Shown: positions 1 to 64,000 of the stretch, piece after piece
Numbering within the stretch: position 1 is the stretch's first letter
How the letters are laid out: each line of letters starts with the position of its first letter
Source of the DNA: Dysidea avara
Taxonomy: Eukaryota > Porifera > Demospongiae > Dictyoceratida > Dysideidae
NCBI RefSeq assembly: GCF_963678975.1
Contig: NC_089279.1
Location: 34,911,297-34,975,296 of the forward strand
Direction of reading: 5' to 3'
Length of the DNA stretch: 64,000 nucleotides
The notes under the pieces: generated by a model
The model's database searches: none
What the model saw: only the letters and a program-made list of their open reading frames with translations
Told to the model about the DNA's origin: nothing
Program-made: the position numbers and the translations under genes

Positions 1-163
1 GTAACTTAGCACTTATTGTAACTTAGTACTAATCATTATTGTAACCTAAATTATAGGCACTTATGTTATTGTAACTTAAACTAGGCACTTATGTGTACGT
101 ACCTTGTACATTAGCGTAAAAACCCTGTTGGGTGTTTGCTAATCAATAAATAAATAAATAAAG
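1..163 (+). mobile_element. 3' end of a CR1-like LINE
   Basis: The stretch ends in a TTTGCTAATCAATAAATAAA-type tail after a GTACATTAGCG block. The same tail follows the LINE coding fragment at 22291-22830, so this is the terminal part of the same LINE family, cut off by the window edge. The first 90 bases also hold three degenerate copies of a GTAACTTA unit. No coding sequence is visible. Confidence 0.6.
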
Positions 164-301
164 TAGCTACCTCACTTCTAAGGATTTCTGTTTTCATTAC
201 TGAAGCAAACTATTTACTGGTGTTCAGGTCGCTTAAAAACTGTAGTGGGCACAACTAATTCCCTCCTAGCAGAAATTCCTTACCGTAATTTATAGGCCGT
301 T

Positions 302-553
302 GCTATTCGTACGACGATACGTATGAATAGCTCACGTGCTATTCGTACGACGATACGTATGAATAGCTCACGTGCTATTCGTACGACGATACGTATGAAT
401 AGCTCACGTGCTATTCGTACGACGATACGTATGAATAGCTCACGTGCTATTCGTACGACGATACGTATGAATAGCTCACGTGCTATTCGTACGACGATAC
501 GTATGAATAGCTCACGTACTATTCGTACGGTAACGCACTAAAAAACAACAAAA
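302..553. repeat. Subterminal array of 36-bp palindromic units in MULE 1
   Basis: About seven tandem copies of a 36-bp unit start at 302, 338 and every 36 bp after that. Each unit runs from CTATTCGTACG to CGTATGAATAG and is an imperfect palindrome built from the terminal inverted repeat sequence, followed by a CTCACGTG-like spacer. One matching unit lies at the opposite end (about 6033-6066). The last copy is degenerate, and a stray partial copy sits at 586-600. Subterminal repeats of this kind are often transposase-binding sites, which is an inference here. Confidence 0.85.
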
Positions 554-889
554 ACTAATGGCAGAAAAGCTATATATTCGTACGACGATGGGGTACACAT
601 AGCTATCAGGTACAGCTACAACTTGAATAATCCAGTAAAATGTTCAATATATATAAGACCACCTAGCATTCAGTGACATGCACATTAAATAATTCTGACT
701 ACACTGAAATTTTAGTTTAGAACAGCTTTGATGTAATTTGATAGCAACACCTCAACACAGCTATACTGTATTGTTCAGTATATCAGTAGGTATGATGATA
801 ATTATGTTGACAGTGTACACAAAAAGACACACATACAAAGCAAAGCAAACAATTATAAACAAATGTTCAATCAGAAACATGATCAAGTA

Positions 890-1876
890 TTATTCAGAGT
901 CAGAATCAAATAGATATCCAAAGTACTCTTCGCATTCTTTGTAGTTACAGAACCACATTTCCTTTTCTGAATTTATCTTCTTTGCTTGTTTTATTGTGAT
1001 ATTCACACATGTGTGATGGTATAAGTTATCACAAATATAACATTTCACCATACAGGGCACTTCTTCTGCAAACGGCTTCCTTGACATGTGCTCTGAGACA
1101 TTTGGCAGTCTGCACTGGTAATAAACATTCAACTTTTTAAGCATAGCCCTTTTCTCCTTGGTTTTTGTACATGGGAAGGGAGTAATCTTGCCAGCTTCAA
1201 AGCAATTAATAAGATGACTGCGGATTTTCTTGTGGTCATAAAGGCATGATGCTGGATTTCTGCCAAAACAAAGATCAGTCAAAAAAGCAATAGCGTACAC
1301 CCCACAATCATCAGGGCTAACTTGCATTTGCACCTTCTCTAGATGGACTTTGATTTGTGCTGATCGTGTATTGCAAATGGCAGCAATTTGTTTCAAAACA
1401 TGATATGTTGGTTCAGTGAAGATGCTGTCATATACGTAAACTTCATTATCTGACACAGCTTTGATTGCCACCCAGTGATCACAGCCAGTGTGCAACACTT
1501 GACAGTAAGCAAATCCTGCGTAACCTATCATCCAGTCAAACTTTTCAAACATAAAACATTCTCCAATGGCTGGAGTTGATAGCCCCTGCAAATCAGGGAA
1601 TTGGTCACGTAAGAGTTGACTAGCAGCATTAATGTGATCATCGTCAAGCTTGTCACCTTGCTTAATACTGCCAATAAGCCTTGTAAATCTTTCAATAACA
1701 TCATGCTGACAACGATTACGATTATTCACTTTTCTCCTTTTGCGATGATGTACTTCAGGGCAGTGCTTGGATTGCTGTTTATCTTCAATTGGTGACTGTG
1801 CAGTGGGCTGCTGTTTTTCTTGAAGTGGTGACTGAACAGTAGGTTGCTGTTTATCTTTAAGTGATGACAGTATGAC
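890..1876 (-). CDS. MULE 1 Ulp1-type (C48) cysteine protease plus second PHD-like finger
   Basis: This terminal exon follows a TTAATAG acceptor. After the duplicated KQQPTVQSPLQ-type linker and basic HHRKRRK it encodes a C48 peptidase domain. Catalytic landmarks are His in GCDHWVAI, Asp in VYVYDSIF, Gln in VQMQVSP and Cys in DDCGVYAIAF, in the order and spacing of Ulp1/SENP SUMO proteases. The C terminus carries a Cys/His cluster (YYQCRLP...CMVKCYICDNLYHHTC...WFCNYKEC), a second PHD-like finger. The protease may process SUMO or a SUMO-like protein in the nucleus or cleave the element's own polyprotein. Neither role is shown by the sequence. Plant MULEs that captured Ulp1 domains (Kaonashi/KI-MULE group) are the closest known parallel. 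Confidence 0.85.
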   Translation of the reverse strand, partial: VILSSLKDKQQPTVQSPLQEKQQPTAQSPIEDKQQSKHCPEVHHRKRRKVNNRNRCQHDVIERFTRLIGSIKQGDKLDDDHINAASQLLRDQFPDLQGLSTPAIGECFMFEKFDWMIGYAGFAYCQVLHTGCDHWVAIKAVSDNEVYVYDSIFTEPTYHVLKQIAAICNTRSAQIKVHLEKVQMQVSPDDCGVYAIAFLTDLCFGRNPASCLYDHKKIRSHLINCFEAGKITPFPCTKTKEKRAMLKKLNVYYQCRLPNVSEHMSRKPFAEEVPCMVKCYICDNLYHHTCVNITIKQAKKINSEKEMWFCNYKECEEYFGYLFDSDSE

Positions 1877-2053
1877 CTATTAAAAAAGATGATGCAAATG
1901 AATTAGTATTACCATGGTCCACACTTGTTGAGCCCTTTGTGTGTTTAGATAATTTAAAATTTGGATAAATGAAACCAATTCATCTATTTCAGAGCCCTGC
2001 TCAAGCACTCCAATAAAATGCACATCATGTTGACAACAATGACAATTACTTAC

Positions 2054-2272
2054 TTTTCTCCTTTTGCGACGATGTACTTTGGGGCAGTAGTTGGATTGTT
2101 GCTTATCTTGAAGTTGTGGCTGTACAGTGGGCTGCTGTTTATCTTCAAGTGGCGACTGTACAGTGGGCTGCTGTTTATCTTCAGGTGGCGATTGTACAGT
2201 GGGCTGTTGTTTATTTTCAAGTGGCGACTGTACAGTGGGCTGCTGTTTATCTTCAAGTGGTGAATGTGCAAT
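2054..2272 (-). CDS. MULE 1 repeat-linker exon (SPLEDKQQPTVQ repeats, basic end)
   Basis: The exon is 219 bp, exactly 73 codons. It lies between a TTTTATAG acceptor and a GGAGAAAA/GTAAGT donor and is in frame with both neighbours. It encodes five near-identical 12-residue units (SPLEDKQQPTVQ) and ends in HRRKRRK, a probable nuclear localisation signal. The start of the next exon (1876) repeats this architecture with three more units and the same basic end. The two exons therefore look like an internal exon duplication. DNA in this stretch is a 36-bp tandem repeat, so open frames in other phases here are shadows. Confidence 0.65.
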
Positions 2273-2685
2273 CTATAAAAAAGACAATTTGTAATACAGT
2301 GATCCTCTATTATCCAAACTTGCTGGGCCCTCATGGGTGTGTTTAGACAATTGAAAATTTCATTCATTTATATCAGACCTACTAAATCACTCTAATAAAA
2401 TACACAACAGTTACACTTGTCTGAAGGAACAATATTTTTGTGGGAAACTGTAAACCTCCATTATTAAGTTTTAGTGCTAGATATGGTATCAGTAGCACCA
2501 AGATTCCTTTGTAAGGTTGTGTAACATGGTTTTTAAAGGTGGGTGCCCTTCATTTTCAGCACCACTGTATTGTTTGATACAACACTACTGAACTGTACCA
2601 TGCTTACTCATTTTATAACTACATATATGCAAATAAGTTCACCAAACTTTACTTACATATCCTACTTTATTCACAATGTCATTAC

Positions 2686-3593
2686 CTTGGTATCAGTGTT
2701 GTTCATCCTTGCTTGAACTCCATAACACAGACGACAAAACCACACTGCTTTCTTGGGTGCAGAGGTCAATCCCACACAATTCAGATGATACCAGTTCAGA
2801 CACGATTCACAAGCAACAGAAGTTGAAAGTGAAAGATCTCTGCTGCACGTGTAAAAATTCCATTTCGGGGCATTTTCCAATTCCATCATTGCATCAGTGA
2901 CCTTACTCCATGCACCATCAGTAAAAAAATCTTCAACCAAGACCCAGTTGACGTTTTCATCCAACAAGTTGGACTTGAGATGCAAACTATTACCTATTTC
3001 ATTAGATTCAAGCCTTTCACCACGCAGAGCCTTTTCAATTAAGTGGTCCGGTAACATCCAACTAAGTATTTGTCTTTGCCTTTCTGCATTAGGTTTTAGT
3101 AAAAACTTCACTGGACGTTCAATACATTTTTTCTTCTTGGGCAATCCTATGACAGTTAAATTAGCCCCCTTAGGTCTACCTCTTTTTTTAGTTTTGGGTG
3201 GAAGCGCTATTGATGTTAGGTCAATAAAATCAGGGGTTGGTTTGTTATTCATTAGATCTACATCAATTGGATTGCCACTGTCAGAAGATATAACTGGTAG
3301 GTTGATACTGTCAGTGGGTATAGTAGGTGGATTGTCACTGTCAGCGGGTATAGCAGGTGGATTGTCACTGTCAGCAGGTATAGCAGGTAGACTGTCACTG
3401 TCAGCAGGTATAGCAGGTGGATCGTCACTGTCAGTGGGTACAACAGATGGATTATCAACAGGAAAAACAAAAGCATTGCTACGGTCAGCAGATATGGCTG
3501 GAATGCCACTGTCAGAACGCATGACATATGGAATATCAGGAAGTATGTCACCTGAATTCTCACTGAGATCAGCTTGGCAGTCACTGTCATCAT
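2686..3593 (-). CDS. MULE 1 AT-hook and PHD-finger exon
   Basis: This open frame carries, in order, an acidic proline-rich repeat (six or so copies of a PPAIPADSDN-like unit), an AT-hook (KKRGRPKG), a second basic cluster (GLPKKKKC), and a PHD-type finger. The finger reads YTCSR...VACESCLNWYHLNC...WFCRLC, giving Cys4-His-Cys3 spacing. It ends at a CCAAG/GTAATG donor that joins in phase to the exon at 2272. It overlaps the end of the transposase exon in a different frame. AT-hook and PHD modules suggest targeting to chromatin, perhaps to methylated histone H3 tails. That role is inferred from the domains. The repeat unit varies in sequence and is the probable site of length change. Confidence 0.7.
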
Positions 3594-3601
3594 GTATGCA
3601 G

Positions 3602-5100
3602 TCAAGTGTTATTGGATTGGCTATCAATAGAAGGTATATCAGATATATGATAAGGGAAACCCGAGAAGTCATCTTTGTCAAGGAGATCATCAGACATATG
3701 GTCAACCTTATTGTCTTGTTGATGGTCAACCTCCAAGTCCTCAATGCATGATTCTTCAACAACTACAACCTTCACATGCTTGCCTTGCTCCCATGATCTC
3801 ACAATCTTCTCCAGGCAATCAACAGCATATGAAAATTCTCTCGTAGATATATCAGAGGCAATTGAAGCTAATCTCTGTGATAAATCAAATACTTTACGAT
3901 ATTTTTCATGCTGTGACAACACCCTGACCACTGGCAATCTATCAACAGCACAGACCTCAACATTTGCTGAACAATCATTGGTGGTTGAAAAAACACGATG
4001 ACTACTTCTATAGTAATCACGGGTCCATCTTACTGCACATAGTTTTGCTTCAAAAATGTCTAGCTTGGCTTGTGCTCGTAATGCGAAAATGTGTTTACAA
4101 GGCAACTCCATTGCTGTATAAAACCCACAATTACACCCACAGTCTGTTGTGAACAATTTCTTTCCATTAGAATAAACATCAATAGAAGAATGATCTCCAT
4201 TATTAACAGCAATTTTCACCCTGTCAGATGACCCAAATTGTTTTACCACAAATGAGTATGCATATGGTGTCAAAAATTGCTGGTATTGGGAAAGGCAGTT
4301 GTTAGCAGGAAATACATTCACAGCACACTTTTCAAATACTGTAACAGCCCGATGATCTCTTTCCAATGATAACGAATCAAAGCATTTCATTAAATCTCGG
4401 AAAAAGGTGAGTAGAGAAGAGTGCTTTGTGACAACGCTTTTTATCTTTTGATTGATACTCTCAATTCTGTTGTTTGTACTGTTTAGATAGTGACATGTTT
4501 CTCGTTTAAGACCTTCAACCCACTGTTCCCTGATTCCATGCCAATTATCATTAAAATACTGAATTACTTGGTTTAGCTTTGTGTCCTTCAATTTCTGATA
4601 AAATTTTGAATATTCTTCTTCATCTCGAGCATACACAAGCTTGTTTATTATTTCCAAAACAGCAACCTTTTGTGCAGCATTGATACCAACTTTTTCAGGG
4701 GTAATTTCATGTCTGAATGTTCTTAAAGTGTGGAATAAGCATATCATCAGTTCAGCACCGGGGATCTTCTGTGCAAATACATCTCTTTCTGTAAAATCTT
4801 TGTCTGCCATAATGCATCTTGTATTGGACGTATCATTGTGCTTAATGAATACATCCATTAAATGACTGATGGTCACCTTGTCCTCATGCACCACCAGCAA
4901 TAAAGCTATCACTTCACTCTCTCCATTTCCATCCACAACCATCATTATGTACAGTGGCATTCGAAGATTGTTCAATTTATAAGTTGCATCAATAAGAACT
5001 AATTCAGGATACCGTGCATATGTGTTCTTCCATCCCTGAGTTTGAAAATACACACTGGATAAAGTATCACTTTCATCTTTTGACACTTCCACAATTGCAC
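3602..5100 (-). CDS. MULE 1 transposase catalytic exon with SWIM zinc finger
   Basis: This exon begins after a TTTTTATACAG acceptor and stays open for about 500 codons. MULE-type DDE landmarks appear in order. The first Asp is in LVLIDATYKLN. The second is in RCIMADKDFTE. The C-x2-H motif is in LMICLFHTLRTF. The Glu is in NNRIESINQKIKSV. A SWIM finger follows (CGCNCGFYTAMELPCKHIF, pattern CxC...CxH), as is typical of MULE transposases. The enzyme would cut and join element ends in the nucleus. The tail is acidic and stops at 3602. The next domain continues in another frame from about 3593, so there is either a small unrecognised intron or a frameshift at this junction. Confidence 0.88.
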
Positions 5101-5166
5101 CTGTATAAAAATAGACCAATGAATTAATTTCAGCAGACGACACACATTTTACTTGTAATTACTTAC

Positions 5167-5876
5167 CATTAACCTTCTTCATTTCTTCTACTAGTGTGCT
5201 AACATTAATAACTTCGGTCTTCTTGTTCTTGGAAGCCAAGTTATGCAGATCTTTAAGGATGACCACCTTTCCCGTTTGCTTAAAGAAGTGCTGCTGTACC
5301 ATCTTCTTGTTAGCCTTGACTCCAAGCATATTGTCAGCCTCTTTTTCACTGGGCTCACTTAGCCTTCGTTGTCTAGGATGATGCTTGAAAGCCTTCTACA
5401 CGACAATATTACAGTGTGTTAATGTATTCAATCAAAACATACCCCACTAATCTCGTGGTTGTGGCTATTCTCAATGGCTTTTATAAACAAAACTTGGCCA
5501 TTTCGATTACACCTAACTTTCACACGAAACGGGCACCCCATTTGAAAAGTCCTACAAGAAAAACACAGAGACCAATGTCACCACTGAAATTCTAGAAACT
5601 CCTACTCGCACCATAGGCGGGTCGCACTTACTTCTGGTTTGGCCTTTTCCCGGTAGAAGTCGTCTTGAAATCTTTTCCACCGTGGTGACACGCAAAATCT
5701 ATATCAGAATAAACCAAGTCTTCATTAAACTTCTTCTTTGGTGCCCGTGTAGCCAACGCTGATTCAATGGTTCTTGAATGTCTAACGTACAGTTGCACAA
5801 ATTCAGCTTGCTGAAATGCAGATATTGCATCGCAGAGATCCTCATAACTTTTAAACTCATCCCCACACCGAAGCAT
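5167..5876 (-). CDS. MULE 1 transposase gene, exons 1-3: FAR1/WRKY-GCM1-type zinc finger
   Basis: Three exons are supported by splice sites: 5876-5632 (donor GTAAGT), 5551-5443 (donor GTATGT) and 5395-5167 (donor GTAAGT). Each joins the next in frame. The start is the methionine of MLRCGDEFKSYEDL. Exon 1 supplies FACHHGG and exon 2 supplies MGCPFRVKVRCN and NSHNHE. Together these give the Cys-His...Cys...His-x-His arrangement of the FAR1/FLYWCH-like DNA-binding finger found at the N terminus of MULE transposases. Exon 3 is basic and helical and links to the catalytic exon. The domain probably binds the terminal repeats. The splice model is inferred from consensus sites only. Confidence 0.75.
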
Positions 5877-6093
5877 TCCTAGTCAGATGAACCATAGATT
5901 CTATGGATGAACCAAACGTAGAGCAGACGTTCAAAACGTACGCGCCAAAAGCCACGTGTAGTTACCGGAAAGCAAAATTCGTATAACTATTCCGTTTATT
6001 TGGAATCGCGTGATCTCCGTACAAATAGTTCATCGACTATTCATACGTGACTGGCGTACGAATAGCCGCTCCGTAATTTATAAGCACATGCTC

Positions 6094-6831
6094 TTAAGGT
6101 TACGGTATAGTCACGGGCAATCATTCAAAATTTTGAATGCCTATCGATTCTTTTTGAGGAGATCATAAAACCAGTCTAGCAGCGTGAAAAGTTTCAAATG
6201 AAGGTGAAGCCCTTCATATTTAATGTTTTATGTAGCTACAGTTTAGTTTGAGGCAGGTGGAACACTACAATTGTTGTAGTAACACAAGTAAGCCAGCCCG
6301 TACATCGCTCAGTTCCAGCTGTCACTACCATGTTTTTCCGCCGCAAAATACAGCAAAAGCTGTAGGCTGTATTGGCATTTCTGGGGCATAGTGATACTGT
6401 ATATTAAATTTATTAGGTCCTGTGGAAGCGTTTTTGGCGTGTTTCTTCCCAGTGACTCAGATACAAGCCTTCAAAGAGTTTGTTTCACTCGAAAAAGTAC
6501 TAAAACTTCAATAAAACGTCTATACAACCAGTAACTTAAAAAATCGCTTCCACAGGACCTAGATATTTTAATTGTTTAATCACTTGTGTTGAAATTATAA
6601 GGATTCAGTAATCTGTTAGTCTGGTTTTTGACGGCACGTTTTTATAAAACATTGCTCTATTGTAGACCACACACCCAAGAACAGTCGTTATTCTGTAGTA
6701 AAAACAAACAAACACAATTAGTTGCATTGCTAACACAACACAGTTGTTGAAATTATTTATCCCTGCTTGGGTTAAAGCAGGTTTTGTAATTTGTTCCGCC
6801 CACGCATTTTAAAACTATTCCGTAACCTTAA
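6094..6831. mobile_element. TTAA-flanked nonautonomous DNA element
   Basis: Left end TTAAGGTTACGGTATAGT and right end ACTATTCCGTAACCTTAA are inverted copies with TTAA at both outer edges (6094-6097 and 6828-6831), as expected for piggyBac- or Kolobok-type insertion. There is no coding capacity. A small inverted-repeat element lies inside (6415-6560). The flanks rejoin into a dispersed repeat also present at 15293-15356 (ACAAATAATTCCTCTGAAA). Confidence 0.7.
6415..6560. mobile_element. Small MITE nested in the TTAA element
   Basis: The 146-bp insert begins AGGTCCTGTGGAAGCG and ends CGCTTCCACAGGACCT, an inverted repeat of 16 bp or more. No clear target duplication is visible. Confidence 0.6.
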
Positions 6832-7120
6832 CAAGCATAGTAAATTTCACAAATAATTCCTCTGAAAGTTATAAGCGCATGCGCCTAATAACCAGAGTCT
6901 ATGGTAGCACGTTACGCCCAACACTGCACACACCCTGCATACTAAGGTGGAGGAGAATACCCGTATAGTGATGAAGTGACACTTTCATCACTCATGATTG
7001 TCATGCACCAGACAGCTCCTACTGTTTAATCCAATAAATATGCCCTGATTGCACAAAAGAGTGGGACCTGGACACAATCAAAGACTGACATGAATGACAC
7101 TCAGTTTTCTGAGATATTAT
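6832..7120. other. Intergenic stretch, dispersed repeat relic only
   Basis: Only the ACAAATAATTCCTCTGAAA dispersed repeat (about 6840-6895) is recognised. The rest shows no gene or structure. Confidence 0.4.
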
Positions 7121-7127
7121 CAGAGTC

Positions 7128-7442
7128 ATGTACAACTTTGATTTTGATGACGAATATGCATACTACATCAGCACTCAAGCAGAGATGAATGACTGCACCC
7201 TATTGTGGCACAGCACTAAAGTACCAAAGGAACAACTGCAAGTATGTTCGAGGTGTAATAAACACTTCTGTTTAGTTTGTTTTTGTGTTGTCTGTCCAAC
7301 TGATCTGAACTATCCCGTTCACGACTTCACGGAATGTACACATACTCCCAAACAGACTATATACTGTCCCTTACAGAAAGTAAAGGTGCTCTGGACTGAA
7401 AGTAAAGGTGCTCTGGACTCAAATTCACATAATGAAGTGTGA
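7128..7442 (+). pseudogene. Possible RING2/IBR-like fragment
   Basis: An open frame of 104 codons contains a Cys-rich core, CSRCNKHFCLVCFCVVC, followed by HDFTECTHTP. This resembles the last finger of an RBR ubiquitin ligase, as in the gene at 16114-16986 where the corresponding stretch is IACGKIFCFVCL. Only the final zinc-binding half is present, and the frame ends in a short direct duplication (AAAGGTGCTCTGGACT). I see no introns or partner exons, so it may be a relic. The assignment rests on cysteine spacing alone. Confidence 0.3.
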
Positions 7443-7654
7443 ATTTTGTTAGCTCTGTACTGACATTATAACTGACAATAGTCTGACAACAAATCAAATG
7501 ATGCATACTCTGGTAATCTCTACATTAAACACTTGGAAGCTGTACATATTACAGATACCATTGGATAAGCAGCCGGCAGCCTCAGCCCCATCATTGCTAG
7601 GAGTTATTTCCAATCTCCCGATAAGGTTATGGCCGAAAGTGTTAGAGGTTTCAA

Positions 7655-8330
7655 GGGTGCTTGTAGAGAGTTCAATTACAAACAAATAACCCTGCAGAGA
7701 GTTCAGCTAGAAACAATCATCAGAATCTGGTAGAGAGTTCATCTATAAGCAAATAACCCTGTAGAGAGCTCAGCTACATTTCCAGTCACCCAGTAGAGAG
7801 ATCAGCTGCAAACAAGTTATTTGTAGGGAGTAATTGACATGTAATAATTGTATGTATTATATATATAATTTGTACATTTACTGATAAAATCTGAATTAAT
7901 TAATGTATTTAAAATCTGCTTCATCCTTTTCTTCTTCTGGTGGTAAAGAAAAAAAGATGGGTTTAAAAAGCCCTAAAGCTGGCCATAGGCTGGCTTTAGC
8001 GTATACAAATACAAAAAGAAGTGAAATCTAATCCAAAACAGCCATACTGTAAAAAAAGAGTGTGGCCCTCAGAAAAACTAAGGTGAAAAAAGATATTAAA
8101 TCCAAGGTGGCGGCCAAGAAATGTTTGTGATAGTAGGCTAATGGTAGAAATTTTAATAACGACAATTCAGGTGAATTTTGAGCCACTTGAATTGTTGTTA
8201 TTAAAATTTGACCATTAACCTACCGTCACAGCCATTTTTTGGCCGCCACCTTGGATTTCATATCTTTTTTCACCATAGCTTTTCTGAGGGCCACACTATT
8301 TTTTACAGCTTGGCTGTTTTGGATTAGATA
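7655..8330 (+). repeat. Composite repeat copy 1 (minisatellite + linker + hairpin + foldback)
   Basis: Four to five degenerate 30-bp units (TAGAGAGTTCAGCTACAAAC type, 7655-7810) are followed by an AT-rich linker (TTTGTACATTTACTGATAAA), a hairpin (AAGCTGGCCATAGGCTGGCTT at 7976-7996, 20 bp of it paired) and a foldback (8023-8330). The same order occurs at 37473-40248 and, interrupted, at 49760-58612. This is the shortest minisatellite version of the three. Confidence 0.75.
8023..8330. mobile_element. Foldback MITE, arms about 145 bp
   Basis: The two arms (starting AAATCTAATCCAAAACAGCC and ending with its complement) are inverted copies that pair around a CAGGTGAATTTTG...CACTTGAA centre near 8170-8190. 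The arms share a GGTGGCGGCCAAGAAATG block. Other copies are at 39921-40248 and 49760-49975. No coding sequence is present. Confidence 0.8.
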
Positions 8331-8518
8331 ATATTATCACTGTAAGCTTGTCAGCTCCCAACATCTATACAGTGCTACAACTGAAAGATATCAATTAAGA
8401 TTTGATGCTCTGAGATTACTAGTGCTGTTGGTCCTAAAGCAAGAAAGTTACACTTTAGCTTTCTGAGCAATGAAAACTTATGATTTTATTATATACAGGG
8501 TACAGTTTTAAAAAATAA

Positions 8519-9578
8519 TTAAAGTGATTTTTTTGTTATAATATGACTTATGTATACTCATGATCATGGCCATCATATAGTGAACATACATAATATGTCG
8601 CATCATTAAATGAAATGATTGTGATAAAATTAACCACAGTATGCAATTGTCAGCAGAAAAAGTAAACATCGTGGTTTCTTGTGGATTTTGTTGTGCTGTT
8701 CTCATTGATTTTGGTTGTTGTATAAAGTGAGTCAGCTTGATGGGCTATATATAGTTGCTGAGTGTAGCTGATGCAATTGCTGTGTGGTTTGTGTTGTTGC
8801 TTTTGATTCTTGGAATAATGAGAACAGCACCACAAAAACCACAAGCAGAAAAACAACCAATTTTATCACAATGATTTCATTTAATGATGGACATATTATG
8901 TATGTTCACTATATGGTGGCCATGATCATAAAATTAACGACAGTGTGTAATTGTCAGCAGAAAAAGTAAACATTGTGATTTCTTGTGGATTTTGTTGTGC
9001 TGTTCTCATTGATTTTGGTTGTTGTATAAAGTGAGTCAGCTTGATGGGCTATTATATAATTGCTGAGTGTAGCTGATGCAATTGCTGTGTGGTTTGTGTT
9101 GTTGCTTTTGATTCTTGGAATAATGAGAACAGCACCACAAAAACCACAAGCAGAAAAACAACCAATTTTATCACAATGTTTTCATTTAATGATGGACATA
9201 TTATGTATGCTCACTATATGGTGGCCATGATCATAAAATTAACGACAGTATGTAATTGTCAGCAGAAAAAGTAAACATTGTGGTTTCTTGTGGATTTTGT
9301 TGTGCTGTTCTCATTGATTTTGGTTGCTGTACAAAGTGAGTCAGCTTGATGGGCTATATATAGTTGCTGAGTGTAGCTGATGCAATTTGTGTGGTTTGTG
9401 TTGTTGCTTTTGATTCTTGGAATAATGAGAACAGCACCACAAAAACCACAAGCTGCCAAACAACCAATTTTATCACAATGTTTTCATTTAATGATGCGAC
9501 ATATTATGTATGTTCACTATATGGTGGCGATGATCCTGAGTATACATACGTCATATTATAACAGAAAAATCGCTTTAA
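8519..9578. mobile_element. TTAA-flanked MITE with a head-to-tail triplicated core
   Basis: The outer ends TTAAAGTGATTTTT and AAAATCGCTTTAA are inverted and flanked by TTAA (8519-8522, 9575-9578). The terminal arms (8523-8635 and 9462-9574) are inverted copies containing ATTATGTATGTTCACTATAT. Between them the same roughly 305-bp core (starting near GTCAGCAGAAAAAGTAAACA at 8649, 8954 and 9259) is present three times in direct orientation. The shared short open frames are repeat artefacts. The structure is explained by unequal exchange or aberrant transposition joining elements end to end. Confidence 0.8.
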
Positions 9579-9682
9579 TAATGGCTGTTTTTAACTGTAT
9601 CCTGTATATAAAATCACAAGTTTTTATTGTTCGGAAACTGCACTGACTCCTAGCATCTGAGGTCTCCTAGTGCTGGTTCACT

Positions 9683-9765
9683 GGGTAGGCATGGCCACTG
9701 CAGCTGGGCATGGCCACTGCAGCTGGGCATGGCCACTGCAGCTGGGCATGGCCATTGCAGCTGAA
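9683..9765. repeat. 19-20 bp minisatellite
   Basis: Four tandem copies of a GGGCATGGCCACTGCAGCT unit, the last degenerate. The open frame through it is an artefact of the repeat. Confidence 0.8.
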
Positions 9766-10077
9766 GGCCATGTGCATGTGCGTATGATGGATAGCTGCAA
9801 GCTACCTGCCCTGCAAACAGGCTACGGAGAAAGATTAATCATTTTATATATAAATACACACCATATTTTGTACTACAGTTAGACACTACCTATGTAGAGC
9901 CATAAGTATAGTTTATTGTGGTTGCCAGTTACTGCTTAATAAATCAGCAATAGTGATGGTACGTTACTGATCTCGAATACAGAACAGTTATGTGCTTAAT
10001 TGGACAAATACAGTACACTTGGGCAAATACAGTACAGTTATGCGGAGAATTCATTTGAGGAATGTTATGTAAACAAC

Positions 10078-10290
10078 ACACTGTAAATCGTTAAAACCAG
10101 CCAAACTAATCCTACGAGTTCGTTCTACGGCTAGGTCGTATAAACACTTACTGATCGTCTCAGTGATCACGAAGCTTTTTAAACACGACTCCACTAAGAC
10201 AGCACGACTGATCACGTGCGTGACACTGTAAATCGCTAAAACTAGCCAAACTAAGCCTATTAGTTCGTTCTACGACTAGAATCATGGCTG
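10078..10290. repeat. Duplicated dispersed repeat, CACTGTAAATCG family
   Basis: Two direct copies of a roughly 60-bp unit (CACTGTAAATCGTTAAAAC ... GTTCGTTCTACG) lie at about 10079-10138 and 10226-10277. A third, diverged copy is at 14436-14493. They may be part of a longer DNA repeat into which the LINE at 10338 inserted. Confidence 0.55.
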
Positions 10291-10338
10291 TCTCCCTCTA
10301 TAGTTTCAAGTGAAATTTTCCCCCAACAATATCAGGTA

Positions 10339-10848
10339 TACCGTAAAGACAGATTCGATGGTTACGGGGGTGTATTCATTGCTTGTCACAATTCATTGTT
10401 GTCTACTGCACTTGAATACCATAGCACATCTCTATGTGAATTGATAGTATGTAAAATCCAGTTAGCCACAGGCCCTCCACTTATTATTTGCTCTGTGTAT
10501 CGCCCACCAAATGTAGATATACCATATTTAGAAAATCTTTGCACTGTCCTACGTGATATAACAGATCACAATCCTGATTCTGTTGTGTGGATTGCAGGTG
10601 ATGCAAATTTCCCAAATATAGATTGGGACTCCTACTCAGTTAGTGGTAACAATTATCATGTACATCTGTGTGAAACTTTTCTCAACTTCATTGAGGATTG
10701 TGGCCTAACACAAACTGTCAACTTTCCAACTAGATATGCAAATACTCTTGATATTTTCCTAACAAATCAACCATCATTAGTACTTTGTTGTAAACCATTG
10801 TCAGGGATTAGTGATCATGATATCATGTATGTGAAGTCTACTGTATAA
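10339..10848 (+). pseudogene. LINE endonuclease, C-terminal part
   Basis: The frame opens upstream of the first methionine with YRKDRFDGYGGVFIAC and continues through ICSVYRPPN, the catalytic Asp region WIAGDANFPNIDWD, and LSGISDHDIMYV. These are the conserved C-terminal blocks of LINE apurinic/apyrimidinic endonucleases (SVYRPP, GDxN, SDH). The N-terminal metal-binding residues are missing because of truncation. A stop at 10846-10848 separates it from the linker that follows. Confidence 0.8.
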
Positions 10849-11028
10849 GTCAAACAACAAAGCAATCCCTCAGTGCGATCTTATAAACTCTGGAACAGGG
10901 CAAACAACGATATCATCAGTGAATACATTACAAGATCTAGTGAACAGTTTTTAGAGGAACATGATATGGATACACAAGTTGATGTCTTATGGAAAGTGTT
11001 CAAGGAAATGTGTTAAAAGTGTCTAGAT

Positions 11029-12706
11029 ATGATTCCATCCAGAACTTATGAACCTGGCCATAGTCCCCCTTGGATGAATCCCGCCATTAAAAGTCTATCT
11101 CACAGGAAGCAAAGACTATATAATTTGGCCCGACATTCCAAGTCTAGTGATGCCTGGCAAAAATATAGACAGATAAAGAAAGAAGTTCAAAGGGCATGTC
11201 GGCAATCCCACAACTCCTATATTCAACACTTAGTCACCCCTGGAACACATTCTACAACTAAGAGGTTATGGAGTTACATTAAGAGTCAAAAGAAGGACTA
11301 CTGTGGTATACCACCATTACTAGAAGGAGACACTCTGATCTCTGATACAGCAACCAGAGCAAGCTTATTGAATGACTATTTCTCTTCTGTCTTTGTTAAA
11401 GAAGATTTTAAGTTCTGTACCACATATTGAAAATTTACCTATCCCACTAATGGAACCTATCAGTATTAATCCAGAAGGTGTTAAAAAGTTATTAGAAAAC
11501 CTGGAGGTAAACAAAGCTCCAGGTCCAGACCAAATTCCACCCCGATTTTTAAAAACCTTTGCAAGCTACATTACGCCATTTCTTGTGCTGATCTTTAGGG
11601 CCTCTTTGCATCAAGGTCACCTTCCATCTGAATGGAAACATGCTACTATTGTGCCTGTTTTTAAAAAGGGAGATCGTAAATTACCATCTAACTACCGCCC
11701 AATATCCTTAACATCAATCTGTTATAAAGTTCTAGAACACATCATCTATTCTTCCATCAGCTCTCATTTGAAAAATCATCAACTTATTCGAGAAGAACAG
11801 CATGGTTTTCAGAAAAATAAGTCTTGTGAAACACAACTGATCTACACAATTCATGAATTTGAAACAATACTTAATGACAGTGGAGAAGTGGATGCTTTAT
11901 TTCTTGACTTTAGCAAAGCTTTCGATAAAGTTCCACATGTAAGACTTCTTCAGAAACTTGAGCATTACAGAATTTGTCCACAACTTGTCAATTGGATAAA
12001 AGATTTTCTTGGACAAAGACAACAGCAAGTAGTTCTGAATGGTGTAACTAGTGAGCAGTGTGAAGTTATCTCGGGCGTACCGCAAGGTACAGTACTTGGC
12101 CCTTTACTATTTACTTGTTTTATTAATGACCTACCAGCTCTAGTGAACTCTCAGATACGACTCTACGCTGATGATATACTTATTTTTAGACCGATTTATT
12201 CAAATGAAGACACTTTAGTATTGCAGAGAGACCTTGATGCCATAGTGAGGTGGAGTGAAGACTGGCAAATGTTTTTCAACCTTAGCAAATGTGTACACCT
12301 CAAGATCACTAACAGGATATTAACAACTAACTCAACATATTTTCTGAAACAACATCAAATTTGTAGATCTAACAGTGCCACTTACCTGGGAGTAACAATA
12401 GATGAACACCTGAAATGGACAAACCATATCCAACATGTTACCTGTAAAGCAAACTCAGCCAATGCCTATTTGCGACGTAATATTAGCTCTTGCACTCAAC
12501 AAACTAAGAAGCTGTGTTACCTAGCAATGGTACGTCCTATCTTAGAGTATGCATCAACTGTCTGGTCTCCATACACTAACAGTAACATCTACAAGTTAGA
12601 AATGGTCCAACGAAGAGCTGCAAGGTTTATTACAAACAATTATTCACCCTGGGCTAGTGTACCTGAGATACTAGATCACCTGAATCTACCAACTCTTGAA
12701 CAGTGA
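11029..12706 (+). pseudogene. LINE linker and reverse transcriptase
   Basis: The linker frame (11029-11430) has the basic HRKQRLYNLARHS region that precedes the polymerase in CR1/Jockey-type ORF2. The polymerase frame (11372-12706) shows the ordered motifs: NKAPGPDQIPPRFLK, HATIVPVFKKGD, NYRPISLTS, FLDFSKAFDKVPH, ISGVPQGTVLGPLLF, LYADDIL and YLGVTIDEHLKW. The two frames overlap, so one frameshift separates them. A stop at 12704 splits off the C-terminal tail, which continues in frame at 12716-12961 (MMYKMVHRQVH ... TIKLWNNL). Confidence 0.88.
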
Positions 12707-12715
12707 CGGAACAAT

Positions 12716-12961
12716 TTGAAGCTAGTTATGATGTATAAAATGGTGCATAGACAAGTTCACATCGATAATGGAACCTATTTAATCCCAACAGCAAGCCAAA
12801 CACGAGGTCACGATCAACGATTTTTGCAGCAACACTCCAGAATTGATTCTTACCTTTACTCTTATTACCCCTCTACAATTAAATTATGGAATAACCTATC
12901 TAGCAGTACTGTGGAATCACCTACCTTAAGCACATTTAAACAATGTATTAATTATAGCTAA
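12716..12961 (+). pseudogene. LINE ORF2 C-terminal tail
   Basis: The frame carries the family's C-terminal block (RGHDQRFLQQHSRIDSYLYS...STIKLWNNL) and ends at a natural-looking stop 75 bp before the 3' tail. The same block is found at the ends of the LINE pieces at 22291, 23514, 26826 and 56675. Confidence 0.75.
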
Positions 12962-13142
12962 GTACAATCACTACAATTTATTCTTAATTTAATCTGTTGT
13001 ACTATATACTCCATATGGAGGTTTCTGTACAGTAAGCAAATAATAATAATAGAATAGTTAAACTCTTACTGATATCCTTATCACCGAAAATCGCAGCAGC
13101 TTGAGTACTAGAGAAAATCGTTCCGAGCCAGACACGACCTAT

Positions 13143-14181
13143 GTCCTCGCAGACCCATTCTCCGGGGTGGCGCTTATCGATTAGAGATTATAAGCGCCCC
13201 CTCCAAAAGGGTCTGGTGAAATTCCCATACCATTTTTGTCCGAGAAATCGCCAACTCTGGCGAGTGATAATTGGTGGTTAATACTACATAAGATTTTACA
13301 AAAGGTAACGATTAAGCAGTATTTTGTAATTTTATGGCTGCGCAGTAGACTTTACAAAAGCAAACTTTTTCCCCCTCCTTTTTTGTACGTTTAGCTAATG
13401 GATGAATTTCATAACAAAAGTTGCCCCTAGCAACCTGAATTTTACAATATTTGTAGGGGTAAATGTCTATAGTAACGTCTCCAAATTTTAAAAGGATAGC
13501 ATTTGTAGGTCATGAGATACCGGTATAACATTTTAAAGTTTGTCATTTTCCCATACATTGTCTATGAGAGGGGGCAACAGTTGCCCCTTCTGGGCAATCA
13601 CATAAATAATGTGTGGGAAAACAACAAATTCAATTAATGTAATTTCTCAATTTAACAATACTTCAAGTGTAGGTGTGAATCTCACAATTAACCTCTCCAA
13701 ATTTTAAATTATAGGGTATATAAATCATGAGTTATGACACTTTGAAATTTGTGGTTTTCCCATACACTATCCATGTGATTGCCCAGAAGGGGCAACTGTT
13801 ACCCCCTCCCATAGATAATGTATGGGAGAACTACAAACTTTAAAATGTCATATCTCATCACCTATATATGCTATCCTATTAAAAATTGGAGATGTTACTT
13901 TTGACATTCACACCTACAAAATAATGTAAAATCAGGTTGCTAGGGGCAACGGTTTAAAATTCCTTATTCATCTATTTGTTGTTTCTTGTAAAAACAATAA
14001 AAGCAAAGCTTACCTCAAATCGTAACCTCTTGTGTAGTTATTAAACGCCAATTATCACTTGCCAGAGTTGGCGATTTCTCGGACAAAAATGGTATGGGCA
14101 TTTCACCAGACCCTTTCGGAGAGAGGGTGCTTACAATCTCTAATCGATAAGCGCCACCCCGGAGAATGGGTCTGCGAGGAC
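13143..14181. mobile_element. Roughly 1.04-kb foldback element
   Basis: The left arm (13143 on, GTCCTCGCAGACCCATTCTC ... ATCGCCAACTCTGGCGAGTG) is the inverted copy of the right arm (about 14035-14181). Further in, GCCCCTTCTGGGCAATCACA near 13580 pairs with its complement near 13778. Almost the whole element is therefore one long imperfect palindrome. No target duplication could be fixed. No coding content. Confidence 0.75.
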
Positions 14182-14218
14182 GAGACTATAGACATGACCA
14201 GGAAGTACAATGTAACAC

Positions 14219-14372
14219 TTAAAGCACCGCCTTGCTTGTGTGTACGAAAAATACAGTACTCGGGGATGTCTCGAAGCAAATACAGCACTCGGCTTCGCCT
14301 TGTCGTTCTGTATTAGCCCCTCGACACACCCCCTCGTACTGTATTTCCGTACACACGGTGGCGGTGCTTTAA
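14219..14372. mobile_element. Short TTAA-flanked MITE
   Basis: The ends TTAAAGCACCGCC and GGCGGTGCTTTAA are perfect inverted copies, with TTAA at 14219-14222 and 14369-14372. The interior repeats AATACAGTACTCGGGG and related TACAGCACTCGG motifs. A decayed relative lies at about 14585-14700. Confidence 0.75.
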
Positions 14373-15860
14373 TTCTAACATAAGGGATGCTATGAAAATA
14401 ACCCCACACAGACAGCATGGTTGATCATGTAGTGACATTGTAAACCGCTAAAACTAGCCAAACTAAATCCTACCAGTTTGTTCTGAAATGCACTACCAGT
14501 CTGATAAACAAGTAGCTAATCCACAATTGGGTACTCCTGTTGAACATTCCCCAGCAAGATGACTAGGAAGATACAAAATACCACCCCCTAAAGCACTATA
14601 CCTATGCTTGAAAAATACAGCACTCAGGGAATCAGGGTAGCTAATACAGTAGTTATATATTCAGATTTACCTGGTGCTGTATTACCCTCTCGATACACCC
14701 CTATTTTCCATATAATATATGTAAGAACAACGCTTGAAATAATAAAATAAAATTTCATGCTCCAAATTGTGGTTGCTAAAAACTGTGAGTGCATGATGTG
14801 TGAATTTTGTTATTATGTAGTCTTGGTATAGCACATAGTACCTGTTAAGCACATACCCACTTAATCGTGGTTGATAAGCACATGCGGACACTAACATAAG
14901 ACAAAGCTATACAAGAGAAGAAATGCTAGAGGTTTAGCTAGTAGTGCATAGCATGAAATTTCATGAAGTACAAAGCCAAAATACGCATGTGCCTTTACTA
15001 CACTTTAAATAACAAGTGAAGCAGTCTTCTGTATAGTGTGCTCTACACGAAGGATTCAGTGCAACTCAAAATATTAGTACATGCAATGACTGCCCCCAAG
15101 AGAGTGAATCCATCAATAATCACAACAAGGTTTATTTATTAGGCGCATAATTATGCTTAACAACTATTATAACTATTATTGTGGCTGCTTGTGGTTTTTG
15201 TTATGCTCCTTTCTGATTATTCCAAGAATCAAAAGTTTGCATACCTTAGTAGGCTTGTCTGAATTTTATATGGTCAAAGACTAACATTACTGCTAACAAG
15301 AATAGTAAATTCCACAAATAATTCCTCTGAAAATTATAATTGTATACATCTAATAAGCAGACTGGTGCTGGTGACTTATGATGTTGAGGGGCTTTCACTG
15401 AATAGTACATGCTTTCATAATCTTATATGTACTGTAAAAACTAAATTTAATCGAGCTGATTGCTCTATGACTAGAAATACATATGGACACTAACTGCATG
15501 GACTAATGGCCAAAATTTGAAGCAATGTATGTACTTACTTATTAAAGTACTGCCTCACAGTGTATATGCATGTGTGTGTGTGAGTGTGTTAGCATACATG
15601 TATGTACATGAATACATGTGAAAAATTCTACATTCTCAAAATTAATACATTCTCCTCTCTATATATATATATATATTATATATATATATGCTGTGTTAAT
15701 CTTTAGACACAGTCTCTCATGCTGCATGTATTTTTGTACATGTAGCAGTGCTTGAAGTCATACATGTACAGTGTTAAAAAAATGATGGCTGGATTCTTGG
15801 AAATATGATTTACAGATTTGCATTTAATTATTAGGTGATAATTATTGCACAATGTATTGT
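14373..15860. other. Intergenic stretch with relic repeats and AT microsatellite
   Basis: Recognised here: a third CACTGTAAATCG-family copy (14436-14493), a decayed relative of the TTAA MITE (about 14585-14700), a dispersed ACAAATAATTCCTCTGAAA repeat (15293-15356), a GTGTGTGTG tract near 15572 and a TATATATA tract at 15659-15690. I see no gene. Confidence 0.5.
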
Positions 15861-15897
15861 AACTTTCCAAGAATCACCTTGTCATCACTTTTGCAGT

Positions 15898-16055
15898 ATA
15901 AATACATTACACAGTACTACCACTCCACTTGTCCATGAAATAGTGGCTCGATCACTCTATAAACCCATTCGTCAAAATGGGAGACGTAGGCTTAAACATC
16001 TTTGTTATGTCTTCAGCAAATGGAAAATCCATTTGTATCCCAATCTTCAAAAGCC
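15898..16055 (+). CDS. Possible upstream exon of the RBR-like gene
   Basis: An open frame preceded by CACTTTTGCAG (acceptor-like) reads INTLHSTTTPLVHEIVARSL...RRRLKHLCYVFSKWKIHL and reaches a CCAG/GTTTGG donor-like site before the RBR exon at 16114. The sequence is basic and probably helical. I do not recognise the domain. It is on the same strand and 58 bp upstream of the next exon, which makes a shared transcript plausible. Exon ends are guesses from splice consensus. Confidence 0.35.
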
Positions 16056-16113
16056 AGGTTTGGTAAATACTGTCACTAGTGCTGCTATGTTATATTCTGT
16101 TATCACTGTTTAG

Positions 16114-16986
16114 CTTGACACTTACACATGGAAAGACTTGAAAAAAGAGATACATAAAAGACTTGGAATGGATCCAAAAATGCAAACACTAAAAGTTGGA
16201 ATTAAAGATATCAAAGGAGAAAGTGACAACGAGATAGTGACTGATGATCCCTACATAACAGACAATTTCACTATAGTTCTAAAAACAGGTTTGCATGGAG
16301 GTCAGAGTTGCCTGGTGTGCTCTGATTACACTACTTTTTTACCACCATGTGGATGCGAAACTGCTTACTGTAGTCAGTGTCTAGTGGACAGCTGTAGCAG
16401 CATGGTTGATCACATAAGATCAATTTTGGCATGCCCTAATTCTGATTGCAAACAAGAATGGGATCCTCTTGAAATTCGACGAAGAGCAAAATTTAATGAT
16501 TCACAATTCAATGAATTCTGTAAAACACTGGCCATTACTTTAGTCAACAGAGATCCATATATTAGTGATTGCCCTGGCTGTGGACGTTACTATGAGCGTA
16601 AAGATCAAGCAAAGAGTAGTGTCTACTGTATCATGTGCGCTAAGGAGGGGAGGCCAGCACGATATTGCATTCAATGCAATTTAACATGGAAGACTTCAAG
16701 TAGCAGCACCAACTGTGGAAATCCTAATTGCAACTCCACTAGTGTGCTCAGTTTGCTTCCACTAGCAAAGCCAAAACAGATTAGTTGGATAAACAACTGT
16801 CCTTCAATAAGGTTGTGTACTTCGTGTGGTACAGTGATAGAACATGAAGAAAAATGCAAAGAAATTAAATGCATCGCATGTGGCAAAATTTTCTGCTTTG
16901 TTTGCCTTATTGATTGGCGCAGTGGTCATCTATCTGACCAATGTAAACCAGCCCCAACGCAGACCACAGTTCCTCATAAAAAGTAA
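16114..16986 (+). CDS. UBL-RBR type E3 ubiquitin ligase-like protein (partial gene)
   Basis: The exon begins after TCACTGTTTAG and is open from there. The first ~60 residues (TYTWKDLKKEIHKRLGM...) have the helix-and-strand pattern of a ubiquitin-like domain. RING1 follows: CLVCSDYT...PPCGCETAYCSQC...ACPNSDC. An in-between-RING region carries CPGCGRYYER...YCIMC...YCIQC. RING2 reads CTSCGTVIEHEEKCKEIKC then IACGKIFCFVCL, with the Cys after EEK in the position of the RBR catalytic cysteine that accepts ubiquitin. UBL followed by RBR is the parkin-like order. It would move ubiquitin from an E2 to a substrate through a thioester. The gene ends at TAA 16984-16986. It is the clearest host-like gene in the window. 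The 5' part and full exon structure are uncertain. Confidence 0.75.
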   Translation, partial: LDTYTWKDLKKEIHKRLGMDPKMQTLKVGIKDIKGESDNEIVTDDPYITDNFTIVLKTGLHGGQSCLVCSDYTTFLPPCGCETAYCSQCLVDSCSSMVDHIRSILACPNSDCKQEWDPLEIRRRAKFNDSQFNEFCKTLAITLVNRDPYISDCPGCGRYYERKDQAKSSVYCIMCAKEGRPARYCIQCNLTWKTSSSSTNCGNPNCNSTSVLSLLPLAKPKQISWINNCPSIRLCTSCGTVIEHEEKCKEIKCIACGKIFCFVCLIDWRSGHLSDQCKPAPTQTTVPHKK

Positions 16987-17164
16987 CTCTGGATTAGGAC
17001 ATTTTGATTACACGCAGACTTGTATGTGTATTAAAATATACATATACAGCATTGTTTTGTTCTATATATAGCTACGTATACATGCATGCATATAAGTACA
17101 TTCACAAAAATTTATAAGTATGTCTGTTGCTACACCTGTTATTGCATCTGATTTGTAAAAACAA

Positions 17165-17700
17165 TACCAGATGGCCACAAGCACAAGGGCAAAGTATTTG
17201 GGGCGAGCCTGAGCGAGCCCCACACTAGCTGGGAAACGGTACGTGCGAGCGGAACGTTTACAGACATATACAAGAAAAAACGATCAAATTCCATATTAGG
17301 TCTTTTCTCCATTTCAGAGTATTTAATAAGTAATAATACAGTTACAATACAAATTACTCTACAACTAAACTACAAACACAATTAATTACAACAGGGGTTC
17401 GGGGAAAGGAAAATCAGAGTCCTCACACTGCAAAGCCCAGTACCGTAAAATCATACGGGCATTGTTCGTCCATAAAGAAACTGAGGTTGATGCGTGTGAG
17501 CGGACATCATGAAACGATAAGCTGGAAACGGTACGTGCGAGCGGCACGTTTACAGACATACACGAGAAAAAAGATCAAATTCCATATTAGGTTGATACGT
17601 GTGAGCGGACATCATGAAACGATAAGCTGGAAACGGTACGTTTACAAACATATACGAGAAAAAACGATCAAATTCCATATTAGGTTGGTACGGAACGAGC
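17165..17700. repeat. Tandem repeat of about 95 bp (GCTGGAAACGGTACGT family)
   Basis: Copies of a unit containing GCTGGAAACGGTACGTGCGA, GTTTACAGACATA and GATCAAATTCCATATTAG start near 17229, 17519 and 17624. Between the first and second copy lies 190 bp of unrelated sequence. The open frame reading through is a repeat artefact. Confidence 0.65.
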
Positions 17701-17726
17701 GTGCGACCTGTCAACGAACCAATGGT

Positions 17727-18858
17727 CAGGGGCGTAGCCAGCCAATATTTGATGGTTGGGCATAACATCAACTTAATTACACACACAAGAAACACGCTCA
17801 CTTTCATGTGAGACATTATCATAGAATATAAAAAGTGTATGCACACAAGGCCTACAGCTACCACTATAGTGTAAATAAATGCTGCTTGCATGCATGCATA
17901 CATTTACTAGCTATATGCTATCTATTAAACTTGTAGGGCAGGCATCCACCGACGATCGCCGTAGCTGAGCATCACGTGACATCAAACTGCTGAACCTACA
18001 AGAACCAACAATGTAAACAGTTCACCACATATTTACCACAATCAACTAGCAGTATAGTTTACAGACTAACCACCACAGCGATATGAAATGCTTTTTCAAT
18101 TAAACGCCACATGGTCCCAAATGAAGGCCGGGGCGCTAATTTATGAACTATAACACAAATATCAGCATGCCAAGAAAGCTTCGTCCCAGACTTATAGTAG
18201 CCAATGTACATTTTGCATGAATCTGGTGTAAACCACAACTCGGTTAATCAGTACAATTTGTGCACGTGACGCTTTATAATGACTTGACCTTTTCTCCATT
18301 TCCAGCTCCATTTACATATGCTATTATTGTTATCTAGAAGAGTCACGTTTTTCTGTTTTCTTTCATCAGCAGTAAGGTAGGCTATACGGTACTTTCCTTA
18401 TCAAAAAAAATACGCTTGACAAATCCACTGAAACGAAATCTTTTGCTGCCAGCACCATCCACACTGAATCCTACTGACGATTATCACTCACTGTGACTCA
18501 GAGATACAGTACCACGACTGTAGTGTACCACGCTTTGACTCCATTTTAAATTTCGAATTTAATCCGCGCCAAGGAGCGTGGCACGTGCGTCTTTTATAGG
18601 GACTTCCCAAGGGAAATCCGCGTAATGGATCACGTGATATACCATCTATCTCGATCCCTTCTGAAGTCATGGTTCAAGAAATGAGGTACATGTTTACGCT
18701 TTACAGTATCAAAGTAGGGTGGTTTTGTGTGCTGCTGTGAATCCTCGCGTGAATCTTAAGCTACTTGTGATGGTTGGGCAAAAGTTTGTGATGGTTGGGC
18801 AAGAAACTGTGATGGTTGGGCAAATTCCCGCCCATGCCCACCCTTGGCTACGCCACTG
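17727..18858. mobile_element. Nonautonomous hAT element, 8-bp TSD
   Basis: The ends CAGGGGCGTAGCCA and GGCTACGCCACTG are inverted copies. The flanks are a perfect 8-bp duplication, CCAATGGT (17719-17726, 18859-18866), as expected for hAT. GATGGTTGGGCA occurs near both ends, once near 17750 and three times at 18768-18821. No transposase is present. Reading frames inside are short and unrecognised. Confidence 0.85.
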
Positions 18859-18975
18859 CCAATGGTCCGGGCATATAAGGTCCGGGCGGACCATTTATGC
18901 TGTCACAAATGGTCCCGCCGGACCACCCATGCCAGTGCATAAATGGTCCGGGCTGAACATAAACGGTCCGCCTCC
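18859..18975. repeat. Palindromic AATGGTCCGGGC repeats
   Basis: Four or five copies of AATGGTCCGGGC and its complement GCCCGGACCATT alternate in about 110 bp. The hAT element next to it inserted into the first copy (its target is CCAATGGT). The rest, to 19164, shows nothing recognisable. Confidence 0.55.
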
Positions 18976-19301
18976 AGTCTGCCATGCATTCACCCGATGA
19001 TTGTGCTGGCGTGAATTTTGCAGCGTAAGTTTCGGATATTAGATGTATTTTTATATGACCGCCGGTTTGATTTTATTTAGATGTACTTGAGATTGGTTTT
19101 TATAAGACTTTGTCTTCCTTATACCAATTAACAAATAATAATTATAAGCAATATATGGTCGATACTACAACCATAGATAATATATACCTTACCCGGGATT
19201 GGAAACGGAGGCAATCAACACCTATCAACAAGTTCACTCAGCGTTGTAGTATCGCGAGTTTAGTGTAACGTAATTCCGTAATTCAGTCCGTGTTTTATAA
19301 A

Positions 19302-19392
19302 ATGGCGAATGCTGGAACTCGTAAAAGAACTCGTGCTAGAAAGAAGAGCTCGAAGCGGAAGAGCGGAGAATCCGATGGAAATGACGATGCTG
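19302..19392 (+). CDS. P-like element gene, exon 1 (basic N terminus)
   Basis: The ATG in ATAAAATGGCGAATGCTGG opens a short exon, MANAGTRKRTRARKKSSKRK, rich in Arg/Lys and likely a nuclear localisation or DNA-contact segment. A GATGCTG/GTTCGT donor joins in phase to the acceptor TCAATGCAG before 19602, giving AGPKAKDAFVEAL. It lies 130 bp inside the left TIR, as expected for an element gene. The ATG was chosen because no in-frame upstream start is visible. Confidence 0.5.
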
Positions 19393-19601
19393 GTTCGTTG
19401 TCATTATAGCTAACAATAAACAACCAGCGCTGGTAGCAAAATTTGGGCATTTTTACAGCTTAAACATTCAATCACTGATGTGCCTGGCCTGGCCTTGTTT
19501 GTGTGCAAGTTATGTTGATGTAGCCATTCATTAGCTATACCCATAGATAATATATACCTTACTATGCTATACCATACCTGTCTTTTTCTTTCAATGCAGG
19601 T

Positions 19602-20576
19602 CCCAAAGCAAAAGATGCTTTTGTGGAAGCACTCAGAAGCGTATTGAATGATGATTCATTTAAAATAATGTCCTCAGAAGCAATTGAAGCAAGAAAAGCG
19701 GCACAGATTCTGTTGGACTGGTGTCTTGATGCTGCCAACAATAACTGTTTTACAACATTTGTTTTGAAATTGTCAAGACCTGAAACAGGCAATGAGCTCT
19801 TGTAAAAAGAAATCATGCAATCGTGAGAAACTTTGGAGAAACTTTTTTCTGTTTCGCTCTTCAGAGAAATTTCGAGAGGACTGGGTAAATTTTTTGGACT
19901 CCGCTAATGTGGCTGCTACACCTATCCTGTATCAGCATTTAACTGATATTTTGTTCAGGGGATACATTGGTGATCATGTGACAGGGTGTACAGCTGAAAC
20001 CAAGGTTGATCCAGCACCAGCTGTAACAAAACGCGAAGGCAATGCTCTTCGTTATGCTGCCGGCTATGTTTGTAGACATTTACGTAAGAAAATCGAACGC
20101 AGTAAACATGAGCTTAAGGAAGAGATGGTATTGTGCCTGATGACTTTAACAAAGGACACACCCAAAGAACATAGTGAATGTGGCAGTTCTGAAGAATGGA
20201 CATTAGCACTAGATAGAGGTGGGCTATGGTATGTTAAAGAAACAACATTTATATTGTTTATTGCAATAGAAGAAGTGAGAGAATGCCTAAAAATGTTACT
20301 TGGTAGCGACCCAGCAGCTGAAAAAAAGAGGAGATTGTTGAAAAAGTTATCTCCAGTGATGATGTTGAATTTTATTGGTTGATTTCCACTGCAGATTTCG
20401 AGATTGGTGAGAAGGAGGTACATAGTGCACTTCTTAAGGAAATAGTGCAGCTTTATGTGACTATCCGTGGATTTTCATATGCAAGCTTTTGGATGGAGAA
20501 ATTTAAGCAGTCAGCAAAAAAGAGTACACAGCGGTCAAAAAACTTACGTAGAGACTTGTATGATAGCAGCTTATAG
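19602..20576 (+). CDS. P-like element transposase-like protein, main exon
   Basis: From the acceptor at 19601 the frame runs PKAKDAFVEALRSVLN... to 19805, then continues after a frame change as NREKLWRNFFLFRSSEKF... (19792-20382). After a second change near a run of seven A at 20320-20326 it finishes as EIVEKVISSDDVEFYW...SYASFWMEKFKQSAKKSTQR, ending at 20576. The middle carries ALRYAAGYVCRHLRKKIE and LDRGGLWYVKETTFILF, a GYV...RGGL...E pattern like the C-terminal region of P-type transposases. The C-terminal FKQSAKKSTQRSK block I remember from unnamed invertebrate repeat proteins. The two frame changes could be decay or assembly errors in homopolymers. Confidence 0.5.
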
Positions 20577-21620
20577 TATATTATATTATTAACATTTGCA
20601 ATGCTATGCATGACACAACTTTATTTTGTGATTACCCAAAATAACCCAGTTGGAATATTCTCAATTCTGCATTTTGGATTGTATCAATCCACCCTGTAAA
20701 AGGAATGATTTAGCTAAGCATCTGCACACACTGTGTCACTATACCTGAAGGAATGCCATTACACTGTTTCAGTCTACTGTGCAAAATATCCAAAGACCTG
20801 ACTGGTGCATCAACAAAGGCAGAGACACTTGAAATGACAGTGGCAGAGACACCTTCAGCACTGACACATCTCTCAAAGGAATTGAAACCGGTAGCCTCTT
20901 AGGTTTAGGCTGCCAGTGTTTGTTACTATGAAGTCTAAGCTTTCTGTGACCTCTCCTATCATTCATCTGCAAAAAAATCCAGTGCAAACTATAGCTATAT
21001 GCATAATAATAAAGCAACAGTTCTGAAAAGGAAATACTTGCATTCACTTGAAGATTCAAGGATTTCGCCTACATCAGTACAAGTCAGCAGCCTTGAAACT
21101 ATCCTATTTTGTTTGTATACATATGAATTACAGGAAATACTTAAGAAAGAAAGTTAGTAGCCTTTAGAAAATGACCTGTAGGCCTCAAAACTTAATACCT
21201 CAAAATCACTTGTTTCGCAGTTGCGCTGCAATTTGATGGCATAAACGGTAAAACTAAGGGTTTTAAGTTGCATGATTTTGTCCGCTAATGTCTCAGCTTT
21301 CAAACAGTGTAGTTTACATCGAAAAATGTCGCTCCCACACTGCTCTACGAACCCCAAAAGTCGAGGGTACGACTAAAAAGCCATTTTTTGCGTAAACCGC
21401 GTCAAACACTATTTGTTCAAATTTTTGACGATTGTATGCAAGTAATACAACAGTATTGTTCTTACCACCACGGTAAATCCTCTTCATGTTCACAACTAGT
21501 AGCTTATCTACCCGTTCTTTTCCTTTCTTCCATCGGCGAGGTGAAACCTTACATATCAAAGCGAAAGTGTTAATTATTACAATGCTGACGGCTCGCGATT
21601 TTTGTATTGAAGTGTGTCCG
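20577..21620 (-). other. 3' part of P-like element, weak reverse-strand frames
   Basis: Two reverse-strand open frames (20769-21059 and 21314-21628) contain basic stretches (NDRRGHRKLRLHSNK; SPRRWKKGKERVDK). One follows an acceptor-like TTTTTTTGCAG at about 20968. They could be exons of a second element gene, but I recognise no domain and cannot join them with confidence. Confidence 0.25.
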
Positions 21621-21763
21621 GTTTCCAATCCCGGGTAAGGTATATATTATCTATGCTACAACGTAAATATTAAATCCTTGCTCACGACGTAGTTCCTGGA
21701 AATGCATGCCGGCATACAGGGGGTCAAAGAGGTTTAGTATACCAAGATCAAGATACTCTATAG

Positions 21764-22266
21764 CAACGTTGAAACCGGGTCACTACTGCTGACCCGGATG
21801 ACCCACTGACCCGGATAGCAATCCGGGTCAGACCCGGATGTGACCCGGATTAATTAAAGCCGAGACGTGTTTTGGCTAGTCTCGGGTGAGCGAACGAGTC
21901 TACATTTTGAGTGTTCGATTCGTGTTGAGTAAATATTGCAACTTCAGCCTAGCTGCAGGTTGAAGACCAAAAAAAAATTGTCTTCACCTACTGACAATAG
22001 CTACCCCTCACCATCAGTTTCGTGCTACATACTGCACTTACTAACAAATAGGCGTGGCTGAGCATATGTTGGTAATGCGATAAAGTGGACGTGGCTCACG
22101 AAAGAGCTACGCGATAGCGTTTATAAGTTCCACGTCGTCAAACGAACAATTTCGTTTCTCACGTGATCCAATCCGGGTCAGACCCGGATAAATTGTAAAC
22201 CGGGTCAGACCCGGATAAATTGTAAACCGGATCAGACCCGGATGACCCGACCCGGTTTCAACTCTG
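21764..22266. mobile_element. hAT-like nonautonomous element with GACCCGGAT repeats
   Basis: The ends CAACGTTGAAACCGGGTC and GACCCGGTTTCAACTCTG are inverted copies, flanked by CTCTATAG and CTCTATAC (7 of 8 matching). Each subterminal region has clusters of GACCCGGAT (at least four left, six right), probable transposase-binding repeats. There is no coding capacity. Confidence 0.75.
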
Positions 22267-22274
22267 CTCTATAC

Positions 22275-22917
22275 CCCTCACATAAATTCAGTGTGCAATA
22301 AAGCTAATCGTCTACTGGGATTTTTGCGAAGAACTCTCCACCATTGTCCACCTCACTTAAAAGAACATGCATATAAACAGATTGTCTTGCCATCTATTGA
22401 ATACTGCTCTTCTATCTGGGATCCACATCAACAATCACTCATTCACAAGTTAGAGATGATACAACATCGTGCTGCACGTTTCGTGTTAAATAGACCTTGG
22501 AGAAGGAATCATAGGGACAGTATAACTGAAATGTTAGTGGAATTAAAATGGCCAACACTGGAAGATCGTAGGAAACAGGCACGTCTGATGCTGTTGTTTA
22601 AGTTTGTAAACAAATTAATTTATGTTCCAAATCAGTATCTGCCAGTGTTATCTCCTGCAACAAGTACCAGGGCAAACCATCCCTTGAAGCTATTACAGTT
22701 GTATGCCAGAACAAATCGATATAGTAACTCTTTCTTACCAAGATCAATACCAGACTGGAACAATTTAGATATGGAAGATCTTGACAATATAGACTTACTT
22801 ACTTTCAAAAACCATTTGCAAAATGCATAGACACTAAAATTTTGTTTTTGTACATTAGCGATTTACCCAATGGGTTTTGCTAATCAATAATAATAAATAA
22901 ATAAATAAATAAATAGA
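22275..22917 (+). mobile_element. 3' LINE fragment with AATAAATAAAT tail
   Basis: The fragment holds the last 180 codons of a LINE ORF2 and a tail of (AAAT)n at 22887-22916. Its end matches the LINE end at 1-163. The upstream part is missing, and the hAT element at 21764 abuts it. Confidence 0.8.
22291..22830 (+). pseudogene. LINE ORF2 C terminus
   Basis: The frame reads MCNKANRLLGFLRRTLHHC...LPSIEYCSSIWDPHQQS...IQHRAARFVLN and ends in SIPDWNNLD...TFKNHLQNA. These are the post-polymerase blocks (KANR..GFL.R, YCSSIWDP, QRRAARF-like) seen in every LINE of this window. The polymerase core is absent, so it is a 5'-truncated copy. The frame itself is intact over 179 codons. Confidence 0.85.
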
Positions 22918-23299
22918 CCTATATACCGCTTTCTTGATTTAATGCAATAATTGATGCCACCTGGCCTGGGACCCAAATAGCCCCTGTTCTGGCTACACCT
23001 CTGTACGTCAAAGAGACGTGACTGAAACCGTGTACAGTAATAGCTATATATAGCTATAGCAATTATAGTTTGGTATAGGCGCCAACTTCTTCAGCAACTA
23101 TCTGTAACTTTGTGGAAGTACAATGCGAAGATAGTAGCTACTCCGCCAGCATATTCGCTAACTGCTGAGTGTCTCCAGACTTTGACTTTGGTTAAGTATA
23201 GGTTAGGTATAATTTTTGTCACTTAGTATAGTTAGTCACAGCAAGTAGTGACGAGTGGCTTAATTAGCTTTAGCATTGACATTTATAACCCGGTGTCAC

Positions 23300-23412
23300 A
23301 GTGATATCTATGTGTTTCCCGAGTTTCGTGTTTCCCGGCACACATATCACTAGGGATCCGTGTTTCCCCGCACACATAACACTAGGGATGCGTGTTTCCC
23401 CGACAAAGACAC
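23300..23412. repeat. GTGTTTCCCCGCACACATA repeat
   Basis: Three direct copies of a roughly 45-bp unit (GTGTTTCCC...CACACATA...CACTAGGGAT). A related stretch in opposite orientation lies at 42600-42680. Confidence 0.6.
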
Positions 23413-23417
23413 TAGTG

Positions 23418-23850
23418 ATATTATTATTATTATTATTTACCTATACTGTACAACTTCAGAAATGAAGAAAAATGTACAGACGAATCACAAAAAAATTTAA
23501 TACAGTAAGTAAATTATAATTTAATTATAGATTTAAATACTTCAAGTGAATTAGAGTCTTTAGCTAGGTTAGGTAAATCATTCCAAAGTGAAATTGTTGT
23601 TGGAAAAAATGAGGACTGATATGAGGTATTTGATGCTTGCAATGATAGGAGGTTAAAAAGATGGTAATTTCTTGTACTGGAATATGTTGCAAAGTTGGTA
23701 TACAAATCAAATGGGATATTAATTTCATTGTGGATAATTTTGTACATCATGGATAATCTTAATTTTAATCGTCTGCTTTCAAGTGATTCCCAGTCCAGCT
23801 GGTCCATAAGGTTAGTTACGCTAACAGTAGGGTCACGTGTGTATGTAATT
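23418..23850 (-). mobile_element. LINE 3' fragment, host of a younger LINE
   Basis: A reverse-strand fragment of the CR1-like family whose 3' end is the ATTATTATTATTATT tract at 23420-23436. It encodes MDQLDWESLESRRLKLRLSM...SLWNDLPNLAKDS (23514-23807), closely matching 56675-57223. Its match stops at GTATGTA near 23845 and resumes at about 28263 (TTGGTCACAA..CCGGGCTG). The LINE at 23851-28262 therefore inserted inside it. Confidence 0.8.
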
Positions 23851-24049
23851 CCGTAGCACGTGACCGTGGCGGCGTCACTTTATCTCCTCTCCGACCTTCT
23901 CGTTCCTGGGACACAAATCTACAAGCTGTGGTACCGTGGTGATTCTCGAAACGGTACCCGAGAAGGTTTTACCACTTAGTTGCTGATCTGTTCTTGTGTG
24001 CTTCGTTTATGACAGACAGTACGCGTCAATTGGAACTAGCATTGAAACG

Positions 24050-25105
24050 ATGGCTGATGGTGGAAGTAAAAGAAAGCTAAACGCAGATTCAGTGTCTCCT
24101 GAGGCTAATCAAGCAAAGAAGCACCAAGGAGGTTCGCCCCCAATCAATGGTGGTGATGCTTTTGCGTCCCTTCCTGGCGCGCAATGTCCACACTGTGGTG
24201 AGGCTTGTCTCTCAGAAAGTAAGGCTGTCCAATGTGACTTGTGTGGAATATGGGTTCACGCTGTATGTGAGGGTATTTCAAATGAATTATGATAAGTTCA
24301 ATGATGTGTGTGCAAATGTTAGCAGCTTGTCATATTATTGTGAGGCTAATCATTGCAACAGCCGTATTAAACAACTTGTTCATGCCCACTACGCCAACGT
24401 TGACCAGCAGGTCGACCTCCCTTCTTTAAGAACATTACAAGCTGAACAAACTAATTTACACCAGTTAATTTCTGAAGTGTCCACGAAAGTTGACAACTTA
24501 AAGTCTAGAAATGATGTTCTATATAGTGAAGTCGAGACAGCTTCAGAATTAGTCAGTCCACCTATCATACAAACTGAGTCACCAGCATCAACGTTCCTTA
24601 CGGTTGCTAAAGAGTTAGATGACAGAGAACGCAGAAGGAATAATGTGATAATTTACAACCTACCCGAAACAAGTCCATCACAGGATGAGAAATGGTTTGT
24701 GGACCTCTGCAAAACTGTCTTTGATATTGGCATAAAAGTTACCAAGATCCTGCGATTGGGCAAGCCTGCTGAAGAAAAGGCTAGACCACTACTTATTGTT
24801 TTGGATAATTTGTCTCACAAAGAATTTATAGTTTCCCACTCCTACTACCTCCGACGTCACTCCCAGTATACGAATATCTATGTCTCTACTGACATGACCA
24901 AATTTCAGCGTGAGAAGCACAAGAAACTAGTACAAGAGCTAAAGCAAAGGAGAGAAAGGGGTGAGAAATATTTAACAATATTTAATGGTGAAATTGTGCT
25001 TAGAAGAGATCGTAACCCAAAACACGGAACTCAGCCAATGTTACAACCAGTTCTACAGCAATCGGTAACCCCAATCATGCTTGATCTTAATGAGGAGTGT
25101 ACCTG
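24050..25105 (+). pseudogene. LINE ORF1 (PHD-like finger, coiled coil, RRM-like domain)
   Basis: The ATG at 24050 gives MADGGSKRKLNADSVSPE, then a PHD-like finger CPHCGEACLSESKAVQCDLC...WVHAVCEG. A frame change at about 24285 moves the finger's last ligands into the next frame (SYYCEANHCN). The second frame continues through a coiled-coil stretch to DDRERRRNNVIIYNLPET, the start of the RNA-binding domain found in CR1/L2-type ORF1 proteins, and ends at 25105. ORF1 proteins bind element RNA and act as chaperones. ORF2 starts close to the ORF1 stop. Confidence 0.75.
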
Positions 25106-26823
25106 ACAGAGGTCAAATTAGAGAGGATATTTTTGATAACCCTAATTTAAGCCAAATTTTTGTTAGCAACTTTCTTAATCAAACTGATAATTGTCTACTT
25201 TCAGATGATGACACTATTATTAGTGACTTGGATACTCAGTTTAGTAATCCTGATACATTGTATAGTGAACTTAGTAATACTTCTTTAGAAGATAACAGTG
25301 ACCTTGACTCGTCTGACCTAGTGGATTCTGACCATCAAAGTAACTTAAACTCTAACAATTCCTTGAATCTTTTGCTGATTAATTTACAAAGTATTTTGAG
25401 TAAAAAAAAAAAAAGTTTTTGGGAGACGCTAGACGATCACACCCCTGACATTGTGATTGGTTGCGAGACCTGGCTCAATTCATCAATCCTTGATAATGAA
25501 ATTATGCCCGAGAGCTATAAACTGTACCAAAAAGATCGTGAAGATGGATATGGTGGAGTGCTGATTGGCATTAGCACTACCTTATCCAGGAAACCTGTTG
25601 ATATTGGTACACCTTGTGAAGTGTGTGCTGTCAGTTTGCAGCTGTCTCATGGTCAGGAACTTATTATAATTGGTGCGGACTGCCTAGCAGAGATGTTGAA
25701 TATCAGCAAAATCTATGTAAAAGTATTTGTGACATTACAGCATCACGACCCAACTCGTTTATTTTCTGTGCTGGTGACTTTAATGTACCAGACATAGAAT
25801 GGACCAGTCATTCTATCGTTTCGCACTGATACCCATTGGATATTAATCAACAAACTCTCAAAATGGTAGATGACTGTTATTTTACCCAACTAGTGAGTAC
25901 TCCCACTAGAAATGAAAACATTCTTGATATCGTTTTCACTAATAGACCATCTCTTATTAACTATTGTAAAGTTATACCTGGCATTAGTGACCATGAAGCT
26001 GTCTTGACCTCTTTTATGACACAGGTAGTTTACCACAAAGGAAGTGAGCGTAAGCGTTATTTATGGAACAGGGTCGATTTCCAAGAGATGAGTATTGAGA
26101 TGACAAGGTTCACTGCATGGTTCACTGATCATTTTTGTATTGATACTCCAATTGAACACTTATGGTTTCATATTAAATCTATGCTCTTAAACCTGCTAGA
26201 TAAGTACGTCCCATCAAAAATGGTGACAAATAGTAACAGACAGCCTTGGGTTAATCGCCATATTAAGCAACTTGGTAGACGGAAGAAAAAGTGCTACAAA
26301 AGAGCTAAAGTAAGTAATTCACCATCAGACTGGCTACATTATAAATCATTTAAAAAGGAGATGCAGAGAGAATGCAGAAATGCACGTAATTCTTACATGA
26401 CTCGATCACTGTTTAACCCATTTAGAAGTGGAAGAAAGAAGAATTTTTTCCGTTACATTAAATCTCTCCGTAAAGATAATTGTGGTGTGCCTATGTTACA
26501 GAACGAAGGGGTTACATATACTGATAATTTGGATAAAGCAGAAGTATTAAATAAACATTTTTCCTCAGTGTTTACTCATGATAATGATTCACCAGCTCCA
26601 CACCTGGGTCCTAGCCCATACCCTGATCTTCCATTATTTGAAACATCTATTGAAGAAGTATATACCCTATTGACACAAGTCGATCCTTTCAAGGCTACAG
26701 GTCCAGATGGTATCCCTCCCAAGCTATTGAAAGAGATGGCATTTGAATTATCTCCTAGTTTAACATTGCTGTTTAATTCATCATTGAAATAAGGAGAGGT
26801 TCCACACGACTGGAAAATAGCCT
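25081..26823 (+). pseudogene. LINE ORF2, endonuclease and linker
   Basis: The first frame carries an acidic leader and then NLLLINLQSILSKKKKSFWE, VIGCETWLN and YKLYQKDREDGYGGVLIG, the N-terminal blocks of AP endonuclease (N, E, then RxDGxGG). The frame changes after LSHGQELII. FCAGDFNVPDIEW appears in another frame (25623-25829). PTRNENILDIVFTN and VIPGISDHEAVLT appear in the third segment (25836-26792), which also includes the basic linker GRRKKKCYKRAKV. Two frame changes and stops at 25829 and 26790-26792 mark decay. Confidence 0.82.
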
Positions 26824-26825
26824 CT

Positions 26826-28148
26826 GTGACCCCTATATTTAAGAAGGGCAATCGTAGTAACCCTACAAACTATAGGCCAGTTTCATTAACATCTGTGTGT
26901 TGCAAAACTCTGGAACGAATAGTACACACTAATATTATGGAACATCTGAATAGTCTGAATATACTCTCAAAGTGTCAATACGGTTTTCGTGCCAAACACT
27001 CTACTGAGCTACAATTGTTACACACAGTTCATGACTTAGTGTCAAACCTTAACCAGAAAACTCAAACTGATGCCATCTTACTTGACCTATCTAAGGCATT
27101 TGATAAGGTGTTACATCGTTATCTCTTACATAAGCTGCAGCATTATGGAATACGTCATGAGATCTTAGAATGGACTTCATCCTTTTTGAGCAGCCGCACT
27201 CAATATGTTACTTGTAATGGTTCTCAATCATCACCCATCGATGTTATTAGTGGAGTGCCCCAGGGCACTGTCCTCGGACCCTTGTTATTCTTAGTTTACA
27301 TTAATGACTTACCTGATTGTGTATCATCTTCTTGTGGCTTGTTTGCTGATGATTGTCTGCTCTATAGACCGATACATACTACAGATGATAGTCGTTTCTT
27401 ACAGGAGGATTTGTTACGAATTGAAGAGTGGGCTAATAAATGGATGATGACATTTAACACAGATAAATGTGAAGTATTACAAGTTACTTTAAGTAATCCA
27501 AAACCCACAAGCTATTTCCTGTACAATAATCAACTAAGAATGGTTAGTCATGCAAAATACCTTGGTGTGATATTGGACTCTAAGATGAACTTTAACAAAC
27601 ATATTACCACTATTTGCAGAAAAGCTAATAGTGTATTGGCGCTTCTTAAGCGTAATCTGTATCATTGTAATTCTCAAATACGAAGCCAAGCCTATTTCTT
27701 GTATGTGAGACCAATACTAGAATACACATCAATAGTTTGGGCACCATATACTAAGACTAACATTGAGAAGCTTGAAAGTGTTCAGCGACGTGCTGCCAGA
27801 TTTGTGGTGTCTGATTATTATTTTTCAAGTAGTGTTACCAGTATCTTGAATGAGCTTAAATGGTGTAGCTTGGAGGTTAGAAGACAAGTAAGTAGACTGA
27901 TGATGTTTTATAAGATATTGCAAGGTTCTGTCGCACTAGAACTACCCTATGAGATATCTCTCATCGACACTGTTACTAGAGGGCACAATAGAAGATATCA
28001 AACACCTTTTTCAAGAATTGATATACACAAATTCAGTTTCTTCCCAGCTACTGTCAGATTGTGGAATAGTTCACCTGACTCAGTTGTTAATTTGGATTCC
28101 CTTGAAGCATTCCGTAGATCTGCTACTGATTTCTTAAACAATTTATAA
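26826..28148 (+). pseudogene. LINE ORF2, reverse transcriptase and C terminus
   Basis: After a single stop at 26790 the polymerase continues in the same element: TPIFKKGNRSNPTNYRPVSL, DAILLDLSKAFDKVLH, ISGVPQGTVLGPLLFLVYIN, LFADDCLLYRPI, YLGVILDSKMNFNKH. The C-terminal block (EYTSIVWAPYTK, QRRAARFVVS, TVRLWNSSPDSV) ends at 28148, just before the (ATT)n tail. All polymerase motifs, including the FADD aspartates, are retained. Confidence 0.88.
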
Positions 28149-28299
28149 TTTATAATTCTTTTTATACTTAATTAACTACTTAACTTAACTACATACTATA
28201 TTGCACGTATACTCTTTCAGAGTCCTGCAATTATTATAATATTATATTATTATTATTATTATTGGTCACAATCCGGGCTGATATATGTTTCCCTGCCAG

Positions 28300-28476
28300 T
28301 TTCTCAGTTTTTATAGCTACCACGCCCAATACCCGCGTTTAAATTCTGCTTCTACGAGTCGACTAGCTAGCTACTGCTGCTCTATAGCACGCGTCACAGT
28401 ACTAACTACTGCTAGTACTACACTATAGCTGCATGCTACTGCTACTACACTGTTACTGCACTGCAGTCACTGCTTA
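28300..28476. repeat. CTACTGCTAC-rich degenerate repeat, left part
   Basis: Degenerate CTACTGCTA/ACTACTGC units. The tract continues at 28814-29010 beyond a Harbinger-like insertion. Inverted relatives occur at 30775-30845, 31153-31212 and 42405-42545. Confidence 0.5.
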
Positions 28477-28813
28477 GGCCACTTCAACTAAATCTTTTGT
28501 TTCTCGGGCCCGACCGACCCTGTATTTTTCAGCATAAAATAATTATGTTAATCACGTGATCACCTTGCAAAGAGTGATAACGCCACGAAGGAGTTGCAAA
28601 TTTATCTTTAAGCTCTCAAAAAGTAAAAATCTCAACATATAGCTGCCTACTCACAAGTGATACAGCAACCATAATGTAGCTTAGCCACCGTTTGACTCGC
28701 AATATCACTCTTCAGCTAGCAAAATAGCCTATTTTTATTTTTATTTTACCGACCTACCGACTTTTATTTGGCTGAATTTCGCCCGAGAAACAAAAGATTT
28801 AGTTGAAGTGGCC
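28477..28813. mobile_element. PIF/Harbinger-like MITE, TTA duplication
   Basis: The ends GGCCACTTCAACTAAATC and GATTTAGTTGAAGTGGCC are inverted for about 33 bp (through TTTTGTTTCTCGGGC), flanked by TTA at 28474-28476 and 28814-28816. A 3-bp TTA duplication is typical of PIF/Harbinger. The 337-bp body has no coding sequence. Confidence 0.8.
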
Positions 28814-29149
28814 TTACTGCCTCTACTAGATCTATTCTATATACTCATGCTATTTTTATAGCTACTATATAGTACTACCTATACTGCTACTAACTACTGT
28901 TTATACATCTAGATGCTACTGCTACTACTACACTAGCTATACATGTTTGCTGTTACTGCAGTTGCTACTGCATGTTGCTATATTGCTTGCTACTATACTA
29001 CATGGTGTTTTGTTTATATTGTATAGCTGAAATCGAAAGTCATTGACATTTGTTTATAACTATGTCAATTGATTGTAAAATTTACATTCTTGATGAAGCA
29101 ATTGAACTTTTTACTTTACAGTGTCCAACATGAAGATCTGAAAACCGCG

Positions 29150-29330
29150 GTAAAGATCGAGATACTCTAATAGAGCAGTCACTCTAATAAACTAGTCACA
29201 GTCTTAGAGCGAGCTATGTAAGGATTTTATGTAGTTTATCAGCTATAAATGCGTAGCTGGTGAGGTGGGGAGTTATTGTCAGCTGGTTGTGACCTTTATT
29301 TTTTTTTTTTAGTCTTACCTTACTAAACCA
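29150..29330. repeat. Short interspersed repeat with CTCTAATAGAGCAGTCA, copy 1
   Basis: It begins AAGATCGAGATACTCTAATA, repeats ACTCTAATA about 20 bp later, and ends with GGTTGTGACCTTT, a T-run and GTCTT. Two further full copies are at 30915-31095 and 41745-41895. Shorter pieces of the head motif occur at 32050-32090, 37473-37515, 47856-47914, 48249-48349, 55414-55465, 55980-56032, 58973-58992 and 62063-62090. No class could be assigned. Confidence 0.65.
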
Positions 29331-29472
29331 GAGACAATGTAGATCGTTTCTATAAGTATGGGTCAGCCCAGCCCCCCCTCATATCAACTACTTCCTCCGC
29401 CCCTGCTCATACATAATATTTATTTGTCTTCACTTCAGTACTAGTAGCAACAAGCAGTAACAAGTATGGTAT

Positions 29473-30760
29473 ATTATTATTATTATTGGTAATACTGTGC
29501 AGACCTCTATTAGAGTATAGTGCACAGGTCACAACATACATACAAGTATACAAATTAAATAATTGCTAGTTTTTGTTTGAACTGATCAATATCATTGGAG
29601 TCAATCACATTTTGGGGTAGATCATTCCAGATTTTGATTGCCGAAGGGAAAAAGGAGTACACTGTTAAAAATAGGGTGTAATCCAATCACCTTTGGGGGA
29701 GTTCTAACTGCTGTTTAAATTAAACTCCTTTGAAGGGAGTTGTAGTACTCCCCAGGGGTGCTCTAGGAGCAACTAAAAGGTGTTGCAAGGGCATTGCAAC
29801 ACTCCCTAAGGGTGTTCTAGGAATAGCTATAAAGGTTTTCTAGTGCTCTCCATGGTGGCATTTTGTTGAAAAGAAATGTAGGCTTGCTATAGCATTCCAG
29901 TAACCTTCATGTTGATTTCAATTTATACTCAATGACTACCAACAACAAAGCACATTAGCAGTACGCAATAATATATTTGCAACATCTTATACTTACCACA
30001 TAGGTGTTTCCAAGTCACTCTTATAGAAGTTAGCAAACTGTACTTATAACCTAATTTTCAATAGAAGCATCCAATTGTGGGTTTCAATATACCTAGGTGT
30101 AGGCAAACACCCTTACAGTGGCTTAGCTATTATTGGGGAGTAAAATGACATTTGTGGTGTTCAACAACACCCCAAGTGCTACAATACTCCCCTAGGGTGT
30201 TGTAAATACCATGGGTGTACATGAACACCTTTACGATGGGTGTACCTGTAACACCTCGTTTTAACAGTGTACATATAAGAATCAATCCGTGTCATTGGTT
30301 GCATAAATCTCATATTATGATCTCTGGTACTATGTACAGTGGATATGGATGTCAGAAACGGATTTACTGGGATGTCAACAAGGTGGTTAATTATTTTAAA
30401 CATCATTATGGCTTTCAGTTCATCTCTGCATCGTGCAAGTGTAGGCCAATTAAGGTCTGTAAGCATTTGCGTGACACTATAGCGTAACGGGAGTAGTTGC
30501 TGGTCACAAATCTAGCTGCTTGTCGTTGTGTTCTCTCAATCATATCAATATCCCTCTTAGTATGAGGTGCCCAGACAACAGCTGCATACTCTATAATTGG
30601 CTTAACCATTGCTTTGTACAACCTGTCCTTAATTGTTGGTGTACAATTGTGGAGGTTACGCTGAAGAAAACCTTTAGTTCTGTTAGCCTTGGAAGTTATT
30701 TGTTTTATGTGTTCTGACCAGGATAGATTTTGGCTTATTGTTACACCCAAGTATTTATAG
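29473..30760 (-). mobile_element. LINE 3' fragment carrying a TA-flanked MITE
   Basis: The reverse-strand fragment has its 3' end at the ATTATTATTATT tract (29473) and its coding part at 30415-30750: MGVTISQNLSWSEHIKQI...KANRTKGFLQRNLHNC...EYAAVVWAPHTKRD...RQAARFVTSNY. A further 3' coding piece lies at about 30270-30470. The fragment is split by the element at 29660-30269. The polymerase core is absent. Confidence 0.8.
29660..30269. mobile_element. Nonautonomous element with CACTGTTAAAA ends, TA duplication
   Basis: The ends CACTGTTAAAA and TTTTAACAGTG are inverted and flanked by TA (29658-29659, 30270-30271), so a Tc1/mariner-type insertion is possible. The interior is full of AACACC and GGGTGTT motifs in both orientations. 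It interrupts a LINE fragment. A 2.1-kb relative is at 32537-34606. Confidence 0.75.
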
Positions 30761-30845
30761 TTGTACTAGCAAGTGTTAGCTATAGTAGCACCAAGCAAAG
30801 TATAGCAGCGAATAGTAGCTGGTAGTATACTGGCAAGTAGTATAG

Positions 30846-31152
30846 CAATGGCGGATCCAGGATGGGGCATTTGGGGCAAATGCCCCCCCCCCTCCCCCTT
30901 CAAGAAATTGCATACAAGATCGAGATACTCTAATAGAGCAGTCAGTTACTCTAATAAAGCAGTCACAATGTTCATGAGGCAGTGTAGCTTACCTATGAAG
31001 CTATAAATAGGATTTTATTTTACATAACAGACGTGATATATTTGGTAAAGGATCACTAGCTATTATTGTTGTGACCTTTTTTTTTTTTTTTGGTCTTCAA
31101 CTATTTTTCAGCAAGGTGCGCCCCCTCTTTCCAAACTCTGGATCCGCCCCTG
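30846..31152. mobile_element. GGCGGATCC element A, 5-bp TSD TATAG
   Basis: The ends CAATGGCGGATCCAG and CTGGATCCGCCCCTG are inverted copies and the flanks are TATAG (30841-30845, 31153-31157). A run of C follows the left end. The short interspersed repeat with CTCTAATAGAGC lies inside it (30915-31095). Confidence 0.78.
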
Positions 31153-31375
31153 TATAGCTATAGTGCAAGTATAGGAGCAGTATAAGCAGTAGCTATAGCA
31201 GTAGTAGCGATTCCCGAATTTCGTAAATTTTGCATAAAATTTTCTCCGTGAATCTTCCATTGGAGAGTTGGCACAATCATTTCGCTGCCATACGAGCAAT
31301 TGATCAAACAATTGGATCGTTTCTAGGGTTTCTAGGGGCAAGGAATACGATGGTGCAGTTAGTTTTCTACTACAG

Positions 31376-31858
31376 CAATGGCGGATCCAGGATGGGGCAT
31401 TTGGGGCAAATGCCCCCCCCCCCCCCCCCCACCTTGTAGAGTAGCCATAGCTAGCTAGTAGTACAGTTTTGATTAAAATACTGAACTTTATGTTAGGTCA
31501 AGATCAATAACTCGTGAAAATATGCACATAACATTAATTTATTGTTACAAATTCACAGCGAATTAGTCAAACTAGCCATAAAATTGTCAGTCAGCACCTT
31601 CATACGTACTAAGCGCCTCTAAAAATAATTATCGTCTTGTTGCCTTTAAAGACATTAATGACCTTTTAAACAGCTTTTAAGACTTCACAACCATCTGCAA
31701 AGGCCAAAATGGCAAAGTCAACACTGAGATACTACTAAGAGGTGATTTTTTGCTGCTTCAAAAATGCAGCAATTAACAAGAGAATCTGGGTCTCCCCAAC
31801 CACTTACCACTTAACCTGTTTGTGCCCCTCCCCTTGCCAGCTGCTGGATCCGCCTCTG
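31376..31858. mobile_element. GGCGGATCC element B, 5-bp TSD TACAG
   Basis: The same end sequences as element A, here CAATGGCGGATCCAG and CTGGATCCGCCTCTG. The flanks are TACAG (31371-31375, 31859-31863). The left 40 bp, including the C run, is nearly identical to element A. The interior differs and has no coding sequence. Confidence 0.78.
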
Positions 31859-31897
31859 TACAGATATGTTTGTGTGGAGTTTTATGCCAATTATAAG

Positions 31898-32380
31898 TAG
31901 GGTTCCACCGATACAGAAAAATACCTACCGATCCGATACCGATACCTAGCAATAAATTTTCACCGATACAGATACCGATACCGATAATTGCCATACAATT
32001 TACACACCTCTCAAGTTAGTTATGTGTGACTGCTATATTAGAATATTTATTGTGCAGTGACTGTTCTATTAGAGTATTTCGATCTTTTTCATGCAAAAAT
32101 AGTAAGTAGCAGTTGCTCAATGTTTAACAAAGCAATCCCTGCACCTTTTATGCTAGAATAATGCTCAACACTATTTCCAACTTGTTATACCTCACGTTTT
32201 GCTATCATAGCATTTATGATGATAGTTATGATTATGACGATTGGCGCGAGTGGTTATTAATCGGTATCGGAGTACCTAAATACCGATACCGATCTGTACC
32301 AAAAAATAAAAATAAAAAATCTACCAAAAGCCCAATATCGGCTCCAATACGATACCGATCCGATTATCGGTGGATCACTA
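31898..32380. mobile_element. hAT-like MITE with CCGATACCGATA repeats
   Basis: The ends TAGGGTTCCACCGATA and TATCGGTGGATCACTA are inverted, with a perfect 8-bp duplication ATTATAAG (31890-31897, 32381-32388). Subterminal ACCGATACCGATAC repeats lie at both ends. A relative with the same end type is at 47514-48653. Confidence 0.85.
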
Positions 32381-32536
32381 ATTATAAGATTATTTTGTAA
32401 TATTTCCACCACAATGTTATGTTTTCTTTGCAAGAAACGACCCAGCACATGTTAGTTACACCAAGGTAAGCATTTTTGTCCATGTATAGTTTTCAACATT
32501 ACTATGCTAAAAGTCAGCAAATTTGCACCACAGATA

Positions 32537-34606
32537 CACTGTTAAAACTTAGGTGCTACCATGACACCTATGATTTTCTAAAAATCAAGGGGGTGTTGTT
32601 GCAACACCCCTGAAAATAATAACCACCATAAGAGGTTTATAGTCACACTTGTTGGGTGTTACCATTTTGTAAACACCCTTAATTGTTCATTGGAAACCCT
32701 AAACAGAGATCTAACACCTCATGATAGGGTGTAATGTACATGTAATCGCATACAGTTACTAACACTGTTAGAAGTATGGCAGAAACACTTGACTGCAATT
32801 TATTTATGGGCCAAGTGATTTATCGGCCCCCATGACAACAGCACCTGCCCTGAATTATCATGCAAGATAAACACCTGCAGTTTCAAGTGAAATATAATAG
32901 TAGCTATTAATAGTATCAGATTTTACAAAACTGATACAAATTGCACATCAGACAAAATCAAATACCACCAGAGCGTATAGCCATACTACCATACTAGTTC
33001 ATGGTTTTAAGCTCAAACTACTTGATGCTGGCTTTAATGGTGCAGGTGGTGTGAAAAGTTTAATGGAAATTTCTGGCCTTGGTAAGGTTGACTGTCTTGG
33101 GTTGACAGGAATTGGTGGATGGCCTATTTTAGATTCCCAACATATTATTCTGTGTTGATAATTGATTTTGCTGCATATATACCAGGCACTTAGGAGCCAG
33201 CACAGCTCTGTAACCTCATGCATGTCTGGATTTCAATTGCAGTCTTTATTTCCCACTCCTCTACAGCCCACCTTCCACTCCTTTGTGAGCAGCTGTGATT
33301 CTACTTCCACTACACAAAAAGTGTCATGTGTATGCGATATGCTCCAAACATGTTGTACATAGCGTGAACTCCTGTGGTGTATGTGATGTATAGGAGATGA
33401 TAGTTCAAAATTTGCCTCATTAAACAGCAAATGTGAACTATTATCTCCTACATATTACTTACCCCACCTAAGTACATTTCATGCATATCACTGACTGCAC
33501 TTGTGGACTGTGCTGTAAACAGCCCCTGAACACCAATCAAGACATTATCTAATTCATCATATACTGTATGCACAAATATGCATTTTACTGTAGTGAGCTA
33601 GCTAGCTCACTCATTAAAGTTATCTGATTTTCTTTCTTATTTGGCAGGAATACTACAAGTATCTGAAAGGTAATAAATTGATGCATCTCTGGTGTAATTT
33701 CATATGTGTGCTTTGGCAATTTTAAATCTAAACCATTTATCTCAAACTTCTAAAATAAATATGTGACCGGATTTGACAAAACAAGGCTTCTACACACATC
33801 CAATTTTCTGACTTTAACCAGCTGTAACTTGACTACTCAGCAAGCTATTGGCCTAAAATTTGCACAAAGTACTTTCATAGCATAGTAAAATACCAGTTCA
33901 AAATTGGAAACTAATGGCATACTCCTACATAATGAATGAGTTATGGTACTTCAAAGTCATAAAGTGGATGTGCATGTAAGCCTTATTTTGTCAAATTCGG
34001 TCATATGTGGATTGGTTTTCCAAACAATAGCTGCATAAATGCTTTTACATTGTGCTAAAGGAAATTTGTTTACTATGCATGAAATGCTGCACTTCTATAT
34101 AACTATGATAATCAATACAACTATATTTCATTGATGAGGTGTAATGGGAACACCCTTTGCACCTACAAAGGTGTTTCCGTGAATGAAATCCCACAATTAA
34201 AAGTTTCTTTGGTAGTTACGTTATAAGTACAAATTGCAACTTACATATAAAGTGTAGAAAGACAAGGAAGTAAGTGTACTTGTAATCATGTTGAATTACT
34301 GTATTTCACAGGTCATAATATGTGTTTCCTAAATATATCATCAATGAAAATGAAGGTATAGGAGGAGATCCACCCCCATGAAAGTGTTGGAAATTAACAG
34401 TGCACCCCACCACACACCCTGGATTTACACCTCTTGTAGCACCTTTACACTCTGGTGTTATATTTCTTGCAGCACCTAAGCACTCTTCTTTCACACCCTC
34501 TAAGTGTCACCACAGCACCCTTTTCTAACACCAGAAGGGAGTTGTTTTTAAACATGCAACTGGACACCCCTAAAGGTGCTTTTGGTACACCTGAATTTTA
34601 ACAGTG
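32537..34606. mobile_element. 2.1-kb element with CACTGTTAAAA ends
   Basis: The ends CACTGTTAAAA and TTTTAACAGTG match the shorter element at 29660-30269, again with TA at both edges (32535-32536, 34607-34608). GGGTGT/ACACCC motifs cluster near both ends (32550-32720; 34130-34590). The middle carries another MITE (33760-34006). Open frames inside are short and unrecognised, so there is no evidence for a transposase. Confidence 0.65.
33760..34006. mobile_element. MITE with TGTGACCGGATTTG ends, copy 1
   Basis: The left end ATGTGACCGGATTTGACAAA and right end TTTGTCAAATTCGGTCATAT are inverted. It shares family and end sequence with the copy at 39515-39765, and both include ACACACATCCAATTT. It is nested inside the 2.1-kb element. 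Confidence 0.7.
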
Positions 34607-34754
34607 TAGCTCATCTCTTTGATGTTTTTTTTGTTTTTTCCGGCCCTAATGGCACTCCCTTCCACCCACACGTCTCTATGGAAAACAAGCTAGAAGAACA
34701 ACATAAAAAGGGAAAAAGAAAGAATTTACCTACAGAAAAGACACCTAAAAGAAC

Positions 34755-35101
34755 CTACAGAAGCCCAGGGAATGTTAGTGAACTGGTAGATGCCCCTCTG
34801 CGATGGCAAGATCTACTGCATGCCCGGGGCACACCAGGACGCTTAGAGCGTGATCGAGAACCACGGATGCACATAATGGAGGAGCGAAGCAAGGAGAACC
34901 CCAAACTGCAACGGAGCCAGCCCATTACCACTGAATATGGGGAACTCCACTTCTCACTGAGTAATTGAGCCAAATGCTTATAGGTGGTAGTGGCTGCTTT
35001 CCCCATTCCACCGGAGGAGGAAAAAACTAAAGGGGTAAAACTGCCATGCTCTACTTCGCGTATACGCTCCTCATAAGCACGACACTTCTCAGCCTCATGC
35101 C
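34755..35101 (-). pseudogene. Reverse-transcriptase tail protein, C-terminal part
   Basis: A reverse-strand frame reads HEAEKCRAYEERIREVEHG...SFTPLVF...GGMGKAATTTYKHLAQLL and ends in SLLRSSIMCIRGSRS. I remember this block as the recurrent C terminus of reverse-transcriptase-bearing proteins in cnidarian and sponge genomes. The other part of the same copy lies at 41206-41553, on the far side of the element at 35102-41196. It is a fossil. Family placement is from memory. Confidence 0.6.
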
Positions 35102-35939
35102 GGTGGGGACTATTCTACGGAACGGAACGGAACGGAACGGAACGGAATGATGGACTAAACCACGGAACGGAACGCTTTCTCAAACTGAAGCTTGCAACTT
35201 ACCATTGCTGAAACTTCCCTTATAAGTTAGCAGTGGCATCTCCAGTGGGTGGTTAAACATAAGATAAAAAGAATTAACGGATCGATTGTGGGTTTTTGTT
35301 GGTTGTCATTAGTAACGAAGTATTATTGTGGGATGAGCTGTATCAGTGATGTTCATCCATACGGAAGGGAACTTTATGTGAGCTGTTTTTCTTATTTAGA
35401 CTTTACAAAACAGTCTGGGCCGGTCTTTCAAGTCATAAGTCAGTGTATAAATAAAGCAAGCAGGAAGATACTGCATGGTAACAGGAAAGAGCCAGCTGAA
35501 TTAAAACTTGAAGAATTTTGTGCAGTGTGTGAAGAGCAAATATTTTGGCAGACCGCAAGGAGGGTATATTCTGCAAACATCACTGAAGTGTATGCATGGA
35601 ATTATTTATATATTAACAGCTGGTGCAGTGGACTAATGCCATATTCAATAGTGAGCTGATTTTATCTGTTGCACAATTCAAGGATGTGTCTGACTGCTAG
35701 CCTTGAATCAGGCTAAATGTCAAAACTCCAAGATCAGCCAAATCTCTATTATAAGCTGCATGTGAAACCATGCCCGTAGCCACCAGGCAAATGTGATTTG
35801 GACCAGGATGTGTGTGTAATTTTAATGTATCTAGTCAGACCTGAAATGAAACACTTACATTAATTACATACCACCTAAGAATCCTAGGATTTCTAAAGTG
35901 TAACATTTCACATGCTTCACTTCAAACAAAACAGGTTAA

Positions 35940-36395
35940 ATTTGTTCGTCTATTTTCAAGTGATTCCCAGTCCAGCTGGTCCATGAAATTACAATGGGAT
36001 CACATGTATTTGTTACAGTGCGGGCTGCCCTGTGTTGGATCTACTCTAGAGTTGAGATTTCAAGGTAGACTCACTGCCAATTTACTGACACTAGTACTGT
36101 TGTAGCATGTTTAAGTGGAGGACAAATGAAATAGTAATGCTAGATTATTTATGTATACAAATTTTTCATAATGAAATTGATATCCCATTTTGATTTGTAC
36201 TTCCACTTTGCAACATATTCAAGAGCAAGAAGCTACCACACTTAATCTCCAACCACTGTCATTAATTAACCAAGATCTCACTAGTCTGTAATTCACCTTA
36301 CTGTAGTGATTTTATTGATTCATCTGTATGCTTTCTTCATTTCCTTTGAAGTTGTACCAAGAGTTCATAATAAGGTGGGGAGTGTCTAACTTGAA
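35940..36395 (-). mobile_element. Decayed LINE 3' fragment inside the long-TIR element
   Basis: The stretch shares TCAAGTGATTCCCAGTCCAG and neighbouring sequence with the LINE fragments at 23760 and 56940, in the same orientation. It is much more diverged, with no open frame left, so it is an old copy. Confidence 0.65.
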
Positions 36396-37472
36396 TGCAT
36401 TCACCAAACACCCTGCTTAAAGTAACACCTCGGCCTTATTTCAGAACAAAGGCTTTACCTTCTTCAGCAACTCTAATCAACAGTTTTCTATCCCCCAGTA
36501 AAGGTGTTGATTTGATGAAAGGTGAACTTTACACAGGGTGTTTGTACAGGCCATACTGAGAGTTAGACACTCTCCCCCATACAAATCAGTATTACGAACT
36601 CTTGGTTGTACAGTATAGGTAAACAAAGATAAGTTTCTCTCCCATCTTATTCTAGGATCAAGACACACGGTAGTGTGTAGTGCGGCCCAAGAAGCCGGCG
36701 CGCAACCCCGTGAGTATATTGACAGGAAGAAAGAAAACGCAATTTTCGCACCTCCGTAGCTCTGTGCTGCCTTGATGAAACAAGACACATTTTGCTGTGT
36801 ACATTCCCTCTAACTTCAGTACTCCACATTCCAAATTTGAGCGAAATCGCTTCAGGCATTCCTGAGATATGCGACTTCAAAAATTGGCTTAGTTTCTTCG
36901 TTTTTTTTCTTCTTATTTTTCTTCCTCTTTTCGCACACTTACAAAAACTGCCATAAAACGCGAACGCGTTATCCGATTGCCTTGAAATTTGGCACACAGA
37001 CGGGGGGTATAAAGGCGCATCTCGGTACCAACTTTGGCTGGAATACCATAAACAGGCAAAGAGTTATGAGCGATTATGCACGAAAAATAACACCAATATG
37101 TTGTCACGCCTACAGGGTAAACCGCGTATGGGAAGAAGCTGAAAATCGGTGGGTGAATAGGTTAACTATTGAACCTCAAACCTTTTGTGGTTTGAAAGAA
37201 ATCGAGCTAAAAACCAGGAAGATACAGCGAAAAAATCAACAGTGTGTAACAATTACGCAATCGAGATTAGCTAATTTTTAATTTATTTTATTTTATTATT
37301 ATTATTATTATTATGCTTGCCACGCCTACCAGATAAACCACTTGGGGTAATGCTTTGAAAATCGCTGTACAGATGGAGTTATCATCTTAGAAAGGCTCTT
37401 CAATGGTGTAGAAGAATCAGACTTAAAGCCACGGAGTTATAACACGAAATCCAACTTGGTGTAGCAAGTGCG
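36396..37472. other. Unassigned repeat-like stretch
   Basis: No gene is supported. The part at 36900-37260 (AAAACGCGAACGCGTTATCC, AAATTTGGCACACAGACGG) I remember as a dispersed sequence in sponge data. An ATTATTATT tract lies at 37289-37312. Confidence 0.35.
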
Positions 37473-39512
37473 AGATCGAGATACTCTAATAGAGCAGTCA
37501 TCCTAATAGAGCAGTCACCCTGAACAGAATTCAAGAGATCAGTTAGAAATAAGTAACCTGTATAGAGATCAGCTACAAACAAATCACCCTGTAGAGAGTT
37601 CAGCTACAAACAATTCACCCTGTTCAGACATCAGTTAGAAGAAGTTTTCTTGTAGAGAGTTCAGTTACAAACAAATCACCCTGTTGAAAGATCAGCTAGA
37701 AGATGTCACCTTGTAGATAGTTCAGTTACAAATAAACCACCATGTAGAGAATTCAGCTACAAACTAGTGACCCTGTAGATACATCAGCTAGAAGAAGTTA
37801 CCTTGTAGAGAGTTCAGCTACAAAGAAACCATTCTGTAAAGAACTCAGCTGCAAACAAATCACCTATACAGAATTCAGCTACAAACAAATCACCCTGTAG
37901 AGAGATCAGCTAGAAGAAGTTACCTTGTAGATAGTTCAGCTACAAACAAATCATCCTGTAGAGAGATCAGCTAGAAGAAGTTACCTTGTAGATAGTTCAG
38001 CTACAAACAATTCACCCTGTACAGAGCTCAGTTAAAAGAGGTTTCCTTGTAGAAAGTTCAGCTACAAACAAATCACCATGTAGAGAGATAAGTAAGAAGA
38101 AGTTACCTTGTAGATCGTTCAGCTACAAACAATTCACCCTGTAAAGAGATCAGCTAGAAGAAGTTACCTTGTAGAGAGTTCAGCTACAAAGAAACCATCA
38201 TGTAGAGAATTCAGCCGTAAACAAATCATGTATAGAGAGTTCAGCTACAAACAAATCACCCTGTAGAAAGATCAGCTATAATAGAAGAAATCACCTTGTA
38301 GAGAGTTCAGCTACAAAGAATCTATCATGTAGAGAGTTCAACTACAAACAAATCACCCTGTAGAAAGATCAGCTATAGAAGAAATCACCTTGTAGAGAGT
38401 TCAGCTACAAAGAAACCATCATGTAGAGAGTTCAGCTACAAACAAATCGGCCTGTAGAGAGATCAGCTAGAAGAAATTACCTTGTAGAGAGTTCAGCTAC
38501 AAAGAAACCATCATGTAGAGAGTTCAGCTGCAAACAAATCACCTGTAGAGAGTTAAGCTACAAACAAATCTCCCTGTAGAGAGATCAGCTAGAAGAAGTC
38601 ACCTTGCAGGGAGTTCAGTTACAAAGAAATAAACCATGTAGAGAGTTCAGCTGCAAACAAATCACCTGTAGAGAGTTCAGCTAGAAACAAGTCACCCTGT
38701 AGAGAGATCAGCTAGAAACAAGTCACCTTGTAGAGAGTTAGCTACAAAGAAACTACCATGTAGAGTTCAGCTGCAAACAAATCACCCTGTAGAGAACTCA
38801 GCTACAAACAAATCGCCCTGTAGAAAGATTAGCTAGAAGAAGTTACCTTATAGGGAGTTCAGCTATGAACAGATCACCCTGTAGAGAGTTCAGCTACAAA
38901 CAAATCACCCTGTAGAGAGTTAAGTTACAAAGAAACCACCATGTAGAGAGTTCAGCTGCAAAAAAAATCAATCACTCTGTAGAGAGTTCAGCTAGAAGAA
39001 GTCACCTTGTAGATAGTTCAGCTACAAACAAATCACCTGTACAGAATTCAACTACGAACAAATCACCCTGTAGAGAGATCAGCTATAAGAAGTTACCTTG
39101 TAGATAGTTCAGCTACAAACAAATCTCCCTGTAGAGAGATCAGCTAGAAGAAATTACCTTGTAGAGAGTTCAGCTACAAACAAACCACCATGTAGAGAGT
39201 TCAGCTGCAAAGAAATCACCCTGTAGAAAATTCTGCCAGAAACAAATTGCCCTGTAGAAAGATCAGTTAGAAGAAGTTACCTTTTAGAGAGTTCAGCTAC
39301 AAAGAAACCATTCTGTAAAGAGCTCAGCTGCAAACAAATCACCTATACAAAATTCAGCTACAAACACATCACCCTGTAGAGAGATCAGCTAGAAGAAGTT
39401 ACCTTGTTGATCGTTCAGCTACAAACAATTCACCCTGTAGAGAGAGCAATTAGAAGAAGTCACCTTGTAGAGTGTTCAGTTACAAAGAAACCACCATGGA
39501 GATTTCTGTAAT
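37473..39512 (+). repeat. 2-kb minisatellite, 30-32 bp unit (composite repeat copy 2)
   Basis: More than 60 copies of a unit like GTAGAGAGTTCAGCTACAAA followed by CAAATCACCCT alternate with a variant containing GATCAGCTAGAAGAAGTTAC. The alternation gives a higher-order period of about 60 bp in places. The array starts at a CTCTAATAGAGCAGTCA motif and is followed by the AT-rich linker, hairpin (39876-39900) and foldback of the composite repeat. No coding sequence. Confidence 0.88.
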
Positions 39513-39514
39513 CA

Positions 39515-39765
39515 ATATATGTGACCGGATTTGCAAAAAGGGGTCTTCCACACACATCCAATTCCGTAAATGTTGGAGACCATAACTCAGTGTTCAAGTA
39601 ACATATTAACCTGAAAATTTCACCATGTATTCAGCTATAGTGGTGCTCACCACTGCCCAAATATCAAGGCAATAGCTCTTTCCAATCTGAAGTTATCAAT
39701 TGTCAAAGTTGGCAAATTGGATGTGTGTGGAAGACCCCTTTTCGCAAATCCGGTCACATATGTAT
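39515..39765. mobile_element. MITE with TGTGACCGGATTTG ends, copy 2
   Basis: The arms of about 47 bp are almost perfect inverted copies (ATATGTGACCGGATTTGC..., through TCTTCCACACACATCCAATT). It sits at the TATATA-rich start of the linker in composite repeat copy 2. Copy 1 of that repeat (7.8 kb) is uninterrupted at the same place. Confidence 0.8.
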
Positions 39766-39920
39766 TATACAGTATATATAATTTGTACATTTACTGATAA
39801 AATATTTAAAGTACATCTACTTCATCTTTTCTTCTTCCTGTAGTAAAGAAAAAAACATAGGTTAAAAAAGTCCCAAAGCTGGCCATAGGCCGGCTTTGGG
39901 GTATACAAATACAAAAGAAA

Positions 39921-40248
39921 TGAAATCTAATCCAAAACAGCCAAGCTGTAAAAAAAGTGTGCGGCCCTCAGAAAGGCTATGGTGAAAAAAGATGTGAAAT
40001 CCAAGGTGGCGGCCAAGAAATGGCTGTGATGGTAGGTTAATGGTAAAAATTTTAATAACGACAATTCAGGTGAATTTTTGTGCTGCTTCACAAAATTTAC
40101 CTAAATTGTCATTATTAAAATTTTTACCATTAACCTACCATCACAGCCATTTCTTGGCCGCCACCTTGGATTTCACATCTTTTTTCACCATAGCCTTTCT
40201 GAGGGCCGCACACTTTTTTTACAGCTTGGCTGTTTTGGATTAGATTTC
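39921..40248. mobile_element. Foldback MITE, second copy
   Basis: Arms of about 150 bp (AAATCTAATCCAAAACAGCC ... and its complement) pair around a TGCTGCTTCACAAAATT loop. The AGGTGGCGGCCAAGAAATGG block is shared with 8023-8330 and 49760-49975. This copy is the best preserved of the three. Confidence 0.82.
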
Positions 40249-40964
40249 TATTGACAAGGAAAATTCAATTATTTGTATACAGGCTCAAAATTGAGAAAAT
40301 ATAAAGAAAGTGAATTAATATTATACAGTCAGTTTGCTTTTGGATATTTAATGTCTCCACCACAACAAAAATTCGATGAATCCATGCATCTCATCACTGG
40401 TCGTCTGAACATTCTGAAAGTGATACCTCACTCAATCAACCATATATTCTGTTTATTAGACTGAATAAAGTCATGATTACCTAAACAATCACTTAATTTA
40501 ATGTTTTATAATTATCCTATTCCATTTTCCTGGAGGTTCCACTAATAAAATGCAGCTAGCCAAGCTGCAAGTTGATTCAGAAAGCACTCCATTCTGTAAA
40601 ATAGACCCCATCCAGAATTCAACTCAGTACTCAGGCTGAGATATCTGACAATAGTCCACTACTCTGTTAATGAATCATTGATGTTCACACAATATAGCCT
40701 CCTTGAGGTATCTGAATGTTTGCTCCTCACACACTGCACAAAATTCCTTTAGATTCTACTTAGACTGAGTTGATTCAGCTTGTCACCATACTTGTTTCCT
40801 TTGTAGTGTAGCTATACACATACTGATTTATGCCGATTAGAAAGGCTGGGCCTCAGACTGTACATTCTGAAGTCAAGTAAGTAAAAATAACTCACATACT
40901 AGTAAAAAAAAGTCATGCATTAAGTTCCCTACTTGATATATCCGAAGATGAAATCACTGAGTCA
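40249..40964. other. Intergenic part of the long-TIR element
   Basis: Nothing is recognised other than the approach to the right TIR at 40965. Confidence 0.4.
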
Positions 40965-41205
40965 GCTATTCCCACAATTAGTACTTCGTTACTAATGACA
41001 ACCAACAAGAACCCACAATCGATCCTTAAATTCGTTTTATCTTTCTTGGGGTACGTTTGATTACCTGCTGGAAGTGCCACTGATAACTTGTACAGCAATG
41101 GTAAGCTGCAAGCTTCAATCTGAGAAAGCATTCCGTTCCGCAGTTTAGTCCATCATTCCGTTCCGTTCCGTTCCGTTCCGTAGAATAGTCCCCACCCCTC
41201 ATGCC

Positions 41206-41553
41206 TACGAAAAGTGGCAGCCAAGGTGGTAGACCGATTGGAGGCTGCAAAAGAATTAAAAACGCGAACAACAAAAAAGGTGCGATGATGTAAGCACCTC
41301 CAAAAACAGATGCTCTGATATCCACTCTGGCATTATCATCAAGCACAGCTGAACGGTGATGCATAACCTCACCAGACAGGGCATGTAAGTGAGGCTCTAC
41401 CTGGACATCATGGCACACTTCTGTCATCAAACTAGCAGTCAAATCTCGTACTTCATTATGCCGGATAATTGGAAAGGCACCATGTGGGCAGCTAAGGGCG
41501 TGAGGCAAGGTAAAATGATGTACCATTTTGGTAGCTGTCAAGGAGCTGTACAT
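41206..41553 (-). pseudogene. Reverse-transcriptase tail protein, upstream part
   Basis: A reverse-strand frame contains HALSCPHGAFPIIRHNEVRD followed by LTASLMTEVCHDV and LDDNARVDIRASVF. A Cys-His cluster and the RHNE motif are the landmarks of the same tail protein whose end is at 34755-35101. A 9-bp target duplication marks where the 6.1-kb element separated the two parts. It is a fossil. The polymerase itself is not in the window. Confidence 0.6.
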
Positions 41554-41642
41554 TAGGAGACAAAATAATTATATAAGCAGCTATAAATCAACAATACAAC
41601 TCCTTGCTTTGCATGCACATTGTCCTTTTGAGTGGAGGTGAC

Positions 41643-41982
41643 TGGCAAGGCTGCCCACAGGGGGGCAACTGGGGAATCTTGCCCCGGGCCCCAGTCTGAA
41701 AGGGGCCCCAGGAGGCCCCATGAAGGGTCCCCTGAATACCTGCTTAAAAGATCGATATACTCTAATAGAGCAGTCACAATATTCTTCAGAGGAGCAGTGT
41801 AGCAAGCTTATAGATAAGGAGATATGGTTGGTGATGGGTGGTAATTGTCAATGTCAGCAGGTTGTGACCTTTCTTTTTGGTCTCCAACTTACAGCTTATG
41901 ATTCGGAATGGAAACCTCCTTGCCTCTGGGGCCCCACTTTAACTCTTTGCCCTGGGCCCCTTAATTTCTCTGGGCGGCTCTG
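41643..41982. mobile_element. Short element with GGGGCCCC-rich ends, 5-6 bp TSD
   Basis: The outer ends (GGCTGCCCACAG near 41649 and CTCTGGGCGGCTC near 41968) are roughly inverted. GTGAC lies directly outside both (41638-41642, 41983-41987). Inner parts have GGGCCCC palindromes. A copy of the CTCTAATAGAGCAGTCA short repeat (41745-41895) is inside. Confidence 0.5.
41745..41895. repeat. Short interspersed repeat with CTCTAATAGAGCAGTCA, copy 3
   Basis: It has the head AAGATCGATATACTCTAATA, a TAGATAAGGAGATATGG middle and a GGTTGTGACCTTTCTTTTTG tail, like the copies at 29150 and 30915. It lies inside the element at 41643-41982. Confidence 0.65.
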
Positions 41983-41987
41983 GTGAC

Positions 41988-42975
41988 ATTACAGAGTGGT
42001 TGCACTTCACCATGTGTATGCTGTTTTGCCATCCGCAAGATGCTAAATGCATGCAACTATTTAGTGGCTTTCTATGGAGGTGACCTTTATTCAGAGGGTC
42101 TTACAAGTAAGGTTACACTGTGGTCCATCTATTAAGGTATTTATAGCAGAAAATAGAAGTTCAAAATGTTATTGCAAAGCTTAGTTATAAGCATTTGTTC
42201 AATTGTGCCATTTTTGGGACTTTTTCAATGAAAATTAAGATATATGGAGAAAATTTTGCCTATTTTAAGGACAAAATTGTTTATAACTCCACCATCCTAT
42301 ATTGGATTTTTAAAAACTAAGTGTTTGTGAGATCCTCTGGGAGTACTGCACAAGGCTATGCTAAATAAAAAAATTTCCATTAATTTTAAAATTCTCCCAG
42401 AATCGCTAGCAGTAGCAACTACAAATAGTAGTCTAAGTAGAGCAGCAAAATGAGCTCAGATCCTGCATACAGTAGCTGGCGCAAGTAGTAGACAAGTAGT
42501 ATAGCAGCAGGAAAAGAGGCAGCAGTGGCTATAGTAGCGGTAGTAGAAGCAGCAAAGCATAAACAGTATATAGGTACATGCACTTCGAAACTGAACGTCA
42601 GGGAAACACGCATCCCTAGGGATATGTGTGCGGGGAACGCTTTACCTGTGGAACATAATACCAGGGGAAACATATAGAGTACATGCTGGTATTATGGGAC
42701 AGCAGGAGTTAAGGGACACCTTGACGAATCACCACAATTTTTGCATCAGTTACCCTCCATGATGAAGTAAACATACCATGTAAATATGGGCTAAATTAAG
42801 TTGCCTGGTTTTGCAGTACATATGATTTATCGCAAAATTTAGCCTAACTGCAATCAGGTAAATTCTGAACGCTGCACATTTTCGCGCTACTATGTATACT
42901 AATACTAGCTAGCTCCATTTTCTGCTAGAATGAGTACTCTAAGAACCTTCAGATGTGAGAAACTCCAAAATTTTA
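41988..42975. other. Intergenic stretch with two repeat relics
   Basis: A GTAGCAGTAG-type repeat (42405-42545) and an inverted relative of the GTGTTTCCCCGCACACATA repeat (42600-42680) are recognised. No gene. Confidence 0.45.
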
Positions 42976-43116
42976 CCGCTGTGGCTATTGACACCGATCG
43001 TCAGTGTCAATAAGGGCCACAACGAACTATTGACACCGGCAGTAAATCACGTGATGTGTACAGACGTGAATTATCTCGCCAACACTTGATTGTTGGCAGT
43101 TCAGCAATAACCTGTA

Positions 43117-43771
43117 ATGTCTTCGTCGGTGGATTCTGAGGACGACCCAGAGGATTCAGGAAATGATGTTGAAGAAATAGTGGACAGCAATGGTGACTTG
43201 ATGAATGGTGTTCAGGTTGGCAGAAAGTTCAACTCGTTTGAAGAAGAGCAGGAACTACTTGGGAAGTTAAGAGCGTATAATCACCCTATGCACGTGTTTA
43301 ATAGTCAAAGCGTAGATAATTACAACAAGAGACGTGCAAAGGCCAGGGCACCTTTAGAACCCATTGATAGTAAATGGAAATTCTCCTACTATCTAATTGC
43401 ATGTGTCCACTTCGGCCAGCCCAGGAAAAGAAACAAAGGAATCACATGCAACCAGCGCCATTTAGCCATAAGCACTACAACAGGAGTTCCCACAAGCAAC
43501 AGTACTTTCCTGCCAGTTTCATGTCATTAAGTATTTTTTTAAGCAGATTGTTGATCTTGATGTGGCCAAAGAAAGTCGGGAGCAGGCCAGAGAAACCATC
43601 AGGAGGATTGTTAATGCTGACAGTGAAGAATCATATACTGCATTGAAGCAAGACCTCTTTGACAACACCAACACTGCATTTAAAGAATATTTTATCAAAA
43701 ACTGGGATGTTTGCAGAGAAAAATGGGTTACTTTTCTTCGCGACAATCAGTTTTGCCAATACAACAAATAA
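43117..43771 (+). pseudogene. MULE 2 transposase remnant, N-terminal and helical parts
   Basis: The frame from ATG 43117 (MSSSVDSEDDPEDSGNDV) is acidic, then reads FNSFEEEQELLGKLRAYN and FSYYLIACVHFGQPRKR, matching the start of a FAR1-like finger as in MULE 1 (FACHHGG). A second frame (43550-43771) gives AKESREQARETIRRIVNADS...EYFIKNWDVCREKWVTFLRD. That corresponds to MULE 1 residues after the second catalytic Asp (KVAVLEIINKLVYARDEEEY...WHGIREQWVEGL). Everything between, including both catalytic aspartates, is absent, so an internal deletion of roughly 600 bp removed the catalytic core. Confidence 0.7.
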
Positions 43772-43961
43772 TGGGCTTGAATGCCATACTTACAAGTTAA
43801 AAGGTGTTTACTGAAGAATTTTCTACATGTAGTACAGCCAATGATGGTATTAGTGATGTGTCAACAATTAATGCAACTTGCACAGCGTATTCAGCTGAGA
43901 GGATTGTTGAACAGTTAAAGCTATCACGTTCTGTGATGTATACTATTTCAAGTGGAGATTG

Positions 43962-44455
43962 GTGATGGTGTTTTTAAGGCAGTTTACAAATCCCGGGAGC
44001 ATTGTGTGTCTCTCATTGCTAATAACTGCTCTTGTGGTTTTTCAAAGGTGATGGGACTCCCCTGTCGACATATATTTGCGGTGAGAGCCTCTCAAAATTT
44101 ACCAGTATTTGAAGTGCAACTTGTAGCAAGAAGGTGGCACAAAGATTTTCAGTTATTGATGGATCCATCTGAAGTATCAGATGATCGTGATGAAGAAGAC
44201 AAAAGTGGTGCATTACAAGTGTCTTCACTTATCACTAATTTTCCATTGAAGAGCACACTTTCTAAAAATCAGAAGTATAAGAAAGCTCTGGGGTTAGGTC
44301 AGAAGTTGGCAGCACTCAGTTCAGAGTGTGGCATGGCTGAATTTAGAAGAAAGGTTGTTGTTCTAGAGTCATTGTTAAGTTACTGGGAGAGAAATTGTGA
44401 TGTAAAAATAGTCCCTGTTCAGGAGGATGAGGCGGTGGTTCTAGTAAGTAAATAT
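43962..44455 (+). pseudogene. MULE 2 SWIM zinc-finger segment
   Basis: The open frame reads NNCSCGFSKVMGLPCRHIFAVR, a SWIM finger (CxC...CxH) aligned with MULE 1's CGCNCGFYTAMELPCKHIF. It then follows the same order as MULE 1: FEVQLVARRWHKDF, LSKNQKYKKALGLGQKLAAL and LESLLSYWERN. A GGTTCTAGTAAGT site at about 44435-44447 looks like a splice donor. The similarity runs over 150 residues and proves common descent of the two elements' genes. Confidence 0.8.
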
Positions 44456-44489
44456 TTTATTTGCATTGCATATTTATTCATACATTTAA

Positions 44490-44850
44490 TACCACAGGAG
44501 AATGCAGTGCCACAGGAGAGTGAGAACATTTTGATACCCCAGGAGACTGAGAGTACTGCTATTCCACAGGAAGATGGGAGCACCTCCATGCCTGAGATCA
44601 TTCCATAGGAGGCTGAAAACACCCCAATGCCACAGAAAACTGAGAGTAGGACTATTCTTCAGGATGCTGAGAACACCTTGATGCCCCAGGAAACTGAGAG
44701 TACAGTTTCACAAGAGACCGAGAACACTTGTATACCACAGGATATTGAGAAGACAATGCATCATTTGCAAGAGCTACAGAATGCCACCAGTGTTAGCAAT
44801 TCATCAGTACATAATGATGCTCAACTTCTTAAATCCACTGAAGGACATGC
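44490..44850 (+). pseudogene. MULE 2 PQE(T/S)E repeat region
   Basis: After a ACCACAG acceptor-like site the frame gives about eight copies of an 11-12 residue unit (PQETESTxIPQE). An internal stop at 44606-44608 interrupts it. MULE 1 has a different acidic proline repeat (PPAIPADSDN) at the same place in the domain order, so the linker evolves by repeat turnover. Confidence 0.6.
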
Positions 44851-44943
44851 AAGTTTAACTACTAAACTTTACATTTGCCTAACTACTATTATATCTCTAT
44901 GATAAGATACATGGGTATGTATTAATCGTGATTGTATGTAGTT

Positions 44944-45251
44944 CTTTAATGTATAGTGCTTAACTATGTTCTCTCTTTGCATGGCTGTTTGCAACTCTCT
45001 GTTCTGTGTGAGAATATTAAGATGAAAGAATATATAAAGCCAAAAGGTCGACCTAAGCAAGGCAGCAAGCTGTGGCCTTCCAAGAACAAAAAATGGCCTT
45101 TAATGTATAGTGCTTAACTATGTTCTCTCTTTGCATGGCTGTTTGCAACTCTCTGTTCTGCGTGAGAATATTAAGATGAAAGAATATATAAAGCCAAAAA
45201 GTCGACCTAAGCAAAGCAGCAAGCTGTGGCCTTCCAAGAACAAAAAATGGC
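44944..45251 (+). repeat. 154-bp tandem duplication containing a basic exon
   Basis: Two direct copies (44944-45097, 45098-45251) differ at a handful of bases. Each contains an acceptor-like intron end and the start of a basic exon, YIKPKGRPKQGSKLWPSKN (GRPKQ resembles an AT-hook). The duplicated exon parallels the exon duplication in MULE 1. The second copy continues into KKWQREKENQPCGNAQPV...RPKRRKIC, a nuclear-signal-like stretch. Confidence 0.8.
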
Positions 45252-45530
45252 AGAGAGAAAAGGAGAACCAACCATGCGGTAATGCTCAGCCAGTAATACC
45301 AAGGCCAAAGAGACGGAAAATATGTCAATCTGGAATGGCTGCTAATCGAATGAGAATTAAGAGGGAGTTAAAATGAAAAGAATCTGACAAGAGTGGTGAA
45401 TCACTGAGTGATGTTTGCATTGCACTAAGTTCAGATGATGAAGAAGCAGACAGCAGCAAAGAAGTCTTTCCTAATGTAAAGGTTTTTCCTTTAGATTTTG
45501 AGACATTGAAGTCTTCAACTGGCTGGATGA

Positions 45531-46169
45531 ATGAATGCTAGACTGTCTCTACTCAAGCAAAAGTTTCCGAACATAGTTGGATTAAAGAATGTGGTAAGTG
45601 TTCGGACTTGTGGGTTTTCTGATGAGTCTGGTGAAGATGAATTTGTACAGATATTAAATTGTTTTGGCAACCACTGGATTTGCATCACCAAAAAAAATTG
45701 TAAGCAAAATGAGGTGAAGGTTTATGACAGTATGTACACAGGTGACCTCTGGAAAAGAAATCATTACTTTACTAGTGAAGACATCAAGAAAATACTTATC
45801 ATTGACTTTTCCAGATGTTCAGCAACAGCAAGGAGGATCAGATTGTGGCCTATATGCCCTTGCATTCAGTTTCTCCTTGTGCTCTGGTACAGATCCAGCA
45901 AAGTTATTATATCACCAGGATTACACTATCTCCGTTGTCTAAAGAGCAAAGAAATTACCGACTTTCCACATGATAAAATTATGAAAAACCCTGGGAAATC
46001 ACTATTGCGTAGAGTAAAGGTATATTGTACTTGTCGCCTGCCAGATACTGGGGATAGCATGGTTCAGTGCTCAAAATGTCTGGAATGGTTTCACCAAACA
46101 TGCTTAGAAAATGAATGGGAAGATGACAAACCTTTGCCTAAACTGTGGTATTGTCTAGACTGTAGGTAA
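45531..46169 (+). pseudogene. MULE 2 Ulp1-type protease and PHD finger
   Basis: The Ulp1 landmarks are His in FGNHWICI, Asp in VYDSMYTG, and Gln and Cys in QQQGGSDCGLYALAF. The first two are in one frame and the last in another (45724-45942), so a frameshift lies near 45800-45830. The final PHD finger is intact: YCTCRLPDTGDSMVQCSKC, LEWFHQTC, WYCLDC. This finger fits the PHD consensus better than MULE 1's counterpart. The protease would be inactive as it stands. Confidence 0.8.
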
Positions 46170-46439
46170 CTATGGACTGCAAGTCATATACATCTTTCAT
46201 TGCCTCAATATTGTATTAAGTTCATTATTGTAAGCTGTCACATTATCATGACAAACTTCTTTAGCGCATAGTACATGTAGCTAGTATGTACACATGTATG
46301 TGGTATGCTTGAAACGTGTGTGTGTGTGCAGATGAAGTATTCATCCATGTACATATATTATGATAGTCTGCTGACCAGTGGCACTCAGGATGTACTGTCA
46401 GCACTTAGCTAGCTAGGAGTTTAAGCTGATGACATGCAT

Positions 46440-46801
46440 GAATGCATGCAGTGGCCGTTATTCTACATTTGTATATAGAAATGTAGACTATGAATAACGG
46501 TACACCGATCGTCGATGACAATGCATATTGCAAGTGTCGATACAGTATTAAACTAGTTGATGGTCTTTATTGATCAGTGTCGATAGTCATTGGTGGCTTC
46601 TTATTGCCACTTGTCGGTGTCAATAGTCATCTGTGGCTTTTTAATGCCACTTGATCATTTATTGGCTTCTTAACACTAGTCGGTGTCAGCAGTCTTTCGT
46701 GGCTTCTTATTTCCACCGATCGGTGTCAATAGTCATATGTGGCTTTTCATTGCCACCGACGATCGGTGTCAATAGCCGACGATCGGTGTCAATAGCCACG
46801 G
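46440..46801. repeat. Subterminal array in MULE 2, about 40-bp TIR-derived units
   Basis: Seven or eight degenerate direct units of the form CGGTGTCAATAGTC...TGTGGCTT...TTGCCAC. The last two are compact GACGATCGGTGTCAATAGCC copies at the very end. The array is downstream of the genes, as in MULE 1. A hairpin (CCGTTATTCTACATTT ... ATAACGG, 46452-46501) precedes it. The left end has only two such units (42985-43045). Confidence 0.8.
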
Positions 46802-46811
46802 CCAAATTTTA

Positions 46812-47057
46812 GTTTGGTTGGTTAAAATTCACCTCACTAACCTCTGTTAGTAGCATAGATTGCAGAATAAAGGGGGCGTGGCTTAAAACTTTTCCAATGT
46901 TCAACATCATAAGTGATCATGAGTTGAAACTGATATTAGAATATGTTTCACTAGTGAATAACAATAATTATGGACATAACACACGTACATACTGAAAACT
47001 ACACCATACTACTACTTATTACCTAACTATATACTTATTACTACCTACATACTTAAC
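46812..47057. other. Intergenic stretch, nothing recognised
   Basis: About 250 bases of AT-rich DNA without a gene or clear repeat. Confidence 0.4.
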
Positions 47058-48032
47058 TTAACCAATGTCAAAGTCAGGAAATTCGTCCTCAGCAGTAAGC
47101 GAATACTGGCGGAGTATCATTTTCGCATTGTACCTCCACAAAGTCACAGATAGTTGCTGGAGAAGTTGGCGCCTAGCAAACTTTCTAGGTAAACCGTTTC
47201 TAACAGTTGTTCTGTCAGCTATGGATCCTAACATTGATAGGGCATATGGTGACCAAACACCAAAGGTCTCACATACAAGAGGGATAAAATCTCCTCCATT
47301 ATCATACACAATATCCTGGTATTGGTTGTCCTTAGCTATCTCACCAACAGCAGCGGCCACCCCAGCCTGAGAAGAAGCAGAAGATATGACAGCAGACTGA
47401 GTGGTACTCCTGACGGAGAGATCAAAATAGGCAGGACGACCAAGATGAAAGTCAGGGTGGTATATGTCGCCAGTACGAGATTGGTCAGATGAAATGCCTT
47501 GCTCCCTAAGAACTAGGGCTGCACCGATTCCACTTTTTACCGATACTTCAAATACCAAGTACTCAGCTGGGAAGTATCTGTAAGTACAAGTACCGATACC
47601 AAGTACCTTAAAGTAGCTACTTCATAGTACACACATTTATTATATAGTGCATTTCATGGTATTCTTGTATACGTTTTCAGTATGGTTCATGTTTATAATG
47701 AAGTAGCCAATCAAGATTCACAAAGAAAGAAGTCACTGAAATGCATACCAGTGGATATTCCAGTATTCTTCTGGAGAGGTGTAGATAATATCATAATGGT
47801 GCTTACAAAAACACAAAATTAATATTCTAATACTGAAACAGTCACTTCTACCTGATTGCTCTATTAGAGTTATTGACTGTTCTATTAGAGTATATTGATC
47901 TTTTTCTCAGTAAAGCGTTTTCACACGTAGGTTTCAGCATAGATCAGTAATTTTGCTGGTAGTTAGCTATTAATGTTATACTTGATGCTTTTAGGCATCC
48001 ACTGTGCGAGTAAAATAAGCAAGTACAAACGA

Positions 48033-48469
48033 TAGGGACCCGCCGATTATGCTCATAATTTTACCTATTATGCTATGCTGCACTGCTCAAAAATTTACCT
48101 ATTATGCTTAAATTTATGCTCAATACTTACCTATTATGCTCAAATTATGCCCAATTATTTATGCCTCAGTTCTCATGCTCTGCTAATAATTCCCAATTTA
48201 TGGATAAATAATAAGTGGCTGAAGCACAAACTTACTTGTCAAAATGCATATCACAGAAAAGATCGATATACTCTAATAGAACAGTCAGCTATATGATTGT
48301 TCTATTAGAATTACTGACTGTTCTATTAGAGTATATCGATCTTTCTGTGATGGTAAGTAAGAATTCATACTATTACACAAATATTCTACCTATTATGCTA
48401 GCATTATGCTCAATGCTTTCATACACCTATCATGCTCATAATTATGCCAGCATAATCGGCGGGTCCCTA
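48033..48469. mobile_element. hAT-like MITE nested in a hAT-like element
   Basis: The ends TAGGGACCCGCCGATTATGC and GCATAATCGGCGGGTCCCTA are perfect inverted copies. The flanks are ACAAACGA (48025-48032, 48470-48477). The interior repeats CTATTATGCT units. Confidence 0.88.
48249..48349. repeat. Palindrome of the ACTCTAATAGAACAGTCAG motif
   Basis: The arms of about 39 bp (ATCACAGAAAAGATCGATATA...) pair around a roughly 25-bp loop that carries a third half-copy. This is the most symmetrical form of the dispersed CTCTAATAGAGCAGTCA motif. It lies inside the inner hAT MITE. Confidence 0.8.
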
Positions 48470-48869
48470 ACAAACGAACGTTATTTTATATTCTCGCACG
48501 TGATAAGAATCGGTATCTGCAACTAGTCTCGAGAAATAGTGGTCTGGCTGCGCGAGACTAATCTGCAACAATATAATGGCCGATTCCGATACTTCATGAA
48601 AACAGCAGTATCGGCCCTATACCGATACCGATACTAGAATCGGTGCAGCCCTACTAAGAACACCAGGGTGATCTTGGAGCAAGACATGGTGTACAACAGA
48701 CACTAAAGCATTATGACGCTGGATCCTCAAGGGACCATGAGAGCACCCCAGCAGATGATCACCAAACTGGTCAATGACAGATAGACAAGTACAGAGTGGT
48801 AAGGAAGGGAACAAAGGAATGCCAAGCCACAAACGTAAAGCTATCATATGGAAACAATTTTGCGACATC

Positions 48870-49755
48870 AGTGAATGTTCTATTAGAGTATGTAAATACA
48901 GTCTTCATGGATTTCATTGATATACATAACACCTTCAGAATGTTTGTGTGTATAGACACTTAGTAAAGTGCTATATACATCATATGGACCAATGAATTTG
49001 CTTTAATAATGAATAACATTAAAGAAACCAAATATGTCATACCTGTCTCATTGAGTGGTATGAATATACTTAACAGTTGTAAGAATTTCATTACCTGAAT
49101 AAGTAAGTAGCTGACCACTAAAGAAGGCAATACAGAGCAACTGACTTTAAGTACAATTGTTTCTGATATACAATAACAATTATTTTGAAGTTCTCTAATA
49201 AAGCAATCAGCCAGGTTTGGATTTAATTTGTTTACAGTAAACAGTGATCACTTGAAGAAAAATTGAAGGGTTTGCCTCGAAGACAATTATTATGTGCACT
49301 GTATGAGCTAATGAATTCCCTTCAATAATGAATCATGTTAAAGAAAATTAATGCGACATAGAAAAGGCTTACTGTTGCATATTGCCATATGAATATAATT
49401 TGCACTTGTAGGGATTTCATTGGTTAGATAGACAACTGATCAACAACTAAAGATGTTTGTATACATCAATCATCTCTCAGTATGGCTATCTCTGTTATAT
49501 GACAGAAAGATTTTCAAACACTCTAATAAAGCAGTCTGTCATTTTTTTTATATTGAATTCTTCCATATGTAGTAAAATCGTGAGGAGGAATAGCTAGACC
49601 CAAAGCAGGCTGTGGAAGTGCTTTAAGCCAACCACTGCTGGTGCCAGAAGAATGTGATAAGGCACGCAGACGTGCTTGATCACGAATAGTGGAACTGCTT
49701 ACAAGCTGTTTAAAAGTGAATCATCTAAAATGCATGTAATGATGCAGTTAAGTTG
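48870..49755. other. Intergenic stretch with short motif relics
   Basis: Three relics of the TCTAATAAAGCAGTC/CTATTAGAGTA motif (48877-48893, 49195-49215, 49518-49540) are recognised. The rest is AT-rich without a gene. Confidence 0.4.
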
Positions 49756-49759
49756 CCAA

Positions 49760-49975
49760 ATTAATGGTAAAAATTTTAATAACGACAATTCAGGTGAATT
49801 CAAATTCACCTGAATTGTCGTTATTAAAATTTTTACCGTTCACCTACCATCACAGCCATTTCTTGGCCGCCACCTTGGATTTCACATCTTTCTTCACCAT
49901 GGCCTTTTAGGGGGCTGCACCTTTTTTTATAGCTTGGCTGTTTTTGGTTAAGATTTCACTTCTTTTTGTATTTGT
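49760..49975. mobile_element. Foldback MITE, third copy (composite repeat copy 3, reversed)
   Basis: The inner palindrome is perfect across CAGGTGAATTCAAATTCACCTG (49790-49811; 20 bases quoted elsewhere as half-sites), and the right arm runs to TAGCTTGGCTGTTTTTGG. The left arm is truncated at 49760. It forms one end of the reversed composite repeat that continues at 54455. Confidence 0.75.
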
Positions 49976-50272
49976 ATATTTATTTATTTATTTATTTATG
50001 ATTACTGGGCAGTCAGCACAGCTGGTGTGCCCAGGAAAAAAAGGGAATCACAGTATTAGGTACAATTATATACTAACTAATGTGGTGTTGATTGTTTGTA
50101 AAGTGTGATATCAAGTTAGTTGTAAACTCATCATAGTTTGTCATCTCTATAATAAATACAGGCAGTTCATTCCATTCTTTGATTGATCTTGAGTAAAATG
50201 ATTGTTGATAAGATGTTGTTGATGGTGTGGGCAGGATAAAATGCAAGGGATGATAGTGTCTTGTTTGTCTCT

Positions 50273-51747
50273 CTACAGATTGATAATATGGGGGAATTGA
50301 TAGGGATATGTCTTGATGGAGGATTTTGTGGTCTTTCGTCGTGTCCGTAGGGTAGGCCAGGATAGTTGATTTAATATTTGTGTCACGGAGCTAGTTCTGT
50401 TGTAATCACTGATGACCCACCTGACTGCTCTACGCTGGATTTTTTCCAATTTGTCTACATCAACATTATAACAGGGGTCCCAAACAACTGATGCAAACTC
50501 CATTTGGGGTCTTACCATGGTAAGATATGCTTGTGCTTTTATTTCTCTTGAACAATCACTCAGATTACGCTTTATAAAATTTAAAGTATTAGATGCTTTC
50601 TTAGCTATGTTTGATATGTGTGACGACCATGACAATGTCTTATTCAACATGATCCCCAGGTAGAGATGCTGGTCAGCTTCTTTTAGGAAAGAATTATTAA
50701 GTGTATAGTGATGAACTATTGGTGTTAGGGATCTGCTACATCGAATTAGTGCATATTTTGTAACATTTAGTCTAAGCTGCCATATTTTGACCCAATGTGA
50801 GATTTGATCTAGGTCTTGTTGGAGAATGATGGTGTCTTCTGGAGAGTTAATAACTCTGTACAAAAGACAGTCATCTGCAAATATTCGTAAAGGCGACTTT
50901 ATGTTGGTGGTGATGTCATTTATGTACAACAGGAACATAAGAGGACCGAGGACTGTGCCCTGAGGGACACCAGATGTTACAGCTACTGAGCTAGATGTTA
51001 TACCATCAAGAAGGATTTGCTTGGTGCGGTTGGATAGCCATGCCTTAATCAGTTATAAGTGTCATTCTGAATTCCATAAAAATGAAGTTTGGTAAGGAGT
51101 CGTTGATGGGGAACAGTATCGAAAGCTTTAGCAAAGTCGAGAAGGATTACATCAACTTGCTTCCGGTGATCGAGGGCATATGATATGTCTTCTGTTAGTG
51201 TTAGTAACTGGGTGACACAGGAATGATTTGCTCGGAACCCATGTTGATTCTCTATGAGAATATTGTTATTGTTTAAGTGATTCATGATGTTGTGATATAT
51301 GATGTGCTCAAGCACTTTGGAGCAAATAGATGTCAGAGAGATGGGCCTATAGTTAGAAGCATCATCACGTCTTCCTTTTTTGTGAACTGGACATATGTTA
51401 GCTGTAAGCCAGTCTTTAGGTAAAATACCTGTTGTGAATGATTTGGTGAATATCACTTTTAGCACTGGAGAGATTTCTTCAGCACAGTTTTTAAGAATAT
51501 AGGGAGGAATACGATCAGGACCACTTGCTTTATTTACTTGAAGATTACAGAGTGCTTGCTGTATTCCATTTAAGGAGAATGTGATATCAGACATGATGGG
51601 AAATGAATTTCCAGTATCAGAAGATGTGACCATTGTTGGAATATTGTCGATATCTTCATGAGTAAAAACTGACTTAAACTGTTTGTTGAGTGCTTCAGCC
51701 TTGCTTAAGGTATCTGTGTGGGGACTCTGGGGAGACCCATCAATCAT
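50273..51747 (-). pseudogene. LINE ORF2, reverse transcriptase
   Basis: The polymerase motifs are NKASGPDRIPPYILK, TANICPVHKKGRRDDASNYR, PISLTSICSKVLEHIIYHN, VDVILLDFAKAFDTVPHQ (51049-51747) and, after an interruption between 50939 and 51048, INDITTNIKSPLRIFADDCL, YLGIMLNKTLSWSSH, FIKRNLSDCSREI (50273-50938). The VPQGTVLGPL motif falls in the interrupted interval. Most motifs are readable, with two or three breaks. Confidence 0.82.
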
Positions 51748-51763
51748 GATTGTGGAGATTGCA

Positions 51764-52900
51764 TTAGTGTCTTTTCTTTTTGCTTATATACTTCCAGAAT
51801 TGTCTTTTGTTCCCACCAAAGGAGTTGTCAAATAGTCTTCTATAGTAATTATTGTGGGCATCTTTTAACTTTACATTAATCAAATTCTTCATTCTTTTAT
51901 AAGCATTCCAGTCATCTTGCCTATTATTATTCTTAGCAGCGTTATATAGACGTTTTCTAGTTTTCATATCCTTTTTAATCTCATGGTTAATCCAAGGTAG
52001 ACTCTTGTTAGATCGAACTGTTCTATGTGGTAAATGTTTGTCTATGCATTCATGAATAGCGTCTTTAAATTCCGACCACATTGTATCAACGGATTTGGAA
52101 GTTGAGTCACTTTGTAGGAAATAGTTCGCAAAATCCTGTAGGTCCCTTTTAATAATGGTGAGATCACATCTATGGTATAATGCTACCTTGTGTGGAGGCT
52201 TGTGTATGACTGATTTATGTGTTACTGAGAGTTGAAACTGAATAGCATCATGATCAGAGATTCCTGGAACTACATTTAAATTATGAATATTGTTATTGTT
52301 AGATAAGACCAAGTCTAATATGTTGTCCTGGTGGGTGGGTTCAGTGACATACTGCTCTAAACTAGCATCATTCATGGTCTCAAAAAATACATTATTAAGT
52401 TCACTGCCATAAGTTGGATTAGGGTTTAGTAGACCATAACCATCTGACCACACAATACTAGGAAAATTAAAGTCTCCCATAAGTAAAATTGATGGTATGT
52501 TGAGTGACTTTTCTACTAATTTGTTTAGAGATATCTGAAGTTGTAAAATAGGATTTAAATTGTTGTCAGGTGAACGATAATATGAACAAACATAGATAGG
52601 TTGTGTGTTAGGAATTGATACCTTAGCCCAAACTAGCTCTGCATTAGTATTTAGTTCACATTCTTCTGAAACATTAAATTGCCTTTCACAGCAATGAAGA
52701 CCCCCCCAGCTCCCTCAACCCGATCCTTTCTTATTACGAATCAGGAAAAATTTCTGAGGAGTAATAGGACTGGTTAAGGTGGGATTCACAGCCACAGATG
52801 ATGTCTGGGTTGGATTCGTCAATCAGTGCTAGAAGGCAAGCCTTCTTACTTGAGCTTCTGAGGTTGCAACAGTTTAAACTAAGACACTTAAGATTATTAC
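51764..52900 (-). pseudogene. LINE ORF2, endonuclease and linker
   Basis: Endonuclease blocks in order: SLNCCNLRSSSKKACLLALI, IICGCESHLN (catalytic Glu), then MGDFNFPSIVW, VVPGISDHDAIQF and the basic linker IKKDMKTRKRLYNAAKNN. The N-terminal part (before 52480) is interrupted by stops and frame changes. The C-terminal part is open. It is homologous to 25380-26800. Confidence 0.78.
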
Positions 52901-53081
52901 ATAGAGTTTTAGTGGGTATTGAGACACGATGACTAATGGAATTGTAATTGTTGTCATTATTGTTAGGTGAATGCTGGTCTTGAGATGCATTTAGTATGAC
53001 ATTATTATCAAGTGAGATATTTTGTTGATCTAGGTGAAAATTTTCATTATCAAAACTATCATTACCTAATCTATACTCTAG

Positions 53082-54100
53082 TCAATTTTGAGCATCTGAG
53101 GAGTTTGCTTGGAGTGGAGGGTTGTAGTTGGTTCTAGCAAACTCCGAGCCCTTGAAACTGCCATATAGATGATTGTCAACAAACAAGGCTTTGTTTCTCA
53201 GTTTGATTCGTTTTCTTTCTGCTCCCTTCTGGATCAATGACCAGCGTTCTTTAAGAAGAACAGATTCTTGAGCTCTTTCCTCAGGTGATAGGTCAGGTTT
53301 GATACGGATTGGGCTTTTGAATTCACTGATTTTAGATAAAGCCATTGAGGCATCAATAGATCTAAGACAACTTACAAGAATTGGTCTTGGTTTAGTGGCA
53401 TTGCTGTTAAATTTGCCCAACCTGCGACAATCTTTAATTGATTGTCTTTCCAGTGGGAGATTTGTCTGGGAAAAGGCATGAGTAATATTGGATAGATCTT
53501 GATCTAGCCTGGTTGATCGGTTAGTGTTAGCAGGGGATACTTTGACTCCGTACATGACGATGTTAAATCTTCTGTCAGATGTGTTTTCCTTTTGTTTTTC
53601 AGAACTTGGCTTGGGCTCATCAGAAGCTATTACAGTAGTAGTTTTATTTATTGTTTGTTGATTGGTGTTTGGTTTTGTTGACATTTCAGATTTCTCATTA
53701 ATGCCAGAGATACTCTTGGTTAAAGACTCAATAGCTTCCTTAAGCTTAATTAGCTATTTCTAAAGTATGATCTTGTAGTTTACAGTGTGGGCAGTAAAAG
53801 GGCTTTTCAGACTTAGTCCAACTTTCAAAAAGAGATTTAGATAAGCCAGCACACTGTCTATGTAACCAGGCTGAGCATTGGCTATCACAGAAAATAGAAT
53901 CTTGACCTTTTCGCTTGGATTTAGCATCAACAATGGGGTCTAGACATATGGGACAGATACACTCACCGGTTTTGGTCTTCTTGTCACAGTTGTGGACTGT
54001 TTAGTAGATGTTGGCGAGTCTTGTGGTAGAGGTCGCTTTATAGAGAGGAGCTCAAGTCCATGTCGGCTTGCTCAGTAGGAAGCTCTGAGTTAGTAGACAT
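53082..54100 (-). pseudogene. LINE ORF1 with PHD-like finger and RRM-like domain
   Basis: The ATG at 54100 opens MSTNSELPTEQADMDLSS and is soon interrupted. At 53975-53750 the zinc finger reads CPICLDPI, CDSQCSAWLHRQC, FYCPHC. The main frame (53082-53684) carries RRFNIVMYGVKVSPANTNRS, the RNA-binding domain start that parallels ERRRNNVIIYNLPE in the LINE at 23851, and ends with basic KGAERKRIKLRNKALF. ORF1 order and content are the same as in the other full LINE. Confidence 0.72.
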
Positions 54101-54454
54101 CGCTTATTTCAGTGTTACACTGACTGGAGGGCACTATAGGGCGCGAATTAACGAGTAGCAACCTTTAAAATACACAAAGAAAACAACGGATTCAACGAAA
54201 AAATGTGCTCGCCTTTGAAAGTACCGTTAGTTTGTTAGAGCCACGGTACCACAACTTGATTAGCTTCAAGAAGAGAGCGCCGTACGATGAACGCTTGGAC
54301 ACACAGGTCAGCACTTCTGCACTAGCGAGGCTACTTCAACGAAAATACACTTCTCTGTGACCCAGGACGACGTCTGTTAAAGAATAGTAAGTAGCACAAA
54401 GGGTCCAAACTGAGTGAAAACGAAGAGTGTAAAACAACACAACCATCACTTCAA

Positions 54455-55712
54455 TTATAGCTACCTCAAAGCCGGCCTTTGGGCCTGGCTTTTTTAAGGC
54501 CACTCCAAGTCATACCTTAGTTTCTGGTCACTCCCAAGCCTACAAATGGATGCGGGCGGGCGGATGATCAGGACTATAGACTCTACTGTGACAATATACT
54601 GTATGGTATTATTATTTGCTCAATTTAGCAAATTCATGTTGATTTTGTTTTTAGTCAAACTTAACCAACAACATAAGTAGTTGTGCTTCGGCAAAAAATG
54701 CACTAGGAAAGTTGTTGATGGATCATGGCTAGCTATACACTGATGTATAGCATTTAAGTATATTTATTTATTTATTTAGAATATACTATAGGAAATGTTT
54801 TGCTCATGTAGCTACTTATGCTTTCCAAGTGAAATAAATGTCTCGTTAGCTATGTCAGGAAAGTATTACTATGACTTATAGCTAAGTTGTTCAAATGATC
54901 ATGATCCAATTTTTAACTTCTATTTTCACATCAGAAATTCTTCATTCAAATGTGAAGTCTTAGCCCACTAGCTATGTGTTTCCAGCCTTCTATTCAGTAA
55001 CCTTGAGAAAAGTAACTGTCAAAGTTTTGAGTCATTGAGTGCTCCAGACTAGTGTTTTTTAGTGATCATCTGGGAATGTTTAAACTATAAGGGTTTCTAC
55101 TTGCCAATCTAATTTTAGTTATGGAAAAGTTTAAGTTTAAGCTCACCGAATGTTGCCAGCTTTCCATACCCCTGTAGTGTTCAGTGATAAGGAATTTAAA
55201 GTTACTAGACTAATCATTAGAGGATTACATTTGAATTATAAAGTTAAAGCTATGGCCCATCTGCATGGACTAGTAGTTGCTACTGTTGGTTACAGAAGCA
55301 TTGGTAACAATTATAATCTGAACAGCTATATAATCAAGGACAAAACTAGCTATAGTTAGAAACATTTTATTAGTGTGGCATATATACCTAATATTAGAGT
55401 TAAGAGTAGTGTGACTGCTCTATTGGAATCCCTGACTGCTCTATTAGAGTATATCGATCTTTTGCAGTAAAAAAATAAGTGTCTTGCTGGGTCACGTGCA
55501 CTTAAGCACCTGTAATATTAATAATAGTCCTCATAAACTAGGGTTCCAGGTTTACCATGCGGGCGGGTGACCAGAAACTAAGGTTTGACTTGGTGTGGCC
55601 TAACCTATCGCCGGTTTTTTCTTTACCACACAAAGATGAAGCAGATGTTAAATACTTTAAATATTTCTGAAGTTATCAGTAAATGTACAAGTTATACGTA
55701 TATATAATACAT
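54455..55712. repeat. Composite repeat copy 3: hairpin and linker, split by a Harbinger-like element
   Basis: The hairpin (AAAGCCGGCCTTTGGGCC, 54462-54479) and the adjacent TTAA correspond to the reversed hairpin of the copies at 7.98 and 39.88 kb. The element at 54498-55600 follows. The reversed linker (CAGTAAATGTACAAGTTATA) resumes at 55604-55712. Confidence 0.7.
54498..55600. mobile_element. PIF/Harbinger-like element, TAA duplication
   Basis: The ends GGCCACTCCAAGTCATACC and GGTTTGACTTGGTGTGGCC are inverted (with TTAGTTTCTGGTCAC further in) and flanked by TAA (54495-54497, 55601-55603). The 1.1-kb body has no transposase. A short open frame at 55150-55359 is unrecognised. It lies in the hairpin end of composite repeat 3. 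Confidence 0.78.
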
Positions 55713-57240
55713 ATTATTATTATTTACCTATACTGTACAGGGGCGGATCCAGGGGGGAGGGGGGACTTTGGGGGCTGAACCCCCCCCCCCCTTCATATTT
55801 AGGCTTTACTTGATCAATATGCTGAGTATTATAATGAAATTTTGTCTTAGCATAATTATATGATCACTAATAATACAAATACTCATAAAACCACCTTATA
55901 AACATCTTTCCAAGATATTATCAGTGGATTTATGCTGAAGTTTATGCAACAAGGATCCGGATCAGCATTGGAGGTGTACAAGATCGAGATACTCTAATAG
56001 AGCAGTCAGCTAACTACTCTAATAGAACATTCACTGGAAACACGTAGTTGGTTCTGTTATGGAATCTTTCCAAATCTGCCTGCACCTATACATACAATGA
56101 AGTGTATTAGTCTGTTTAAAGGGCTTCATTCATCTACTTGTGTAGTTAATATGTATGGCAATACTTAATTCAGGTACACAATTTCCATTGAAAATGCTCT
56201 CAGATTCAATCTTGTATTGTTCAAATTTAAAAATTTTCCACTTTCAACATTATTATTCTAGCATGCACCTATTCAGTGTTGTGCAATTGTGAGAGGGGTG
56301 CATCATGTACTTGGTTGTCTGTACCTACCCAAGCTTTTCCATGAGCAAAATGCTTCAGAGAGCCATAGCTATAATCTAAAGGCAGTATATAAAATATCTA
56401 CAGGAAGAAAATATTATGAATTTTATGTGGAAATGTCTCCAAATTGCAGTATTTTAGCAACTATTTTTCAAAATTTTCCTGGGGGGGCATGCCCCCAGAC
56501 CCCCCTAGTTCCAGCATGCTTTGCACACCTCTACCCAAGAGATTAGACCTTGAGGTAGCCCCCCCCCCCCCCCCCCTTTTATAAATCCTAGATCCACCCC
56601 TGCTGTACAACTTCAGAAATGAAGAAAAATGTACAGACGAATCACAAAAATAATAATTCAATACAATAAGTAAATTATAATTTAATTATAGATTTAAATA
56701 CTTCAAGTGAATTAGAGTCTTTAGCTAGGTTAGGTAAATCATTCCAAAGTGAAATTGTTGCTGGAAAAAATGAGGACTGATATGAGGTCCTTGATGCTTG
56801 CAATGATAGGAGGTTAAAAGGATGATAATTTCTTGTACTGGAATATGTTGCAAAGTTAGTATACAAATCAAATGGGATATCAATTTTATTGTGGATAATT
56901 TTGTACATCATGGATAATCTTAATTTTAATCATCTCCTTTCAAGTGATTCCCAGTCCAGCTGGTCCATAAGGTTAGTTACGCTAACAGTAGGGTCATGTG
57001 TGTATGTATTGGTCACAAACCGGGCTGCTCTTCGTTGTATCTGCTCTAACTGGGATATTAAGATAAACTTCCAGGGTGCCCATGCTGTTGCAGCATATTC
57101 GAGTTGGGAACGAATAAATATTGTGTATGCTAATTTCTTAGCATGGATTGAGGCCCATGAGATATTACATTTGAGAAATCCCAAGGTTTTGTTGGCTTTA
57201 GCTGTTATGTAGTTGACATGCATGTTCCATTTTAGGTCTT
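55713..57240 (-). mobile_element. LINE 3' fragment interrupted by a GGCGGATCC element
   Basis: The 3' end (ATTATTATTATTTACC) is at 55713. After the insertion at 55738-56602 the fragment resumes and encodes MMYKIIHNKIDIPFDLYTNF...SLWNDLPNL (56675-56911) and HVNYITAKANKTLGFLKCNI...RRAARFVTNTY (56930-57223). It is almost identical to 23418-23850, so both are recent copies of one family. Confidence 0.85.
55738..56602. mobile_element. GGCGGATCC element C, 5-bp TSD CTGTA
   Basis: The ends CAGGGGCGGATCCAGGG and CTAGATCCACCCCTG are inverted copies and the flanks are CTGTA (55733-55737, 56603-56607). The uninterrupted target (ACTGTACAACTTCAG) is seen in the sister LINE at 23443-23458, confirming one CTGTA before insertion. 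A CTCTAATAGAGCAGTCA motif lies inside (55980-56032). C and G runs occur near both ends. Confidence 0.85.
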
Positions 57241-58612
57241 ATTGGATGATGACATACAGAACTCTCTGCATGGTGGTTTCTTTGCAACTTAACACTCTAC
57301 GTACAAGGTGACTTCTTCTAGTTGATCCCTCTACAGGGTGAATCGTTTGCAGCTGAACTGTAACTCATCTTCTAGCTGATCTCTCTACAGGGTAATTTGT
57401 TTGTAGCTGAATTCTGTACAGGTGATTTGTTTGCAGCTGAGCTCTTTACAGGATGGTTTCTTTGTAGCTGAACTCTCTACAAGAAAACTGCTTCTAACTG
57501 ATCTCTGTACAGGGTGAATTGTTTGTAGCTGAACTGTCTACAACGTAACTTCTTCTAGCTGATCTTTCTACAGGGTGACTTGTTTGCAGCTGAACTCTCT
57601 ACATGGTGGTTTCTTTGTAGCTGAAATCTCTACAAGGTGAATTAATCTGGCTGATCTTTCTACAGGGTGATTTGTTTGTAGCTGAACTCTCTACAAGAAA
57701 ACTGCTTCTAACTGATCTCTGTACAGGGTGAATTGTTTGTAGCTGAACTGTCTACAACGTAACTTCTTCTAGCTGATCTTTCTACAGGGTGACTTGTTTG
57801 CAGCTGAACTCTCTACATGGTGGTTTCTTTGTAGCTGAAATCTCTACAAGGTGAATTAATCTAGCTGATCTTTCTACAGGGTGATTTGTTTGTAGCTGAA
57901 CTCTCTACAAGAAAACTGATCTCTGTACAGGGTGAATTGTTTGTAGCTGCACTGTCTACAACGTAACTTCTTCTAGCTGATCTCTCTACAGGGTGATTTG
58001 TTTGTAGCTGAATTCTGTACAGGTGATTTGTTTGCAGCTGAACTCTTTACAAAATGGTTTCTTTGTAGCTGAACTATCTACAAGGTAACTTCTTCTAGCT
58101 GATCTTTCTACTGGGTGATTTGTTTGTAACTGAATTTTCTACAGGGTGATTTGTTTGCAGCTGAACTCTCTACATGGTGGTTTCTTTGTTGCTGAACTCT
58201 CTACAAGGTGAATTCTTCTAGCTGATCTCTCTACAGGGTAATTTGTTTGTAACTGAACAGTGCTTTTTGTAGGTGATCTCACTGCAGGTTGATTTGTTTG
58301 TATATAGCTGAACTCACTAAAGGGTGAATTGCTTGTAGCTGAACTCCTTACATTTTGTCTAGTTTCTAGCTGACCTCTCTACAGGGTGATTTGTTTGTAG
58401 CTGATCTCTCTACAAGTTGATTCGTGTGTAGCTGATCTCTCTGCAGGTTGATTTGTTTGTAGCCAATCTCTCTACAAGGTAATTTGTTTGTAGCTGAACT
58501 ATCTATAAGGTGATTTGTTTGTAGCTGATCTCTCTGCAGGTTGATTTGTTTTAGCTTAACTCTCTACAGGGTGATTTGTTTCTAGCTTATCTCTCTACTC
58601 TTTTCTGATCCA
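57241..58612 (-). repeat. 1.37-kb minisatellite, reversed (composite repeat copy 3)
   Basis: Copies of the reverse unit (TTTGTAGCTGAACTCTCTAC, AGGGTGATTTG) repeat about 45 times, with a 220-bp higher-order duplication (two nearly identical blocks at about 57475-57690 and 57695-57905). The unit is the complement of that at 37473-39512, and the array sits where the reversed composite repeat predicts it. Confidence 0.85.
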
Positions 58613-59185
58613 TCTCCAATCAGTAGTGCTTGGTGCATGTGCCAGGTTTGATGAGTATTAAATGGAAGTGTCATGTGTTCATTGACCAGCATCAAAGCTC
58701 ATTTTTGCTCATCATTGGTCAGAATCCCAGTGAGTTTCATAATACCCTGTAGATATAGCATACATTAGTTCATATGACATAACCTCAACCACATTTGTAT
58801 TATTCTTTGACACAGTCCTATAATAACAACCAGTACTAAGAATAATAAAAAAATGCAGCACATCTAGACTACCATTGCTTTTCCTCCAGGAAAAAACTTT
58901 TTTGCAAATTATTCTCACATAAGGATAAAAATTGACAGAGTTATACACATACAAATCCTGTCATGACTGCTTGACTCTATTAGAGTATATACACAAGAAC
59001 CCCTGGTAGGACACTCGGCCCACCTATGGGTACTCCATTGCATGTATTGTACAACAGGGCAGTTTTGACAGTATAGACAGGTTGCCTAATAGAGGAGTGG
59101 CAATAAATACACAACAGATAAATTACGTATTCGTTTCAGATTGAAGCTGTCCACCATTTTGCTGGTCAACACCTGTTGAGCTGTT
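58613..59185. other. Intergenic stretch, no gene
   Basis: Only a CTCTATTAGAGTATAT motif at 58973-58992 is recognised. Confidence 0.4.
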
Positions 59186-59189
59186 GCTG

Positions 59190-60990
59190 TGTTGGGCAAT
59201 TTTGAGAACAAAATCCATCAAGCGGTGGATATAGTGAGTCTACACTGGATTATGATGCAAAGAAGAGATATAAAGAAAAACTGATCCTGAAAAGTGAGCA
59301 GATACCCGACCCGTATGCTGTACCAGACAAAGAGCGGAGAGACGATGTTACAGAGTAGCCAACAGTATTGTATGGACATGTCTACAACTACTTCATAGTC
59401 GAAGGGTTGTTACACACAAGAATCATTAAATCTTCAGAAGCATTCAGCTATTTTATTAGTGGACATGTCAGAACTGTCCTTTTTTATGAGCCATCTAGGC
59501 AGAGTAAGTTCTGTGTTTTAATGGCTGAAGTAAACCCTAGCCAAAAGTCACCAAGTGAAACTCACAAAGCCTGGATTATTGTTCAAAAGGAGGATGGCCA
59601 AGTGATGACAGGTCACCGTACTTGCAAAGCTGGGTAAGCTTGCACAAACCTTATTGTAGCTACTGCTTTTCTTATAATATTTTAGGAGGGTAGAGGTTTG
59701 TAGTCATGTGGCAGCAATACTGTTTAAAGTGGAGACAGCATGCCAACTGGGGTACAATCCAACATGTACTTCCATGCCGTGTCAATGAAATCAGTCTTTT
59801 GCTACAAAAGTAAGTCTCCATGCATGACATACTAAGTTCTTTCATGTGCTGCATATTAATATAGGTTGACCCTTCATTAGTTGTTGATATCAACTTCATA
59901 AAACCTGACCACAACAAGCAAAATGAATCAGTACCTTGTAGTTCACCAGCAACCAGTTAGTCAAGTGGGTTACAAATCCTTCAACAGCCAGAAGCTGATG
60001 TTCGTAGCTTGTATCAGGCACTACAGGAAGTTGTACCAGGTGCTTGTATTTTCACATCAACATCAGAAAAGTCTGATATAGATGTCAATAGTATCAAGAG
60101 TACAGCTGTGACATGCAGACCACAACCAGACAATGGATGCACCTGTTATAACAGCTACAGTTAGTAGCTGTTACAACAGCTACAGTCACTGATAGACAAT
60201 GTGACCATATCGATGGTGTATCAAATGGCACAACAGACGATAAATCTGTTCCAGTTTTGATGGTAAATAGTACAGGCAATGAGGTTGCTGAAGATCAAGC
60301 TGAGGATATTGGTAATTCTGGATCAAGCAATGAAGACCTTATGCCAGCACCACTGACTGCATTACATCAAACAGAGTATGAACAATGGATGATGAAGAAC
60401 TGTTGAAAAAGCAGAAAGGCTATTTTGTGAAATGAGTATTTCTAATATTGAGGCTGATGCAGTCAGAGATGCTACTGTTTCTCAGCACAATTGTGCTGTA
60501 TGGACACAGCACCAAAATGGGCAATTGACCACATCACTATTTCATGATGTCTTTGTGAGAAAACCAACAACCAATCCTGAGCCACTAATAAAGAAGATCA
60601 TGGGATATGAGCAAAACTATCTCAGTAATGTTCCAGCCATAAGGTAGGGGGTTCAAAACGAGAGTGTTGCAAGGGTGCAGTATATCATGTCTGCAGAAAA
60701 TAACAATTTTACTTGTAATTTGACAGGTCTCTGGATAAACCCACTCTATCCACATTTAGGAGTTAGTCCAGATGGAGTGACTTCTTGTAGCTGTCATGGG
60801 CAGGGTCTCTTAGAGATAAAATGTCCATACTCTGCCAGAAATGCTGAGTTTCTGACAAGTGAAACATGCTGTTTTATGACAGATGCTGGGTATCTGAACA
60901 AGAAGCATCGCTACTACTCGCAAATTTAGGGCAACTCATGATTAGTGGAAAGTATCTAAATATAAATCAGAAAGAAGAGATTGTTCAGTA
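59190..60990 (+). pseudogene. SWIM zinc finger and YqaJ-type nuclease protein, decayed
   Basis: Coding pieces in order on the plus strand: LDYDAKKRYKEKLILKSEQI (about 59240-59358), YGHVYNYFIVEGLL...KAWIIVQKEDG ending HRTCKAG (59368-59637), VCSHVAAILFKVETACQLGY (after an intron-like GTAAGC...TTTTAG gap), LYQALQEVVPG (about 60000), ISNIEADAVRDATVSQ (60432-60647), and LGVSPDGVTSCSC...LLEIKCPYS (60675-60929). The CxC..CSHVAA pattern is a SWIM finger. GVSPDG...LEIKCP is the PD-(D/E)xK core of YqaJ-type exonucleases. This SWIM-YqaJ pairing is a large, poorly understood invertebrate family (from memory). Several stops break this copy. Confidence 0.7.
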
Positions 60991-62530
60991 CAGCTCCATA
61001 CTGGATCCTTGATTGCATGCAACGAGTGTTGTCAGTAGCTAGTAAGGTCAGTTTGAACAAGATCAGTACCATTCCTGAGCACCTATTTAGCTACACAATC
61101 TGTTGCAACTCTAATCCCTACTGTCAGAACTGATTACTACTATCACAATTCAATGGCCATTAGCACTGAGTACTGACCGTTGTTATCATTATTCAATCAA
61201 CCTGCATATTAAGGACACCTTGGGACTAACTGTACGTGTCCTGATTATCCAAATAATCCAGGTCAGTTTACATGCTAAAGGATACTTTGGGACCATTACT
61301 AAGTGTCTATAGTATGTACAAGTTGAGCTGGATCCTGAAAAATAGCTAAAAATTAAAAGTGGATTTTTTTTCTCAAGAGAGTAAACATTTCAGCCAACTA
61401 GATGATCAGTGGTGACAGCCAAGGTGTCAACGTGCAATTTGGCTCCATTACAAGTTTGGAAAAGGGCTGTAACGAACGCTGCAGTTTTTTGGTTTCCCCA
61501 TAGGAAATGTATGGTGAAAATTTTGAATAATTATAGGTCAGTGAGCCCCTCTTTGTATCTGTATGATAGGGAGCAAATGCTCATATTTGAGCTATAGACC
61601 ACTTTCACATGTTCAATTTTCAATACATCATTTTCAATTTTATATATTGCTGGTATACTATTATGACATCAATTAGGTGGTGACAAGGACCATTACAAGC
61701 TAAAAGAGGACTATGTACAAGACAGCAATCCTGTGGTGTACTTTGAGTGAATGATACAATACAGGAGTGCCGGTATGAGAGGAGATTGTTGTGTTAGAGC
61801 AGTTGAGATTTACGCAATCTATTTGGTCACCTGACCCTGCTTATTACCAAGGCAGTGAGAGGAGTAGGATGTGTGACATGCTATTGACCATAAAATGAAC
61901 TATGTAATTATGTAGTGTAACACATCTCTTGTACAGTTAATGTCAGTAGTAGACTAATACTCATAATAAGAGTAATGTCACTTTTTAGCATTGCATATCA
62001 ATTCGTGAACGTTGTGGCTATTAGGATTCAGGATTTACTGCATCCTGTGTAAAATATGCTATGTTCTATTAGGGTATTTGATTGATCGATCACCACATCT
62101 GAATGGATTTTGAAGTTCACTAATTTGACTAACATACATTTAAGGGATTTAGGTATGTAACTGAAGGTCTACTGTATAGTGTATAACATTACAAGAGTAT
62201 GTATATTTATATTGTCTGTCTATAGAAAAGAAAGTGCTTCTGTGTAAACTTCAAAATGATTCCTTGTTGCTTGTTGATATACAGGTTAATTTAAATGACG
62301 TGCAGGGACATATTAGATGTAGTAGTACATAGTACGTAGTTTTGTGTGACCGTATGTGATTTGCTGCATATACAGAGACTCATGCAAGTTTGTTTGACTG
62401 GATACTTTAAGAACAGCCTCTGTTATAACATACACTATATATTGCTTGGAATATCACAAAATTTAATGCTCTCATGTGTAACTAGTTGCTGAGTTGAATT
62501 ATATATACATGCTTGCTGGATAATGAAAAC
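60991..62530. other. Intergenic stretch, no gene recognised
   Basis: AT-rich DNA with a TCTATTAGGGTATTTGAT motif relic at 62063. The short open frame at 61409-61597 has no recognisable features. Confidence 0.4.
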
Positions 62531-62536
62531 AAGTTT

Positions 62537-62875
62537 TCATATCTGTATCGAACCATAACAACACATTGATAAGGTGGGAACTATAGTATGACATGTCGCG
62601 TGTGTTGCATGGACTAAGCTACATGTGTATACTGTTACAATACTACCTGGTACAAAATTAATGTTAAATGTTATCCATATACCAATTCCTCTTGGTAGTC
62701 GGAATAGTATAAGGACAGTGGCCCGGTCTTTAATGATTTCATAACTCTTAACCATTCTGTGATCATTCTCTTCTGTTATTGTCTCACCAGCTACTATCAG
62801 TCTCATCTGGTTGGCAGAGACACCAATTCTCTTCTCAAGTAACTGCTTCAGTCCCAATATGGACAAGGATTGTCT
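62537..62875 (-). CDS. Ubiquitin-like domain exon
   Basis: The reverse-strand frame reads LKQLLEKRIGVSANQMRLIV, AGETITEENDHRMVKSYEII and KDRATVLILFRLPRG. This follows ubiquitin from its helix (VKAKIQDKEGIPPDQ) through QRLIFAG to the LRLRGG-like end. The first beta-strands are missing and would lie on an upstream exon; AAAATAG before 62875 is a weak acceptor. After RLPRG the frame continues 40 residues without recognisable sequence, or splices out at a GTATAT or GTAGTA site. It is probably a ubiquitin-like domain within a larger host protein. There is no ATG in a sensible place. Confidence 0.55.
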   Translation of the reverse strand, partial: RQSLSILGLKQLLEKRIGVSANQMRLIVAGETITEENDHRMVKSYEIIKDRATVLILFRLPRGIGIWITFNINFVPGSIVTVYTCSLVHATHATCHTIVPTLSMCCYGSIQI

Positions 62876-62879
62876 CTAT

Positions 62880-64000
62880 TTTAAGTAACATGTAAACGGT
62901 CTTGCCTGCAATACCTTTAAATTAAATTAGACCACCCCTCTAGATCTGTTTTGAGGCCTAAGGTGTCCTCAATAGAGAAGTTATGCTATGAAGTAGCTAG
63001 TATGTACTTGTAGCTAACCTGGCTGTAAGTGATGATCTGGGTGAAACTCTTGGTACTATTGCTCTGTACAAACAAGGTCATAGCCATTTTGAAAAATGAT
63101 TTTATAAGTTGCCAGTTGCTATATTTATCTGCTCAACTGATATTACATCATCATTCTGGGAATTATCCCAGTGGTTTAATTAGCAGTATAATCATTTCAG
63201 TGATGCTTTAAAGAATGCTCATGTGATCTATATAGCAGTAGTAACATGATGACCTGCCACTTTGAAATACATACAGCATTTAGTAATGTGTTGTAATAAA
63301 TGTATTGTAGCATCTCCATATGTTAGGAAGTTCATAACAGAATATTATAGATGATGCTTCTCTTTAAATAAGACGGAATAGCAAATTTATTATGTGTCAT
63401 GTTTACAAATGCAGTTATTTTTGGCTTTGGGACTTATTCATGCTCTAACATTGTGGGTAAGGTTATCTATATGTACATTATATCAAAGCAATATATGCCT
63501 CTTGGAAAATTCTTGCAGAGATCAGTCATAATCAGTCTTACTAGCTAGCTACTGATGGTCACTACAGAAGTAGTGAATGTCACAACTAGAAAGTGAGTCA
63601 GTATTGTGGGTATTAGTGAAATTCACTGCTTTCTTTTATGTGGAGTCACTTGAGTGTAATTTGTATGCTGGTAATTGATGGTAATTGGACACTCCAAATT
63701 AAGAGAAAATATTTGCATGTCCTGTTATACTGATACATTTCAGTTGTGTTGAATTTTAAGGATTATAATATTTACTACAATTTATGATCCAATGTACACC
63801 ATGATAGTATTTTCCATGTCTTGCCTTTATATAAAGGTTGACTATGTAACAAGGCTAAGTGTATAGCTTGCTAGCAAGTTATAAAACATGGGATTTTATG
63901 ACACTAGCTAAACGGTATCCAGGATGAATCACATGTTAATCGATTTATGGTAGTGTTTATTGAAGACACTGGATTCCCCGGATAGTGTGCATACTGACTG
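62880..64000. other. Intergenic stretch, no gene recognised
   Basis: AT-rich DNA to the window end, with no repeat or coding signal that I can support. It could contain introns of the ubiquitin-like gene. Confidence 0.4.

Follow-up and report, generated by a model that had tools for sequence, protein, structure and literature searches.

A Mutator-like element of the sponge Dysidea avara encoding transposase, PHD-finger and Ulp1/SENP-type protease domains

In the window, the whole stretch of 64,000 nucleotides of D. avara DNA analyzed here, we identified E1, which is one decayed copy of a cut-and-paste family of Mutator-like elements (MULEs) in Dysidea. Its gene, as spliced on paper, joins a DDE transposase to two PHD fingers and an Ulp1/SENP-type cysteine protease; the domain order is repeated in other copies, the protease active site is conserved, and the protease and the fingers are under purifying selection. 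The spliced gene of the family most likely encodes a single predicted protein of about 1,400-1,440 residues, and the explanation that we favor overall, with modest confidence, is a single-protein MULE with domains for chromatin tethering and a C-terminal SENP-like cassette that would remove SUMO or a related modifier. The features are:

286..294: one copy of the 9-bp target-site duplication, with identity reaching 12 bp (flank comparison, sister copies)
295..6073, minus strand: MULE element E1 (direct repeats at both flanks, inverted termini, sister copies L017, L018 and L021)
295..530, minus: 3' end of E1, minisatellite of 36-bp units resembling the terminal inverted repeat (TIR) (repeat at 301-529)
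890..1876, minus: exon 6, second repeat block, Ulp1 domain, PHD2 and stop (Pfam, splice phase)
929..1129, minus: PHD finger 2, PHF2/PHF8/EBS-like in relatives (Pfam 7.6e-4; first zinc ligand replaced)
1178..1717, minus: Ulp1/SENP-type cysteine protease domain (Pfam, fold match, catalytic residues)
2054..2272, minus: exon 5, 36-bp coding minisatellite, basic RRKRRK motif (splice phase, repeat search)
2686..5100, minus: exon 4, DDE, SWIM, AT-hook and PHD1 (Pfam, splice phase, close copies)
2721..2862, minus: PHD finger 1, TAF3/ING-like (Pfam 5.8e-7; first zinc ligand replaced)
3163..3189, minus: AT-hook core KKRGRPKGA (comparison with relatives)
3590..3630, minus: stretch with the frame break of copy E1 (break absent in 3/3 close copies)
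4091..4135, minus: SWIM zinc finger CxC...CxH (residues kept; Pfam 0.013, below cut-off)
4748..5100, minus: MULE DDE/RNaseH core (Pfam; D232, D294 and C315xxH318 kept)
5167..5395, minus: exon 3 (splice phase, close copies)
5443..5551, minus: exon 2, remainder of the N-terminal zinc-finger region (3/3 close copies share the positions of GT and AG)
5632..5876, minus: exon 1, start codon, ZSWIM3_N/FAR1-type N-terminal domain (Pfam 2.2e-9, splice phase)
6017..6073, minus: 5' TIR, with the 36-bp motif in about 1.4 copies (80% to the 3' array across 50 bp)
6074..6082: other copy of the target-site duplication (flank comparison, sister copies)
42976..46803, plus: E2, second, degenerate element (weak N-terminal domain, SWIM, AT-hook-like motif, Ulp1, PHD2; 8-bp duplication)

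Boundaries and gene structure of E1

The flanks of E1 are identical over 12 bp (283-294 versus 6071-6082), which is best read as a 9-bp target-site duplication (TSD) at 286-294 and 6074-6082, because 9-bp duplications and the element start CGGAG are seen in two sister copies. The start at 295 given in an earlier note on this DNA was thus retained, and its end was moved from 6070 to 6073. With TIRs and a TSD of about 9 bp, E1 has the features of the MULE superfamily, for which a TSD range of 8-11 bp is listed in Table 1 of Dupeyron et al. (2019; PMC6446971). The minisatellite at the 3' end contains 6.4 copies of its unit with 99% matches.

The gene consists of six exons, one fewer than previously counted, and the five introns are all GT-AG and consistent in phase, as had been proposed. 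What had been described as an almost unbroken path of about 1,390 residues amounts to 1,400 residues on read-through, with a single frame break near 3604 that is found in none of the three close copies used for comparison (L017, L018, L021). When E1 and these copies were spliced on paper, none of the four was fully open. To call E1 near-intact was generous, since it contains the frame break and has lost two zinc ligands.

Transposase, protease and PHD-finger domains

Pfam profile searches with the translated exons identified ZSWIM3_N in exon 1, and ZSWIM1-3_RNaseH (9.6e-33) and MULE (1.7e-17) in exon 4, with the MULE-type DDE domain scoring 64.1 bits against PF10551 (cut-off 27.6). The D, D, E and CxxH residues are all kept, of which E408 is located further downstream in exon 4, outside 4748..5100. 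Among relatives, the AT-hook is kept as GRPKGA in P0032-P0035 and as GRPR in P0038. The helical region between the AT-hook and PHD1 was modeled; the listed solved structures align mostly to the PHD part, and the model is no evidence of a new fold. Profile matches and kept residues bear out the order read earlier, namely FAR1-type finger, DDE, SWIM, AT-hook, PHD, Ulp1 and PHD.

Peptidase_C48 was matched in exon 6 above the Pfam cut-off (4.8e-5), and the domain matches the Ulp1/SENP (C48) fold, with an H-D-Q-C active site at H134, D150, Q185 and C191 of the exon (first codon bases 1477, 1429, 1324 and 1306). The fold matches also include viral proteases and enzymes that cleave NEDD8 and ubiquitin, and because of the latter SUMO is uncertain as the substrate. 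Across relatives the catalytic residues are nearly invariant, and comparisons between families (dN/dS) show Ulp1 and PHD2 to be under purifying selection; among close copies the Ulp1 ratio is noisy (0.39-1.03), with very few changes.

The PHD fingers are nearest to readers of methylated H3K4 (H3K4me), and the best PDB matches of PHD1 are TAF3, ING3 and ING1. PHD2 is below the Pfam cut-off in E1 and reaches 4.6e-9 in the relative P0017. The C4HC3 zinc ligands typical of such readers are incomplete in copy E1, where the first ligand is replaced by F in PHD1 (2856-2854) and by Y in PHD2 (1120-1118). P0001, a Dysidea protein with 98% identity, has Cys at this place in both fingers; P0033 also has F in PHD1. 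As to an aromatic cage, E1 has a tryptophan before YH in PHD1, as do many relatives in PHD2, but it is absent from PHD2 of E1. Because this PHD2 residue is L in both E1 and P0001, binding of H3K4me by PHD2 is doubtful in their lineage. Taken together, the SENP fold, the catalytic tetrad, the purifying selection and the reader-like fingers make it plausible that the family engages SUMO or chromatin silencing, as the earlier note suggested.

Relatives, a second element family and known systems

The same domain order, set beforehand as the pattern to look for in other copies, was found. In the genome-wide match lists 14 of 14 pairs are collinear, as compared to about 0.6 expected, and this together with the Pfam E-values indicates that the domain combination is not due to chance. 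Weak matches to the PHD2 query in L020 and L027 were left out of the PHD2 count; the one in L027 is out of order and is probably PHD1 itself. No relatives were confirmed by tblastn in genome contigs (23 pattern-matching stretches) or viral contigs (12). In E2, no DDE core was found and the catalytic Gln of Ulp1 is not kept, and a minisatellite of about 40-bp units is located inside the 3' end (46577-46797).

In the same sponge, the Ulp1-PHD cassette also ends uninterrupted open reading frames (ORFs) of about 1,200 codons at the four loci examined, and two copies of one such element, 99.7% identical over 6.3 kb, occur at separate sites. A P-element-type HTH was identified in three of the four, just above the model cut-off, and since this is the sole P signal the label P-element-like is provisional for this family, which appears unrelated to the MULE. 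No P transposases were among the best 60 of 186 profile matches of the long ORFs, an NCBIfam scan of one long ORF gave nothing useful, and no clear terminal repeats were seen in stretches of 5.5-5.7 kb. Tentatively, Ulp1-PHD may be a portable accessory cassette passed between the MULE, the P-element-like family and, judging from the literature, Ginger1, with the same job in each: docking on chromatin with methylated H3K4 and removing SUMO that would otherwise bring on silencing or stand in the way of repair. The E1 cassette scores 233-332 against the four long-ORF loci, as compared to 158 against the distant MULE P0039, but it scores 231-237 against another sponge MULE group (L025, L028), no more than the lowest long-ORF locus. 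Furthermore, the P-type sequences make up one side of a branch with weak support (64/84) in the Ulp1-PHD tree, which leaves the direction and number of transfers unsettled, and the pattern may instead reflect independent captures from a single host gene.

We compared E1 to previously described systems. The Mutator elements of hydra and lancelet reported by Bao et al. (2010; PMC2836005) likewise combine a Mutator transposase with Ulp1; an AT-hook and PHD before Ulp1, as in E1, are unmentioned in the available text of that paper. In Ginger1-9_HM, as in E1, the transposase of an animal element ends C-terminally in Ulp1 and PHD, and the legend of Figure 1e describes an alignment of these domains from Ginger1 and Mutator transposases (PMC2836005). 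In contrast, its transposase is of the Gypsy-integrase type with a 4-bp, CCGG-like TSD, whereas the E1 core matches the MULE and ZSWIM1-3 RNaseH models and no integrase model, and its TSD is 9 bp. In plants, MULEs combined with a ULP-like protease are described as well (Hoen, 2006; van Leeuwen, 2007, as referenced in PMC2836005), a likeness to E1 by description. The earlier view that the combination is little described in animals was only partly right, given the elements reported by Bao et al. (2010). Rehavkus (PMC6446971) is similar to E1 in being MULE-like, with a PHD finger in the transposase, a 9-bp TSD and a minisatellite just before the 3' TIR, as at 301-529 in E1 and 46577-46797 in E2, a likeness by description; it was described from arthropods and annelids, and no Ulp1 is mentioned in the main text. 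The ZSWIM1 and ZSWIM3 host genes share the N-terminal and RNaseH-like domains (Pfam models) but differ from E1, which has TIRs, a TSD and many copies. No sponge case of a MULE with Ulp1 and PHD was found in the literature searched, which excluded Repbase reports and most subscription journals, and no paper supporting Zisupton as a parent was found in the same literature.

Deubiquitinase or deSUMOylase domains recur in transposases of different superfamilies; roles in transposition or repair were suggested, without test, in the available text of Bao et al. (2010). The E1 family offers a test case that could separate targeting, anti-silencing and repair roles: an animal element, present in many copies in its genome, in which purifying selection acts on a SENP-like active site located between two chromatin-reader domains. 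The second, apparently unrelated family with the same cassette adds to it.

Proposed mechanism and alternative explanations

In the mechanism that we propose, the N-terminal and SWIM zinc fingers would bind the TIR motif, which is multiplied by the 3' minisatellite, and the DDE core would, from its homology, cut and join DNA. The AT-hook and PHD1 may anchor the complex on chromatin, with H3K4-methylated promoters as the most likely sites to judge from the nearest relatives. The SENP-like protease fused to PHD2 would act at the donor or target site and take off SUMO or a related modifier. Putative substrates are host chromatin or repair proteins, or the transposase itself.

The Ulp1-PHD2 exons could instead be captured cargo that serves no function in the element, comparable to the host-gene fragments of other MULEs. 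Such acquisition is common in MULEs (PMC6446971), and no Ulp1 match was found in the examined flank of 11 of 20 related MULE loci, which suggests that some relatives can do without Ulp1. The selection on Ulp1 and PHD2, the near-invariant catalytic residues and the linkage in all 14 pairs nevertheless make this reading highly improbable, as does the identical branching of the transposase and Ulp1-PHD trees in the clade of P0039 and P0047-P0052, where strong support is lacking for some branches; we regard it as largely refuted. Maize MuDR contains two separate transcription units in one transposon, and a similar separation of transposase and Ulp1-PHD2 in E1 is conceivable although unlikely. It would agree with the introns and repeats between the parts and with the NCBI model P0001, which has its start in exon 4 ahead of PHD1 and does not include the transposase. 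However, P0001 itself links PHD1 to Ulp1-PHD2, DDE and PHD1 are in one frame with a single intervening stop in the DNA of L012 and L017, and DDE and Ulp1 are joined in P0039, P0047, P0048, P0049 and P0052, which are protein records whose genes may contain introns.

Within a single-protein MULE, Ulp1 might also act in cis and cut the long protein into transposase and regulator, as related DNA-virus proteases do with viral precursors. The long repeat-rich linkers from PHD1 to Ulp1 and the viral proteases of the same fold among the matches are in line with such processing, which we nonetheless judge quite unlikely. The usual cleavage motif is Gly-Gly, but the only one in E1 (residue 66) falls within the N-terminal domain; the motif is absent from P0039, P0047, P0048, P0033 and P0001, while P0049 and P0052 have one each and P0035 has three, all in unrelated positions. 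Cis-processing at Gly-Gly was dropped, since E1 has no suitable motif. Finally, it is barely credible that E1 is a functional copy with a hidden intron, or else a programmed frameshift, at the frame break. In total, 43 GT-AG pairs, 35 to 300 nt apart, would reopen the path, but the donors are mostly poor (GTTG.., GTCT..), a few are better (GTAAAG, GTGAGA), and none is GTAAGT or GTATGT, unlike the donors in use. A hidden intron was rejected, since all three sister copies are without the break.

Structure and state of the E1 element

E1 (window 295-6073, minus strand) is a complete DNA transposon, the termini of which are inverted repeats with 80% identity over 50 bp. Its 3' end contains a 36-bp TIR-like motif in 6.4 units. 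Both flanks share an identical sequence of 12 bp. Because two close copies elsewhere in the genome, L017 and L018, have 9-bp duplications of different sequence and an element start of CGGAG, the best reading for E1 is a target duplication of 9 bp, extended by a match due to chance. The earlier note called the element near-intact, which overstates its condition, since this copy is broken by a frame break near position 3604 and by replacement of the first zinc-binding Cys in each of its two PHD fingers, PHD1 and PHD2. Both cysteines are present in P0001, a D. avara protein that is 98% identical to E1, and the PHD1 replacement was also found in another database protein, P0033. E1 retains the DDE residues as well as the tetrad of the protease.

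The gene model had been outlined as seven exons encoding about 1,390 residues with phase-preserving splice sites. The splice sites and phase stand, with GT-AG introns and a consistent phase throughout, but the number of exons is six, and the product has 1,400 residues when the frame break is read through.

Exons of the E1 gene model (window coordinates)
Exon 1, 5876-5632, minus strand
Exon 2, 5551-5443, minus strand
Exon 3, 5395-5167, minus strand
Exon 4, 5100-2686, minus strand, with DDE, SWIM, AT-hook and PHD1
Exon 5, 2272-2054, minus strand
Exon 6, 1876-890, minus strand, with the cassette of Ulp1 (a SENP-like C48 protease domain) and PHD2

ZSWIM3_N, ZSWIM1-3 RNaseH/MULE, PHD and Peptidase_C48 matched E1 above the Pfam cut-off, and SWIM and the second PHD below it. 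An AT-hook core, RGRPKGA, is located upstream of PHD1; it is kept in four of five aligned long relatives and altered in the fifth. Exon 5 and the first part of exon 6 (window 2022-2187 and 1698-1863) are duplicates with about 84% identity; an RKRRK motif and a 36-bp coding minisatellite occur in both.

Genomic copies and the number of genes

We searched the D. avara assembly (550.8 Mb, 108 contigs) with PF10551, for which 150 of 410 candidates were scored, and with exon 6, for which 122 of 904 were scored and at least 123 matches obtained; as only part of the candidates were scored, both counts are lower bounds. Ulp1 matches in L025, L026 and L028 are absent from the exon-6 match list. Domain order was examined in the best 20 MULE loci outside the window. 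PHD1 was located downstream of DDE in 19 of these, and nine contained DDE, PHD1, Ulp1 and PHD2 in this order on one strand; one of the nine, L013, has lost the segment between DDE and the AT-hook region. Ten had PHD1 without an Ulp1 match, and L015 had neither. Among the matches listed, 14 MULE/Ulp1 pairs (E1 included) were at most 10 kb apart, as compared to about 0.6 expected by chance, all of them on the same strand with the MULE upstream. The nine loci and 14 collinear pairs bear out the domain order proposed in the earlier note. No scored MULE match was found within 10 kb at 99 of the 113 Ulp1 loci among the matches listed.

Taken as a whole, we lean towards a reading in which a single spliced gene would encode one protein that combines a MULE transposase with chromatin docking by AT-hook and PHD1 and deSUMOylation by Ulp1-PHD2. 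A two-gene element, with the transposase and Ulp1-PHD2 as separate transcription units, is considered rather unlikely. P0001, annotated by NCBI as an uncharacterized protein, covers PHD1 together with exons 5 and 6, and its junctions are identical to those of the E1 model. GT and AG are present at all five introns in the three close copies (L017, L018, L021). The family of L012-L014, for which the synonymous distance to E1 is saturated, has an 86-nt intron between PHD1 and Ulp1 at the same position as in E1. DDE and PHD1 share one frame with a single stop between them in L012 and L017, and frame breaks were seen in L014, L018 and L021. The Ulp1-PHD2 exon is open in L013 (302 residues) and contains stops in L012 and L014. 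Seven long database proteins, the genes of which may contain introns, are related. MULE, C48 and PHD are all matched in five of them (P0039, P0047, P0048, P0049, P0052), PHD being below the Pfam cut-off in all but P0039. Of the other two, P0050 is without PHD, and P0051 is without a C48 match, yet has the aligned H, D, Q and C. In this seven-protein clade, trees of the transposase and of Ulp1-PHD branch alike, though some branches are not strongly supported.

In comparisons of E1 to L012-L014, which are near-copies of one another, pS was roughly 0.8 or higher for Ulp1, AT-hook/PHD1 and PHD2 versus a pN of 0.24-0.28. The protease domain and the fingers were therefore maintained by selection over this span, instead of being passively retained. 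The close copies of E1 have too few changes for judging selection.

The Ulp1-PHD cassette beyond the E1 family

The exon-6 matches include very long open frames, four of which were examined.

Open reading frames at four exon-6 loci (locus coordinates)
L029, 931-4614, uninterrupted ORF, 1,227 codons
L030, 1152-4886, uninterrupted ORF, 1,244 codons
L031, 1220-4810, uninterrupted ORF, 1,196 codons
L032, 728-4402, uninterrupted ORF, 1,224 codons

The C-terminal ends match C48 (above the cut-off in three) and, in all four, PHD. In three, the HTH model of P-element transposases was matched with a score barely exceeding the cut-off, and a MULE match was listed for none of the four. Two loci with the 1,196-codon ORF share 6,307 bp at 99.7% identity and diverge past the 3' edge, and this repeat therefore looks recently mobile. 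Scores of the E1 cassette were 233-332 with those of these four loci, 231-237 with those of the MULE group L025/L028, and 158 with that of P0039. As judged from these matches, the cassette is present on two apparently unrelated transposase types within one genome; the direction and number of transfers were not resolved by the Ulp1-PHD comparison and tree.

P0053 (1,516 aa, from a 41-member cluster), with C48, PHD just below the cut-off and a weak SprT-like match, is a further Ulp1-PHD carrier. In P0040-P0046, predicted and mostly polycystin-like proteins from Branchiostoma, a C-terminal part is 27-33% identical to the E1 Ulp1; of two examined with Pfam, neither had a C48 match listed at E 0.001. 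This part is either an exonised element or a faulty gene model.

Known elements and the remainder of the window

According to Bao et al. (2010; PMC2836005), Ulp1 occurs in hydra and lancelet Mutators and, together with PHD, in Ginger1-9_HM; these authors propose that transposition and repair may involve the ubiquitin/SUMO pathway. The combination as such, presented in the earlier note as little described in an animal, is thus already known, while no earlier report of the AT-hook/double-PHD layout, of a sponge family or of selection evidence was found in our literature search. Dupeyron et al. (2019; PMC6446971) set Rehavkus apart by two features, its PHD finger and the minisatellite that precedes the 3' TIR, both of which are also seen in E1 and E2. 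The word Ulp is absent from the main text of that paper. Ulp, PHD and SWIM are likewise absent from the main text of a 2026 survey of arthropod MULEs (PMC13359780). The E1 family is real, conserved and partly known, representing Ulp1-bearing MULEs in a variant form. Our best guess at a putative mechanism is that H3K4me docking would be combined with deSUMOylation.

The second element, E2 (window 42976-46803, plus strand), is a MULE relic of the E1 type, and its modules follow the order seen in E1. The N-terminal domain is matched weakly (0.13), SWIM (1.9e-5), PHD (9e-8) and an AT-hook-like motif recognised by eye are present, and no DDE core was found. Its Ulp1 was detected by tblastn with the relative P0017 (7e-11), without a Pfam match, and the catalytic Gln is not kept. 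E2 has an 8-bp duplication, and ahead of its 3' end lies an approximately 40-bp minisatellite.

Comparison by eye showed that a satellite monomer of about 31 bp is common to window 7662-7815, 37557-39502 and 57373-58598; the two large arrays are oriented oppositely to each other. ORFs resembling non-LTR retrotransposons, in which inspection by eye showed motifs of an endonuclease and a reverse transcriptase, are located at 10264-12706, 25069-28148 and 50273-52714, and an ORF at 16114-16986 contains an IBR domain, possibly of an RBR-type ubiquitin ligase.
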